NCBI GenBank assembly: GCA_001247695.2
Contig: LGRX02033407.1
Location: 20,813-84,812 of the forward strand
DNA: 64,000 bases
Source of the DNA: Cymbomonas tetramitiformis
Taxonomy: Eukaryota; Chlorophyta; Pyramimonadophyceae; Pyramimonadales; Pyramimonadaceae
Direction: 5' to 3'
This document shows, in pieces, positions 1 through 64,000 of this stretch; within the stretch, counting starts at the first letter, position 1, and each line of letters starts with the position of its first letter. The notes under the pieces were generated by a model that saw nothing but the letters and a program-made list of their open reading frames with translations, made no database searches and was not told where the DNA came from. The position numbers and the translations under genes are program-made.

Positions 1-744
1 GGGCTTGGGGCCAGTCGAGGCTGGGACGGGGGGGAGGGGGGTACTTGGGACTCGATTTCAAAATCCTCGATTCAGGTTTCCACTTCGTTTTTGAAGTCAA
101 TGGTCTATGGTCAATGGTGGAAGGTCGGGAAAAACAAAAACGAAAAAGGTTCACAGGGGTAATCTCGTCTGCCCCACGCCAGCTCTCATCTGACCTGACT
201 AATTTACCCTCACAGATATAATCTGCGAAACAAAGCACAATTGGCAGAGGAACCTAGGCAGGACTTCACGCGACGGGTATTCCAAACGCAGTCACTGGTG
301 GGGAATCTACGATGTCTTGAGGTAATAAGTTTCCGCCGAAGTGTTTTATGGCATTAGCTCAATTTCAGAGCGCCGAAACTAATTTTCGGAGATCTCAGTG
401 CAAGTCTGAGATGTCATCCACAGGTGCGTGCGAATATCCTTCCCTCCATCTGCAAAGCAACCCGCAGCAGCTCGAGGCTGGCCTTTGTACTGCGCCTACG
501 TGTGTCTTGTATCAGCAAACTTGTATACTTTGCTCGGTGTGCGACCTGTTCACTCTGCGAAGATATTTTTCTTCCTAGCACTATAACTGAGGCAGGCATC
601 TCACTCACGTTCATCACTTTCGTGCTTTTGTCCGTTTCTGTCGCAGGAGCTCAAACCCGATACACCTAGTTTACGTACTGCCCAACCGTTTTCAGGAATA
701 ACCCTTAGGATCTTCACAGCAGGGTAGATCGTAGCACACCTTCG
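1..744. other. No gene recognised
   Basis: This stretch holds only short open frames on both strands with no recognisable motif. It opens with a G-rich run and continues as mixed-composition DNA. I see no repeat or RNA gene in it. Confidence 0.5.
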
Positions 745-1420
745 TGTTGAAAGTGCGAGTGGATACATCGGCACCCCGTAGCGAGGACCCGTCAGAAGTG
801 CCCTGCTGTGTAAGTGGGAATGTTAGCACCTCACCAAGCGAGGTCCAGGCAAGAATGCTCTGTTTTGAGATTGGGCATATCAGCACCCACTCCGCGCGCC
901 CGAGCTTCCGCGAAGAGAAGGCTGATCTGTGTTTGGGTGTGTCTGCACCCTCCCCAGCGAAGTCGCGCTGAGCGTGCACTGATATGCGAGAGGGCACACC
1001 AGCACCTGCCCAGCATGGTCTCGAGAAGAATGCTCTGTGTTGTGTGAGAGGATATGCGCACCCTCCGAGCGAGGTTCCGCCAAGAGTACATCGTTTTGCG
1101 AATGGGCACATCAGCAGCTTTTCCAGCGAGGTCTCGCTAAGAGTCCTCTGTTGTCGTTCATGCTCCCAGCAAAGTCTCGCTAAGATTGAGCTATCTCTAA
1201 GTGAGCACGTCAGCATCCCCAGCGAAGTCCGCACAAGGGTGCTCTGTTGTGTGAGTGAGCATGTCAGCATGCCCCACGTAAGTTTTCTGCAAGAGTGCTA
1301 TGCCTGGTTTGAGCGCGGACATCAGCACCTCCCCGGCGGGACCTCGTGCTCTATTGTTCAAATAGGCATATCCGTACACCCCAGCAAGTTCAGATTGAAA
1401 GAATGGTGTGGTGTGACAGG
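745..1420. repeat. Degenerate minisatellite, unit about 58 bp
   Basis: A diverged tandem array whose unit reads roughly as an AGCGAGGTCTCGC core, then a TGCTCTGTTGTG core, then a GGGCACATCAGCACC core. About eleven units can be followed with many substitutions and small indels. The 190-residue open frame across it is a by-product of the repeat. It lies just downstream (3') of the RWP-RK gene. Confidence 0.7.
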
Positions 1421-1587
1421 GGACGCATCGTCGTGGCCGTACATGAGCCAGATATACACAAGGACTGCAGAATTCGTTAGAAGGGCTAGATTACACATAT
1501 CCAAGATTCTATTACTCAGTGCTAAGCCAGTTGGATTACCAAGACTGATACCGGTGTAAATCAGATTACATTGCATACTCGTGCGGG

Positions 1588-4500
1588 TTATCTTTGTTGT
1601 TCGTCAGTGCCCTTTCGGACATTACGTGTTGATTTGTCTTCTCTCGAAATTTTCTTCTTGTATTTGAATTTGAAACACCGTTGGCGAACCCTGACAAAGT
1701 CGCTAGGTAACGGTATTGAAGGATCCTGCTCCATTTCGTTTATCATATTCGCTGCCAAGCCGAGGCCGCGGACGCGCCTCTCCGCGTGCTCTTCAGTGAC
1801 GTGGTCTTCTCGTGTCAGATTGTCGATAAAGGTTTGAACACTTTTAAACTGCAAGAAGCAAGATAACAGGTTAGTGATATATTAGGGAGGGGAAAATCCA
1901 CTGACGCATCAACAAGTAGCATCATATGACCACACCAGCGCGACAAACAACACCGCAGGATGCAGCGCGACGGACAACACCGCATGATGCAGCGAGACAA
2001 ACAACACCGCAGGATATAGCGCGACAAGTAACACCGCAGGGTACAGCGCCACAAACAACACCGCAGGATGCAGCGCGACAAACAACACCGCAGGGTACAG
2101 CGCGACAAACAACACGCAGGGCAGCGCCACAAACAACCGCAGGGCAGGATGCAGCGCGACAAACAACACCGCAGGGCAGGATACAGCGTGACAAACAGCA
2201 CCGCAGGGTACAGCGCCACAAACAACACCGCAGGGTACAACGCCACAAACAACACCGCAGGGTACAGCGCGACAAACAGCCGGAAGGAGCAGCCTTTATT
2301 GAGGTTCGTGTGCTACCTTGCGGGAAGGCCATCTTAGTATTCCAGACTTGCGGCAAACTTTTTTCAAATTCGTCAGCCCTATCCCGTTCTGTTTTGCAGC
2401 CTTCTTGATGGACATTCGAAAGTACGGACGTAACTTCGCGATCGCCTCCTCTATTGTTGCAGACGTGATGCTTCCGGGGTCGACCTTAGCCGTTGAGCAG
2501 TTGTCCCTGGCCAACTTGCTGTCGAAGTTCGTCTCGTTTTGCATGGAGCAGCCCACCACCGTCTCGGCGCTCGAGCCCGCAATCCTCGAGGTCCAATCCG
2601 CAAAATCCACCCATCCACGTTGTCCGTCTACAATCCGCTGCTGCAGTTTCATATGAAAGTGCTCGACGCTGAACGGTTTCTGTTGGAAGTCAAACGTCTG
2701 CACTTTGGGATCCCAGCCAAATTCCTCAGCCGTGAACCGTAGATGTTCTTGAACATCAATATACTGAGGTAATATCCGTTCCACCCATTTCACAGCCTCA
2801 GTGTTGGTGACTTGCTTGCACTGCGTTTGCGTGACGACGGTTTTCATGTCCTTGAGGAAGTCCTGAAAGGTCACGAGGCCCTGCTGTGACCGCAGTGGAG
2901 TTTCTGACTCGCTGAAATGTAAGTTATTGTCGTGGTTGTTGTTGCTTGATGGAAAAGAAAGCTCCTGTCGATGTGACGGTTGATGGACCAAGTTTTCCGC
3001 CTGCAGTCGTAGCGACAGACGCTGCATCAGTGGTCGTAAGCGGGTGTGCTCACACGAGCTTTCTTACGCTTAGACCTTCAGGGGTACAAGCATCAAGCAG
3101 AGCGCGACTGTAGCGATACACTTGTGAAAGAAAGCTTACCAAGTTCTGCTGACCTCGAAGTTGAGCCCCCTCACTCGCGGCGCTCAGGCATCCGCGCTCT
3201 GGCATCAGCATGCGGACCGTCACGGGAACTGCATTATCATTCATGAGGTCCAAGAAGCTGGAAGTTGGCTGCGGCAACAACTCGGTCTGTGCACATATGG
3301 AGAGGTCGTACAGTTAGAGGCTTGGAGTTTTGGGAAAGCAAGCAAAAACTCAGACACAAAAGTAAGATCCGCTCGCTGGGCAACGTCCTCGTGGTGGACA
3401 ACATAATCCTCTGAACGCGCACAGCCGGGGCTTCTGCCAGCTTTGATGCAGCACTGAAAAGCAAGGCGTAACTGACTTAGCCTTGCACGCAACACAATCC
3501 GTCGCCACGTCATCGAGCTAGAATCTACGAGACGTGGTCCTTAGTGAGCTGCAGGTTTCAAATTGTAATACTGCACGCATAAAGTTCGCGAGGGCTGTGC
3601 AGGAAGGCTGCTACTTGGATGCTATCAACAACAGCAGATGCGATGGCAGAACAATATTGAGGGACACCGCTGAGCTAGTGTATGAGCGAAAAGGAACGCA
3701 AGTAACTTCTTAATATCAACAATCTTCGTTGGGAGAAACATGGTGTGAGAGTCTTTACCAGCCACGGGCGTAAGGTGAGTGGCTTAAGGTCCTGAAAGTG
3801 AAGTCCTGTCGTGTCAGTCCTACAAGTCGGTGTCCTTGTTGTTGTCGTGTCCATTTTCACACCAAGTAAAGAGTCCAGTGGGTCCTCCTGTAGATTGTAA
3901 GCATATTAGAGAGTCAGACCAAGTCGTTTCTATCTAGATACTTCTCTCCGGTCGCCGTTCGGTGGGACTTTCGCCAGCCGGGCGACAGGAGGTCACTTCC
4001 TGTCCGGTCAGTGGGAGTTCACTTGTAATCACTTCGAAAACGCAACAGCCCGTTTTGTAATTGTGATGGTCAAAGAACGCTTTCAGGATTGTTGCGATTT
4101 GCTTGTGAGGTTCCGACTTCCAGGTGCGGAAGGAAGCGGGAGCACTGTTGTATAGCGAGGAGTACGCAAAGGGCACACGATGACATAGTGCCAAACTAAT
4201 ACGCACAGAGCTCGTGAAGTTGCGATTTGCTGTTGTCATCATCTTTGGGTTAGTAAACTTCGCGGGGGCGCTCTCGCTGGCATTCTCCTTGCCCTCGGCT
4301 TTGCGTGTAACCCGTCTCCAAGGCGTATCGTCGTCATTTGGGCGAGGACGTTGCAACGCATTTGAGCTCAGCACTTTCAAAGGAGACGCCTGGAGCAAGA
4401 ACAAGCCAAACAAGCATTAGGCACTTCCATTGGCAAAGATATTATTATTCGCTCGACACGCTTCAGCGGGAAACCCCCAGCACATACTGTAGAAAGTGTG

Positions 4501-4797
4501 GAGTGCGCATGAACCGACACGAGTCGGAGGCTAAGCGCGTGTCCAAAGAGCCCCCAAGGGACGCGTCGTAAGTTTGAAGCGCCGCTAACGCAGTTTTAAT
4601 TTGTGTTAGATTATAAGATTGCCGTGCTTCTGACAGTAGAACGTTTCTTGGGCGCTTAGTTTCACCTGTCGAAGTAAAGACGGGGGCGCTTCGCGACGTA
4701 GAAGAAGTCTCAAGCTGTACTCGTCTGAATCGAAACTCGATTGAGAATTATCTATCAACAGGGATTCCAAGTCGTCGGTGATATCGTCGTATAGCAT
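1588..4797 (-). CDS. RWP-RK domain transcription factor (RKD/NIN-like family), multi-exon
   Basis: Nuclear DNA-binding protein of the plant/algal RWP-RK family, whose members control nitrogen responses and gamete programmes; the role here is not known. Predicted exons on the minus strand are 4797-4666, 4389-4207, 3268-3140, 3021-2317 and 1848-1588, all joined in phase 0 by GT-AG introns, giving about 469 residues. The RWP-RK domain occupies roughly residues 343-394: KLRPYFRMSIKKAAK, then NLKKVCRKSGILRWPSRK, then FKSVQTFIDNL. An intron falls exactly after RWPSRK, and joining the next exon restores the normal family continuation. The first exon is acidic (DDITDDLESLLIDN), like an activation region. 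The basic C-terminus (KFKYKKK) ends at a TAA. An extra exon between 4207 and 3268 cannot be excluded. The domain call is firm; the N-terminal exons are less sure. Confidence 0.85.
1926..2283. repeat. Intronic minisatellite in the RWP-RK gene
   Basis: About fourteen copies of a roughly 25-bp unit with the core ACAAACAACACCGCAGG followed by a variable TACAGCGC or ATGCAGCGC stretch. The array fills most of the 468-bp intron (1849-2316) that interrupts the RWP-RK domain. Open frames on both strands come from the repeat and are not genes. Confidence 0.9.
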
Positions 4798-5769
4798 ATT
4801 CGCCGGATTTCACGGCGATTGGTTTCTCAAGAGTTCAAACGAAAGAAACCGACGTCTTGAACCTTTCGGAGCTTTTCAGCTTCCTAGTCGATTGAGTTGC
4901 AACACTAACAACACAATTGTGCCTTTTCGTTATCTGCAACAATTTATACCAGGTCGCAGGTGCGTTTCATAACTGAGGCCGTCCGAACTCCGGAACTGCA
5001 TTGTCCTGTCTGCGACGCGATGCGATGTGCGTGACGATGATGCGACGGCGACGTGAGTCATATTGTAATTGAGTCAGTCCATGACCATTTCGATTTGAAC
5101 ATTCCATTTCAAAATTTGAAAATCACGATTCGCGAGTTTACAGTTTTCGAATCGTGTCTAGAGCAAGAGCTCAAAATCATGTGGATGTCCATGTCCTCCA
5201 AAGATAGGTTAGGGTGTGTTTGAATTTATTACGTGAGATATATTGTAAGACACGTGATTCCCTTACCGCGACCGCGCCGCGGCCACGCGACTAGTGTTGG
5301 AACTTGGCACGTGAGATCCACGACACGACGATCGACGAAGTGCGACCGTATAAATTGAAGTAACCCATGGATCAATACAAAAAGCCATACTCAACCGTCG
5401 ATTAAGGATTTCATACTGTTGAACTGCGTGTCTGTCGTGTGTCATTGTTCTGTTGAAATTCGATTGGCTTATTGGAAACACATGGGCAGCGGCACATACG
5501 TATATATTTCAGATGTGCATCTTAAATCGTCGATTCGGAATATTGCTACTTCAATTCCATTTCGGAAATCTAAAACTCTTCTCGTCGTGACTTGGATATG
5601 CCCGGACGTTCGTAGGTTAGCCAGGTCATCCCGATCCATACGCGAATAAGCTGACGTGGGATGCTAGAAATCGCGGCAGCAAGCATGTTTTTCTATCTTG
5701 GAACTCCACATTAGCTAACCGTGACACTCTATCTTCACGGCACCAATTCCATCTTCCATAGTTTTCACA
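4798..5769. promoter_or_regulatory. Divergent promoter region between RWP-RK and SBPase genes
   Basis: This 972-bp gap separates two start codons facing away from each other, so it should hold both promoters. A TATA-like string (CGTATAAATTG) lies at about 5345-5355 on the plus strand, too far from the SBPase ATG to assign without transcript data. GC-rich CGATGCG-type and GACG-type words cluster at 5015-5055. No coding motif is visible. Confidence 0.4.
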
Positions 5770-7763
5770 ATGGCTTCTTTCACTTGCTCCACAGTTAACG
5801 TTGCGCGCAATGTTGCCGCTCCCGTTGCCAGTAACAGCCGCCGTGCTGCTGCCCCCAAGGTGATTCCGCAGATCACAGCATCTCCGCAATGTGTGAAGAT
5901 GATCTCCTTTATTTTGTGTCACGGACAGGCTCGCCACCGCTGACTTCAAAGCAACCTTGTCATGCTGAAACCTTTTTGAACATTTAGACACACACACATA
6001 CCTAGGGCTGCAAGATTACCTTTAATTAGAATACGGGAAAACGCCAAGCGGTGGCCAAAGCTGTAGTTGGGGGACTTTTTCTTGAACTCTCAAGTCACGT
6101 TCGTCAGTCTTAATCCGCACACGTAAAGCTTCTCAAAGGTTGAACCGACTCAAAACAATTTGCTTTTCTTGGAGAGGTTGCACCATTAACCAATCGTGCA
6201 GCGCACAACGGCTCTGTCCCGACGTTTATCGTACGACACGAAAAGAAACTCGGGAGGGTTTTCAGACGTATAGCACAGAGGAGTTTTTCGAGTATGGCTG
6301 GACAATGCAGTGCTACTGTTAACTCCAAAATGTGCTTGTCCTCTTCATTGAAAGTTTCACGCAAGATTCCTTCGTTTGATTTGCCTTTACTGTAAGAGCA
6401 GTAATGAAACCTCTGCAACCACAGAAACATCACCGTTCAATTTTGCCTTTTTTGGTGCTGTATTTGTCGAAATATTGCTGTTCGCGCTCCGATGCACAGA
6501 TATCTCGCGTGCAATGAGCCGCAGAAATTCGTGATATATCACGGATGCTCTGGGGGCTTTCTGTCACCATAGCTGACCGTTGCTAAAGGTTCCCACCTAT
6601 AACTTTAAGCAAAGTAAAGTGAGTGACGGATTTGACTTGTTGGTGACTGCCAGGCTTCTACGGCTCCTGTCGCCTTCAGCAAGGCGCAGTCTGTGTCCAT
6701 GGGCAAATCCTCAAGCGTGTCTCGCGATGTCCGCATGCGTGATGGTGAATACGGTGCCAGCGGAACGTCGTTCTACACCACCACCGAGAAGCAGGACTCG
6801 TATGACGACCTCGACACCGTGCTGAACGAGAAGTGCAGCGACCCTATGGTCCGTGCCGTCGTGGTGGAGATGCTTGAAGCCTGCGCCGACATCACCGATG
6901 CGCTCCGCTCCGCTTTGGTGACGGTGGAGGGCTCCTCCAACACCTTTGGCGACGCTCAGCTTTCTGTGGACGTGATCGCCGATGAGATCATGTGGAAGGC
7001 CTGCATGGAATCTAAGGTGGTGGCTTGGGGTGCCTCCGAGGAGGAGCCCGAGGTTAAGAAGTGCAACCCGAATGGCGAGTACACCGTATGCTGGGATCCT
7101 CTTGATGGCTCCTCCATCGTTGACAACAACTGGGCCGTCGGAACTATGATTGGCATTTGGGGCTCCAAGTCCGGCACTGGTGAGGACGGCCTCATCGGCG
7201 CCACTGGCCGCGATCAGGTGACCTCCCTCATCGCTCTTTACGGCCCTCGCACCACCGTTCTCGTCGGCCTCGACGATGGTGTGTACGAGTTCTCCTACGG
7301 CTGCACGCCCGAAGGCTGCGTGCTCCCCGACGGAAGCTTCGCCCCTTGGATCTGCTCCCGCTCCCGTATCACCATCGACGAGGACTGCAAGATCTTCTCT
7401 CCCGCCAACATGCGTGCTGCCCAGGAAGTCGAAGGCTACAAACACCTCCTTGACCACTACATGGAGAAGAGGTACACACTCCGTTACTCTGGCGGCCTTG
7501 TGCCCGACGTATACCAGCAGTTCACCAAGAACCAGGGCGTGTTCTCCAACCCCACTTCCACAACCTCCCCTGCTAAGTTGCGTCTTGCCTTCGAGGCTTC
7601 TCCTTTCGGCCTCCTCGTAGAAATGGCGGGGGGGAAAACCTCAGACGGTGTCACCGGCGGCTCCGTGCTCGATGTGCCTATCACTGCCGTTGACCAACGG
7701 ACAGCACTCTGCATTGGGTCTGCAAATGAGGTTGACCGCTTCAACGAGTTCATCTGCCCGTAA
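5770..7763 (+). CDS. SBPase: Sedoheptulose-1,7-bisphosphatase, plastid-targeted
   Basis: Calvin-cycle phosphatase that converts sedoheptulose-1,7-bisphosphate to sedoheptulose-7-phosphate in the plastid stroma. Exon 1 (5770-5859) encodes 30 residues starting MASFTCSTVNVARN, rich in Ser/Ala/Arg and free of acidic residues, a transit peptide without a secretory signal. A 794-bp GT-AG intron (5860-6653) joins in phase 0 to exon 2 (6654-7763). The metal/substrate motif WDPLDGSSIVDNNW, YGPRTT, KRYTLRYSGGLVPDVYQ and the late PAKLRLAFEASPFGLL block identify the SBPase branch of the FBPase fold. Codons are strongly C-ending, as in highly expressed genes. The CGGTxC regulatory cysteine pair of land-plant SBPase is replaced by a VEGSSNTFGD stretch. 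The TAA at 7761 overlaps a good donor (CCC/GTAAGT), so a short further exon is possible but none is convincing. Confidence 0.93.
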
Positions 7764-8364
7764 GTTAGTTTTGTAAAATTTATTAGATATAGGAGAGCTT
7801 AGCTTATTCATAGTGTTTCAGATATAGATGTATTACATATTGTAAACAAATATTCAACATAAGGCAGTTCCTGCAGCTGCATAACCCACCACTGCACTGT
7901 AGATGCAAAGATTTGTCTGGTGTTGAAAGCATGAAATCTTTAAGCTGAGTATGTCTTAGAATGGAAAATATCATGTGTAGATATCATTTGCAGGAAGGAA
8001 GAATTGTTAAACGTGCAGGAAATGTGTTTGGCTTGCAATTACTGCTGAACATTAGAAAACCCCATAAACCTGCCTAACACTCAAACCAGAGATTCCAACA
8101 TTATTGTATTTTTTGGGAGAACACCTTCGTCCGGCCAGCCAGTAGTTTGCATGCCTGACCACCTCTGTGACTCAGATGCAATGCAATTGTTCCGGACTAA
8201 TTGCGTAGTCACAGAGGCTAGTGGCAAGCCGTGCAGAAAATTTGCCTTCACTGTGTGTGTGTTTGTGTGTGAAGTGGTACCCTACTAGTGGCGAGGATTT
8301 TGTATGTTGGTGGTTTTTATATTGGAACCTGGGGGCTTTTTCACCTGACTGGTGATCAACAGCC
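7764..8364. other. SBPase 3' flank, no further gene
   Basis: AT-rich sequence after the SBPase stop. TGTAAA/TGTAAAC words occur at about 7772 and 7840 and could serve as green-algal type polyadenylation signals. A short TG microsatellite lies near 8253-8270. No coding potential is recognised. Confidence 0.45.
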
Positions 8365-8715
8365 ACGTTGTGGGGTACTGGCATCTCATTGTTAACGGGG
8401 ACGGCCACTGGGGAGTTTGGATGATGAGATGTAGCTGTCCCTGTGTTACCTTTCTGGCGGGTACTCCCTCTTTGGGAGCGTGTCGTGGATTCGTCTGACG
8501 CTCTCTCCCTCTCCGTGCCCAGTGCTTAATGGTCATTACACGTGTCGGGGGACGCGTGTTCTTTGACCCCGATGTGAGGTACTGGCGCGTCGCTGTGAAC
8601 GGGGACGGAGCCGCCGGGTGGAAGTGGGGTTTGGGAAGCGGTTGTCCCTGTGGTGCCATTCTGGCGGGCACTGCCTCTTGGAGAGCTCGGTGGATTCGTC
8701 TGCCCTTGCTGCAAG
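8365..8715 (+). repeat. Diverged tandem duplication, period about 207 bp
   Basis: Two related blocks (about 8369-8526 and 8575-8712) share the order GGTACTGGC, AACGGGGACGG, GTCCCTGTG, TTCTGGCGGG and GTGGATTCGTCTG. The open frames here are by-products of the duplication. No function is evident. Confidence 0.65.
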
Positions 8716-9199
8716 GAGAGGCAGAGGGTGGCGAAGTTCACGTTCTGTGTTTTTCCTTGAATTTTGCGGGGAGCACTTAGGTGCCTGCATGTCTTAATTT
8801 TTTTACCATGGGGTGTCCATGCCGTGTGGTGTGACTGCATTCATGGTAATCATGGACCGGCGGGTCCCATCCATCGACCGTGAGCCATTGGCGGGTATGC
8901 CAGCAGGGTCTACCGTAATCGGTTATCCATAGACCAACAACTGTTGGCGACGATCGGTCACATCGTATCATCGTTCCATGCTGCTTTGCATCTGGGTTGG
9001 GAATATGTATGAGTTGGCGGTATCTTGTGACGGTCCCGCCCTGCTCCTGATTTTCTTCTCACATCCACTGGGATGATGATGGGCTGGCTTTTGTTGGCTG
9101 ATCTCATGCCATTCGGTGCGTGTGTGTGTGTGTGTGTGTGAAGTGGGTATATCGTGTGAAGGAGAAGATAAACTATAAAACCGCTATTGCTAATATCAT

Positions 9200-9356
9200 G
9201 TTACATTGTATTTACTTTATTATTAAGTTTAGGAGGCACTGTACCCAGTACGAGTACGCATACTTCATGGTAAAATACAGCAGGTGCCACCACCGACATG
9301 GCTCGAACCCCCTACCTCCCGGAAACCTGGCGGCAGTACCACTACGCCACGTTTAG
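9200..9356 (-). repeat. tRNA-derived SINE-like sequence
   Basis: Read on the minus strand, TGGCGTAGTGGT at 9349-9338 fits the tRNA A box, and GGTTCGAGCC at 9309-9300 fits the B box, about 40 bp apart as in tRNA genes. The flanks cannot form a proper acceptor stem and the T stem is poor, so this is not a functional tRNA gene. An unrelated AT-rich body follows (9290-9200). That layout is typical of a SINE, but only one copy is visible, so the call is tentative. Confidence 0.4.
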
Positions 9357-9459
9357 ATTATGGTGTCGTGGAGCCAAATTACAAGATATAATATTTCATT
9401 TGTTTACAAAGGTGCAGATTTATAAACACGTGAATATTTTTATATCGGCTTGTGTCACT

Positions 9460-9575
9460 GTGTCGCATGGCCGCTGCGCGGCGTAAGATAAGTCAATATA
9501 ATAATTGGCCTCGCGGTCGCGACCGCTTCGCGGCCATTATCATTAAATGCATGGTCGCTTCGCGACCATGAAACA
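9460..9575. repeat. Cluster of short GC-rich palindromes in AT-rich DNA
   Basis: Three hairpins occur in about 110 bp: GCCGCTGCGCGGC near 9470, TCGCGGTCGCGACCGC with following TTCGCGGCC at 9513-9534, and CATGGTCGC-TTC-GCGACCATG at 9549-9571. The surrounding DNA is AT-rich. Such clusters are common in algal organelle genomes, so a nuclear insertion of organelle DNA is possible but unproven. Confidence 0.5.
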
Positions 9576-10750
9576 AGTTTTTTGCAGTTGCTAATATGAT
9601 AAGCGGCACGGACCCCGTTCTTGCGTTTTTGGTAACAGGTTCCGCATTTTTTTATTTAAATTTTTTGAAATGATGAAATCACCAGAAATTTTATTGTCTA
9701 CACATGAACCCCAAAAAATGTTTTGGGTTAGAATCCAATGAATATCTTCGTTGCAAGGCATTATCACTGCAGTTGTGCAAAGTTTTGGGCGAGATCGGAC
9801 ACTGAGAACATAACAACCCATTCACACACATCCTTTAATCCCTGGTGCATGTACAAAATGCAGCTGATTTTCTGTTTATAGCATTTGATTGTCTGGATAC
9901 TGGATGTCAAAGAAATTCGAGTACAGTGCACTATCGGTACTCAGAAACATCCTCCTCAGCAAGAAAAACATACATGCTACCTGCTGAAAAGGATAAATTT
10001 GCAATTATAAAGTTTACCATATCAGAGCTCTGAATTTCAGAAGACTGACTGACGCCCGACTCAACCATCGCAGACAATACGTTGTGACAGGCACTTATCT
10101 GGAGTTGCTCAAACGGAGGAACCTATGTGTTATCTGCGTTCATGGAAAGAAAGCATGATGGTGACTCAGAATCAGGTAAGGTTGAAAGAGGAACCCCGGC
10201 CATCAGACGAGCGCAGACACATACATCTCATTTGAATCCGACGATTGCACACCCAATTCCATCAGGATATTTCCGCTATGTTTAGCGCAAACCAACAAGG
10301 GACTCTTTTGGTTATAAATGCTGAACTTGCATGTTCATTTAGTAAAATGTTTTCAGTAGCAGCATTTCCGAAAACTTCTGTATCTACATCTGTCAACACT
10401 TGCCCATAATTTTGCAGCCAATGCTACCGTTCCACAGCGATGCCGCATCTTCGTGCATGAAAATATCGGTGCAATCGCACACAATTACCACCGCAAACAA
10501 TTGTTTGCTTAGGCAATCCTTGCTGCAACAGAACCTTGTCTTCGCTCTTGCCCGTTTCCCTCGCCTACTCCAACATTGGTTGTGCATGCTGTTCGGCTCC
10601 CTCTAATTGGCGGATTCTGATTGCAAGGTGCCGATGCCTCGGACCCAACTCAAAAATCGACCATTCTTGACTTGCCCACACCATCTGCAAGGGACTGGCT
10701 ATCCGTATGCTGCAGCGCAAGTATGCACTTCGAAGTATCAAAGAGAGCGC
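9576..10750. other. Intergenic, no gene recognised
   Basis: Mixed AT-rich sequence downstream of the methyltransferase gene on the minus strand. I see no coding motif or clear repeat. Confidence 0.4.
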
Positions 10751-13700
10751 TTACTGGGGCTTCACACCGGTGATCAAATTAAATTTGATGGTTCCCTTTT
10801 CAAGTCCCTGTTGCCAACACGGGTGCTATCAGTCTTTTACACACACCCTCATACGTTTGGTCATCCTCCAAAACAAAAAATGCTTTCAAATGCTTTCTTA
10901 AGCCTCAACACATTGTAACACCCTAATACGTTTGGCCACCCTTCAAAACACAAAAGCCTTCAAGTCCAGCCTTTCCACATCGTGACACTGCGCAGGCGAC
11001 TTGCAAGGCGCACGCACCGTCTTCATTAGGGGCATCACCAGAGCGCCACGGATCGTGCTCACTCCCGCATTGAGCAACCCCATCACTCCCTGGGCAACAG
11101 CGCGCCACAGCGCCTTAGGAAAGCCCGCAACAAGAAATGAGCACGAGCGCAACCCAGTAAGGCTTCCGGTCGGGCCTCCAGCAGCTTCATGAGTGCTCCA
11201 CCGGTGGATTTGACACTCGGAACAATCTGTGACTCGCTGCTGCTTGGGACAGCATTCGCAAGATGGGTCCAATGAAAGGACAAACACTCACCTGCGGGGT
11301 GAGTGCAGACATGATGACTGCGCCCCAAAAAGGGGAGACCTCCTTGGACCAATCCTCCGTCTTAATATCCTGCAGATGGTCCAGGAAACCCCCTCAACAC
11401 ACTGATGCCTGGAGGAAGCCGGGGTTGACAGCACCCACAACACACCGATGCCTGGAGGAAGCTGGGGTGGACAACACCCACAACACACCGATGCCTGGAG
11501 GAAGCTGGGGTGGACAACACCCACAACACACCGATGCCTGGAGGAAGCCGGGGTGGACACACCACAACACACCGATGCCTGGAGGAAGCCGGGTTGACAG
11601 CGCCCACAACACACCGATGCCTGGAGGAAGCTGGGGTGGACAACACCCACAACACACCGATGCCTGGAGGAAGCTGGGGTGGACAGGACCCGAGGGGCAA
11701 TCGCTGGGCGCCGGGGTGCTGTAGGAGGGCTCAGGCATCACGACGGCCGAGACTGCATGTGCCACCGTGACAAGCATGCATCAGGCAGACTGCCATCGGC
11801 TATTCCAAGCATCGGACGCGCCATCCGAGTGGCCATCATGGGCCCATGGACTTCTGAGGGGCCCGGCATGTGTAAACTCCACCCACCACCCTGCCACCCA
11901 TACCTCGCTCAACATGCTCCCCACTAGTCCCCCCCGTGCCAACAGCCCCCTCAAGAAGCCGAGTCACCCGCCTGCTTGCGCCCATTGAGTTGGCCACCCC
12001 TTCCTTGGCCAAGGCACTGCCTGCTCTAGTGAGGCCCTGCTCTGCTCCGGAGTCCAGACGCCGAGCTCTGGGTTCAATGATCAGAGGTCATCGCCCTGTG
12101 CCAAGTTATCCTGGAAGCTCAAGTGATGAGACACCTCTGCAGACCGGGCCTTTGCGGTACCCGGGCCCTGACCATCCGCCACTGAAGATCCTCCGCCTCT
12201 TGCCGCACATCCTCCATACTCTCCAGGAGCCATGACGCACTTCTTCCGGCCTCGCCTGCCCCACCGGAAGCCTGCCCAGGCTGCCCAGGTTCCGTGCCCC
12301 CAGATCCTCGCGTCCCGCCACCTTGTCCGTCCAGCCCGGGCTGCCCAGGTTCCGTGCCCCCAGACCCTTGCGTCCCGCCACCTTGTCCGTCCAGCCCGGG
12401 CTGCCCAGGTTCCGTGCCCCCAGACCCTTGCGCCCCGCCACCTTGTCCGTCCAGCCCGGGCTGCCCAGGTTCCGTGCCCCCAGACCCTTGCGTCCCGCCA
12501 CCTTGTCCGTCCAGCCCGGGCTGCCCAGGTTCCGTGCCCCCAGACCCTTGCGTCCCGCCACCTTGTCCGTCCTGCAAGGGCTGCGCAGCACAGTCCGTCT
12601 CCTCAACCGCGTCTTCCCGAGCCCCTAGTGTGAGTGTGAGTGTGTAAGAAAATGTGACCGAGTGGGACACGCGCCGTGCGCCGAGCCCCTAGGACCCGCA
12701 CCTGCAGGCCGAGGTCCTTCGCAATGCGCTCGTAGTCCGCAATGCTGCACCAGGCTGGGAGGTAGTACGCATCGCAGATGTCGCGCAGCAGTGCCTTCGA
12801 GCACGCACAGTGGCCAGCACCCTGCCCTCACTGCTTTGGAACACTCCAAAGCCCTCAGGGGACACTCCCACATTGGAGGAACCAACTTGGAGCCCCCCCC
12901 CTCCCGCCACGTGCGCCTTGACCTTCGAGCTGGGCGATTCGACCGCGCCCTGACCTGCGCCAAGGAAAGATGAGCGTTCCAAAAGGCCGCGTCGAGGTCG
13001 CAAGGGGCCAGGAAATTACAAACGACTTCTCTCCCGCGACCGCCGCATGCATGCGCGATGCAGCACACACCTGCTCGTCAGGCTTGAGCTCCGTCTCGCC
13101 TTCCTCCAGCACACGATGGCACCAGGTGACGATGATGATACGCCCACCGGGGGCCACCACTCGGAAGAGCTCGCCAAGAAACTGTGACGCACGTCCACTG
13201 TAATCAGTCGTCAAAGTCATCATCACAACCATCAGCCAAAGCTGCTGGCAGATAGTATGCTCAAAACACAACCAACAAAGAAGAGTGACTTGAAGGGTGC
13301 GTGGATACTCCCTTCCGCTGTCACCAACCGAGCATCGCCCCACATCTGGTGCAGCTCCTGAGGGGCATGAAGCTGTGACTGGAGGTAAGCCCCGGCACTC
13401 TTCGATGCCGAGCCAGCGTGGATGTCGAACCCTAGAGTACGTGGATGCTGAACTGTAGGGCACCGTCGGCCTAAACACAAGACCCGCTGACATTCTCGGA
13501 GTCTGTCTGCGGCGGAGTGGGTGGGCTGTGACCCACCTTCTCCTTGTCGGGCATATGCTCACCGCTCTCGAGCGACCACGCGAGGTCGAAGGAGCCGTCG
13601 GCAAAGGGCTGGTTCAGCGCGTCAGCCACCTGCCCTCCGCACCGATGCGGACTCCGCCTCAGAACACGGGCCTTCCCACGCAGCTCTCCACAAGCTCGCG

Positions 13701-16036
13701 CCACATACAGAGCTTGGGCCGTGCGCTGTACGACGTGTGGAGTCTCGCCGCCATCTTCGTGATATGCCTCGCATTCGTCCAGAGGCTCGCATGCCTGTGC
13801 CGCGGTAAAGGCCGCGCGCAAAGCGATCAAAGGTCGGCTGGTCATGGGGCATGCTTTGATCGAGCAGCAGGAGGACTCCATTGAAGGCAATGCCATGTTG
13901 AGATCAAAGTGTTTCATCGCGCTCCTCGCGATCTGCCGGAGGTCGTTCCCTTTGCGGGGCCGGCCGCAGAGATCCTTACGGCACAAAGGCAGCTTCCTGC
14001 TTGCAACTTGCGCCATCGTGCTTACGCAAGCGCCTTGACGCCCTTTCTCCCCAGAGGGAAGCTCCGGTCCATCGGCATTGCATGCTGTGGCATAGTTCAA
14101 GGGGGTGCAAGAGCAGCTTCACTGAACCAGCGGCACTCTGAGGTGTTAGTGGGGCTGGCTGGCCTGGAAGGAGACGTCCGGGATGTTCTTGGCTTGCGTG
14201 ATGGCGTTGGCCCGCGCGGCCTGCTTGGGGCTCAGCGTGATGCCTGCCCAGACCCCAGGCGCCGATATTCAGTGGCATTCTGCTTCAGATTGCGGCTGCT
14301 TCGGTGCACCTGCTTCATGACGATGCTTCGGGGACTGCTTTCGGGTACTGTATCAGCTTGGTGCTTCAGTGAAGCTGCTCCCAGGCATCGCTGAAGCTCG
14401 GTGCAGGCAAGCAAGGTGCAAAGAGGGGAGCCCCTGCTGGCAGAGTCCAGACAGGTGAGGGGAGCCCCAGCTGGCAGGATCCAGACAGGTGAGGGGAGCC
14501 CCAGCTGGCAGGGTCCAGACAGGTGAGGGGAGCCCCAGCTGGCAGGGTCCAGACAGGTGAGGGGAGCCCCAGCTGGCAGGGTCCAGACAGGTGAGGGGGC
14601 GCCGCAGCAACAATTGTGATAGGAGGCGCTGCAGATCGCCAGTGTGAGCTCTCGGAAAGTGGCGAGAAGATGAAGGGGGCACAGGAGGCTTTACCGGTGG
14701 CTGCACAGCCATACTTTGTAGCCACGTGGCGTGAGCTCCCTCCGATGCCGCACCCGACGTCCACCATTTTCGTGGGAGCCTCGACCCCAGCCCATTGCAA
14801 AATGTTCTCGATCATGTCAACCTTTGCCAGGGCACCCCCCTCTCAAGCTCCGCTAAAGAATGAGACGAACGAATGAGAAGCGTTGTCAAGACACGGTAAG
14901 TCTGTTGAAGGAAGTCTGCATACGCGTTCAGCGGACGTGGCAGAAGCTAAAGGGCTGAGCTCGATGTGATGGCATGCGAGTCTCCGTCGGATATGGAGGG
15001 CCTTTTGAGCCTGTCATGAGTAGGCATCTCTGACGTTGGGAGTGATATCATAGCAAGTCGACTCGTGTGGATTGATCCCATAAAAAGCTCCCCATTTCGC
15101 CTAGTATTTCCCGTGGGCCTAAGTCACAAGTTACAGTGTCGCATGCATGTGCTGCCTGACATGAAGACGCCCGACTTCCAAGTGATGCCCCACTCTGCAT
15201 CCAACCTCCGTGTATCATACCCCCCAACATCTAACTGAAATCGCCGGGCTGTCAACTTCCCACTCGTGTAACGTCAGGATTTTGAGTGCCGTCACTCTTC
15301 ATCTACGTTCTGAGCGACCTCAATCTCTGTTCGACTGCTAAATGCGTCGGACTACGTACTGACCTCGTCTCTGCCTCATGACGGCCGCGGAATCCAACCT
15401 GCAACCAAAAACTAAGGGATCCCATACAGGAAACCAGTCCCATGCAGCGAGTGGGCTTGCAAGAACCTGGCAACTCACGCGCTTTGGCGACTTGTTCAGC
15501 CTTTTGGGGGAAAACACCCATTAGTGGAAGGCCCGGTGGCGAGTGGAACAACCTGTGCCTGAACATTATCGGGGGCTGGGCTGCCGTCCTGTGGATAATA
15601 GCCGTGATGCATATGCTCCCCCCACATCTGCGCACAGTGTTCCCTTGCCCAGTCAAAACCACACCCGTTAGGCGGACGACGTTCAAGTTCTCCAGGAGAT
15701 CAAGTTCGATGGCCGCAGCTCGGGAAGCAGCCTTCTCCGCGGCACAGAATACACAGGGCAACACAACGCTGTGTCCCCGATTCCGCTCAAGATGAGCACC
15801 ACAGAGGCTGCCAGCTGGCATAAACAGTAACATACTTCTGCGCAAAAGTTGAGTGCGCGCCAGGGGGGTATTGAAGTCAGCATTGAAGTTCCCCAAGTGG
15901 CAGAGCTTGAGGCGGATCGGGAATCGGCGAGAGGGAGGGGACGGACATCTTCCCACAAAGCGGACGACTCATCGTAAAATCCAGCAATGCCCTCGTTTAA
16001 CGATTTGTTCTCGCCAACAAAGGTTTTCAGGATCGT
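10751..16036 (-). CDS. VTE4: Gamma-tocopherol methyltransferase (tocopherol O-methyltransferase)
   Basis: SAM-dependent methyltransferase that makes alpha- from gamma-tocopherol in plastids, the last step of vitamin E synthesis. Ten minus-strand exons join in consistent phase: 16036-15947, 15627-15553, 14821-14695, 14243-14164, 13629-13537, 13181-13071, 12794-12702, 11369-11292, 11113-11018 and 10807-10751 (TAA). They give 299 residues: GFYDESSALWED, MWGEHMHHGYY, the SAM motif VDVGCGIGGSSRH, GITLSPKQAARANA, FDLAWSLESGEHMPDK, PGGRIIIVTWCHR, DAYYLPAWCS, EDWSKEVSPFW, GALVMPLMK and KFNLITGVKPQ. The order and spacing match the family throughout. The transit-peptide exon upstream of 16036 was not found. 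The intron after 14164 must start with GC rather than GT. Minisatellites occupy two introns. A paralogous methyl-benzoquinol methyltransferase is less likely because the WGEHMHHGYY and MPLM blocks are of the gamma-TMT type. Confidence 0.92.
10835..10975. repeat. Short direct duplication in the last methyltransferase intron
   Basis: Two related blocks (about 10843-10900 and 10917-10968) share ACACCCT-ATACGTTTGG, CC-CAAAACA and GCTT/CCTTCAA words. They lie in the intron between exons 11113-11018 and 10807-10751. Confidence 0.5.
11391..11690. repeat. Intronic minisatellite, unit about 43-45 bp
   Basis: Seven copies of a unit built from ACACCGATGCCTGGAGGAAG, then C(T/C)GGGGT(G/T)GAC and an ACACCCACAAC linker. 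It sits in the methyltransferase intron between exons 12794-12702 and 11369-11292, together with an unrelated 60-bp array. Frames through it are artefacts. Confidence 0.9.
12276..12590. repeat. Intronic minisatellite, unit exactly 60 bp
   Basis: About five near-identical 60-bp copies containing GCCCAGGTTCCGTGCCCC and CTTGTCCGTCCAGCCCGGG. It shares the same methyltransferase intron as the array at 11.4-11.7 kb but is unrelated in sequence. Copies differ by only a few bases, so expansion is recent. Open frames of about 100-180 residues on both strands reflect the repeat length being a multiple of three. Confidence 0.93.
14423..14597. repeat. Intronic minisatellite, unit about 34-35 bp
   Basis: Five copies of a unit made of GAGGGGAGCCCCAGCTGGCA followed by GGGTCCAGACAGGT. 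It lies in the methyltransferase intron between exons 14821-14695 and 14243-14164. The first two copies differ slightly; the later ones are identical. Confidence 0.93.
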
Positions 16037-17713
16037 CTGTACTGGGGACAGTGCCCGATCTTCTTCCTGCGCAGCCGCAGTTGGACTGAGGAGGCTTAGA
16101 ACTCATTTCTGGACGTAGTCAGCTGACATTTACCTGTGGGCACGATGATGCTTTTTCCCATCTGGCAAAATGCTGAATGAAGCAAAGTTCCGAGCTGAGA
16201 ATATTTAGAATCGGATACAGGTAAACTTGGACAGATATGTATGGCAGCGTGGGTGCGCTCGCACCTGGGCAGAGGTGCAAGACACTCTGCTGACCGTTCC
16301 ACGAGGGCATGCGACGATAGAGCGCGCCTTCAGCTTGATTCCATGAGTCTTTCCCAAACTGATCGAGTAGCCGGGCAGCCTGCATTATCCAACCTTCGGC
16401 AAGAGCGTTAGGAGGGCTCTAGCCCCGGGCGCTTTGCAGAAGAAAACGCAAGCTCTTTATTTCCAAAGATGCGGAACAACTGTTGTGTGAAGTCCACAAA
16501 GTATAAGAGATACACCCTAAGAAAAACTCCAGATCACAGGCGCAAGAGGCAGCTTCCAAGCAGACGCCTCTTGAGAAGCGGTGTGTGAGAGATATTTCAG
16601 TTTCGATCTTACACCGTTCAGATTAAGATATCATAGCGGGAACAACTACTTTAACTATTCAGTCAGTTCACGACAACGCATCAACACGGTGAACTCATCT
16701 CGGCAGACGTTGGCACATATTTCGAACAGCTTCCCAGGGTTTACGAGAGCGTTGATTTTCCTCACCTATCGAAGCCACTGCCACTTTTCCCAGCAGTGGC
16801 AACATGAGGTAAGCTCAGATTCTTCCACATAATCACGGTCGGTATCCTAATCCTCTTGAGCCACTCACTGCCTCAAAGCGTTAACGAAGAACACCGTTCA
16901 CCGTTTCTAATAAGAGCTGAAGAGCTCTTACGATTCTCGTGGTCTCAGGTCTGATCGAGTCGAAGTGATCATCTGACGACAGCGACGTGCGATGGCCGTG
17001 GCCGTGGCCATCGCATGGCCGCGGCCGGTGCAGTCTACACGGTGAGAACCTCGCATATAAATACAAGTTATTGACATAAGTATGGAAATATCTAATAATA
17101 TCATAAAGACGCATGCGCTCCCACCGGACGCACCGAAGGTGTTATTCATTGATTGCCATTCATCGATTGGACAGTGTAATGTTTTGACGTTACACGTTGT
17201 GACGTTGGCACGTTGCACCTTCGGGAGTCGTCAGCTCGTCACGTCGCGTCGCCGTCGCGTCGCGTCGTCGATGTGACTCTGTATTCTCAAGTCTGTTCAT
17301 GTCTCTTGTCTGTTGGAAGAACGTTTATCCGAGTTTTGAAATTCAGATCGGACGGCGTTCTGCACTCGCTGTGTCGCCGATGCGATCCCGTGATCCGATC
17401 CCGTTTCGCGTTGCCGAAGCCACGAAGTGCGAAGGGTGAGGGACTGCGACTGGTTGAAAGCAGAAAGGGTTAATCTGTGACCCTGACTCGTGACTGTGTC
17501 TACATACCCGATACCGATACGATAGAACGAAATCTGAAATCACACGACAGGCACAGCTTCAGCTGCAGTTTTATTTTCAAAAATTCTAGTGCGTAAAGCT
17601 AAAGGAGCTGCAGTTCTGGATGTTTTAGGATCGTGTATTTCCTTGTTTATCCGAAGCTGAGTTGGCTGCTTTGTCGTAATTATCATACAAATAGTGCTAC
17701 ACTAAAGGGTAAA
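16037..17713. other. Between methyltransferase and SPC25 starts; no further gene recognised
   Basis: This gap separates the first found methyltransferase exon (minus) from SPC25 (plus), so it should contain the missing transit-peptide exon and both promoters. A GC palindrome, GCGATGGCC-N8-GGCCATCGC, lies at about 16990-17016. A CGTCG-rich run follows at 17240-17275. An open minus frame at 16119-16385 (starting MQAARLLDQFGKDSW) is not recognised. Confidence 0.4.
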
Positions 17714-19585
17714 ATGCAAATTCAAAATCTTCAGACAGACATTAATGTAGTGGAGGGGAAATTGGACTCTTGGGTCGCTGCAAATGAAGAGGTACTTGAG
17801 AACACACGAAACGGCCACCGACGCGTGTTGCAAGATGCGCACGGTATGTGTCGTCCTTGTTGACCAGGTTTTCAGCAAAAGCTTTGCTGAATATGTAAGA
17901 TATTCTTTGTCTCGGATAACTCCAGGTAACATTCAGCAGCTCAGACAACAGCAAAAGGACTATGCAGAGCAGGGGTCAAAGCTACGCCAACGTACGTAAT
18001 CGTTGGAAACCCTATGTTGAACCGAAAAATGCAACTATGACAAAATCTCTCGCTTTTCAGGGATGACTACCGAGAAGGAAAGAGAAAATAAGCTCCAGGA
18101 TGAAATTAATGAGGTCTGGGAGCAACTTTCCCCTACTTTCTGTTTTCTCGTGATCTGTCGCCATCTGAGGCATACGGCCCGCCTGAGTTCAGGTGAAGAA
18201 AACGGAGGCAACACTGCCCGATATTTTGGACGAAAGTCGAAGACGGATACAAAAACTTAAAAGTTCTGCTGACAGTGAAAAAGAAGGTGCTTTCCTATTA
18301 GCCCTTGAGTCCAAGGGTGTCACGCTTGTACCTCTTGTAGGGAGGTTGGCTGTATGTCGTGGCTTTCAGCGTTCATCGAGTAAGCTGAGAAGTATGACAG
18401 AAAATGGAAAGTTCAACGAAATCCAAGACGAAAACAATGACCAAACCTGCTGCAGTCCGAAAGGGAATGGGAAAAGTAAGCGTGTATCAAGTTTTCTATG
18501 GCCTTCGAGACCATCAGACTTGGACCACACGTTATGAAGTTTTAGTGCCAGCGCAGGTGTTGAGAAGGAGGTTGCTCGCCGAACCTCCCAAGTTGAAGAC
18601 CTTAGCACTGCAGTGGAGCTATATCGTTCTCGGCTGGGGTTGCGCTTCGAGTGTACACCTGAGCGAGGTATTCTGCGTGGAACGTCTCTCTTCTTGCCCA
18701 GGGGCTCTGTCAAGATTCACCAGGGCGTCGTTCCTTTTTACAGCTTGTGCTCCACGCACGGATAGGAGGTGGCTTAGAGGCTGCCAGCTGTTATTTGGCA
18801 TCCTAACGGTTCTCGTGCACTAAATGCAGTTATGCGAACCATCTTTACCATGATTGATCGCACCATGCCTGAGAGAGAATTCGTCATTGGCGTTCGCGTG
18901 GAAGAGGCTAGCGGCCAATATCAAGGTGTTTGTCACGCCTTCTGTCTCTCTCTTCCGTACGTCTGCCTTAAAGCTTTTGAACGTCCCCGAGAGCTTTTCT
19001 TAATTTATTGCATACTCGATCTCGGTCTACGTCAGTCCTCAGTTTTGACAAGATAGTACGTCGCAGTTCTCGAATGCAATCCGCAGCTGGCGGAAATGGA
19101 TGAACTGTGCCAGACCCTTAACACTACGAATGACTTTGGAGGTCGGTCCACGCTCTACTAACAGGCGCCCTTTCATAACCCTTTTCTCCACGCCAGCGGT
19201 CGTATTCGCCCTCTCTCCTTGCCTTGACTTTCGGCCACTTCAGTGGCTGTGGCTGTCGCCATGACCGCCCACGGCTTTTGAGAGCTCGCGCGCTGTATGC
19301 TGCGGCTTAGGATGCTAAGATCAAAAATATAATTGAAAGTGACGTGCTTTAGAGTGCTGGTAAGCTGACTCCACAAACTCGAGGGCTTGCGGTGGATACA
19401 CAGCGGAAAGTGTCTTGTGCATTTGCAAGCTAGCTGGCGCAAGATACTCCGCGGTTTCGAGCGGTAAAGTTAGACATCTAGTCGAAGTTGTCTCAATGCC
19501 GTTTGATTTTCTTGCAGGTTTTATTCGAGCGGTTAGGCAGAAGTTCCAAGAAAAAGCGCTGGATCAGGCCGGACGGTCATCATAG
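17714..19585 (+). CDS. SPC25: Kinetochore protein SPC25 (NDC80 complex subunit)
   Basis: Subunit of the NDC80 complex, pairing with SPC24 to anchor the complex on the inner kinetochore. Eight exons with GT-AG introns keep one frame: 17714-17843, 17926-17991, 18061-18113, 18193-18286, 18557-18667, 18830-18925, 19067-19141 and 19518-19585 (TAG), giving 230 residues, the usual family length. The first half is coiled coil (IQQLRQQQKDYAEQ; EKERENKLQDEINE; DESRRRIQKLKSSADSEKE). The C-terminal globular domain has VELYRSRLGLRFE, IFTMIDRTMPEREFVIGVRV, VLECNPQLAEMDELCQTLN and GFIRAVRQKFQEKALDQ, the hallmark order of the Spc25 domain. Most introns are phase 1. The open frame at 18404-18540 falls in the fourth intron. 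The start could lie further upstream in the same open frame or in an earlier exon. Confidence 0.9.
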
Positions 19586-20759
19586 ACGTCTGGCAAGTTT
19601 GCTCTGTTCAAGCTACGATATCGCTTGGCTGTTTAAATGTAACCGCGTCATGCCATGTAACCATGTAAGGGTTGGTGCGTATACTAGCACAGAGAGAGCG
19701 CACTTCCGTAAAATCGCTTTTTCATAAGTTGGCACAAAAGTGGCTTGGTTTTCGAGAAGTGTTTGTTGATAGAAAGGTTTCCGCAAGCTTGGAGAAGCAC
19801 ATTCTTTTTTGGGACTAGGTGAGAGACGCCTTCGAAAAGCAAGGCAAGCCCAATAATCACCAGTACACTTCAGAAATATTGCTTCCTCGCAGCATTATTA
19901 AGCCAGCAACACACGTATGTACATTCTAATGTTCGCTTACTCAGCTACAGGAACTTTATTTTAGATGTAAACACATGTTGCTCCTTGGATTTCATCCAAA
20001 ATCTACAGTTCTAGAAGAGATTAGAGATGTACCGGTTCGCTTGCAAAGCACAATGGATGGTAAATTATGCCCTTCTTATCATGCATAGAGCACATACTAT
20101 GACATGGACCCGCCTTGCCAAAACACCAGTGTTTTCAAAGATATGGGTAAGGCATCGATATATGTTCATCACAGAGTGGTCGTTATGAATGTGAGGCGAT
20201 TTCACACTGTATGATTTCGGGGAGACATAATTATGATTTCACATGGGGATGAAACGGGTCTGGCGCATACGGTTTAAGGGCCTTTAAAAGAAAGCAAGAA
20301 ATATGTGTTATTGTTTTAATTTTTCTGGTTGATCATCGGGTTGGGGTTCGGGGGATATGCTGTTTAATGCACTCACTTTCGATGGATGGATTATTTTAAG
20401 GAAGCCGCATGGATAACAGCATGCCCCGCAGGCGTCGAATGGGTGCCGGTATGCTGCGGCTAGCTGCAAATTATGTTAATTTCCGAGCGAGCAGCTCGGT
20501 AACTTCCATAAAATGCCCGCCGCAGGCATTCTTTTTTTTTTATTATTCTTTCTCCAAAATTACACAGTTTCTTAAGAGATAATTTACTACATTTATGCAT
20601 CTAGAAATATTCCCTCTCATATATTATTGCAATTTCAGGTCAAGGTTGTGCAACGGTATGGTGGAATGCCAAGATATATAGTAAAATGTTGATTCTTCAC
20701 AATTTGTACCATGGACTTTGAACTTTAAGGCATCTGTTATCAATATCGAATCACAATTT
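19586..20759. other. Intergenic, no gene recognised
   Basis: AT-rich DNA after SPC25 with only short open frames. A segment at 20500-20540 (AAATGCCCGCC with an adjoining T run) recurs in altered form near 40400, in both cases just beyond the C-terminal end of the repeated protein family described at 20760 and 40588. Confidence 0.4.
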
Positions 20760-21603
20760 CTATTCCATAAATGAGAACTTACTCTCAGCTGACATAAGAC
20801 GGTCAACCACCTCTGAAACCACATTCAAATTGGCCCGAGAATCCGTCGCAGTGAAGTGCCACTTCTTTCCTTTGAAATGGTGATCTAGTGCAGCCTTCAA
20901 AAGTCCATTAGAGTGCTGCGGTGCTGGGCCATTCCAATGGACGAAAGTCTCCTTGATCAAAGTGTACACAAAGCCTCTTGACGTAAATGCCTTTGGCCCG
21001 CTGCGTGCTTATCAACGCATGAACCTTGAGACTCCACAACGGCCTCATTCTGTGTTTTCAAGGCGCAGTGTTGGAACAAGAATATAATATCCAATCATGC
21101 ACATCTGCGTAGAACTCAGAATTTGTTAACAGGTCTCGCATGACAACTGTGCCTGGCGAGAGGTGTCACTTTGCATACCTTGCTAGTTCCGAATATGCTG
21201 TAACCAGTCGTTGTAAATGTTGCGCCCATACTGCAGTGAATGATGGCAGAGAAGCATTGCCATGCTCTCTAGCCCAATCATAAACGCTTGGCACAGACTC
21301 AGAATCTTGTATGGTCTCCTGGCGTAGACGTTTGCTTGGTGACGCATCGACAAGGGAAGGCTCACTAGGAGTGGCGTGTTCGCTTGACAAATCCATAGCT
21401 GACGCACGCTCTACCTCGGTGTTAGGCGGAAGTGAGAAATCAGATTGATATAGTCGCGCGAACATGGTGGCAACGGAAGGGGCTTGCGCTTTAATCTGAT
21501 CCGGATGCTTGCGTCAACAGTGATCTTCCATAGCATCTTTGTGGAAACTTTTCGAGCAAAACTTACACGAAACTTTCTGTTTACTGGCGTATTGTTTTTT
21601 CAT
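20760..21603 (-). pseudogene. Unrecognised repeated protein family, copy 1 (zinc-finger start, FSFME end)
   Basis: Two parts of one minus-strand unit are visible. At 21603-21514 a short frame starting MKKQYASKQK carries a finger-like CKFCSKSFHKDAMEDHC. At 20969-20760 a frame ends SESKFSFME-like (SAESKFSFME). The C-terminal part is homologous to 40588-40854: both have GSC(V/I)DKHAA, HWN(G/A)PAP, KWHFT(A/T)(T/S)D and a KFSFME terminus. Here a frameshift near 20965 separates the DKHAA block from the HWNGPAP block. The middle frame at 21465-21166 (PSKRLRQETIQDSESVPSVY) may be another exon. Two copies 20 kb apart suggest a mobile or expanded family. I do not recognise it. Confidence 0.5.
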
Positions 21604-21779
21604 ACTGTCCTGAAAAAATGAACTCGTGGCTTGCTGATATTAACCCAAAAGAACAGAGCTGAGGAATTCAGACTGACGGATCCTCTAAATGCTTCGCTAT
21701 TGTGTGTGAACACGCAGATCTGTGATATCTCGATCTGACGGTCCAGAAAATTCTGTGAGGCTACAGCTCGATCTACTGT

Positions 21780-22020
21780 GCAATAAACCCCTAAAATCCC
21801 ACAAGCTCCAAATTTCCAAATTTCCAAATTTCGGACGAGGCCCGTTGGGCCCATCGCAAAACCCTGCCGAACCCTCCGAGCCCGATTTCCAGATTTGACG
21901 GGCCCTGCCGGGCCCGATTTCCATATGCAAGGCCCGATCGGGCCCTACCGGGCGAAATTTCCAGGTTTCCGCTGGCCGATTTCCATATTTTTCGGAGCGA
22001 GCATTGCTCGCTCCAGACGA
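21780..22020. repeat. GGGCCC-rich low-complexity repeat
   Basis: Irregular alternation of ATTTCCA words with GGGCCC/GGCCCGATC words, for example GGCCCGATCGGGCCCTACC at 21932-21950. The palindromes overlap so that much of the segment can fold. No unit length is constant. Confidence 0.6.
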
Positions 22021-23825
22021 CATAATTTGCAGCTAGGATGCTGCGTGCGTCACACCATGTTGGGCGCAACAATAACGACAACCAGATAACGCAGGTCATG
22101 CATGGTTTGATGCTGGCCATGTCCCCGGGCGGCTTACCAAATGAATAATAAATGTGTGTGCATACGATACTGCGTATTGCGAGCATGGATAATGACGATG
22201 GGACGCAGAAACCAAATGTGGGCAACGAGGAACTCCCCGCATAAATCAAGGGACAGAGTGTGGCTAGCTGTCACGACCTTCTGCTTCCCCTTGAAGCAAA
22301 CTGGTAAAGGGAGAGAAGTCTGCCGTGCTTCTCAAGAGACATTGCCGACTCGGGACCTATACATGGTTGGGTTTCGGAAGGTCACGATTAAAACAACTGT
22401 GCGTATTGGTCAAGTCACGATTAGCCACCACATTATTGATCAAGTCTTGAGTACTCACAATCCACGCAGTCACGCATCAATCGTCAAATCAAATCAAAGT
22501 AATTACGAAGAGCCCTGCTGGGGCACACATGCACAGCAGGCAAGAGCTAACAACAAGAGGTGCTAACGCAAACAAGAAATGAATCCGACATACTCGCGTA
22601 ACTGAGATCTAGCTTTCGGGAAAGTTCGAAGCATCGATCTTGGAGATCTGAATTTAGGTTTACGATTGGCTGTATTCATCTTACCGTCACAAACGACAAT
22701 ATTATAGTTATTATCGATCACGGAGATCAATGTTAAAACTCTCGGATTGACACGACGGTGCCGAAGACGAAACGGGCTGACGACGGACGCGATGCGTCCC
22801 GAATATGAGGCATACGCCCGTTGTCAATATTTATAATGCAGCGAATTCTGAAATTCACTGTATACTGACACATGCTGACATACCACGCGGATATACTGCA
22901 ATGTGAAAATCGGAATGCAGTGACACGAACACGACGACGGCGAGTCGATGTCACATGAGACCATGCAAACGCCGAAAACTTGCGAATAGTGAAATGCAGG
23001 ACGAAATAGGTGATGACCACTCGATTGAGCGTTTGGAAACACAGCGCAAATGTAATATCAGGCAACTAGAGTTCGGGCAGAGAAGAATGCAGCCGTAGGA
23101 GCGGTCGAACGCGCCTGCGACGAACTATAAGATAAATTACACGTGATTTACCGAACTTGTCGCTTTGCTCCTTGGCGATAAAAACACGTATTGCTTTGAC
23201 GTCCGATCAATAGCGACCTCAGTTGTGCGAGGGACGTCAGACTTATTGACTAATGCAGGCCACTATTGCTGGTCTAGAGTATAACACACAGCTTACACTA
23301 TTGCAATATTTGCTTATGACACCACAACTTAAACCCTCTACAAAAATGCCCCTTATTCAAGCAATGCACCCCATCTCCGTTCTGTACTGAATACAGCAAG
23401 CATGTGCTGCAAAGCCATTATTTCCAGATTATGTTAAGTCAGTTGTGTTGCATGTTCCAAAAGCCAACCATATTATATACATCATCAGCATTAGCGCACA
23501 AGGTGCAGACAGCATCGACGGGTCTATGTTAGCTACTCAGTGTCATCGATCGTCCGCTCTAAGTCTCTTCCCTGCTGTAATGCGCGTTCATCACCCAGCT
23601 TGGATGCAATTTGCATATATTTCCCCAACCTGGATGTGAACAGTCCCCCAGGAACACACTGGTTAGACACTGCAAAACTCCTGTCCACAACTGCAGACAT
23701 CATAGGGGCGGTGATGCAACTTGCTGAGCATGAGCGTGGTCTTCAGTATCACATTCATGTGGCCAGTGCACAGCAGCGTAGGCGTGGCGCATTTACATGG
23801 AAAGAGAAATGGGTGAGGCAAGAAC
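22021..23825. other. Intergenic, no gene recognised
   Basis: Only short unmatched frames on both strands. I see no domain motif, RNA gene or clean repeat here. Confidence 0.4.
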
Positions 23826-23938
23826 ACCAGGGGATGGGTGAAGCAGCAGCTTGAGGAGATGGGTGAAGCAGCAGCACTAGCAGATGGGTGAAGCACCAGC
23901 ACGAGGACATGTTCGAAGCAGCAGCATAAGGAGATGGG
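23826..23938. repeat. Short minisatellite, unit about 27 bp
   Basis: Four copies of a unit reading AGATGGGTGAAGCAGCAGCA plus a short variable linker. It lies about 150 bp beyond the end of the ODAD4 gene. Confidence 0.8.
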
Positions 23939-24086
23939 TCATGTGGCTTTTCAACAGCACAGGTAAGCTTCGCTGCAGGGCTGCAGCACACGAGCAGACC
24001 TCGCGCGCTCGCAGGCTTTCAACTCGAAGAACAGAAGGAGGCCCAACAGAGGTGCAGGAAGGGCAAGCCAGGTGCAGTTGGATGAC

Positions 24087-27000
24087 TCACGCAAAACGGG
24101 CGAACGGCTTTCGCTGAAGGCTGAGATTACTCTCTGCGGAGATGAAGTTCGCCTTCATGAGGCTCACGTCATCGTAATTGTCCGTAGGCCTCGTTGAAGG
24201 CATGGCCAAAACCTGCCACACCAGTCCCCACCCGGTTTGCATCTTCAAGCACAACTCCCACAGCCCTCCTAGGAGCTCCTCCCTGCAGGTCTCCTGTGCT
24301 CTATTTTCACAGCCCTCCCAGGAGCTCCTACCTGCAGGTCTCCTGTGCTCTATTTTCGAAACGTCGAAAAAGAACTTCCAAGGCAGGGGTCGCGGGGAAC
24401 GAAGCCGGTCACGATGGGTATTCACATCAAGGCGCTGTGCCACCAACACCAACCGAGCGATGATTGGGGTGACTCACCGTATCTGCACAGTCGAGCGCCT
24501 CTTGATACTTGTGCTGATACATGCAGCAGATGGCCACGCAAATCTGCTCACCGAAACAGGCATTCCCATCCACGAGCCCCTCACCACCGAGACAGGTCGC
24601 ATTAAGCTCACGTCACCCACACAAGCCCTGGTACACAGCCGTGGCGGGAGATCCAATGGCACCTTCGCGCTGCCGGTGCCGCTACCATGGCTCAGGCATG
24701 CATGCCCCTTTCGCAGGCACTCCTGAGCCGCAGCCAGTGGTCTCCAGCCGGGGATCAGGCCGTGCGCCCCTCGCTCTGGCTGTCTGCTGCGAGTGGAGAA
24801 GCACAAAGCTGGCGCAGCCTCGGTAAGGTGACCAAACTCATGACTGCCTTCGTGCGGAGGATGCGTCAAGCCACAGTCATGCCGAAGCCAGGACCCATGA
24901 AACGCTGCATAGCCTCACCTGCATCTTGGCCTCCACCGCGGGCTCGGAGATCCTGAGGGCCGCCCTCCACAGGACCTCCGCCTCGCTATACTTTCCCCGC
25001 GCCTGCTCGCTGGTGGCGCAGCCAACTACAGCTCTTTTTTCCCCGATCTTGTACTTACACGATCTGGCCACCTGCGCGCCCCGTCGCGGTGCGTCTCTCT
25101 AAGCCACGAAGCACAGGGCGCAGCCCGCTGATTCCACAGCATCGCCGTGGCGTGTCCTGCGCAGGACGCGGACATTGCCTGGGCTCGCTCTTGGCGGCGG
25201 CCAGCAACTTGGAGGATCTCTGTGCAGTCCCCTGTAGTTGCAGGCATCAAGTGGGTCGCGTACAAAGTCGAGACTGGTCCGCGCGGGAGATCTCATTCCG
25301 AGCCTCTCTTTTGCGGCCGTGCGAAGTTTGAGGTTACTGTGGTATGTGTGAATCAAATGGTGTGGTTCCCGCATAATATTTCAATGGTGATGAGAATCTT
25401 CGACACCTCGAGGGCCACCCGTTTCCCACTTGCCTTTCTCTGCGGAGCCTCGGATGCGTTGACGGCGATCTGTCTACGGCTTTCTACGGAGCCTCGGATG
25501 CGTTGACGGCGATCTGTCGACGGCTTTCTGCAGGCCTCGGATGCGTTGACGGCGATCTGTCTACGGCTTTCTGCGGAGCCTCGGATGCGTTGACAGCGAT
25601 CTGTCTACGGCTTTCTGCGGAGCCTCCGGATGCGTTGGCGCGATCTGTCTACGGCTCTGCGGAGCCTCGGATGCGTTGACAGCGATCTGTCTACGGCTTT
25701 CTGCGGAGCCTCGGATGCGTTGACGGCGATCTGTCTACGGCTTTCTGCGGAGCCTCGGATGCGTTTACATGTGCGAGCCAGCTTACGGCCCGAAATCCAG
25801 CCACGGCAGAGAAAAGTGTGACAACAATGCGAGGATCTTGTCAAAATCTAGGCTCACCTCCATCGCTTTACGCATTTGTATACTGGCTTGGTTGAAGTCA
25901 GCCAGCTCATACCAGGCGGTACCCATCCACACGAGGGTGTCGGTGGTGAAGTGCGCCTTGTTCATGATATCCAGGCTCGGCAGCTGCTTGAAGAAGTTGC
26001 TCCCAATTGTCAATGCCACCTGCAGCTCGAAGCTCACCTCTCCGACCCCCATTTACCTCCAGGCATCGTGAATTAACTTTTCATGTGCTGTTGCCTGTCT
26101 CAGCTAGCTCCCATTGCAGCGCTATTGGACACTATTGATGACCTTTGGAGGGGGGGGCGGCGTGGACGAAAAGTGAAGGAGCTCGTAAGAGGGGCGGTGC
26201 ATCAGGGGGAAGCAGGACGCGGAGTGAAGGAACTCGAGGAAGGGGCAGTGAGGGCAGTCACTCACATTGAAGTCTTCCAGCTCGATAGCTTTACGTAGAT
26301 CGTCTTGAGACTGCAATGCAAACCTGGAGCCCGGAGGAACGCTCTTTTAAGCCTCCAACCCGAAAGGCCTCCTTCCGAGCCCCCTAAAGCGCCCTTCTGA
26401 GCGCCGGAAAGACTCCCTTCAGACTCCCTTACGAGCCGCACTGCTCGGGATGCAGAGCATGGTTGCGAGCCGCTTCCGCCGGAGGGCGCTCTGGATATGC
26501 GCACCGCGTGCGTGAGCGTTGCCACGTGGAGGCTGGTGATTTGGCAACTGATGCGCGCTTGCGGCTTCACAGCACCGGAGGCAAGGGGGGAGACACGGCC
26601 AGGGAGGAAGGTCCAATGGCCGCCCACCGCATGTGATCCATGTACTGCTTCTTCTCCGTAAGATTCTCACTGACAGCCCGCCAGTGCCCTCCCAAGAGAC
26701 CATATGCCACGTCATCCCTCCCGCTCACATGCAGCACCAGCCTTTTCTCTCTCTGTGCACTGTAGCACTTCGTCCTGCAGCGCCGCGCTGCGCCTATCAA
26801 GGCCGCCTCACGTCCGCGGCGCACATACTGCAAATTCCCGCCGTGTCCCATCTCCATCGGAGGATTCCGTGTGCATGTGACGTCGCGCGGTCCATGCACG
26901 TGCCACATCACCACCTACGGGCATGCAACAACGATGGGCATGCCACGCACGCCACCGTCCACGGGTCAGATGCTGATTGGTGCCTCATGATTGGGGCTGC

Positions 27001-30000
27001 GTGCCCTGCATACTGCCTGAAAGTGGACAGACCGCGTGGTGCCAAAGCACGCGCCTTCGCGCAGGAAGACACGAATCTGTCCTTGAATCTGGCCGGGCCA
27101 GGGAGGGTGCATGGGGGGAGGGGATGCACTGAGGGGACGGTGAGGCTCGTCCTGGGCAGAGGCGGGGCAGAGCAGCAGTACCTTGAGGGAAGATCCCCCC
27201 CGAAGTCCGAGAGGAGAGCCTTCTTGCCCGCATCTGGCACATGCGACCTCCTGTACTCCCCAAAGGTGCGATGGTTATCAAGGGGACGCACTGCTCAAGG
27301 CATCCTCTCACTCGTCAGTCCCAACAAGGAGACAGGTGGACCTGCCGGACCTTGTCTGAGGCAACGCGCTTCACCATGGCGAACATGGAGGTCTTCGACG
27401 GTGCGCCGATGATTTGAGAGACAGTTTTCCCGGAGGAGCAAAAGGTACGTACGCTGTGACCCGGTGCAAGTGAGAGTGTATTGCTCCAGGCAACAGTGCC
27501 AAGTCCCTAAAGGACGGGGCTTGCACTGTGGCGAATGCAACGCCACGAGGGTGATCACTGCACACTTGGCGGGATCGCCCGCAGGAGATCCTCGAGGCCT
27601 CCTCGAGACGTGAGAAGAGGACTAGGGGTCCGACTTGGACCATGAATGGAAATGAAAAAGAAAAAGCCATTCCGCCCGGTAGAGGGTCCGGGCAAACATG
27701 ACAAATCAGCGCACCCGCCCTCACACGAGAACACGCGCACTTGGGCGCCCCTGCAGGCACATGCACACGAGTGGCCAGGTGGATACGGAGCGGGACCGTA
27801 TTGTGGAGCGCCGTGGCGAGATGGCCGCCATGGACTTCCTGCCGCTGGGGCCTCTGCTTGATATCGTACTTCGTCGGGGCGTCATATTCATGGTGGACGC
27901 ACGTGGTGTTCTCGGTGTCATAGGGGTTTTCTGATTCTCGTTCGTGGTACTGGCTGCGCACACACCCGGGCCCCACGTCCGCGCCGCAACTCTGCGATGT
28001 CCGCCGCAGCGGCGCGCAGCGTGCCTGGCTGCACGCGAGGTGCAATGCAACACATGCGGAATAAATAAATAAATAAGACAACCCTTTTCGGGTTGTGTGG
28101 CTTTTTGGGGGGGAGCCTAGCCCCCTACATGCGGGAAATCATGTAGCACAGGCAAATCAATGTGACACTGCTCAGAGATGGCACAGTAATCAGTATGCAG
28201 ACATTTTACCAGAATCTCCTCGACAAGCTGCTCCGCCCGCTGTGCAAGCTATACGGGGCGCACCTGCACCAGAACCCTGAGACCGCGGCGTCTGGGCGCG
28301 CGCCCGAGCCTGCCAACCCCAACCAGCCCCCCGCCCCCCACCCTCGCTTGTCCATGCCATGTCGCTCAAACACCGCTGAGAGCTGATATCCACAAGCACA
28401 GCGCTAGGCCGGCGCGGGGAGCGGCCCCGATGGGAGCTGACCAAGCACAGTCTTAGAATCAGACTTCACTCGGGCCTTGCGGTCCTCCTCTAAGGGGTCC
28501 TGTTTCCGCCAGTACTCCTTGCGGTTGTCCAGGTACTTCAGCGCACTGGTCACGTCATCGCCAACCACCTCGGCCATCACTGCGCGCACCTCCCCCCAAC
28601 AGCCTCCCCAGGGGCACCCAGGGAGCCCCCTTCCCATCGCCTCCTCAGCGGTGATCAGATACCCCTAGCTCGAGCACCTCTCGATGGGTGACCGCGCCCC
28701 CACACCCGGCCGGCTCGTTTGGAGTGATCAGGGGAGCTGACCATCGTTGATGCCTGCTTAGATCATGATCCTGCCTAATGGGTGGAAGGAGGAAGGCGAG
28801 GCATTAACAACGCGACTGCAGTGCCGGGCAGATGACAGTGCCCGTCAGCTAGGGCATTACAACCACGTAAGTTCACACGAGACTCGGTGCACGCGCCTCG
28901 GTCGCCCTTCAGCTGCTGTAAAAACACCTCGTCGTCGTACAGCGCTCCCAGCAGTGACTGATTGTATTTCTTCTCGGATCTGCCCCCGGACCCCGGACCG
29001 CGCTGCAGGGTTCAGCGAGGGAGGCTGGAAGGAAGGGCGACTCGGTAAACTGAAATAGAGCAAGGAGGAGGCGGACTGGGCAGTGCAGGGCAGTGCGCCA
29101 GTGCACAGTCCGGAAGCCCGGCGCAGCGCACAGGGAGTAGGAGGGTTTGGGACGGAGACCTCTTGCCCATCGCGCCGCCAGAGCTTGACATGGGCCGTGG
29201 TGAGGCTCCCCTGGACGTGGGCGGTGTCAGGCCTATCTGAGATGCAGGGACTCTCCGCCCCCCTGCAGCATCCCCCCTCAGGCATCAGCAGCTGGCGCCG
29301 TGAGACCAGCCACGGCCAAGTAGTGTGCCCCACGTGACGATGTACCTGCAGGTAGCGTGAGTGCGCCTTGGGGATCGAGCGCGGATCATGCAACGTCGGA
29401 GGTAGGGGCGGGAGGGCTCTCGCCTGCTCGCTTGGAGGGTGCGCTCCTGTGCTGGCCCGCGTGGGGCGTAGAGCTCGGCGCCGACGCCGACTCGGGCCGC
29501 TCTCCTGCTGCCTCTGCCGGCACACCTGCTATCTCAATGCACATGGCGCTCCCGCCCGCAATGCGAGCGCCAGGTGTCGGACTCGAGACAGAAACGGCGG
29601 CGTCCCCTCGCACTGCGAGCGCCAGGTGTCGGACTTGAGACAGAAACGGCGGCGGCCCCTCGCACTGCGAGCGCCAGGTGTCGGACTCGAGACAGAAACG
29701 CGTCCCCTCGCACTGCAAGCGCCAGGTGTCGGACTCGAAGCAGAAACGGCGGCGTCCCCTCGCACTGCGAGCGCCAGGTGTCGGACTCGAGACAGAAACG
29801 GCGGCGTCCCCTCGCACTGCGGCGCCAGGTGTCGAACCGGGACAGAAACGGCGGTGTCCCCCTCGCACTGCGGCGCCAGGTGTCAGACTCGAGACAGAAG
29901 CCGGCGCGTGCCCCTCGCTGCGGCGCCAGGTGTCGGACTCGAGAACAAAAACAGCGGCGTCCCCTCGCACTGCAAGCGCCAGGTGTCGGACTCGAAACAG

Positions 30001-33000
30001 AAACGGCGTCCCCTCGCACTGCAAGCGCCAGGTGTCGGACTCGAGACAGAAACGGCGGCGTCCCCCTCGCACTGCGGCGCCAGGTGTCGGACTCGAGACA
30101 GAAACGGCGGCGTCCTCGCACTACGAGCGCCAGGTGTCGGACTCGAGACATAAACGCGCGTCCCCTCACTGCAAGCGCCAGGTGTCGGACTCGAGACAGA
30201 AACGGCGAGGCGTCCCCTCGCACTGCGGCGCCAGGTGCCGGACTCGAGACAGAAGCAGCCGGCGTCCTCGCACTGCCGGCATGGGTGTCGGACTCGAGAC
30301 AGAAACGGCGGCGTCCCCTGCACTGCAAGCGCCAGGTGTCGGACTCGAGACAGAAACGGCGGCGTCCCCTACGCACTGCAAGCGCCAGGTGTCGGACTCG
30401 GGGCAGAAACGGCGGCGTCCCCTCGCACTACAAGCGCCAGGTGTCGGACTCGAGACAGAAGCAGGCGGCGTCCTCGCACTGCAAGCGCCAGGTGTCGGAC
30501 TCGAGACAGAAACGGCGGCGTCCCCTCGAACTGCGAGCGCCAGATATCAGCATCAACGTCGATGTGCATATATTTTCATCCTTGATCTGATCCGTTGGAT
30601 CACGAAGCAGCCCCTTCTGTGGAAGCTGAGGGCTGCACTCCCGCGCCCGAGGGGACGGTAGATTGTAGAACGCACCACCCGCTGATACCAAGGCAACGGC
30701 CAGCTGTCGCAGCTGTCATCAGTTGGAAACTTCGCTCCTTCAACGCACACCGCGCCGAGAAGCCCGGGAGGAGAGGCGCGGCAAAGGAGAGAAACCAGGC
30801 GGGCTGGACAGAGGGAGGGGGGGCGCACCTTCACGCGGTGTGATAGGCCGCGATTCCATCCCTGAGGCAGGGGTGGCGGAGCGAGACCCAGCAGCCGAAG
30901 AGCGCCCCGACTGAAGCCTGGAGGAGCTGCGCGGCGTCTGAGGCCTCGAGTTGCCCGGGCTGGTGCCACGGGGCGTGTGGACACGCGAAGGCGGTTGGGC
31001 CTCCCAGCCGGCCGGGGTATCGTTCCCGGAGGTCCCGTGGTGGCGAAGCACACGTGGAGCCACCAGATCATCCCCCCATGTGTGCGATACTGGCTCCATG
31101 TAGTCGGGGGTCTCTAGCATCGGATCATACATTCCGAAGCACTGCGCACCGTCCGCCCCCAAGGCACAACAGTAAACCCTACCCACCCTCCTGCCCTGAG
31201 CCAATATGGTCAACATCGCAGAATGATCAAAACCCTAAAACCTGCTGTGCCCCATCTTCGCCACTGTATGGCCGGCCACTTTCCATGTGGCGTCATCTCA
31301 GCCTCTCCCACGTTGCCCCAGAGCCCCCCTTCGGACCCCCCAAGCATTCAACCCGAGCTGCCGAGCCGTGCCAGCGCATGATAAGAGTGGTAAGCGACCA
31401 CAGCAAAGCATCGGTGCACCTTATTGATGGCATCGGTGGCCTTCTGAATGCCGTACTGGAATTCGTGAAGGTCGGGGCGAAGTAGCGCCGCTCGATGGAA
31501 GTTGACGATGGCGAATTCGAAGTCTCCCTTTGCGTGGAGCGCCTCCGCTTTAAGCTGAAGAGCCTGAAGACCAAGCAAGGCACTTGTATACAACGTGGCG
31601 CAGAAGCTGAGGGAAACGTGGCACAAGGGCTATCGAGATCGAGGGGCGTGTTGACAAGGGGCCGCCGCAGGCTTGCGGGGAGCCTACAACCAGGGTGCAG
31701 GGTTTAGGTCCTCCGGGGCCATCGTGGGACGTGGAGGCGGTGGAACCCAGTCGTCAAATATAGCAACGAGAAAGAGAATGGCATAGGACTTGCACTCTCA
31801 GGCTCAGTCGAAGTGCCCCGAGAGAATGGCATAGGACTTGCACTCTCAGGCTCAGTCGAAGTGCCCCGAGAGAATGGCATAGGACTTGCACTCTCAGGCT
31901 CAGTCGAAGTGCCCCGAGAGAATGGCATAGGACTTGCACTCTCAGGCTCAGTCGAAGTGCCCCGAGATAATGGCATAGGACTTGCACTCTCAGGCTCAGT
32001 CGAAGTGCCCTGGAAGCAGCTCTACACCCCCAGGCATTGTTAGGGCAGTAAGCTGCGCACCTTATATTTCACCTTGTCCTGGTCGGTTTTGAGCGCCAGG
32101 TCAGCATCGACTACAGCAGCCTCGAACTGCGCATCCCCGCCACGCATTCGCTCTAACCGGAGACAGTGATTGATGTGGAATGATATCGGATCGTCAGTTA
32201 GGTTCTACAACACAACCAAGGCAACTATACTGATAAGGCCATCCTATGACGTGACCGCAAATGACGTCACGCCCCTGGTGGGCGGGCGGGATGCTTTTAG
32301 CGACAGGTACTACTCGAGGGAGCACATTCGGAGCAAGTCGACAATGGAATCTCGTGAAGGACAACCATGAAGTACGTTGGTTGATGCGTCTACTGTGGTG
32401 CGCGCGAAGCTCGTGGGGGCTGGCAGAGAGCAGAGGGATCGATGCGGTGCGGGTGCGATACTTGTCCCATCGCGAACTGGGATTGACCCCTTTGCAAAAT
32501 TGTCGTCTTGGCGTCCGGACATAGGTTAATCGCCTGGCAAAAACCAGAAAACGCATAACACCGTTCCTTTTGCGACGTGTGAGACTGAGGCCTCTTTCTT
32601 CCAAAGCCAGACATGTCGGCGCATGCTTGAAGGGAGTGAATGTATTCTAGCACACCCCACCAGGCCGGCTCGCACTCCATTCAGCGGGAAACGCTGGGCA
32701 ACATCACGAAGGTGTGATCACATGCCCTCAGCGGCCACGGCCGACAATCACCACAGAGGCTGTCTTGCATCACTTCAGCGGCCACGGCCGACAATCACCA
32801 CAGAGGCTGTCTTGCATCACTTCAGCGGGCATGGCCGACAATCACCACAGAGGCTGGCGTGTCTCCCTTTGGTAGGAGTGCCAAGCACACCAGAGATGCC
32901 ACCTGTAGCTGGCTCGAGGAAATTGAGGTCGAGTTATTCATTTCGGTCAAATCCCGCCTACCTTGGTATACGCTTGCACGGCCTTGGCGTGTTCTCGTCG

Positions 33001-33479
33001 CCGCGCGTGGGTCAGTCCTTCACACTGAGGCACGACGGACGAGAAACGCGCGTCACGAAGACAGAAAACGCGAAAACGATGTAGCGGCGTCAAAGTTCTG
33101 CACAATCTGTCAAGGTGTTCTGCCGTTCATAGCTCTCAAAGGTGGTAAGATTATGCTTGTTATGTTGCTTGGAAAGTTGTCCCCGAATCGCACAGCCAGC
33201 TGGCATGTACGTACATCTGGAACACGGTGCTTCAATTCTGAAGCCGCAAAGATATGTGACTGAAACTCGCTTTTTTTTATATATTCAACACTCTTGAGGC
33301 GAAGGCGCTGCAGCAACCCGCGCTGGCCTTACCTCGTACGAGAAGAAGAATGAGTCCTTCATTTTGGGGTTAAGCGGACCGCGTCCGGCTTCACTCTGGC
33401 TCGAAGCACTCGCGGACTTTTCCGACTCCATCGTATGAGATGAAGGTGGAGCTGTGACGTCGTCACTCGGGAATGCCAC
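24087..33479 (-). CDS. ODAD4: Outer dynein arm docking complex TPR protein (ODAD4/TTC25 family)
   Basis: TPR protein needed to dock outer dynein arms on motile-cilium doublet microtubules. Well-supported minus exons are 33479-33333, 33024-32962, 32533-32462, 32126-32061, 31563-31420, 28979-28867, 28579-28442, 26019-25858, about 25025-24919, 24543-24478 and 24189-24087. Less sure are 31141-30829 (a Ser/Pro/Arg-rich insert) and 26310-26266. The first five join in phase 0 and give the N-terminal TPRs (KAVQAYTK, AINLCPDAKTTILQRGQSQF, FEAAVVDADLAL, AKGDFEFAIVNFHRAALLRP, FQYGIQKATDAIN). Then come SEKKYNQSLLGALYDDE, the family motif ALKYLDNRKEYWRKQDP, and C-terminal TPRs (TLVWMGTAWYELADFNQAS, GKYSEAEVLWRAALRISE, MYQHKYQEALDCADT). 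Exons linking 30.8-29.0 kb and 28.4-26.3 kb were not resolved. The last exon may end at the TGA at 24087 or splice on (GC/GTGAGT). Four introns hold minisatellites. Confidence 0.85.
25437..25766. repeat. ODAD4 intronic minisatellite, unit about 43 bp
   Basis: About eight copies of a unit made of TGCGGAGCCTCGGATGCGTT, GACGGCGATCTGTCTACGG and CTTTC. It lies in the ODAD4 intron between exon 26019-25858 and the exon near 25.0 kb. Open frames through it are artefacts. Confidence 0.93.
29560..30545. repeat. ODAD4 intronic minisatellite, about 1 kb, unit 46-54 bp
   Basis: About twenty copies of a unit containing GCGCCAGGTGTCGGACTCGA, then GACAGAAACGGCGGCGTCCC and a CTCGCACTGC(A/G)A linker. Units vary by indels of 1-5 bp, which scramble the frame. 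It lies in the unresolved ODAD4 intron region between 30829 and 28979. The 338- and 327-residue plus frames and the 280-residue minus frame here are products of the repeat. Confidence 0.95.
31774..32012. repeat. ODAD4 intronic minisatellite, unit 48 bp
   Basis: Five nearly identical 48-bp copies containing GAGAATGGCATAGGACTTGC and ACTCTCAGGCTCAGTCGAAG. It lies in the ODAD4 intron between exons 32126-32061 and 31563-31420. Because 48 is a multiple of three, it makes open frames on both strands. Confidence 0.95.
32716..32860. repeat. ODAD4 intronic minisatellite, unit about 52 bp
   Basis: Three copies of a unit containing TCAGCGGCCACGGCCGACAA and TCACCACAGAGGCTG. It lies in the ODAD4 intron between exons 33024-32962 and 32533-32462. 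Confidence 0.9.
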
Positions 33480-34420
33480 CTAGCTCACTTGTTTCTCTAC
33501 TCGAATGAGACCACAAGAGAATTTGAAGGATTTGAGCTCACTTCCCATCTGGCGAAATATCAGAAGGAAATTCAAATCGATGTTCGCTGAGCGCTATAGC
33601 TGCAGAAGTTAATAGCATCTATCGTTCTCTAGTTTTCGTCTTCGTCTAGAAGCTTGAGACCCTCGCTTAGGAGTTGATGAGGGAAATGAAGCTTTCTGGA
33701 GGATGGTGCTCGTCAATTCTTAATTCCACGAAACAGTACTTCTCAAGTGTTCTTTCACGACCGTGTCCACAGACGGATGTCCTTCCTCGTCAATTATTAC
33801 TTCATTTAATGTCCAACTACTATCAGTTGCATGCGATCCGGATGGGGATCACCTAAATTCCCTTCCCTTGCTTCTGTTGATCTTTGCCAGATCCCGTCCG
33901 CGCTCGCCTCGCCTGACGAGAGAGCAGACGAGAGGTCTCTTGTGTCTCGTCTCACGTCCGATGACAAAACCGAAAAGAGTGAACTCCACTGAATTGTGTC
34001 ACTCGACTGTCTACCTGACCATCCCCCCTCCCCCGACCTGAAAACCAGGTCTAGGGGGAGGATCAACCCCCCCGACCTGAAAACCGCCAGGTCTATGGTC
34101 TAGGGTTCCGAACCCCCAAGACCCAAAAAGCAGGTATTGGGGGAAGATGGAGGCCTCGCCCACCCCCAAGACCCGTATGGTCCGGTCGCATGGTGACGAG
34201 AAGTGCACCCAAAACTCATACAAAATGCTTTAAAATTCTGCGTCCGCGGCGCAATGTTAGAACCCGCTAACGCCAACCCCCGCCCCCGCGCGCGCGACGA
34301 AGGTGGTACCACGGGGCACTCCCGCCCCCCCACGCGCGACAAAGGGGGTACCACGGGGCGCTCCCGTCAGGGAAAGTGAGATATATATATATCGTATATA
34401 TATATCGTATATATATATAT
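33480..34420. other. ODAD4 upstream region with local inverted repeats and TA microsatellite
   Basis: The first 500 bp should hold the ODAD4 promoter. At 34020-34140 the words GACCTGAAAACC and AGGTCTAGGGG recur and can pair. Two GTACCACGGGGC(A/G)CTCCCG copies lie at about 34305 and 34350. A TA/CG-punctuated microsatellite covers 34380-34422. No gene is recognised after the ODAD4 start. Confidence 0.5.
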
Positions 34421-34583
34421 CGTTGTCGGACGAGAACACAGAAACGCAGGGGCGACCGTTTCACAGTAGGCTAAAGATGAGATAATAAAATAATTGCAGT
34501 GTTTTGTGCATTGAGATGCAGACTGTGACAGGGTGTCTTGGTGACAGTTCGGGCCGCGAGGGGTGCGATGACGGAGAGCCCAC
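34421..34583. repeat. Dispersed repeat, copy 1 (pairs with 47488-47647)
   Basis: About 160 bp sharing TGTCGGACGAGAACA, AGAAACGC, GCGACCGTTTCAC, GTTTT(G/A)TGCATTGAGATGC and GACGGAGAGCCCAC with 47488-47647. Both copies are preceded by a TATATA microsatellite and have TGGTACC/GGGGC and CCCGCCCCC words nearby, so the shared mobile unit may be longer. No coding content is visible. Confidence 0.75.
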
Positions 34584-34658
34584 TGTCCCCCCTTACAGTG
34601 GGGGGGTTAAGTTGGGTTTCCCATGACACCACCTCGCCCTGTGGGGATGAGGTGTCAC

Positions 34659-34777
34659 CAAACACGGCACGCAGGAGCAGTTAAGAATCAAGGGGCTATA
34701 CCAGCCTGAACACAGCCTGGCTAATACGGCATCGTCCACCAACACCAAACTAATTGTCCTACAGCTACATTACACTT
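34659..34777. repeat. Direct repeat flanking element D, left copy
   Basis: This 119-bp block (CAAACACGGCACGCAGGAGC through ACAGCTACATTACACTT) abuts the left end of element D and recurs at 38525-38632 directly beyond its right end. The left copy carries an extra 11 bp (AACACAGCCTG). The two otherwise match almost perfectly. Confidence 0.9.
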
Positions 34778-35021
34778 TACCGGAATATCCTAGTTCACTA
34801 GATATCAGAGGGTCCCGAACTGTGTGGATAAACTCTCATAAGATAAATAAACCCTAAGCTAGATATACCCGGAACAGTCTCGCAACGGTCTCGGAAACTA
34901 GCCTACCTGTGACACAGCGTGTGTCACAGCACGAACCTATAGATCAGTCAGCAGTCCAGTGTTGGTCCTAGGGGTCTGCATAGGGGCCTGCCTGTCAGGG
35001 CTGCCTATACAGATTCCAGCA
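34778..35021 (-). repeat. 3' LTR of element D
   Basis: This 244-bp terminal repeat contains the palindrome TGTGACACA-CGC-TGTGTCACA at about 34930-34910. It matches the LTR at 38264-38519 and the LTRs of B. Confidence 0.9.
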
Positions 35022-35348
35022 CACCACCCCAGCACTGTGGGTGGTGACTGGCTAGGAGAGTCAGAATGTAAATCTCTAGGGCAGAAGCCAGGGTGACAAG
35101 TCCTAACTGCTAATCCAACTGTGCTATTCTGATACACAAATTGAAATCCCTCTAACCAGCACAAGAGAAACCATACAGGCAATGCAAGTCCTGCTAAACT
35201 ACTGAAAAGCTCTGTGCCAGTAAGTCAGGTTGAAGAATTCAAAGGTGTCAAAGCAAAAGCATAAACCAAATTGAAGACCGTGTTGAGGTCAAAGTAGATC
35301 TCAGCACACCACCAGACAGGTGGTGTACTGCCGAAACCAGTAACATAA

Positions 35349-38111
35349 CTACTCGGGGTCAAAGGGCAGAGTAGCACCGTCACCACAATGATCACCGTAG
35401 CAGCCCGCAGTAGCACGGCGGAGCAACACGGGGCGGCCAAAGTGTAAGGTGCTGGTCATTGGAAAATCATTCGCCAGAGAATTTGACGGAGTCGGTGTTG
35501 CTGATTCGTCGATCACGGGAGGCTGCACCGCACCGGGGTGCTGCCAAGTGCTGCCCGAAGGCGGGGCCTCGTCACCTGAAGACGATGCCGGCGACAGCGG
35601 AGGACCGTCCTCAAATAACATGGCAGGCGGCGGCGGCCCGGGATGCCATGGCACCGGAGCCATATAGAGGCCCTGCCTCCTCTGTACCCGCCGGTGGAGA
35701 CGAGGCGGAATAGCACACGGCACCGTAACAAGCGGCGCCTCTTCTCCCCTGCACAGCACAGGCTGCGGCGCAGCCCGACCCGATACCTGCACAGGGTCGA
35801 TGTCATTGGCCACCGTATAGGTGGCAGCTCCCACTCCCATGACAGAAATCAAGAGAATGAAGGAAAGAAGGAAGGGCATCCCCCACAAGCCCGCGTGGGC
35901 GGGGAAGCCCCACGGAGGCTTTCCGCAGCCGTGGCTGCGGGGGGCACCGTCATGCCAATCTCCCAGAGCACCACCAGAGTGAGGTGCTCGGGCTGCGGGC
36001 GTTGACGAATGATTTGCCGAAATTGTCGAAGTCCGCGGCTTCACGACGAAGCTGCCGTCGGCGAGGTCCTCGTAATCGTCCGTGTCGTAACCCGTGAGAT
36101 CAACCTGTCCGATGGCGGCGTGGTTCACGGTCTGAACGAACCCAGCGAACTCACCGTCCGCGTCCGCTGTGGCGGTCACCCGCGCCGATTGAAGTGGCGC
36201 GGGCTTCACATCCTTTCCCTGCGAGACAGGCATAGCAGGGGCCGGCACGGCGGATACCGATGCCGCCGCACCACCTGCCGGAACCTGCTCCTCCGGTGTG
36301 GCCACCGCTGCGGCGGGTCCGCACACCAGAGCCGAAGCCCCCTGCCCGATGCCGGCAGGAGGCGGGAAAGATGCGTGGGTGTAATGCACCTGCGGGTTGG
36401 CCGCGGAGTGAACCTCCGCGGCAAGATCGTCGAGCCGGCGGAGAATGTCATCTCCCTCGGAAGCCGGCTGCTGCTCCACGGTGAAGCCGTAGGCGGACAC
36501 GTCGATGCCGCCCACCGCTCCCGCACAAAGCACCGCGGGCGGCCCGTACGCGGCTGCCGCACGTGCGAAGGACTCCGCCCCGTCATCCGCCGCCTGCTGG
36601 AACAATGCACACATGGCGAGCGCGTGCACCCCCTCTGCGTCCTCCTCGTCGATGGGAACGCAAAATGCCGCGGCAGAGGTGGGCGGGTGTTGGCGCCCGC
36701 CCAACGGGCAGTCGCGGTAAAAGTGATACGCCTCACCTTTTCCCGCCTTCTTGCACCTACCGCAGAACGGCTTCGCTCGTTGATCGTCGCGGTCGAATCC
36801 CACCGGTGGGGCCTTGTGGGTCCCCACACGGAATCCTCGCGGCTGCTGCCCCCGCTGCTGCTGCTGCCGCTGCTGCACCCGCTCCCGTTGTTGCCGCACA
36901 ACCGGAGCGGCCTCACCGTGTTGCCGCTGCACGAGCTCCTTCAGCTCCGTGATCTTCTGAAGAAGGGCGTCGTACTCGCTGCTGGAAAGGTGCGCGGAGA
37001 CGCCGTCCGCGCCAGAAGCCACCTTCCCCCCGCCCGTCTGTGCCCAAGCCTGGTAAATCTCCACAACCATGGAACGGAGCGAAACCAGTGACACCTGAGT
37101 CAAGTCAGCGGCCATGGGATAGCGGACCTTCACCGCAGCGTAGAAGGTCGGGTCGAGTCGGGTGTAGAGGCTTAATTTTCTGGTAGCCTCCGTCGGTGTC
37201 CAGTCAGACGCCCTGTTATCCCGCACCAAACGCTGTTCCTTAGCCAAAATCGGCTGCGGGTCAACGTTTGCGGGATAACGTAACGCGGCGTGCTCCTCCT
37301 GCTGCGACTCCCGTAGTGCCACCGGCACACAGCCCTTGATAACGTCGATGAGAGCTCGCCGTCCATCTCGGTCAGTCGAAGAATCCGTACCAGTCAGCCA
37401 GACGAACGCGTTGCTGTGCTTCTCAATCACCAGGGCAAGAACGTCGTAGAGAAGCCCATTCACCCTGTTGACCACGGGTGCCAGAGGGTCGTCGAGGTCA
37501 AAGGCACGTAGCTCCAGACCGGCCGACTGAAACTCCGTACGCAGCTGCACCACCAGGTCGGACAGAAGGCCAGCGTCGTCCGTACCGCGAAAATGATGTT
37601 TCTTGTCGCCAAGAATATCCTCGCGGATACTCTTGGCCCAAGCTCGATGCAGTCGCGACTTGTAGATCTCGTCGACGAGCTTGGACTGCTCCTGCAGGTA
37701 ACGTCTGACGGCCACGTCCTCGTCGACGTTCGATGCAGGGTTGGGGGTAGGAACAGAAGGCGTAGCCCCCGTTGGTGTGTTCCGTACCCCGTCGATCAAC
37801 CTCAGAGAGGCGTCGATGTCGCTGTCCCTCGTGAGGGACTTCTTGGATCTCGTTGTGATTCCCATCTCTAGATAAGCCTGAGGGGAGGCGGTACGCTGCA
37901 GCACGTTTGGGTAGGGTCGCGGAGAAAACGCGACGTCACAGATACGGAGCGAGCGGTCGAGCCATGCGAGCGAGGGGCAAAGGAAGATGTTGTCGAGGTC
38001 AAAGGTGCCAAGGTCACCAGCCCAAAAATCGGTAGCCAGCGGGATCAAGACTAGCAGAAAACCGTGAATGAACATTGCGTCGACGAAACCCGATCCAAGC
38101 CGGCACCCCAT
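35349..38111 (-). CDS. Gag-like protein of element D, with predicted membrane segments
   Basis: A 920-residue frame. The N-terminus is hydrophobic (FLLVLIPLATDFWAG). An internal Met opens MGITTRSKKSLTRDSDID, where the Gag region may begin. The helical core includes LVVQLRTEFQSAGLEL, YTRLDPTFYAAVKVRYP and SLRSMVVEIYQAW. A Gln/Arg-rich linker leads to a zinc knuckle, CGRCKKAGKGEAYHFYRDC (C-x2-C-x9-H-x4-C). After an acidic stretch (DLTGYDTDDYEDLADG) comes a clear transmembrane segment, GMPFLLSFILLISVMGVGAA, then about 150 Pro-rich residues. The same order is kept in B and, where visible, in A and C. I recognise no pol domain. Gag-like is inferred from the knuckle, the helical core and the LTR setting. 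Confidence 0.8.
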   Translation of the reverse strand: MGCRLGSGFVDAMFIHGFLLVLIPLATDFWAGDLGTFDLDNIFLCPSLAWLDRSLRICDVAFSPRPYPNVLQRTASPQAYLEMGITTRSKKSLTRDSDIDASLRLIDGVRNTPTGATPSVPTPNPASNVDEDVAVRRYLQEQSKLVDEIYKSRLHRAWAKSIREDILGDKKHHFRGTDDAGLLSDLVVQLRTEFQSAGLELRAFDLDDPLAPVVNRVNGLLYDVLALVIEKHSNAFVWLTGTDSSTDRDGRRALIDVIKGCVPVALRESQQEEHAALRYPANVDPQPILAKEQRLVRDNRASDWTPTEATRKLSLYTRLDPTFYAAVKVRYPMAADLTQVSLVSLRSMVVEIYQAWAQTGGGKVASGADGVSAHLSSSEYDALLQKITELKELVQRQHGEAAPVVRQQRERVQQRQQQQRGQQPRGFRVGTHKAPPVGFDRDDQRAKPFCGRCKKAGKGEAYHFYRDCPLGGRQHPPTSAAAFCVPIDEEDAEGVHALAMCALFQQAADDGAESFARAAAAYGPPAVLCAGAVGGIDVSAYGFTVEQQPASEGDDILRRLDDLAAEVHSAANPQVHYTHASFPPPAGIGQGASALVCGPAAAVATPEEQVPAGGAAASVSAVPAPAMPVSQGKDVKPAPLQSARVTATADADGEFAGFVQTVNHAAIGQVDLTGYDTDDYEDLADGSFVVKPRTSTISANHSSTPAARAPHSGGALGDWHDGAPRSHGCGKPPWGFPAHAGLWGMPFLLSFILLISVMGVGAATYTVANDIDPVQVSGRAAPQPVLCRGEEAPLVTVPCAIPPRLHRRVQRRQGLYMAPVPWHPGPPPPAMLFEDGPPLSPASSSGDEAPPSGSTWQHPGAVQPPVIDESATPTPSNSLANDFPMTSTLHFGRPVLLRRATAGCYGDHCGDGATLPFDPE

Positions 38112-38200
38112 AGCTGCGGCTCAAAGGCGCTCACCGCAAGCTGCTCATCTCAAAATTCTCGCTGATGCCCAAACGCGCAAACGCGCACCACCTCTCCGAG

Positions 38201-38220
38201 CGGCCGTTTAGCCAATCATG
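38201..38220 (-). promoter_or_regulatory. Conserved leader motif of element D
   Basis: On the minus strand this reads CATGATTGGCTAAACGGCCG. The core CATGATTGGCTAAACG also occurs in the leaders of A (50634-50649) and B (52812-52827) although the A LTR is otherwise different. It includes an inverted CCAAT box (ATTGG). Confidence 0.6.
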
Positions 38221-38263
38221 GTCAAACTAGCAAGTGGAATAAAGCGTGGATGGGGCCACGACC

Positions 38264-38519
38264 TACCGGAATATCCTAGTTCACTAGATATCAGAGGGTC
38301 CCGAACTGTGTGGATAAACTCTCATAAGATAAATAAACCCTAAGCTAGATATACCCGGAACGGTCTCGCAACGGTCTCGGAAACTAGCCTACCTGTGACA
38401 CAGCGTGTGTCACAGCACGAACCTATAGATCAGTCAGCAGTCCAGTGTTGGTCCTAGGGGTCTGTCATAGGGGCCTGCACCGGGACTCCCAGTCAGGGCT
38501 GCCTATACAGATTCCAGCA
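38264..38519 (-). repeat. 5' LTR of element D
   Basis: This 256-bp terminal repeat starts TGCTGGAATC at 38519 and ends TTCCGGTA at 38264. The leader follows directly with GGTCGTGGCCCCATCC, identical to the start of the leader of B. Confidence 0.9.
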
Positions 38520-38524
38520 TCCAG

Positions 38525-38632
38525 CAAACACGGCACGCAGGAGCAGTTAAGAATCAAGGGGCTATACCAGCCTGGCTAATACGGCATCGTCCACCAACAC
38601 CAAACTAATTGTCCTACAGCTACATTACACTT
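38525..38632. repeat. Direct repeat flanking element D, right copy
   Basis: Partner of 34659-34777. Both copies start CAAACACGGCACGCAGG and end CTACATTACACTT, and each abuts the element on its own side. That is the geometry of an unusually long target-site duplication. Confidence 0.9.
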
Positions 38633-38633
38633 T

Positions 38634-39950
38634 GCTCAGTCAGTTTTGAAAGATGCTAGATATATCATATAGATATAACTATATGCTGAACCCTAAATAC
38701 AGGGCTTCGGATATCAGAACGGTCGGAATTGATAAGTTCTCAAAGGTGAAAATACTCCCGAGATATAACTCAGGTTTTAGGTTTCGGCTTTCGGGTGACG
38801 GTCACCCAGACTACTTTCGGATGAGGCATGTGACACAATTCAGGGTCGCGGTGCCAAATCCAGCACACCACCTAGTGCGGGAACCGGAACTAGGTGGCCG
38901 AAACAGGGACAAATGCCTCTTAGGCAGAAAAGTTAGTGCTAGTGAAAGGCACTGTGCTCATACTGGCCAGCCCCCCCTCCGAACAGGCAGTGCAGAACGC
39001 TACGGCTACTACCGTACTTTCTACTGCGCGCAATTCTGATACACTGAAAACTTAAAGCCGAAAACCCTAGAAGACAGTTGACCATCTTGGGCCATCCCAC
39101 TCTAGCAGCATCTCAAACTGAAGGTGGGTAGATACACCCTGTGACTCTAACTAACCATTGTTGATACAGAGCCCGGGTAAGCCGGTACCATTGTAAGTCG
39201 AAGCACAGGCGGGGTTCCCATAGTCCGATGATTCAAGCGTAGAAGAAAATGAGGAAAAGCCGATGTAGTTGAAGTCGATCGAAGAAGTCCAGGGTGTCAG
39301 CGAGATGAGAATGTAGCCCTCCTCGTACAGTAATCACTCACCTTTAAGAAAACCCGGCGATAAGAAACCAGCCAGCTTTTTCTTTTGGGGGGGGTACCGA
39401 AGTTGTCGAGAATAGCTGGCTGGTTTTTTTGAGCTATGGAATACTCGAAAATAAGAAATAGGTCTTTGGCGCCAGTGCAGAAAATTTTGAAAATGTCGCC
39501 TTTTTTAGTGTTTATCATTGGACTTTTAAAAATTGTTGGCTGATTGAAAGAAAATACTTGCTAATTCTTACCGATTCCATAGGACAACGGCGGGGGGGGT
39601 ACGCAAGTTGGTGGAATTAGCTGGCTGACCCCAAATCTCCGGTTTTCTTAAAGGTGAGTGATTACTGTATACAGGTGATGCCGCACCAGAATGCAGCCGT
39701 ACACCACCAACCCCGCCGCCCGTGATGAGCTGCGGCGTGGTGGAGAAATCATGCGTGGGAGAAAATGAGCCAGATCCCAAACCTCGATCGTCGATGCCGC
39801 TGCCAGAAGTACCCCAGGACACTCATACGTAGCACCACCGACCGGTGGAGCTGCCGCGGCACCCACGCCGACACCACCAAGCGCGCGGCTGCGGTGAGCG
39901 GGACCGCGGTGGCACTCTGTCAAGATGAACAGGGTGCGCACCAGGAGAGA
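38634..39950 (-). mobile_element. Remnant E of a related LTR element
   Basis: An LTR start, TGCTGGATTT, is at 38865 reading minus. It is preceded by the hairpin CCACCTAGT-N12-ACTAGGTGG at 38897-38868. Further upstream is a coding tail: after removal of the MITE at 39328-39667 and one TA, minus frame RHHL continues as YEEGYILISLTPW and ends ESSDYGNP...GLCINNG with a TAG at 39151. Upstream frames (39941-39668) are Gly/Ala-rich. The 5' part is missing or unrecognisable. The lower LTR boundary is not determined. Confidence 0.55.
39328..39667. mobile_element. Mariner-type MITE, copy 1
   Basis: This 340-bp element has perfect 26-bp terminal inverted repeats (CAGTAATCACTCACCTTTAA at the left end) and is flanked by TA on both sides. 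CAGT ends with a TA duplication are the mark of Tc1/mariner elements. There is no transposase frame. It interrupts the coding tail of remnant E. Confidence 0.9.
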
Positions 39951-40587
39951 TGTTAGGGCGGAACGCCCAAAGCCAATGGAAGGCCTGGGAGCCTCTCATC
40001 TTTGTCGCGAGGTCTTTTTATTTGTCGTGTCGCAAAAAAGATTCGTTTATATCAACGACGCTTCGCAGCTTTTTCAAAAATATGCTGTTTTTTTCATTTC
40101 GTTTCCCTTAACTCCTATGCGGGCATGACATATTTGGAGCAAATCTACGGGGTTTGGGTGAGGGGGTCTGACACCCCCCCCATATGCAGAGGTAAATGGG
40201 GTATCCTTCGGGAATATTTTGGCCAACCCTAACGCCCAAAAATTAGGTGTTATGCCATGCACATTTGGACCCTAAAAGTCCAATTCCGGGGTCACCTGAG
40301 GGCAAAAAGTGTGTATGTGTGTCGCATTTTTTGTAAATGGGGGACTCCTAGTTGGAAAAAGTGCAAATGTCGGCCGCTGCGGGCAGTGGCCATTTACTGA
40401 AAATGCCCGCCACATGCAAAAATTTTTGAAAAAAAAGAATATTCCTTCCAAAAAGTCCCTCAATTCTTAATAGGAAATTTAACAATCACTACAAATGAGG
40501 AATATTGTCAATATTCTCCTTCATACCAAATACTAGTATCATCATCAATAAAATATAAGATACCATGAAATCATAAGGTACATTGTT
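39951..40587. other. No gene recognised
   Basis: AT-rich DNA with one GC-rich patch (40370-40420) resembling the sequence near 20510, next to the repeated protein family. No other structure is seen. Confidence 0.4.
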
Positions 40588-40854
40588 TCACTCCATAAAT
40601 GAGAATTTGCTATCTTCCTTCAAAAGTCGGTCAATAACTTCTGACACGGTGTTAACCTTAGCGCGGATATCTGAGGTTGTGAAATGCCACTTCGTCGGTC
40701 CACCAAAATGATGATTCAGGGCGTCCCGCACAAACTTATCCGAGCGATGGGGAGCTGGTGCATTCCAATGCACCACACTCTCCATTATGAGACCATCCTG
40801 AGTCAAGTGTCTCTCGCTTGCTGCATGCTTATCGATGCACGATCCTTGGCTCAC
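40588..40854 (-). pseudogene. Unrecognised repeated protein family, copy 2 (C-terminal part)
   Basis: A minus frame of 88 residues with GSCIDKHAASERH, VVHWNAPAPHRSD, KWHFTTSDIRAKVNT and the terminus SKFSFME. It is homologous to 20760-20969. Upstream DNA (40860-41000) is GGGCCCTTAA-type low complexity with no further part of the gene, so this copy looks truncated. The conserved C-x-D-K-H-A-A-x2-R-H pattern hints at a metal site, but I cannot name the family. Confidence 0.5.
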
Positions 40855-41099
40855 CTTACTAAGCCCTCCGGGCCCTTAAAATCTCCGTTCCGCAACAGCC
40901 CTACGGGCCCTTAAATCGCCCTTGCGCCGGGCCTTTCAGGCCCTTCGGGCCAAATCCCTTATTTTTTAGGCCAAATCCCTGATTTCTCGGCGGCTGCAAG
41001 GTAGCCGCCGACAAGCACTTTTTCCAGCTAGGGGGGGACTATGACCAGGGCTATATGGGGTATGTAGCACCCTAATATGGTTTATTTGAAGCAAATAAC

Positions 41100-42120
41100 G
41101 CTAATGATTCATAATTACCAAGAGGGTACCCTGTAGAGGGGGTGTGAGGGGGTGGGATGCCCCCAGATACCCCATATCAACATCTTGGTGTGTTCTCTCT
41201 CTCTTTTTTTTTAAGTACAAAAAGTTGCCCCAAACCCAACTCTATCGATCTAGCATAGTGTCATTATAGTGTTTTTTTTTCGGTCCTGGGCCAAAATTTG
41301 CCCCCTTCCGTATGTTGGGGGCCCATATTGAAGCACCAGGGGGGCTACAACGGGCCTGGGTTGGGGGCACATCGGTACCGATTCTACTCCGTTTTGGGGA
41401 TAAAAGCCAGCATAGGAGTTAAAGGAGCGAAACAGGTTTCCTGGAAGAAAAAAAAAGTGACCTCGACAGGCCACACCGCAAGAGCTGTCCCTCAAAATGT
41501 GTGGCGTTGGAAATTCTTTAAAAGTTTCCTGCCGATGTCAACAGTCCTACCCCGGATTGTGTCGAGAGCTCGCGCGTTTACCGGCCAATCAATGATACGA
41601 TAGCATCTGATGGATACAATGAATATGGGTCATAAGCAGAATAACCAATTGTGACTTTTGACGCAAAAGGTCTAAATGCGATCGATGCTCCAAGGCCAAA
41701 GGTGTGCGTCTTGGGCGAAAGCTCCCGCGTTTAATCTAACGATTTTACCAACGTCTCAACAGTTCTACATAGGATTGTATCGCGACCGATCGTTCGTAGC
41801 CGACAATGAGAGACACGTTTAACATCCGAATTATACCACGAAGATATGCGGAATTTCCAATTATGAAGTTGTCGCAAAACTTCTCAGGGTGAAGATGTCA
41901 GCAGTCCTACACATGGTTGTATCCACCGTCTCAAGTCCAACTTTTCGTAATCGGTGATGCGATAGCATCCGATTTAAAATACAATGAATCTGGCTCGTAA
42001 GCCGAATACAATATTATATTGTTATTTTCAATTTATATTTTGTAGACGATTGCGAATTCACGATTGAAGACATCTTCAATCGAGATACAGTATGTGTCAT
42101 GCCATAATATGAATATCCCG
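41100..42120. repeat. Three diverged tandem blocks, no gene
   Basis: Related blocks begin near 41529, 41747 and 41889 with CAACAGTCCTAC/CAACAGTTCTAC/CAGCAGTCCTAC followed by GGATTGTGTCG-like words, then GATACGATAGCATCTGAT-like and TACAATGAAT words. They are too diverged for a fixed period. The first 400 bp hold runs of T and G but no gene. Confidence 0.5.
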
Positions 42121-42660
42121 AATTGTCAGGGTGATCTCATTCTTCAAGTCTCAGTCTTTTGCGGCGCTCTGTGTAGTGTTTTCATCTCACCTACTTCCCT
42201 GGGCCCTTTGTATTGATTCTGGCGGACTATATGTTTTTACAATGCAATGCGTATGTGAAAGTGCATGGTGTGTGCCGCGCGAGGCACGTGACGTGGGGGG
42301 CAATATTGCTTTCGTCTCACACATCCCATTGATTTGTGTTTGATTTCTGACTTTTTCGAGCAGCCTCGGTTTCCGATTGTGCAGAGATTCTTGGAGGCCG
42401 GCGGGGCTTATTCACCACTGCCCGACGGTTTGGGCTATGTTTCTAACATCTCTGCTGAGCATCGCTTCGGTTTTTTTTTCAGGATTCATTTTTTACGCTT
42501 GGCCTTTTTCAGAAGATGTGCCAGCAGCAACGTTTTTTTCTCCTGTGCGGTTGAAGCATGGTACGCACGAACACGGTGACCGTACGGGCAGATTGTGTCT
42601 GTACCGATTCGTTGCGTGTCCGCATATATATATGTATATATATGTGTATATATATATATA
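42121..42660. other. No gene recognised; short TA microsatellite
   Basis: Short frames only. A TATATG/TATATA microsatellite lies at 42624-42660. Confidence 0.4.
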
Positions 42661-42912
42661 CGGACACCTGGAGTCCGTGGTGATAAGCGTCGGCTGCCTC
42701 AGTGGCCGCCTCGCTGAAGTACACGGTGGTCAACGTCGGCTGCCTCAGTGGCCGCCTCGCTGGAAGACAAGGAACTGGTCCACAATGAAGTGTGTGTATC
42801 CAGCACCCTGGAGTCCGTGGTGATAAGCGTCGGCTGCCTCGGTGGCCCTCGCTGAAGAAGTGCACGGTGGTCAACGTCGGCTGCCTCAGTGGCCGCCTCG
42901 CCGAAAGAAAAG
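42661..42912. repeat. Tandem duplication with inner short repeat
   Basis: Two copies of a block of about 140 bp (42665 and 42804) containing TGGAGTCCGTGGTGATAAGC and two GTCGGCTGCCTCAGTGGCC sub-repeats each. Frames through it are artefacts. Confidence 0.85.
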
Positions 42913-43445
42913 GAACTACACACGGAGTCAAGCTAGGCCAGTGTACATAGTACCCCTGGGTTCACAAGAAACCTCGCTGCTCAAGAATATACTGATACGA
43001 CCATCGTGGTCCAAGTGCTCGCTGGTAATATCCAAACGTCACACTGTTGCAGGTGGAAGGTGGAAGTCGCAATGCTCCTCCAGGTCCCAAACTATGATGC
43101 CATATACGCCTCCCGTCCATCTGAGACACGTATGAATAACGTGCTACCTCCATCTGCGCCCCAAGCGCGTGAATGCTCTGCTGCTATGTCAAGTGTAGGC
43201 GGAGACTGTGCCCCTGACGGGGATCTCTGAACTCCACACCCAACGATGTCTAAGCACTCCCACGCCGAGAGTGTATATGCTGACCGGAACCATCTCCGCC
43301 GCGCTCCCGAGCCAAACGTGTCCGAAACCAAAGCCACCTTGTTGCATATAATGCCTTTGCAAACCATTAAGCCAAAAATAGAAATAAAAAAAAATGCCCG
43401 GAGCCAATATCATGCGCCAACCAGAAGCCTTGTGCGTTTTAACTA
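42913..43445. other. No gene recognised
   Basis: Short unmatched frames on both strands; I see no repeat or RNA gene. Confidence 0.4.
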
Positions 43446-43905
43446 AAAGAAATGGCCGAAGCCAAACTGCTGTGTAAAAGCCATGCGCCTTGCAGACCAT
43501 AGAGCCAAAATAACCGAAGTCATTCTAATATAAAACAACCACCATCCTTTCACAATAAAACCAAAGTAAACACAGCCGAACCTGTACGAGAAATAGAGAT
43601 AAGCTTTATATCCCAAAAGCCCAAATATCCGAAGCCAGTCTGTCACGTAAAAGCCAGATAACTAAAGCCAAACTATTGTGTAAAAGCCGGAATAACCGAA
43701 GCCAATCTGTTGTATAAGAGCCAAAATAATCGAAGCCAATCTGTTGTATAAAAGCCAGAATAACCGAAGCCAGTCTGTTGTGTAAACGCCAAAATAACCG
43801 AAGCCAGTCTGTTATTTCAAAGCCAAAAGCCTGGTGTGCCAGAAGCCAAATTACCGAAGCTCATCCTCCGCGAGGATGACCAAAGCCTAGTGTGCCAGAA
43901 GCCAG
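43446..43905. repeat. Minisatellite, unit about 35-40 bp
   Basis: About ten imperfect copies built from GCCAAAATAACCGAAGCCA and (A/G)TCTGTTGT(G/A)TAAA. Copies at 43680-43830 are the most regular. The array decays at both ends. Confidence 0.8.
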
Positions 43906-44154
43906 TTCGCCACACCAAAGCCTGGTGATGCAGCACAAAGCAACGTTCTCGTGCACGGAGCAGCCTCCTTGATCCACCAGTGCAGGATGCCTGCCCCTGG
44001 CTCCACTTGGAGTAAGGATTCACAGAAACACCACGGGATCGATGAGAACAGCCTGGTTCCACCAGTGCACATTGTGCCCCTGGACTCACCAGGACTCATA
44101 AGAATGCCCAAGAACCAATACACGTCGTTGTCGCGATACAAATATAATAATACT
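43906..44154. other. No gene recognised; partial satellite units
   Basis: CCACCAGTGCA and CCCCTGG-CTCACCA words recur at about 43975 and 44055. They look like decayed forerunners of the satellite that follows. Confidence 0.45.
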
Positions 44155-44775
44155 ATTACCAAGAGCCTGGATCCACCAGTGCACCTGTGTACCCCTGGGC
44201 TCACCATAACTCAAGGTTCAGCTGATCACCAAGTTGATTCGAAAAGTATACTACTGTCGCCCTACTTCTCGTTCATTCGCTCAAAGTTAGGCTGCCAATT
44301 TCCACAACTACTCAAGAGCCTGGATCCACCAGTGCACCTGAGTGCCCCTGGGGTCACCATAACTCAAGACACAGTTAATTTCCAGTTGATTCTGGAAAGA
44401 AAATAATACTGTCGCCACACTTCTCGTTCATTCGCTCAAAGTTAGGCTGCCAGTTTCCACAACTGCTCAAGAGCCGCTGGATCCACCAGTGCACAGAGTG
44501 CCCCTGGGGTCACCATAACTCAAGACACAGTTAATTTCCAGTTGATGCTGGAAAAGACATAATACTGTCGCCACACTTCTCGTTCATTCGCTCAAAGTTA
44601 GGCTGCCAGTTTCCACAACTGCTCAAGAGCCTGGATCCACCAGTGCACAGAGTGTCCCTGGGGTCACCATATATAACTCAAGACACAGTTAATTTCCAGT
44701 TGATGCTGGAAAAGGCATAATACTGTCGCCACACTTCTCGTTCATTCGCTCAAAGTTAGGCTGCCAAAAGAAGTC
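44155..44775. repeat. Satellite, about four units of 155 bp
   Basis: Units start with AGCCTGGATCCACCAGTGCA near 44163, 44318, 44473 and 44628. They continue with CCCCTGGGGTCACCATAACT, ACAGTTAATTTCCAGTTGAT, CTGTCGCCACACTTCTCGTT and CGCTCAAAGTTAGGCTGCCA. The last three units are nearly identical. Confidence 0.92.
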
Positions 44776-46457
44776 GAGTACCCTAAGCAGCTCATCAAGA
44801 ATATGTCTCTCGCGCTCTCGTTGATTCGCTGACGCAAGTCCTAAAAAGTGCCTTTTGTGCACTCCAGGTGGCTAGGGAATTGAGCCACCACCCCAGCTCT
44901 TTGGCACCTGACAAAAACTGCCCGTGTACTGAATAGCTTTTCCAATTTAAAAATAAACACGAATTCCGAAACGAGAGTACTTATACTGAAAATGTTTTGT
45001 CGCTCCGGAGAGCAATATTCGCAACTTGATGTGGAGAATATGCGCTCCGGAAAATACATACCAGGAAATAAGCAACGCGATAACAACAATAATAAGATGA
45101 TGAGCGAGGTGCGCATTAAGAAGCCCTCTCATATAGAAAATACTTAGGCATTCAGCCTCTAACATATCATTTCTGTGTCCCAGCTATACATACAAGCTCA
45201 TTAAGAAGTGCTGTGTCTGTGGTCAAGCTCATCAAGGACTACGCAACGCGACGGTAAGCTACAAGAGAGCAGAGTGCGCATCAAGAAGCACTCTTGCTAT
45301 CCACATACTTAGGCATTCAGCCTCCAATACACTGCCTCGCTGTATCCATATTGACATATAAGTTCATTAAGCAACCAAGTGATATCACAACTGTGCAAGG
45401 CTAATCCAGCCTCTATCATATCCAAAGAGCAACGCGCATCCGCAACGCGAGTCAATCTGCCACAGTGGGGGACCCAGACTTAGGCGTCTGGGTCCCCACT
45501 CTCAAGTGAGTAAAACTACTTCTCTCTATATATATACGCTGCGCGCTTGCCCACGAACCCAGTGAGTGGGAAATTGGAAAAGTGCTACTGAAAAACTGTT
45601 CGTTCGGACTCTGTGATATCATATCCACATATCTGTCTCGTAACCTCCAAACTACCAGCAGTCTCCTATCCGTGCGTCGCGCTCTCACCTCTGCGCGACC
45701 ACCAGCTGTGTCACAGTATCTCACTGCCTCCTACGATCGTGCCCACGTCGTCAGTCGTCTCCCAAATATCTGCCACATGCACCATCGGTTGTACTCTACA
45801 TTCTCTGTCACATCTGAAACCAGCCATACACTGTCATCAGCAGTCTGCATCGCGACTACGTCATAAGCAAGCCAGTGCCACATACGATACTCTGTCATGC
45901 GTACGTCACACCTGTGTCACAATGTGTCACCAGCTGGACAACCCGGCTTCCGTCCCATGAAAAGCCGGCGTTTGTTACAAGGCGCTGATGATTATCCGTT
46001 TACAGATTTTGTTGTGACAGCCCTTAATTTTTATTCGCTGTGTATTGCTCACTGATGTAAAATCGTGTTTGCATACTTTTGTAATGAAAGCAAATTGTAG
46101 TACGTCGCTTGTGTGTGCATGATGCTCGATTGCTTTGCTGATAGAATGCCTTACTCCCTTTGAACTTTCACTATCCATATATCGAGATTTTAGCTGTCAG
46201 GGTATTTTTGCACTGTGGTTGTGTTGCTTCAGAATTCGGTATGTAAAAATCGTTCGTCCAGAATAATTTCTTTAATTTTTTGCGACAGAGTTGAGTGTGG
46301 AACTCACTGCTGTCGCAACTGCGACAATCATGAGAACCACACTCATTTTTGTCGCTCACTGAAATATAAGTTTTGTCGCACGATGCGACAAATAAAAAGA
46401 CCTCGCGACAAAAATGAAGTGCTACCTATATATATTCGGATATATATATATATATAT
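44776..46457. other. No gene recognised; hairpins and a short duplication
   Basis: A block with GGCATTCAGCCTC and (A/G)AGCTCATTAAG-like words occurs twice (about 45145-45205 and 45310-45372). A strong hairpin, GGGGACCCAGAC-N6-GTCTGGGTCCCC, is at 45468-45497. A nested hairpin at 46292-46346 has outer arms GAGTGTGG/CCACACTC and inner arms TGTCGCA/TGCGACA, within a cluster of TGTCGC words (46280-46420). No gene is recognised. Confidence 0.5.
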
Positions 46458-47432
46458 GGGATAAGTCTAGATTGGGTGTAGACATTTCATTATAATCCAG
46501 ATTGGTTGTAGGCACTTCATTCTAATTTAGATTGGGTGTAGGCACTTCATCTAATTTAGATTGGAGTGTAGGCACTTCATCTAATTTAGATTGGGTGTAG
46601 GCACTTCATTCTTAATCTAGATTGGGTGTAGGCACTTCATTTTAATCAGTTGGGTGTAGGCACTTCATTTTGGTCTAGATTGGGTGTAGACACTTCATTT
46701 TAATGTGCCATTGGGTGTAGACGGTATAGAGTACGGGTCGCAATTTCTTTTGTTATTTGTTGCAAAAAAAAAAAAACATTATTTCGCGAATTCAACCGGT
46801 AGAAGATATCAACATCCGACCACACTGAACATATCTAACGGTTGAATTTGCGAAATAATGTTTTTGTATGCGATTACTAGCGAAAAACTGTTCGGAATCG
46901 ATCTGTGTTGTTATCTGTTGCAAACCAAAACATCATTTCGCAAATTCAACCGGTAGATATCGACATCTAACCACAATGAACATATCTAACGGTTGAAATT
47001 GTGAAATAATGTTTTTGTATGCGGTGACTAGCAAAACATGGTTCGTAATCGATGGTTTTTGTTGTTTGATGCTTGAAAAAACATTATTTCGCAAATCCAA
47101 CCGGTAGATATGTTCATTGTGGTCAGATGTTGATATCTATCGGTGGAATTTACATAATAATGTTAACATGCAATATTATCAATGTAAAATGTAATGCCCT
47201 CTAGGCATCAAGGTATGTTAAAATGAAGTCTACGCCCAATCTAGATTAAAATGAAATGTCTACACCCAATCTAGATTGAAATGAAGTGCCTACACCCAAT
47301 CTGGATTAAATGAAATGTCTACACCCAATCTGGATTAAAATGAAGTGCCTACACCCAATCTGGATTAAAATGAAGTGCCTACACCCAATCTGGATTATAA
47401 TGAAATGTCTACACCCAATCTAGACTTATCCC
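46458..47432. mobile_element. Foldback-type element with tandem-repeat inverted arms
   Basis: A 975-bp element. The left arm (46458-about 46725) is a tandem array of about eight 30-33 bp units with the core ATTGGGTGTAGGCACTTCAT. The right arm (about 47220-47432) is the same array inverted (ATGAAGTGCCTACACCCAAT). The outermost ends GGGATAAGTCTAGATTGGG and its complement match. The core holds three units of about 165 bp, each itself palindromic (ACATTATTTCGC ... GCGAAATAATGT). It sits in a TATATA tract, so the target duplication cannot be read. No transposase is present. Confidence 0.85.
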
Positions 47433-47487
47433 TATATATATATATATATATATATATACTTCTAATTAAAATGAAGTATATATATAT

Positions 47488-47647
47488 CGCTGTCGGACGA
47501 GAACATAGAAACGCATGGGCGACCGTTTCACAATAGGCTAAACATAAGATAGCAAAATAACTTCAGTGTTTTATGCATTGAGATGCAGACTGTGACACGG
47601 TGCCTTGGTGACGGCTTCGGGCCGAGGGTGAATGACGGAGAGCCCAC
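47488..47647. repeat. Dispersed repeat, copy 2 (pairs with 34421-34583)
   Basis: Same unit as at 34421, in the same orientation, again just after a TATATA microsatellite. GC-rich GGTACC/GGGGCACTCC words follow at 47730-47760. Confidence 0.75.
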
Positions 47648-49499
47648 CGGGTTCCTTGCGGGGGGTCCCATGATCCCGCCCCCGCGCACGACGAAGGTGT
47701 TACCGCATGGCACTCCCGCCCCCGCGCGCGCGAAGGTGGTACCTGGCGGGGCACTCCGGTCTTGAAAGGTGGGTCTACGCTGATCATGTCCTAGCCAGTA
47801 TCCTCCGCCAACGCATGAAATATTTTGGCGAAGTAGGCGGGGTCGTGCCTCCCAGCGCCGGTGAAACAATCGTCCTTGTTCGTTTCATAACACCTGATGC
47901 TGGAAGTGGCACCGTTACCTTGTTGGTGCATCAGTTGATGCATCAAACAGATCTCTTGATGCATCAGTGCCGCTTGCCCGTAGTAGTCTGGCTGACCGTC
48001 ATGGGTAGCCACCGAAACCTAGAACCCTATCTAACTTAACGGGTATTTTCACTCTTTATCTAATCACAAGACAAGTTTACCTTTTGATCCGCAACCCTGT
48101 TTTAGGGTTTTGCAAAACACAATACAAAGTTATATATCTGACACCTGGTGACCTCCTTCGCCGCTCCGGGGGGGAACGAAATGCTCCCTCCCGAGTTGTT
48201 TACAGAGAGCGATGACCTCTGCCCCTGTCGACTCTGCCACCGGTATTGTCGTGTTGCTTCGCCGGAGTTGTTGGAGTCGATGCCGAGATCTGGGTATTTA
48301 GGACCCAGGCAACCCGGGCAGGCAGGCCCCTGGACCCCCTGACTCAAATCCGTCCAGAGGTAGCGACCATAGCAGTAGTGACAGTAGGAGTACCAGTACA
48401 GTTCTCGGTGTAGTTCCGACCGACAGACGAGCGAGGTTTTAGGTGTCTATTCTCTCATATTATCCCCAACTGTGCCCGTGGGCCGGAGGTGAGGACGATG
48501 CGGGGCAGCAAGGGCAATGCCCGGGAGCACACTTGGACGGGGAGCACCGGAATGCGCCCCCCCCCCCCTTCTTAACGCAGCAAAATGGCCAAGGGAGCTG
48601 ACCCTCATGGGATACTGTGGTTACACTATTGATTTTACCCCGAATTAATTATTCACCCGAATTTATCGTAATCCGTATACAATTTATGGAAAATAAATAT
48701 CGCTGACGGCTGACCCCAAACAAGTAAATAGTCTCTTAATTGATTATTTCGAGATCCTGTGTTTGTATAATAGGAACAAGAAATAGTTGGGAAAATATAT
48801 AAGGCGGCGCGAACACATGTGTCACAAGACAAATAGATAGCGGGGTAATTATTGGTCCAGACCGATATACAGTGTGCATACGATAGACAGATAATATCTC
48901 ATAGGACATACGATAGGAGGCCACGTTGTGTTCTATCGCAATCGGTTCACGCACGGCGCACTCGGCAGCAGCCACCATTCTTTCAAACGCACACTCGAAT
49001 CTGTTGTGTGATATGTTTCTGAGAAACAACAAACGTGAGTGCCACAAAGCATGACTACGAATGTTTGGTCTGCAAAATCCGCGGATTGGAACCGTCACGA
49101 TGCCAGTGTCATGCCAGCGAACTGTGCATGTAAATAGCAGTGTCGTATATATCGAGTTTGCTTTCATACTCGCCGGTACATGTCGATAGTTGCCATGGAA
49201 CATATTAATTAAACGAGTCTCGGTGTGTTTCTTATTAAGTAATTTGTAAAGGTAGTGACAGTGCCAGTGACCATATGGTATGAACGGTGTGTATCAATAG
49301 ATAAATAGGGTGTTTATTAATCAAGTCTCAAGTGGATAATGGGAGGGATAGGGGACAAGAAATAGTTCAAAAATTAAATAAGTATTAGCATGCGAAGTCG
49401 TGCGATAGGCCTCCTTTCTAAAAGTAATTAATTCGGCATCGCCTCAAAATACTATCAAAAATAAAGAATTATTGATGGTGGATGGGGGGATAAAATCTG
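47648..49499. other. No gene recognised
   Basis: Two minus frames, 48012-47791 (HDGQPDYYGQAALMHQ, repeated MHQ) and 48347-48102 (Ser/Gly/Gln-rich), look compositionally protein-like but match nothing I know. The rest is AT-rich with short frames. A C homopolymer occurs at about 48558. Confidence 0.4.
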
Positions 49500-49672
49500 C
49501 TAGAAACTCAGCAGTGCACGAGGGGGAACGCTGCCGACGGTGAAACAACGAACCAAGATAAACTCAGATAATAGACATATATACTGAGTTTGTCACACAA
49601 GCTGATCACCGAAGATGGCACACTGAATATGACACCTGACTGTACGAACTAGTCAGGGTGTCATTTCCAGCA
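49500..49672 (-). repeat. Possible solo LTR of the T-like family
   Basis: Reading minus from 49672, TGCTGGAAATGACA matches the start of the LTRs of element T. It is followed by a palindrome (TGACACCTGACT/AGTCAGGGTGTCA at 49630-49663) in the same place as the one in T. No hairpin or internal region precedes it, so it would be a solo LTR. The lower boundary is a guess. Confidence 0.4.
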
Positions 49673-49859
49673 AAATCAATAGTGTGACCACAGTATTTGC
49701 CAGAAGGCTTTGGTAAGGTGCTCAAAGGAATTGGTGTCCCGCACCGCGGGGTAACGCCCCTTCTGAAAAAGCTGTCTAGAATGTGCAGACGGCACGCTAG
49801 GGAGAAGAGCTTTCTTCACAAGACGGGGATGATGTCAGAAAGGGGAACCACAGACGAAT

Positions 49860-50048
49860 TGCTGGATGTGACACACCGTGTGTCACTTCCTATATCTGTA
49901 CTAGTACTCAGCACAGTACGGGTGTCACAGGTTTAGGGTTTCCGGCTTAAGGCGAGGTTTCAATATGTTTATTTACACTTAGAGAAATACCGAAAATGAA
50001 AGCATTCTGAGCATAGCCAGATATATATCCGAGACTATATATCTAACA
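49860..50048 (+). repeat. 5' LTR of element A
   Basis: This 189-bp repeat carries the palindrome TGTGACACA-CCG-TGTGTCACT eight bases from its start, of the same kind as in the otherwise different LTRs of B and D. Confidence 0.88.
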
Positions 50049-50053
50049 GGTTA

Positions 50054-50597
50054 CAGTAATCACCCACCTGTAAGAAAACAGAAAAATCCAGGTCAGCCAG
50101 CTTTTCTCATCGAGTTGGGTAGCCCCCGCCTCCGGCGGCCTATGAGAACGCTATGGATAGTGGACCGCGATCTCGTAAGCCAGCCAGCGAATTCCATAAC
50201 CATCCACGTGGACACCTTCCCGAGCCAGCCCGTTTTCTTAAGGTGTCCAATTTCCGAGAAAATGGACCCTGAGAGCCGTGCGCAGCTTAACGAAATTAAA
50301 GTAAGATTTAGATGACGACATTATCTCTGAAACAGACTATCGGGAACTTAAACCAAGTTTTGTGCAAAAAATCATGAAAACCCATCAAATATACCATATT
50401 TGTCAATTTCCCGGCAAAGTTTTCTTAGTTTAAGAAATGCCTCTCCAGCTAGGCAGCCAGCGGTTATTTTCCTTATTTCAGGCCATCTCATAAGTCGGAA
50501 AATCCAGCCAGCTTTTCTCATCGAGTTGGGTACCCCCGCCCTCGAAACGCTGGCTGTTTCCTTAACGTCGAGTTTCCTTAAAGGTGAGTGATTACTG
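50054..50597. mobile_element. Mariner-type MITE, copy 2 (composite)
   Basis: This 544-bp element has ends CAGTAATCACCCACCTGTAA and CTTAAAGGTGAGTGATTACTG, flanked by TA. The segment CCAGCCAGCTTTTCTCATCG occurs near both ends, and an extra inner end-like sequence (CCGTTTTCTTAAGGTG) lies at 50229, so it looks like two MITE copies fused or nested. It lies five bases after the 5' LTR of A, where a primer-binding site would be expected. Confidence 0.85.
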
Positions 50598-50633
50598 TAT
50601 TGTGCGCCAGGCACCTTCCACTACTTTTGGTAG

Positions 50634-50649
50634 CATGATTGGCTAAACG
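50634..50649 (+). promoter_or_regulatory. Conserved leader motif of element A
   Basis: CATGATTGGCTAAACG is shared exactly with B (52812) and, in reverse, with D (38220). It lies between the 5' LTR and the Gag-like frame in all three. Confidence 0.6.
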
Positions 50650-52516
50650 CCTCCGCTTGGTGGGGCGTTGGGGGCCCCATTTGATGGTTGCGACATGAGG
50701 ACTCGCGGTTGAGGCACGCGTCGTTACGGAGTAATTGTGTTTATCGCTGCAGCATACCCTACGTGATTTTTCGATGTCCACGGGATTCTCGTTTGACTGG
50801 GACCTGATCAATCTTTGTCACGGACTTCTTGCGCAACGTGTAGACCGACTTCCGCATTTCTACAATTTGGGACCTCGCAGTTACGGACGTTACGGCTGCT
50901 TTTGCCATCACTATTTCCGCGAGCTTCCTCCTCTCCGCGCCATCGCCACCTTACCCCGACGCTCCCACCTCTAGGAATCTTATCATGAGTTTTTCATCGC
51001 AAGCTACGCCTGCCATGGGGGCTCACAACAGAATCCGGCTAGACACGATTTTTCCCCGAGACGTGGGAACTGGCTACAAGCCGACGCCTGCATCTCCGGC
51101 AGCGGCTTTGACGGCTTCTGAGCGGACACGATCTGTGGTCGTTCAAAATTCATCTTGGGACGTCAATTTGTATGATCAAGAGAGTTTCCCGAGACGCTCT
51201 TGGGACCAAGGAGGCGACATTCAAGGGCGACGAATCTGACCGCAACGCGCTATGGACCTCTTTGGCGTTTGGCCACATCTTTGCAGTCGGCATTCGAGCA
51301 GAAGGACACCGCCAACGAAGCCCTCTTCGACTTGGCGGATGCCACCAAGGAGGTGAACAACGTGTACAACGCCATTCTTTTCACGACGTCGACTTCTTTG
51401 ACGAAGCCCCATTCAGCCGCGAGACGTTGGGTGGACGCTTCTGGACGTGCTTCCCCATGGGATGTGAAGCGAGCCTTGCTGGAGATCACGAAGCGACTAC
51501 TCCCTCGAATTCTTCGACCCCTTGGTAACTACGAGGAGTTGTGCGCCATCTACTTCGCCTCCAACCTCGACCCCGATCCTTTAATTCAGGATTTTGACGC
51601 CTGCTTGACCGCCATCCGCAACGCAGCTTCTGGACCTCTCGACGACATGGTGGCCAAGAAGCAACTGCTGGCGTCCCTCGATACGGGATTCTACGACAAG
51701 GTGATTACACCCCTTCGACTCGACGTGGATTTGGCCAAGGTCGACCTCGAGGACATTTACGCCCACATCCTTGAGATTTGGGAGAGCGAACATGGTGTTG
51801 GCCGCGTGAAGCAGCTTAAGCCGACACTCCCGACTGCTCCGACTATGCTGTACTCTGGTGGCGTGGACGTGCAGACCCTCATCCGTGAGTTCGAGAAGCA
51901 ATTGGAGTCCGCCACCTCGACTCTCGTGGTCCTCAAGGACTCTTTCGCGAAGCACGACGAGCCTCTCTCTGGATTTGCCGACTCTCACCGCCACCGCCAG
52001 CACCCTAACGGTAAGCGTGGAGTCGCCTTTCCGTCCTCACGTTGGCGGGATGAGCGGAACATGAGAGACGACTGAAAGTTCCATGGCCGCGACAATCGAG
52101 TGGGGGGCTATGGACGTCAGAAGAATTACCGCTTCGCCGTGAAACCGCTCAATGGCGACGGGAATTGGCAGCAGAGCCACTACAAAAAGAACTCCGCCAT
52201 GATCAACAACATCTCGTTCCACGTGGCCTCCACCGCCTTCATCCCAGAGTGCGCACGTTGTCCGCCTGGACACTTCCACGACACCGCGAATTGCCCCACG
52301 GACGACATGGCATACATGCGCGGAGTGCGACTTGATCGCCGCTGACGAGAACGACGAGCTTGTCTCCGCGTTCCAGACCGCCTTCGACGCCCAGGACGAC
52401 GCCACCTTCGCACAACTTTGTGGACGGCATGAACAACCCGTTGTTCGTCACGACGAGGAGCCCTTCACGTTCGCGGACGACATCAACATCGGCCTTCGGG
52501 CACAGTACGCGGGCTT

Positions 52517-52767
52517 TGCTGAAATCTGTATAGGCAGCCCTGACAGGGAGTCCCGGTCAGGCACCTATGACAGACTCCTAGGCCAACACTGGACTGCTGA
52601 CTGATCTATAGGTTCGTGCTGTGACACACGCTGTGTCACAGGTAGGCTAGACTCCGAAACCGTCCGAGACCGTTCCGGGTATATCTAGCTTAGGGTTTAT
52701 TTATCTTATGAGTTTATCCACACAGTTCGGGAGTTTCTGATATCTAGTGAACTAGGATATTCCAGTA
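52517..52767 (+). repeat. 5' LTR of element B
   Basis: 251 bp with the palindrome TGTGACACA-CGC-TGTGTCACA at about 52620-52640. The leader GGTCGTGGCCCCATCC follows directly. Confidence 0.95.
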
Positions 52768-52920
52768 GGTCGTGGCCCCATCCACGCTTTTATTCCACTT
52801 GCTGATTTGGCCATGATTGGCTAAACGGCCGCTTGGAGAGGTGGTGCGCGCGGGCGCGTTTGGGTGCGACTAGGATTTATGGTATGAATTGTTTGCGGTG
52901 AGCAACTGGGAGTGGCGGCC

Positions 52921-55492
52921 ATGGGGACCGCGCCTCGTTACGGACTAGTCTTAGCAATGTTCGGATCCAGTTTTGCACCGGCACTGGCCCTGCTGGTTAC
53001 TGTTTTCTGGGCTGGTGTTCGCGACACCTTCGACTTCGACGACATCTTCGAGTGCCCCTCGCCGCTCCACTCTCTTAGCTCCTCTCCGCTGCTGACCATT
53101 ACCATTTTCCCGCTACCACACCCAACCGCGCGACTGCGTACCACCTCCCCTCTGGCTTTTCAGAGTATGGGTATGTTGACCCGAGCGAAGAAGTCCCTGG
53201 ACAGGGACAGTGACATTGACGCCTCACTGAGGCTATTAGACGGGGTTCGGAACAGTCCGACGGTGCGTACGCCAACTGTTCCGACCCCCGCTCCGACTTC
53301 CAACGAGGATGCAGACGTGGCGACCAGGAAGTACTTACAGGAGCAGAGCAAGCTGGTTGACGACATCTACAAAGCGCGTCTACACCGCCAATGGGCCAAG
53401 GGTGTCCGCGAGGATGTCCTTGGGGACAAGAAGCACCACTTCCGCGGTACGGACGACGCTGGCCTCCTCTCCGAGCTGGTGGTGCAGCTGCGTACGGAGT
53501 TTCATTCGGCTGGACTGGAGCTGGCATCCTTTGACCTCGGCGACCCTCTGGCTCGTGTGGTGACCAAGGTCAACGGCTTGCTCTTCGACGTTCTGGCTCT
53601 GGTGATCGAGAAGCACAGCAACGCCTACGTCTGGTTGACTGGCACCGACGCCTCGTCTGACCGTGATGGAAGGCGAGCCCTGGTGGACATCATCAAGGGC
53701 TGTGTACCGGTGGCGCTACGTGAGTCGCACCAGGAGGAGCACGCCGCGTTGCGTTATCCCGCAGACACTGACCCGCAGCCCATCTTGGCTCGGGAACAGC
53801 GTCTGGTGCGGGATAACAAAAGCTACGGACTGGACACCCACCGAGGAGACCAGAAAGCTATCCCTGTACAACCGGCTGGACCCGGTGTTTTACACCGCGG
53901 TCAAGGTGCGGTATCCTCTCGCGGCCGATCTCGCGCATGTCTCCTTGGCGTCTCTCCGCTCCCTTGTGGTGGAGATTTATCAGGCTTGGGCGCAGACGGG
54001 GGCGGGGAAGGCGGTCTCGGGTAAGAGCGGCATCTCCGCGCAGCTCTCCAGCACCGAGTACGGCGCCCTCCTCAACAAGATCAACGAGCTTCAGGATTTG
54101 CTGCGGCAACAGCGCGGGACGGACGCGCTGCCGGCGCAGCAGCAGCGGCAGCAGCCGCAGCGTCAGCAGCGGCAGCAGCAGCAGCGCGGTACGCAGCGGG
54201 GATTCCGTGTCGGCACGCACCCGTTGCCTGCAGTCGGTTTCGACCGTGACGACCAAAAGGCGAAGCCCTTTTGCGGGAGGTGCAAGAAGGCGGGAAAAGG
54301 TGAGCAGTACCACTTCTACCGCGACTGTCCGTTGCGGGGCGGGCGTCAGCATCCCCCGCACTCGGCCGCGGCATTCTGCATTCCCATCGACGAGGAGGAC
54401 GCGGAGGGGGTGCGTGCATTGGTCATGTGTGCCCTGTTCCAGCAGGCGGCGGATGATGGGGCTGAGGCGTTTGCCAATGCGGCATCTACGTACGGGCCGC
54501 CTGTGGTACTCTGTGCGGGTGCGGTGGGCGGGATCGACGTGTCCGCCTATGGCTTCACGGTAGAGCCGCAGCAGCCTGCTGACGAGCCCGCAGGTGACGA
54601 CATTCATCAGCGGCTGGACGATCTCGCCGCGGAGGTCCATGCCGCGGCAAACTGCAAGGTGCACTACACCCACGTATCCTTCCCACCACCGGCGGTTCTC
54701 GAGCCGCATGCATCGGCTCTGGTGTGCGGCCCCGCGGCAGCGGGGAACATGCCGGAGGAGCAGGTTCCGGCAGGTGGTGCGGCGGCATCGGCATCCGCCG
54801 TTCCGGCCCCTGCTATGCCTGTCTCGCAGGAGGAAGATGTGAAGCCCGTACCGCTTCAATCGGCGCGGGTGACTGCCACGACGGACGGTGAGTTCCCTGG
54901 ATTCGTTCAGACTGTCAACCACGCCGCCATCGCGCCGGTTGACCTCACCGGCTACGACACCGACGACTACGAGGACTTTGCCGACGGCAGCTTCCGGCTG
55001 AAGCCGCGGGGTTCGCCTCCGTCGGCCAATTATGTCTCCGGGCCACCCGTGGACGAGCAGAGGACCTACGGTTGTGGGAAGCCGCCCTGGGGCTTTCCTG
55101 CCACGGTTGGGCCATGGGGAATTCCTTTCCTCCTTTCCCTCGTTCTTTGCATCTCGATCATGGGGGTGGCGGCCGTGCCCGATGCTCAGTCGGCTGCGGG
55201 ATTGCCTTCGCCTGGTGGTGATCTCGATTGGGAGACTCCGTCAATTTTCTCCACGAATGAATTTGTTGAATCCGTGATCCCGGCTCAGGGTTTCTTTGTG
55301 GCTGACAATGTGCCACCGCTTGAGCCGCCTGAGCCCCCTGACATCTTTCAGGACCTTGCTCAGGCAGATTTGAGTTTCGACATGGCCTTCTTCTACGGTG
55401 TGGCTCTACATGAGAGAGGTCCTTTCGGGAGCCCTCCCTTCGGGTCGGACTTGATTGAGACCACCGCTGGCTACTTTGGTGTTGTCGATTGA
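52921..55492 (+). pseudogene. Gag-like protein of element B, one frameshift
   Basis: Close relative of the 920-residue D protein, but one extra base between about 53818 and 53832 (relative to D) splits it into a frame starting at 52921 and one ending at 55492. The N-terminus is hydrophobic (APALALLVTVFWAG), followed by FDFDDIFECPS and MGMLTRAKKSLDRDSDID. The second part has YNRLDPVFYTAVKVRYPL, a Gln/Arg linker, a zinc knuckle CGRCKKAGKGEQYHFYRDC (about 54270-54327), acidic TGYDTDDYEDFADG and a transmembrane segment IPFLLSLVLCISIMGVAAV (about 55120-55176), ending YFGVVD. The tail after the membrane segment differs from D. The extra base could be decay or a programmed shift, but D is open without it. 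Confidence 0.85.
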
Positions 55493-55811
55493 CTTCTTGT
55501 TCACTCTGGATGCACACCAACATGGTGGTGTGCGGAACTCCGGTGACTTCAACAATTTTTATAGTTTATACTTTTGCTTTTGACATCTACAAGTTATATT
55601 CTGGCTTGCTAGCTCGGTGCTTTTCAGTTGTTTAGCGGGTGCACAATGCCCGTAGGTTTCTGCACCTGTGCTAGCTAGAGGGTTTCCAATTTGTGTTTCA
55701 GAATTGCACAGTTGGATTAGCAGTTAGGTCTGTCAACCTGGCTCCTGCCCTGACTTATCTTACGTTATCTGACTCTCCTAGACAGTCACCACCCACAGTG
55801 CTGGGGTGGTG

Positions 55812-56062
55812 TGCTGAAATCTATATAGGCAGCCCTGACTGGGAGTCCCGGTCAGGCCCCTATGACAGACTCCTAGGCCAACACTGGACTGCTGACTGAT
55901 CTATAGGTTCGTGCTGTGACACACGCTGTGTCACATGTAGGCTAGACTCCGAAACCGTCCGAGACCGTTCCGGGTATATCTAGCTTAGGGTTTATCTATC
56001 TTATGAGTTTATCCACACAGTTCGGGAGTTTCTGATATCTAGTGAACTAGGATATTCCAGTA
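55812..56062 (+). repeat. 3' LTR of element B
   Basis: 251 bp; differs from the 5' LTR at about five positions with no indel. Preceded immediately by the GGGTGGTG hairpin arm. Confidence 0.95.
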
Positions 56063-56534
56063 GGCTTATTGCCCCCCCAGCCCGCCCTCCTTGCGACACG
56101 CGTGCATGAGGCGCGGACTGCCCTCCGCGAGCTGAAGCAGGTGGCCGGTGGTGCTGCATCAGCACCACAACATTTTCCCATGGTGCATTTCGGCTCGGCC
56201 ACGCCCGGCGCCGTGATCGACCAGACCGTCGTGGAGCCTAAGCCGCAAGTGGCGATCGACACCGACGAGGACGCGGAGATTCACCCGAAGCAGTTCATCG
56301 ACAACGAACCCCCCTTCGGACAATCTTTCATGGACAACATGTCTGTGAAATTAGGCTTCTTCGAGCCCGAGCCAGAGGTCTCAGCTAATTCCTTTACCCC
56401 CTGCCTCCGTACATTTCTTCCACGCATGATTCGGCTAGCGTGGCTGACTCGGAGTCTAACGACGAGGAATTGTGTGAGGACATGCCGCCACCCGCTCCAC
56501 GGGTTGGTGGTGTACCGACACCGACGATGGGAAC

Positions 56535-57585
56535 TGCTGGAAATGACAAGGTGACTGTCATTATGGTCACCTGTCATATCCGTAATCAGACTCGGAGTCC
56601 AGCCGTGACAAACAGTTCACATTTTTTTTATGACTCGTGGACTTATGGACTCGTGGTTATCTGGGCATTTGTTCACCATGTGGGTGGTGCTTTGGCGCTG
56701 TTGTTTCATGAATCTACTTCGCCCTTCATCATTTGGTGGGCTCGAGACTATGCGGAGAGGTGGCATTTCTCCGTAGGCTGTATCGCTGCGTTTGGGTGGT
56801 GCTTGTTCAGAACATTCCTTTTTCGTTGGCGTGTAGCATCGTTGGCAAGAGTGGTATATCTTCGGTCGACGTTCACACCATTTGTTACCAGCTAGCTCTC
56901 TATTCGACCACACGACCTCGTTGACATCTTGGAGGTTCCTGTATTTCACACCAACAGATGACGATACATCTTTCCGGTCTCTGGCATGTACGACCACTAC
57001 TTTGACGACTCTCCTATGGCACGGCGGGCAAGCGTTGATTTCGTTGGTTTCCTCTTTCTTTTGTTCTTTGCTACATTCTTGAATCACAGTTGTTCAAAGG
57101 CTTTCACAGTCGGTGGTGCTTGGCCAACGTCACATGCCAGCTCCACAATGAGAATCCTTTGTTTTTTCAACGGATACAATAGTAGATGAATGCTTACGAT
57201 CTTGGGTTCCGTATTCTAGCATGCCTTAGCCACGAGCTCCGACTCGTGCATCTTGCATCTCACTTAACTGACTCGCGAAATGACTTATCCCTAACACATT
57301 TAGCTAGCCAGGGTGGTGTTTGTCACTCGTGTCTGTCCCACCTCATCTGAGGTGGTGTGCTGGAAATGACAAGGTGACTGTCATTATGGTCACCTGTCAT
57401 ATCCGTAATCAGACTCGGAGTCCAGCCGTGACAAACAGTTCACATGCTATTTAGCTCTCAAGTCCGTATGTCTCTCCCCTTCTAATAACATAATATCCGA
57501 GTATGTAGTCTACCACTGCTGACCGACCTGTATTGACCCTCTGTCCGCTTGGAATATTATTACCCTCACGGTATAATATCCAGCA
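56535..57585 (+). mobile_element. Small non-coding LTR element T (TRIM-like), nested inside element A
   Basis: A 1051-bp element with ends TGCTGGAAAT and ATATCCAGCA and a perfect 5-bp target duplication GGAAC (56530-56534 and 57586-57590). The right LTR is 57358-57585 (228 bp). The left copy matches it for only the first 87 bp (56535-56621), so the left LTR is truncated or was deleted internally. The hairpin CCACCTCA-TC-TGAGGTGG (57338-57355) precedes the right LTR. No coding region is recognised. Removing it restores the A reading frame across the membrane segment. Confidence 0.85.
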
Positions 57586-58136
57586 GGAACTTTCCTCACA
57601 GCAGCGGCACTGCCGGCTCTCTTGGTGTGTGTGAGCATGTCCTTGATGCACACCGTCACCGCCTCTGCACTTTGTGATGTGGAGATTGCTCCAGGGTCGG
57701 TGGTGTACGGACGGCACTCTGTCTGTCAGAATGGCACAGTGGAATTCTTCAATGACACCGCCTTTTTGGACTCTGGACCCGCTGACTTTTACAACAACTT
57801 CACTCTGGACTCTGGTTTTCTGGACTCTGACTATTTTGGCATCTACAATGTGGACTTTGAGATTGAGACCGACGACAACAACCTCAGTGAACTCTACCTT
57901 GTAGACCACTTTCAAAGTGGCTAGAGTTGCTTTGTAACTACTAGTAGCCCTGCTAGATCAGCTTCAAGGCCAAGATGCCTTCTGTGTGCAGTGCTAGCTA
58001 GACTTTGGGACCGCCCTGGATAAGAGCACAGGCCCCCGCTAGGAATTGTTTCCACCGCTTGAGATGGTGTGTTTATTTCCAAACAATTGTACCCTGCTCC
58101 ACCCTAACTTTTCCTCCGTAATAGTACAGGGTGGTG

Positions 58137-58327
58137 TGTTGGATGTGACACACCGTGTGTCACTTCCTATATCTGTACTAGTACTCAGTACAATATACGG
58201 GTGTCACAACTTTAGGGTTTCCGGCTTAAGCCGAGGTTTCGATATGTTTATTTACACTTAGAGAAATACCGAAAGTGAAAGCATTCTGAGCATAGCCACA
58301 TATATATCCGAGACTATATATCTAACA
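58137..58327 (+). repeat. 3' LTR of element A
   Basis: 191 bp, partner of 49860-50048, with about nine substitutions and a 2-bp indel. Confidence 0.88.
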
Positions 58328-58332
58328 TGAAT

Positions 58333-59833
58333 CCCCAAGTATCTAGCAACTCTGTACGAAGAAGAGAACGGGGACTGAAATTTTGAAAACCGCATGGAAA
58401 GTGCTAAGCAGTTATGCAAACCTCCCCCCTCTCCCCTGCCCCCAAGGGGCTGGGGCCCCGTAGGGGCCCTAGCCCCACGGGGGCACCATCGGCCCAGGGG
58501 CCGGAGCACCCCCGGGTCTTCACCTCTCCACCTCCACCGCCCAATCCGCTTCCATCTACATCGTGCATCAGCTCCGCGACCTGCTAATGTTTTTCCGACG
58601 CTGGCGGCCGACACGTCCTTCCTTAGTGCCTAGCCGCTCCTGCTTCCATGCCACGTGGAATGCTTCCTGCTCTCGCAGACAGTCATGAATGAGGGGAACG
58701 GACTCTTGTAGATCGTTCCGAAGGCATTGCCTTACTCATCGACGTAAATGTTTTATTATTATTATCTTAACTTGACAAGTTCGTATCCGTTTCCGATACC
58801 TGTTTCCAACCTGTATTCTGAATATCACTTCCGAGGTTTACCGGTTGTATACCGCTAGTCGATTCGTGAAGAGTTCCAAGCGCATCGAATACGCTCGCTA
58901 GGCTACGGCGTCATACCGTGTGCGTTGGTTTGTATCATGATGAGAATGATTGTAGAAATGAACCGACCCGAGTTGTGGCTTTGCACGAGTATGGCAACCG
59001 TATAGCGGTTGTGGCGGTTCTAGGGGGGATGCATTGGTTGAACTGTTGCCCCACCCCCCTCCCCTTCACTATCAATACTCGGAAGCTCCTTGCAAGCATA
59101 ATTATATCATATGAATAAATTAGGTCACTTGGATGGTATGTTTCTATCATGCTCTAGCCGCGGTACGCATGCAACATACTAGTAGTGCAGCATCCCCCCT
59201 AAAACCCCCACATCGCTATTTGAGTTGCATGCCGCAATATATATGGATATGGGTATGAATATGGGTATGGGTATGTATATATTAGTAATCGATAGCACAT
59301 TGACAACTATCGGAATGTGATGAGAATATTCCTTGAATCAACATCACCTCATGATTTCCTAGATTTATCGAAATTGGTTGATTACGGTTGACTTATATCG
59401 CCACTAACTAATGTGAAAAACTCTGCTAGTCTAATCGGTCATAGGCGTTTGTTAACTTCATGCATGCTCCTTGCAAAGTATGGCGTTTCTATATTGTATA
59501 CTCTCCCGGCTCATAAGATACAATATGCATATCAAGACGACAAACACTTTCAGGCGTTGCTGCCAAAAGGAGTAAGTCTCCTCGGCTTACAGGAACGTAA
59601 ATGCAATCAAGAATCATTTGTCGGATATAAGCTTCATGTTCGCCTGTAATTCATACTTCCTGGTTTGAAATGTTTTGGTGCCCGTGGCATCTCTCTGATA
59701 TGTGTCACGCGGGTCAAAATCAAGGAAACATGGCAACCCCATCAAAAAAATATAAATCTCTGGTTTAAGGCAATACGTGAAGACAAATCGTGAACCCGAA
59801 TTTTCCCTCCTCAATTTCGCAAGCTCCTGAATA
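58333..59833. other. No gene recognised; simple repeat
   Basis: A GC-rich patch (58420-58530) with GGGGCC words and an AT-rich remainder. A GGGTATG/GGATATG simple repeat lies at about 59240-59275. Only short unmatched frames occur. Confidence 0.45.
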
Positions 59834-60475
59834 TCATTTACCTGTTCTATCATACTCAGTAATCCGAGGATGCTTCTTGCGAAGTGGTCCATTTATCTCA
59901 ACCACAGGGGCATCGTGCAAGTCACCACAATCGACCGGTTCAAACCCATGCGCCCGAATAAGCTCTGAAAGGACAGCCCGGGCGCGCGATGTGCCACAGA
60001 TTTCAGTCGGCTGGAGTTTATAGTTGGCAACACTGGTCCACATGATGGACTTGTAAGCTGTGGCCCACTCTGCGGTCGGATCACCCAGGTACTCTGCATG
60101 GTAAGTGAGCGCTGACTTGTGTGGCGAGGGTGGTGGCCAGTGGGCGTAGCCCCAGGGGTTGCTCGGATCAATAAGGATCTTGCCTTTGCCCATTAGTGCA
60201 GCTCGATGGTTGTCAAGAAACTCACACACAGGATCTGACCGTCCTGGGTTGGCAAGGCAGATATACAGCACTGTGCAGGCACCCGCCACCTCCGCATAGG
60301 AGCCGCCCCTCGGCGTCGGTCCTGCCAGTTGCTTGGCACACTCGCGGGCTTTGCCGCCGCCGTCGCGAGAGCCGAGGAAAACAGGGATTCCGGCTTTAGA
60401 GAGGACTCCTGCTATGGCAAGCCCCATGCGACCACACCCGATGAAGCCGACGGGTTCCGGCGGGAGGGTCGCCAT
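59834..60475 (-). CDS. NADP-dependent oxidoreductase, F420-oxidoreductase/STEAP-domain type
   Basis: A Rossmann-fold protein of the NADP oxidoreductase coenzyme-F420-dependent family, which also forms the reductase domain of STEAP metalloreductases. The chosen start is ATG at 60475 (MATLPPEPVGFIGCGRMG), because the GxGxxG motif normally lies near the N-terminus; the frame is open to 60607. Visible blocks are GFIGCGRMGLAIA, VFLGSRD (NADP-type Arg after beta-2), GKGKILIDPSNPW, TSVANYKLQP and GFEPVDCGDLHDA, the last matching the family's C-terminal helix. About 213 residues, usual for the single domain. The TGA overlaps an AACAG/GTAAAT donor, so the protein may continue in an exon not found. Substrate unknown. 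No neighbour suggests a pathway. Confidence 0.75.
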   Translation of the reverse strand: MATLPPEPVGFIGCGRMGLAIAGVLSKAGIPVFLGSRDGGGKARECAKQLAGPTPRGGSYAEVAGACTVLYICLANPGRSDPVCEFLDNHRAALMGKGKILIDPSNPWGYAHWPPPSPHKSALTYHAEYLGDPTAEWATAYKSIMWTSVANYKLQPTEICGTSRARAVLSELIRAHGFEPVDCGDLHDAPVVEINGPLRKKHPRITEYDRTGK

Positions 60476-60607
60476 TGCAGCTTCTTCTTCCGTCCTCGCG
60501 GGCTGTGAGGGATGAACCACGCTGAGGCGAAATGTATTGATATCCAACGTCCAAAGAGTAGCTGATCCTTGTACCAGGCGCAAGAGGTTTAATGCTGGGC
60601 AAAGCAC

Positions 60608-62879
60608 ATCAGCACAGCGAAGTCTTATTTGCGGGGTAACGGAAGACTCTCTTTGTTATGTTCGAGGCGCAAGGACCATCTGCTGGTGTCTGAGAAAGGG
60701 GGACATGCGCAAAGGTAGCTAATATGTAGCAAGCTCCAGTGTTGGTGTAGCCTAATTTATATTGGGGAGAAATGGTGCCGGGTAGCGGCAGTGACGCAGG
60801 AATCAAACTGATAGTCTGTAGCCACTTGCAATGTTTCAATTTCTCTCGATCTCAAGCTGTCGGGCAGAGCCACAACTGTCGTGTGAACTGATGCAAGCCA
60901 ACCTCTTCGTTCCGAGACCACTCGCGGCAGGTTTACCTGCTCAAAAGCGATAGTTCGAAGTTCCAACTTCCATAGTATACGTTCCGCTGGTCGATGTTAA
61001 ATTGCTCAGATGAAGATTTCCTCGCGGCTAAGGATATAGAGTGGGGTACGGCACCCCGGAAAACTGGTCTCGGAATTGGATTTGGACCATTGGATCGACC
61101 GCTACGAGCGTTGACCGTTCCGTTGACTTTTACTATTTAGACCTAATTATTCCAGCAAATTGATGATTCCTGCGCAGGCATCTGTGGAAGAAGTCTTCAC
61201 TCACTGAGAGCATATATGAGCTAGGGATATATATCCCTTACATATATATGCTCCCAGTGCGTATGGAGGTTGAGTTTAGCGCGATTCGGGTGTGATCCCG
61301 TACTTCCGGCTCAAGGAATAGTACGGGTTCACACATTGAGTCATGCAATTTTGCTAAGAAAGTGGGTGCGACGTACACAAGTTGCGCAGTATCAATTTCT
61401 TGAAGGTGCTGCAACTTAACGTACGTTCGTATGCCTTGCCATCTATGCGGATGGTTGCCGATACCGGCTTGTGCCCGCTTTGAGCACAAGCCGGGATCGT
61501 CGCGTTCACGCACGTAGACACCGTGCGGGCTCATCTTATGATAAATTTTACCTTAAAACAGACCCCAAGGAACAATAAACCGAGGGCAATCAAGGGCAAT
61601 CAAACGCCTAAGACCGATGAAAAATTTTCAGGGAGGAGCCTCAAAACCGGAAAACCCCTCTTGGAAAATCGCGTTCAGATCTTCACGTAGCGAACCTCAG
61701 AGTTTCCAGGCACGCACAAACCTCATGTTCGCATGTTCAGGAACATGTTCTAATATACAAAAATGTTCAAGATAGAATAACATATCCGTGATATATCCTT
61801 GAAAAAGGTGCTGAACAGCACCGTTCAAGCAAGTTTGCAGAGCGCTTCTGGAGCTGCGCAAGGTTTTCAGGCCTAAATCTGAGTTTCGAGATCGCGAATT
61901 TCATCGCGTTCGATCGGAAAACCCGACCAACGGAATGTATACATAGAGTGGAACGCTTGCAACCGTGAGGTTTTTTTACGCTAAAAATCTTTGTCGTTTG
62001 TGCCACGTCGCGGAACGACGCGACGTGCCACACGACAGCGCAGCGCTCGTGTGATGTGACTAGTGTCACAGGGCGTGACACACAACAGCGTAGCGAGTAC
62101 AGTACTGTAGGTGTCAAACACGAATAAGGCAATAACTGCGAACTGAAACTGGCGTGGTGGGGATTTCATCAGATACCTTTCAGAATGGCTTTCACCCCCA
62201 TGGCCATGCGCTTTTTGGTTTTTAAATGTTTTATATGGATTTGGATAGAGTCGACCTGATTGGGCTAAGAACCCATCGATAAATCAGGTCTACTAGCGCC
62301 CTGTCCAGCGTGTAAAAATGGTTGTTATCCTGAAGACTTGAGTAGTCAACAACCCGACAGACACGCGACACGACACCCGAGTGCTAGACAAAGCAGCGCG
62401 TGAGCTGGGCACCCGTAATGCACGTCTTGCGCGACGAAATAGGCATACTTTGCCACACCACGACCAACGAGGCAAGTCTTGAATTACCGCCACTGCTTGC
62501 AGGGGTTTTGCAGACTCTTGAGGCTACGCATGTTGTTTGCTCTTCTTGTTTTTTTTTGTTGGTGCAGTAGACACTTGATCGTTGGGTTTGCACGTATACT
62601 CCGTGCTTCCTTTCAGTGTCCAACCATCCGTATGCCTTATTGACGCCACCTTTGCTATGATGAGACGGCACTTTTGGATTTTTGATCTACTTAAGTAGCT
62701 TATCTCATTTCATTGTTGACGTGTGCCTTATGTGGTCCACGTGTCTGAATTGTGCTGTTACCACTGTTGAACGCGTTGCACAGCACCATAGGCCTGGTTC
62801 AAGACGAGTCAATGCAAAACCCGTCGCACCGATCCTTCGAACCCTGCTCGAAGTCCAACATCAATAGGCCACGTTGCAA
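60608..62879. other. Intergenic, no gene recognised; large hairpin
   Basis: AT-rich with short frames. A long imperfect hairpin lies at 61206-61253 (GAGCATATATG ... CATATATATGCTC, inner GGGATATATATCCC). GTGTCAC/GTGACAC words cluster at 62050-62090. No gene or element end is identified. Confidence 0.45.
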
Positions 62880-64000
62880 GATCCGTGACAGGACTTAACC
62901 CCAACTGTGAGATATATTATACTGTAATATATCGGGTGGTCACTGAATAGTTTTCATACACGGTGTAAACTGATTATAAGAGATAAACGAATATAAGCGT
63001 ATCTGTGACCTAGGTTTCTGCCACCAAGTACTGTACGAGTACTGGTACAGCTAAACGGAGTCATGCACATAATGACCTACGGTGCACTGAATCCAGCACA
63101 CCACCCTGTAACTGTACGGAGTGCTGTTCAGGTGGCAGAGAGCGGAGCACAGACAAATCAAACTGTTCCGAAACAACAAACAGCCAGGAGCTGGAAACTG
63201 CTAGAGGGAGGCCTGTGCTTTAGCCAGGGCGGTCCCTTTCTAAAACTGCTGCCAGGATACTGCTTTCAAGCTAAGTTCCTACAGCTCAATTTTGCAGATA
63301 CTCAGCCACTTTCAAAGTGGTCCACAAAGTTGCAGAGTTCACCAGAGTTGAAGAAGTTGTCAATGTCAAAGATGTTCAACCAGAACCAGAGTCCAAAAGT
63401 CATAATCCAGAACCAGAGTCCAGAGACCAGAGTCCAGCACCAGAAACCAGAAGCATAATCCAGAAGCCAAGACCAGAAGCCAGAGCCAGGAGAAGACTCG
63501 CAGAGCAAATTCAGGAATTCCGAAAAGTCAAAATCTGATCCCAAGCCTGCCGAGACCATAGAAGGAAAAGGAATGCCGAAAGGAAGAGTGTACGGCAAGG
63601 CAGACGGACTGTTGGCAGTCACCCCAGTGGGATGTACTGCTGCGGTGAATTCAGGGGCTCGATCGAGCACCACCGAACCCTGAACCGCTGTGACACATGC
63701 TAGGCACATGAGGGCGGGCAGGGCAAGGGATGCAAAAGAGAAAACTCTCGGCAATGTTGCCACACCGACACGTGACCGTGTAGCCGGTGGGGCCGAGGGA
63801 ATCCCGTCTCCGAAATAAGAAAAACCGTCGGAGTCGTCGTCATCGTCGATCACGGAAAGCTCTCCCGGGTGAATCGACTCGTGAACCGAGTCAATCGAGC
63901 ACAATTTAAGGGAGGGGTTAGAGCATGCCGGCATTACCTGGTCCATAAAAGTGACACGGAGAGGCTCCTCGAAAGGAGACTCGACAGAAGCCGGGTCCGA
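62880..64000 (-). mobile_element. LTR element C, related to A, runs off the right edge
   Basis: Reading minus, a Gag-like C-terminal frame (64000-63302) is followed by an untranslated tail, a hairpin (CAGGTGG ... CCACCCTG, 63135-63101) and an LTR start TGCTGGATTC at 63098. The lower LTR boundary near 62880 is an estimate because the second LTR lies outside the window. LTR sequence differs from A, B, D and T. Confidence 0.7.
63302..64000 (-). CDS. Gag-like protein of element C, C-terminal part
   Basis: The frame is open to the window edge, so the N-terminal Gag core and any zinc knuckle lie outside. Visible are EEPLRVTFMDQV, similar to A (QSFMDNM), an acidic run VIDDDDDSDGFSYFGDG, and a transmembrane segment FASLALPALMCLACVTAVQG that aligns with the one in A (TAAALPALLVCVSM). 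The C-terminus LCNFVDHFESG matches the A ending LVDHFQSG. Between them is a Trp/Phe-rich stretch (GFWCWTLVSGLWFW) encoded by degenerate CTCTGGTTCTGG repeats; the A tail has similar DNA read in another frame, so part of this may be a frameshifted tail. Confidence 0.7.
   Translation of the reverse strand, partial: SDPASVESPFEEPLRVTFMDQVMPACSNPSLKLCSIDSVHESIHPGELSVIDDDDDSDGFSYFGDGIPSAPPATRSRVGVATLPRVFSFASLALPALMCLACVTAVQGSVVLDRAPEFTAAVHPTGVTANSPSALPYTLPFGIPFPSMVSAGLGSDFDFSEFLNLLCESSPGSGFWSWLLDYASGFWCWTLVSGLWFWIMTFGLWFWLNIFDIDNFFNSGELCNFVDHFESG

Follow-up and report, generated by a model that had tools for sequence, protein, structure and literature searches.

LTR elements of the window

The window, the whole 64-kb stretch of DNA that we analyzed from the marine green alga Cymbomonas tetramitiformis, a prasinophyte, holds LTR elements and host-type genes: a fructose-1,6-bisphosphatase, a frame with an RWP-RK domain, and a frame resembling F420/NAD-binding oxidoreductases (Table 1). 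Four elements of the window, B, D, A, and T, have two direct LTRs around an interior, as do two elements elsewhere in the genome, L062 and L068. Elements E and C of the window, L067 elsewhere, and 40 sampled genome sites are known from their junction motif alone. B and T are nested within A. A 5-bp target duplication, GGCTT, flanks B; L062 has GATAT, and the flanks of A agree at four of five bases. No target-site duplication was seen in the flanks of D, T, or L068. A segment of about 110 to 120 bp beginning at the 3′ end of E's LTR recurs (90%) directly after D's 3′ LTR, and the two repeats resemble a very long duplication around D's insertion.

Table 1. Positions of LTRs, hairpins, open frames, and other features in the 64-kb window
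Feature	Position	Strand	Remarks
RWP-RK domain frame	2296-3063		Host type
Fructose-1,6-bisphosphatase	6636-7763		Host type
F420/NAD-binding oxidoreductase-like frame	59834-60655		Host type
Repeat beginning at 3′ end of E's LTR, around D	34656-34778 / 38522-38633		
D 3′ LTR	34778..35021	-	94.5% to 38264-38519
D junction hairpin	35022..35046	-	8-bp perfect stem (CACCACCC/GGGTGGTG); sequence identical to B's
D second internal hairpin	35307..35325	-	CACCACC-TGTCT-GGTGGTG, then TGCTG (resembles LTR start); ~285 nt upstream of 3′ LTR
D Gag-like open frame	35349..38120	-	923 aa; Cys/His knuckle by eye; hydrophobic segment in C-terminal half; no Pfam match
D 5′ LTR	38264..38519	-	LTR pair with 34778..35021
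E junction hairpin	38868..38897	-	CCACCTAGT/ACTAGGTGG; 9-bp perfect stem; single LTR in window
A 5′ LTR	49860..50048	+	LTR pair with 58137..58327
A Gag-like open frame	51176..52075	+	Distant relative of D's, 27% identity
B target duplication	52512-52516 and 56063-56067		GGCTT
B 5′ LTR	52517..52767	+	No hairpin upstream
B second internal hairpin	55512..55533	+	GCACACCA-ACATGG-TGGTGTGC; place homologous to D's; pairing by eye
B junction hairpin	55787..55811	+	CACCACCC-loop-GGGTGGTG; 8-bp perfect stem, flush with 3′ LTR
B 3′ LTR	55812..56062	+	TGCTG...CCAGTA; 98% to 5′ copy
T 5′ LTR	56535..56630	+	LTR pair with 57358..57453
T junction hairpin	57338..57355	+	CCACCTCA/TGAGGTGG; 8-bp stem (formal 2-nt loop; 7 bp when folded)
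T 3′ LTR	57358..57453	+	97% to 56535-56630
A junction hairpin	58099..58134	+	CCACCCT/AGGGTGG; 7-bp perfect stem; TG, then LTR
A 3′ LTR	58137..58327	+	TGTTGG...AACA; 94% to 49860-50048
C junction hairpin	63101..63135	-	CCACC/GGTGG 5-bp core with bulged extension; single LTR in window

L068 carries a frame 27% identical to the Gag-like frame of A and 23% to that of D. By eye, a hydrophobic segment following G-C-G-[KR]-P-P is common to D (35349-36668, minus strand) and L068 (4876-6957, plus strand); these are distant hairpin families whose Gag-like frame has a membrane-like tail and in which no polymerase was found. The D frame has 112 relatives, 109 of them labeled Cymbomonas tetramitiformis. 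Reverse transcriptase, RNase H, and integrase were not found in B, D, A, and L068, where the scanned frames, a part of all their frames, had no Pfam match at all; neither E nor C is complete. When Gag relatives were sought up to a length of ~1,600 aa, 63 matches were obtained, with a reverse transcriptase-type domain in P0096 only. This gene model combines a Gag relative (55-250) with RT_RNaseH (445-549), and P0083 combines a piece of Gag with RVT_1; they are 2 of the 112 relatives of D's Gag-like frame and are possibly chimeric, so that a link of this Gag to a Ty3-type RT-RNase H is no more than a possibility. In IMG/VR, none of four pattern matches was confirmed as a Gag relative by a search that may omit near records. 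A further 39 stretches from a pattern scan were set aside as chance matches, since none had an upstream second copy of any 14-mer from the 100 nt that follow it.

Element T spans 56535-57453, ~0.9 kb with LTRs of ~96 bp, and so falls within the size of TRIMs (less than 1 kb with LTRs). Large Gag-only, nonautonomous LTR elements are known, and B and D are alike in that only a Gag-like frame was found in them. The members of the lineage read here are Gag-only or TRIM-like. Sequence just after the 5′ LTR starts with GGT in B (from 52768), A (from 50049), and L062 (GGTCGTGGCCCC, GGTTACAG, and GGTTATGGACCC, respectively), and we take the L062 sequence to resemble a copia-type primer site for the anticodon loop of the initiator tRNA. 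Short hairpins were seen by eye just after the 5′ LTR of B/D and of A.

A hairpin at the boundary between interior and 3′ LTR

An earlier note on this DNA had described hairpins at six sites, each ending just before an LTR, and we confirmed all six in coordinates and strand. The stem ends 0 nt from the LTR in B and D and 2 nt (TG) from it in A, T, E, and C. The LTR start is TGYTG. This is where the 5′ LTR of B, D, A, and T begins, with unrelated flank and no hairpin before it. Because these 5′ copies start at TGYTG after unrelated flank, GGTGGTG is internal sequence at the place of the polypurine tract, and the boundary between interior and 3′ LTR in these four elements is GGTGGTG followed by TGYTG. 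The junctions of E and C, whose second LTR is not in the window, are presumably the same boundary, as placed by the common motif.

Among the 216 GGTGG words of both window strands, perfect stems of at least 7 bp that include GGTGG were confined to five of the six junctions (C being the exception) and a single internal copy in D, which was read on both strands. Under a first-order Markov null, the figure for such stems was 2 of 418. Rfam had no matches in the window at gathering thresholds.

The internal copy in D has a counterpart in B (Table 1). Between these two hairpins the 3′ arm is conserved, and by eye the 5′ arm differs yet is complementary in another register. Scored singly, neither was significant. 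In the clustering described below, L083 grouped with D's internal hairpin.

Recurrence of the stem and fit of its arms across families

A long-read assembly of Cymbomonas tetramitiformis has been reported at 914.3 Mb, with LTR elements making up 15.3% (PMC10675990). We counted the junction motif GGTGGTGTGYTGG in an 851.7-Mb assembly, in which the window is contig C23322, 20813-84812, and found 10,897 matches (5,476 + 5,421) versus 50 for the reversed pattern; like all our genome-wide repeat counts, this is a lower bound in which abundant families dominate. With the inverted arm added (CCACCN{2,30}GGTGGTGTGYTGG), there were 7,181 matches versus 2 for the reversed pattern. Among 100 inverted-arm matches listed, 5 were a second count of one site, from which we estimate roughly 6,800 sites. 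A direct GGTGG arm was taken as the control (GGTGGN{2,30}GGTGGTGTGYTGG) and gave 93 matches; a CACCC arm was dropped because one of the paired arms of family L069 includes CACCC. The earlier note had named absence of the 5′ arm from most copies as the outcome that would speak against it, and the number of inverted-arm matches relative to that of junction motifs shows the reverse.

The motif was absent from 210 kb of contig C1, which was left out of the family counts, and from L061. Contig C1 (L040 to L060; 418 kb) has a GC content of 33%, versus 49 to 58% for all but one of eight further 10-kb stretches (the exception, L061, is at 35%), and is perhaps a giant virus or an assembly contaminant.

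We then compared families. Forty junction motifs were taken as the first 40 listed genome places, in contig order and not at random. L062 and L068, whose LTR pairs were found by self-comparison, and L067, in which no pair was found, came from eight 10-kb stretches picked by contig number, and all three have stems. Clustering the window sites, the two internal hairpins, and these samples at 72% similarity gave 19 groups, of which we took 17 to be LTR junctions. These 17 families contain the six window sites (in five clusters), the three sites from the 10-kb samples, and the 40 genome sites. The stem search was confined to stems with their 3′ end 0 to 3 nt from the LTR.

Perfect stems of at least 6 bp were present at 19 of the 40 sites; a further 12 had exactly 5 bp, and 9 had fewer. 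All 12 sites with exactly 5 bp belong to the C and L069 families, both of which also have bulged extensions. For comparison, we held GGTGGTG fixed and shuffled the upstream sequence by dinucleotides. Stems of at least 6 bp occurred in 13 of the 17 families versus 1.19 expected (maximum of 5 in 500 runs). At thresholds of at least 5 bp and at least 8 bp, the numbers were 15 versus 3.6 expected and 7 versus 0.09 expected, and none of 500 simulations gave as many in either case. Since the window families had been selected for their hairpins in the earlier note, we repeated the test without them and found stems of at least 6 bp in 9 of 12 families versus 0.86 expected (0 of 1,000 runs). Of the nine families that entered the set through the 40 motif-picked sites, 6 had such stems versus 0.52 expected (0 of 1,000 runs). 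LTR pairs were seen in B/D, A, T, L062, and L068, which make up 5 of the 17 families and all have stems of 7 to 9 bp. L062 has the same stem type before an LTR that starts with TCATGG.

L071, the family of 5 of the 40 sites, lacks a stem altogether, and the stem is interrupted by a bulge in L069 and by a mismatch in L073. With a looser score that allowed wobble pairs and one interruption, just 6 of the 17 families reached a P value of <0.05 singly (Fisher, 4e-4); with an energy score at a fixed 11-nt split, 9 of the 17 did.

Nearly all LTR elements and retroviruses are taken to carry a polypurine tract as a sequence signal, and programs that find LTRs make use of it. In the last 40 nt of all 17 family representatives, the longest purine run was 3 to 5 nt, shorter than the usual tract of ~8 nt or more. 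On this point the earlier note, which had seen no purine run at the primer site, was right. A different arrangement was found in L064 of the same genome. There, AAGAGGGGAGATC comes after a chromodomain Ty3/Gypsy pol region (domains from Pfam, the chromodomain recognized by eye) and precedes an LTR that starts with TGTCAGG, called by eye from one copy. This junction has an 11-nt purine run and no GGTGG hairpin, so the hairpin is not a feature of all LTR elements in this genome. The L064 element (5800-10000, minus strand) ends beside an LTR remnant of a B-like copy. Thus, the earlier proposal of a hairpin at the polypurine-tract position in every element stands for most sampled families; it does not extend to the stemless L071 or to L064 with its normal tract, and in L069 and L073 the stem is interrupted.

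One explanation for such stems is mutation bias. Template switching within an inverted repeat during reverse transcription would keep the palindrome intact by rewriting one arm to fit the other, with no selection on the hairpin. This could account for a perfect arm match of 6 to 9 bp in 13 of 17 families despite the differences between them. However, it leaves both the location at the boundary and the recurrence of GGTGGTG unexplained, and among 62 GGTGGTG words outside LTR junctions in the window and seven samples, a 6-bp stem was present at 5 and lacking at 57. We therefore regard mutation bias as very unlikely.

Next, we asked whether each 5′ arm fits its own 3′ arm better than those of other families. 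The arm pairs include GGGTGGTG/CACCACCC, AGGGTGG/CCACCCT, TGAGGTGG/CCACCTCA, ACTAGGTGG/CCACCTAGT, TGGAGGTGG/CCACCTCCA, and CAGTGGTG/CACCACTG. Over the last 11 nt in the 17 families, own arms had a mean of -12.8 kcal/mol versus -11.0 kcal/mol for swapped arms, and 1 of 20,000 shuffles was as good, a statistic that, like the other swap statistics, is not tree-corrected. At 10- and 12-nt splits, 0 and 3 of 20,000 shuffles were as good. With one family per arm type (seven types, chosen by us), 3 to 4 of 5,040 permutations were as good, a count that includes the true order. At the three splits, the 12 families outside the window gave 8, 67, and 121 of 20,000. The effect was weak to none in the nine motif-picked families (502, 2,345, and 2,760 of 20,000), and there the test is below its best because a fixed split cuts through stems whose loops are very short, and several of the nine have such stems. 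Thus, the compensatory change put forward in the earlier note holds over the 17 families and over the 12 outside the window but is unclear in the nine motif-picked ones, and beyond the GGTG core it rests largely on the window families together with L062, L067, and L068.

These data also bear on shared ancestry, by which all families would descend from one hairpin-bearing element and the hairpin would have no present function. The related Gag-like frames, the constant core, and the weak swap test in the motif-picked families are consistent with this. Yet the Gag frames have diverged down to 23 to 27% identity, and despite that divergence stems of at least 6 bp are found in 13 of 17 families with changed arm sequences. 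Ancestry as the sole explanation is, in our judgment, improbable.

Several families have a second stem-loop within U3, among the 45 nt that open the LTR (e.g., 58137-58165 and 57358-57400). Own versus swapped arms of this U3 stem-loop gave 10 to 32 of 20,000, but only 4 of the 17 families fold better than shuffled sequences (P < 0.05). Two hairpins may therefore flank the start of the LTR, and these numbers are suggestive only.

As far as the sequences of these families go, then, the hairpin lies at the boundary, spanned by GGTGGTG|TGYTGG, where LTR pairs are seen, GGTG(G) recurs as its 3′ arm in most families, and the 5′ arm, of CACC type, changes from family to family while generally matching the 3′ arm of its own family.

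Possible roles of the hairpin and known systems

The hairpin is real and widespread in one LTR lineage of this alga, at what would be the plus-strand origin, and from this we infer its function. We tentatively suggest, with somewhat less than even confidence, that it is a cis signal of a large LTR-retrotransposon lineage and helps to mark the plus-strand origin by structure instead of by a long purine run. The element RNA would fold at the junction, and the stem would set the RNase H cut and spare the primer, because self-folded RNA is not a substrate of RNase H until it is reannealed to minus-strand DNA. Reverse transcriptase would be supplied in trans by a partner element, which we assume and have not found. 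A weakness of this primer reading is that a paired primer would need unfolding to prime.

An alternative is that Gag, or else the reverse transcriptase of the partner, binds the hairpin as a recognition signal in the element RNA, through which Gag-only and TRIM-like elements would be packaged or copied in trans; its place beside the LTR would then simply be the end of the 3′ noncoding region. That polymerase domains were not found in the scanned frames of hairpin elements agrees with this, and a recognition signal would allow for the second GGTGGTG hairpin ~285 nt upstream in B and D. However, the stem ends 0 to 3 nt from the LTR (the only range searched) and a 13-mer crosses the boundary in the LTR pairs, which points to primer formation, and no long purine run is present that could prime instead. 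We consider a recognition signal unlikely.

The hairpin might also act as DNA. In the single-stranded minus-strand cDNA it could block or time priming, by analogy with duck hepatitis B virus, where a small hairpin in the DNA is said to act in this way at the site of the plus-strand primer. That virus is a pararetrovirus without LTRs, and what the two systems would have in common is structure at the plus-strand primer site. The algal stem would form in the minus strand too, and it sits at the primer site. Two C-to-T changes that would retain G-U pairs in RNA, in L088 versus L069 and in L099 versus E, fit RNA slightly better, although they are just two. An action as DNA seems improbable as well.

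If the plus-strand origin is indeed marked by structure, a more specific form can be imagined. The lineage may have given up the polypurine tract, with a covarying RNA hairpin as the origin and its 3′ arm as the primer. The stem-loop in U3 would possibly take part, so that the LTR start would lie in a short linker between two hairpins, and the reverse transcriptase of an unseen partner would read shape. This version is possible but doubtful.

A lineage with thousands of hairpin-marked copies would offer a test case for the choice of the plus-strand primer by RNase H, with the element that has a normal tract in the same genome as a contrast case. It would also help annotation to find elements missed by purine-based tools. 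We know of no published TRIM or Gag-only member with a hairpin that replaces the purine tract. The details of how RNase H chooses the plus-strand primer have been called largely unknown (PMC3185511).

The earlier note had also known of no described LTR group with such a feature and had treated T residues in the tract as unusual. The second point does not hold: single pyrimidines are reported in two retroviral tracts, for which there is no common consensus (PMC3185511), and a G-to-T change is common in classic copia tracts (PMC2829016). The first is likewise not supported as worded. Sireviruses, and nearly half of the classic Ty1/copia elements examined alongside them, have an inverted repeat around the polypurine tract (PMC2829016), which is also mentioned for Sireviruses in PMC3601003, so that structure at the tract was known, but the algal hairpin is built differently. 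For Sireviruses the inverted repeat is proposed to expose the tract to RNase H or to help primer formation, and for Ty1 the tract alone is said to be insufficient for correct RNase H processing (PMC2829016). A systematic search for tract-containing hairpins has been called warranted (PMC3601003). A hairpin whose own arm is the polypurine tract was not reported in the literature that we searched, most subscription journals lying outside its scope.

As in Sireviruses, a conserved structural signal is positioned exactly at the junction of tract and 3′ LTR. Sireviruses have multiple tract copies upstream of the 3′ LTR; here, one extra GGTGGTG hairpin was found in B and in D. In Sireviruses the loop holds the purine octamer AGGGGGAG and the LTR contains the right arm, whereas in the alga the 3′ arm is itself the tract and has T residues. 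With no purine run of >5 nt and a stem found wholly before the LTR by a search 0 to 3 nt from it, the Sirevirus type of layout was not seen.

The Conserved Hairpin Site of the fungal Copia elements GalEa is likewise a short conserved stem-loop beside an LTR, found across families and thought to serve transposition (PMC5445492). However, it follows the 5′ LTR and replaces the primer binding site, while the hairpin of the alga precedes the 3′ LTR. RNA structure also takes part in primer formation in self-priming Tf1-type chromoviruses (PMC3601003, PMC5445492), but there it forms the minus-strand primer at the 5′ end, whereas the algal site is at the plus-strand primer position. Element T resembles TRIMs in being an LTR element of less than 1 kb (PMC6934838). 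Thus, set against these published descriptions, in which inverted repeats at the tract are already known, the hairpin-as-tract of this alga is a variant on the described theme of structure at the polypurine tract.
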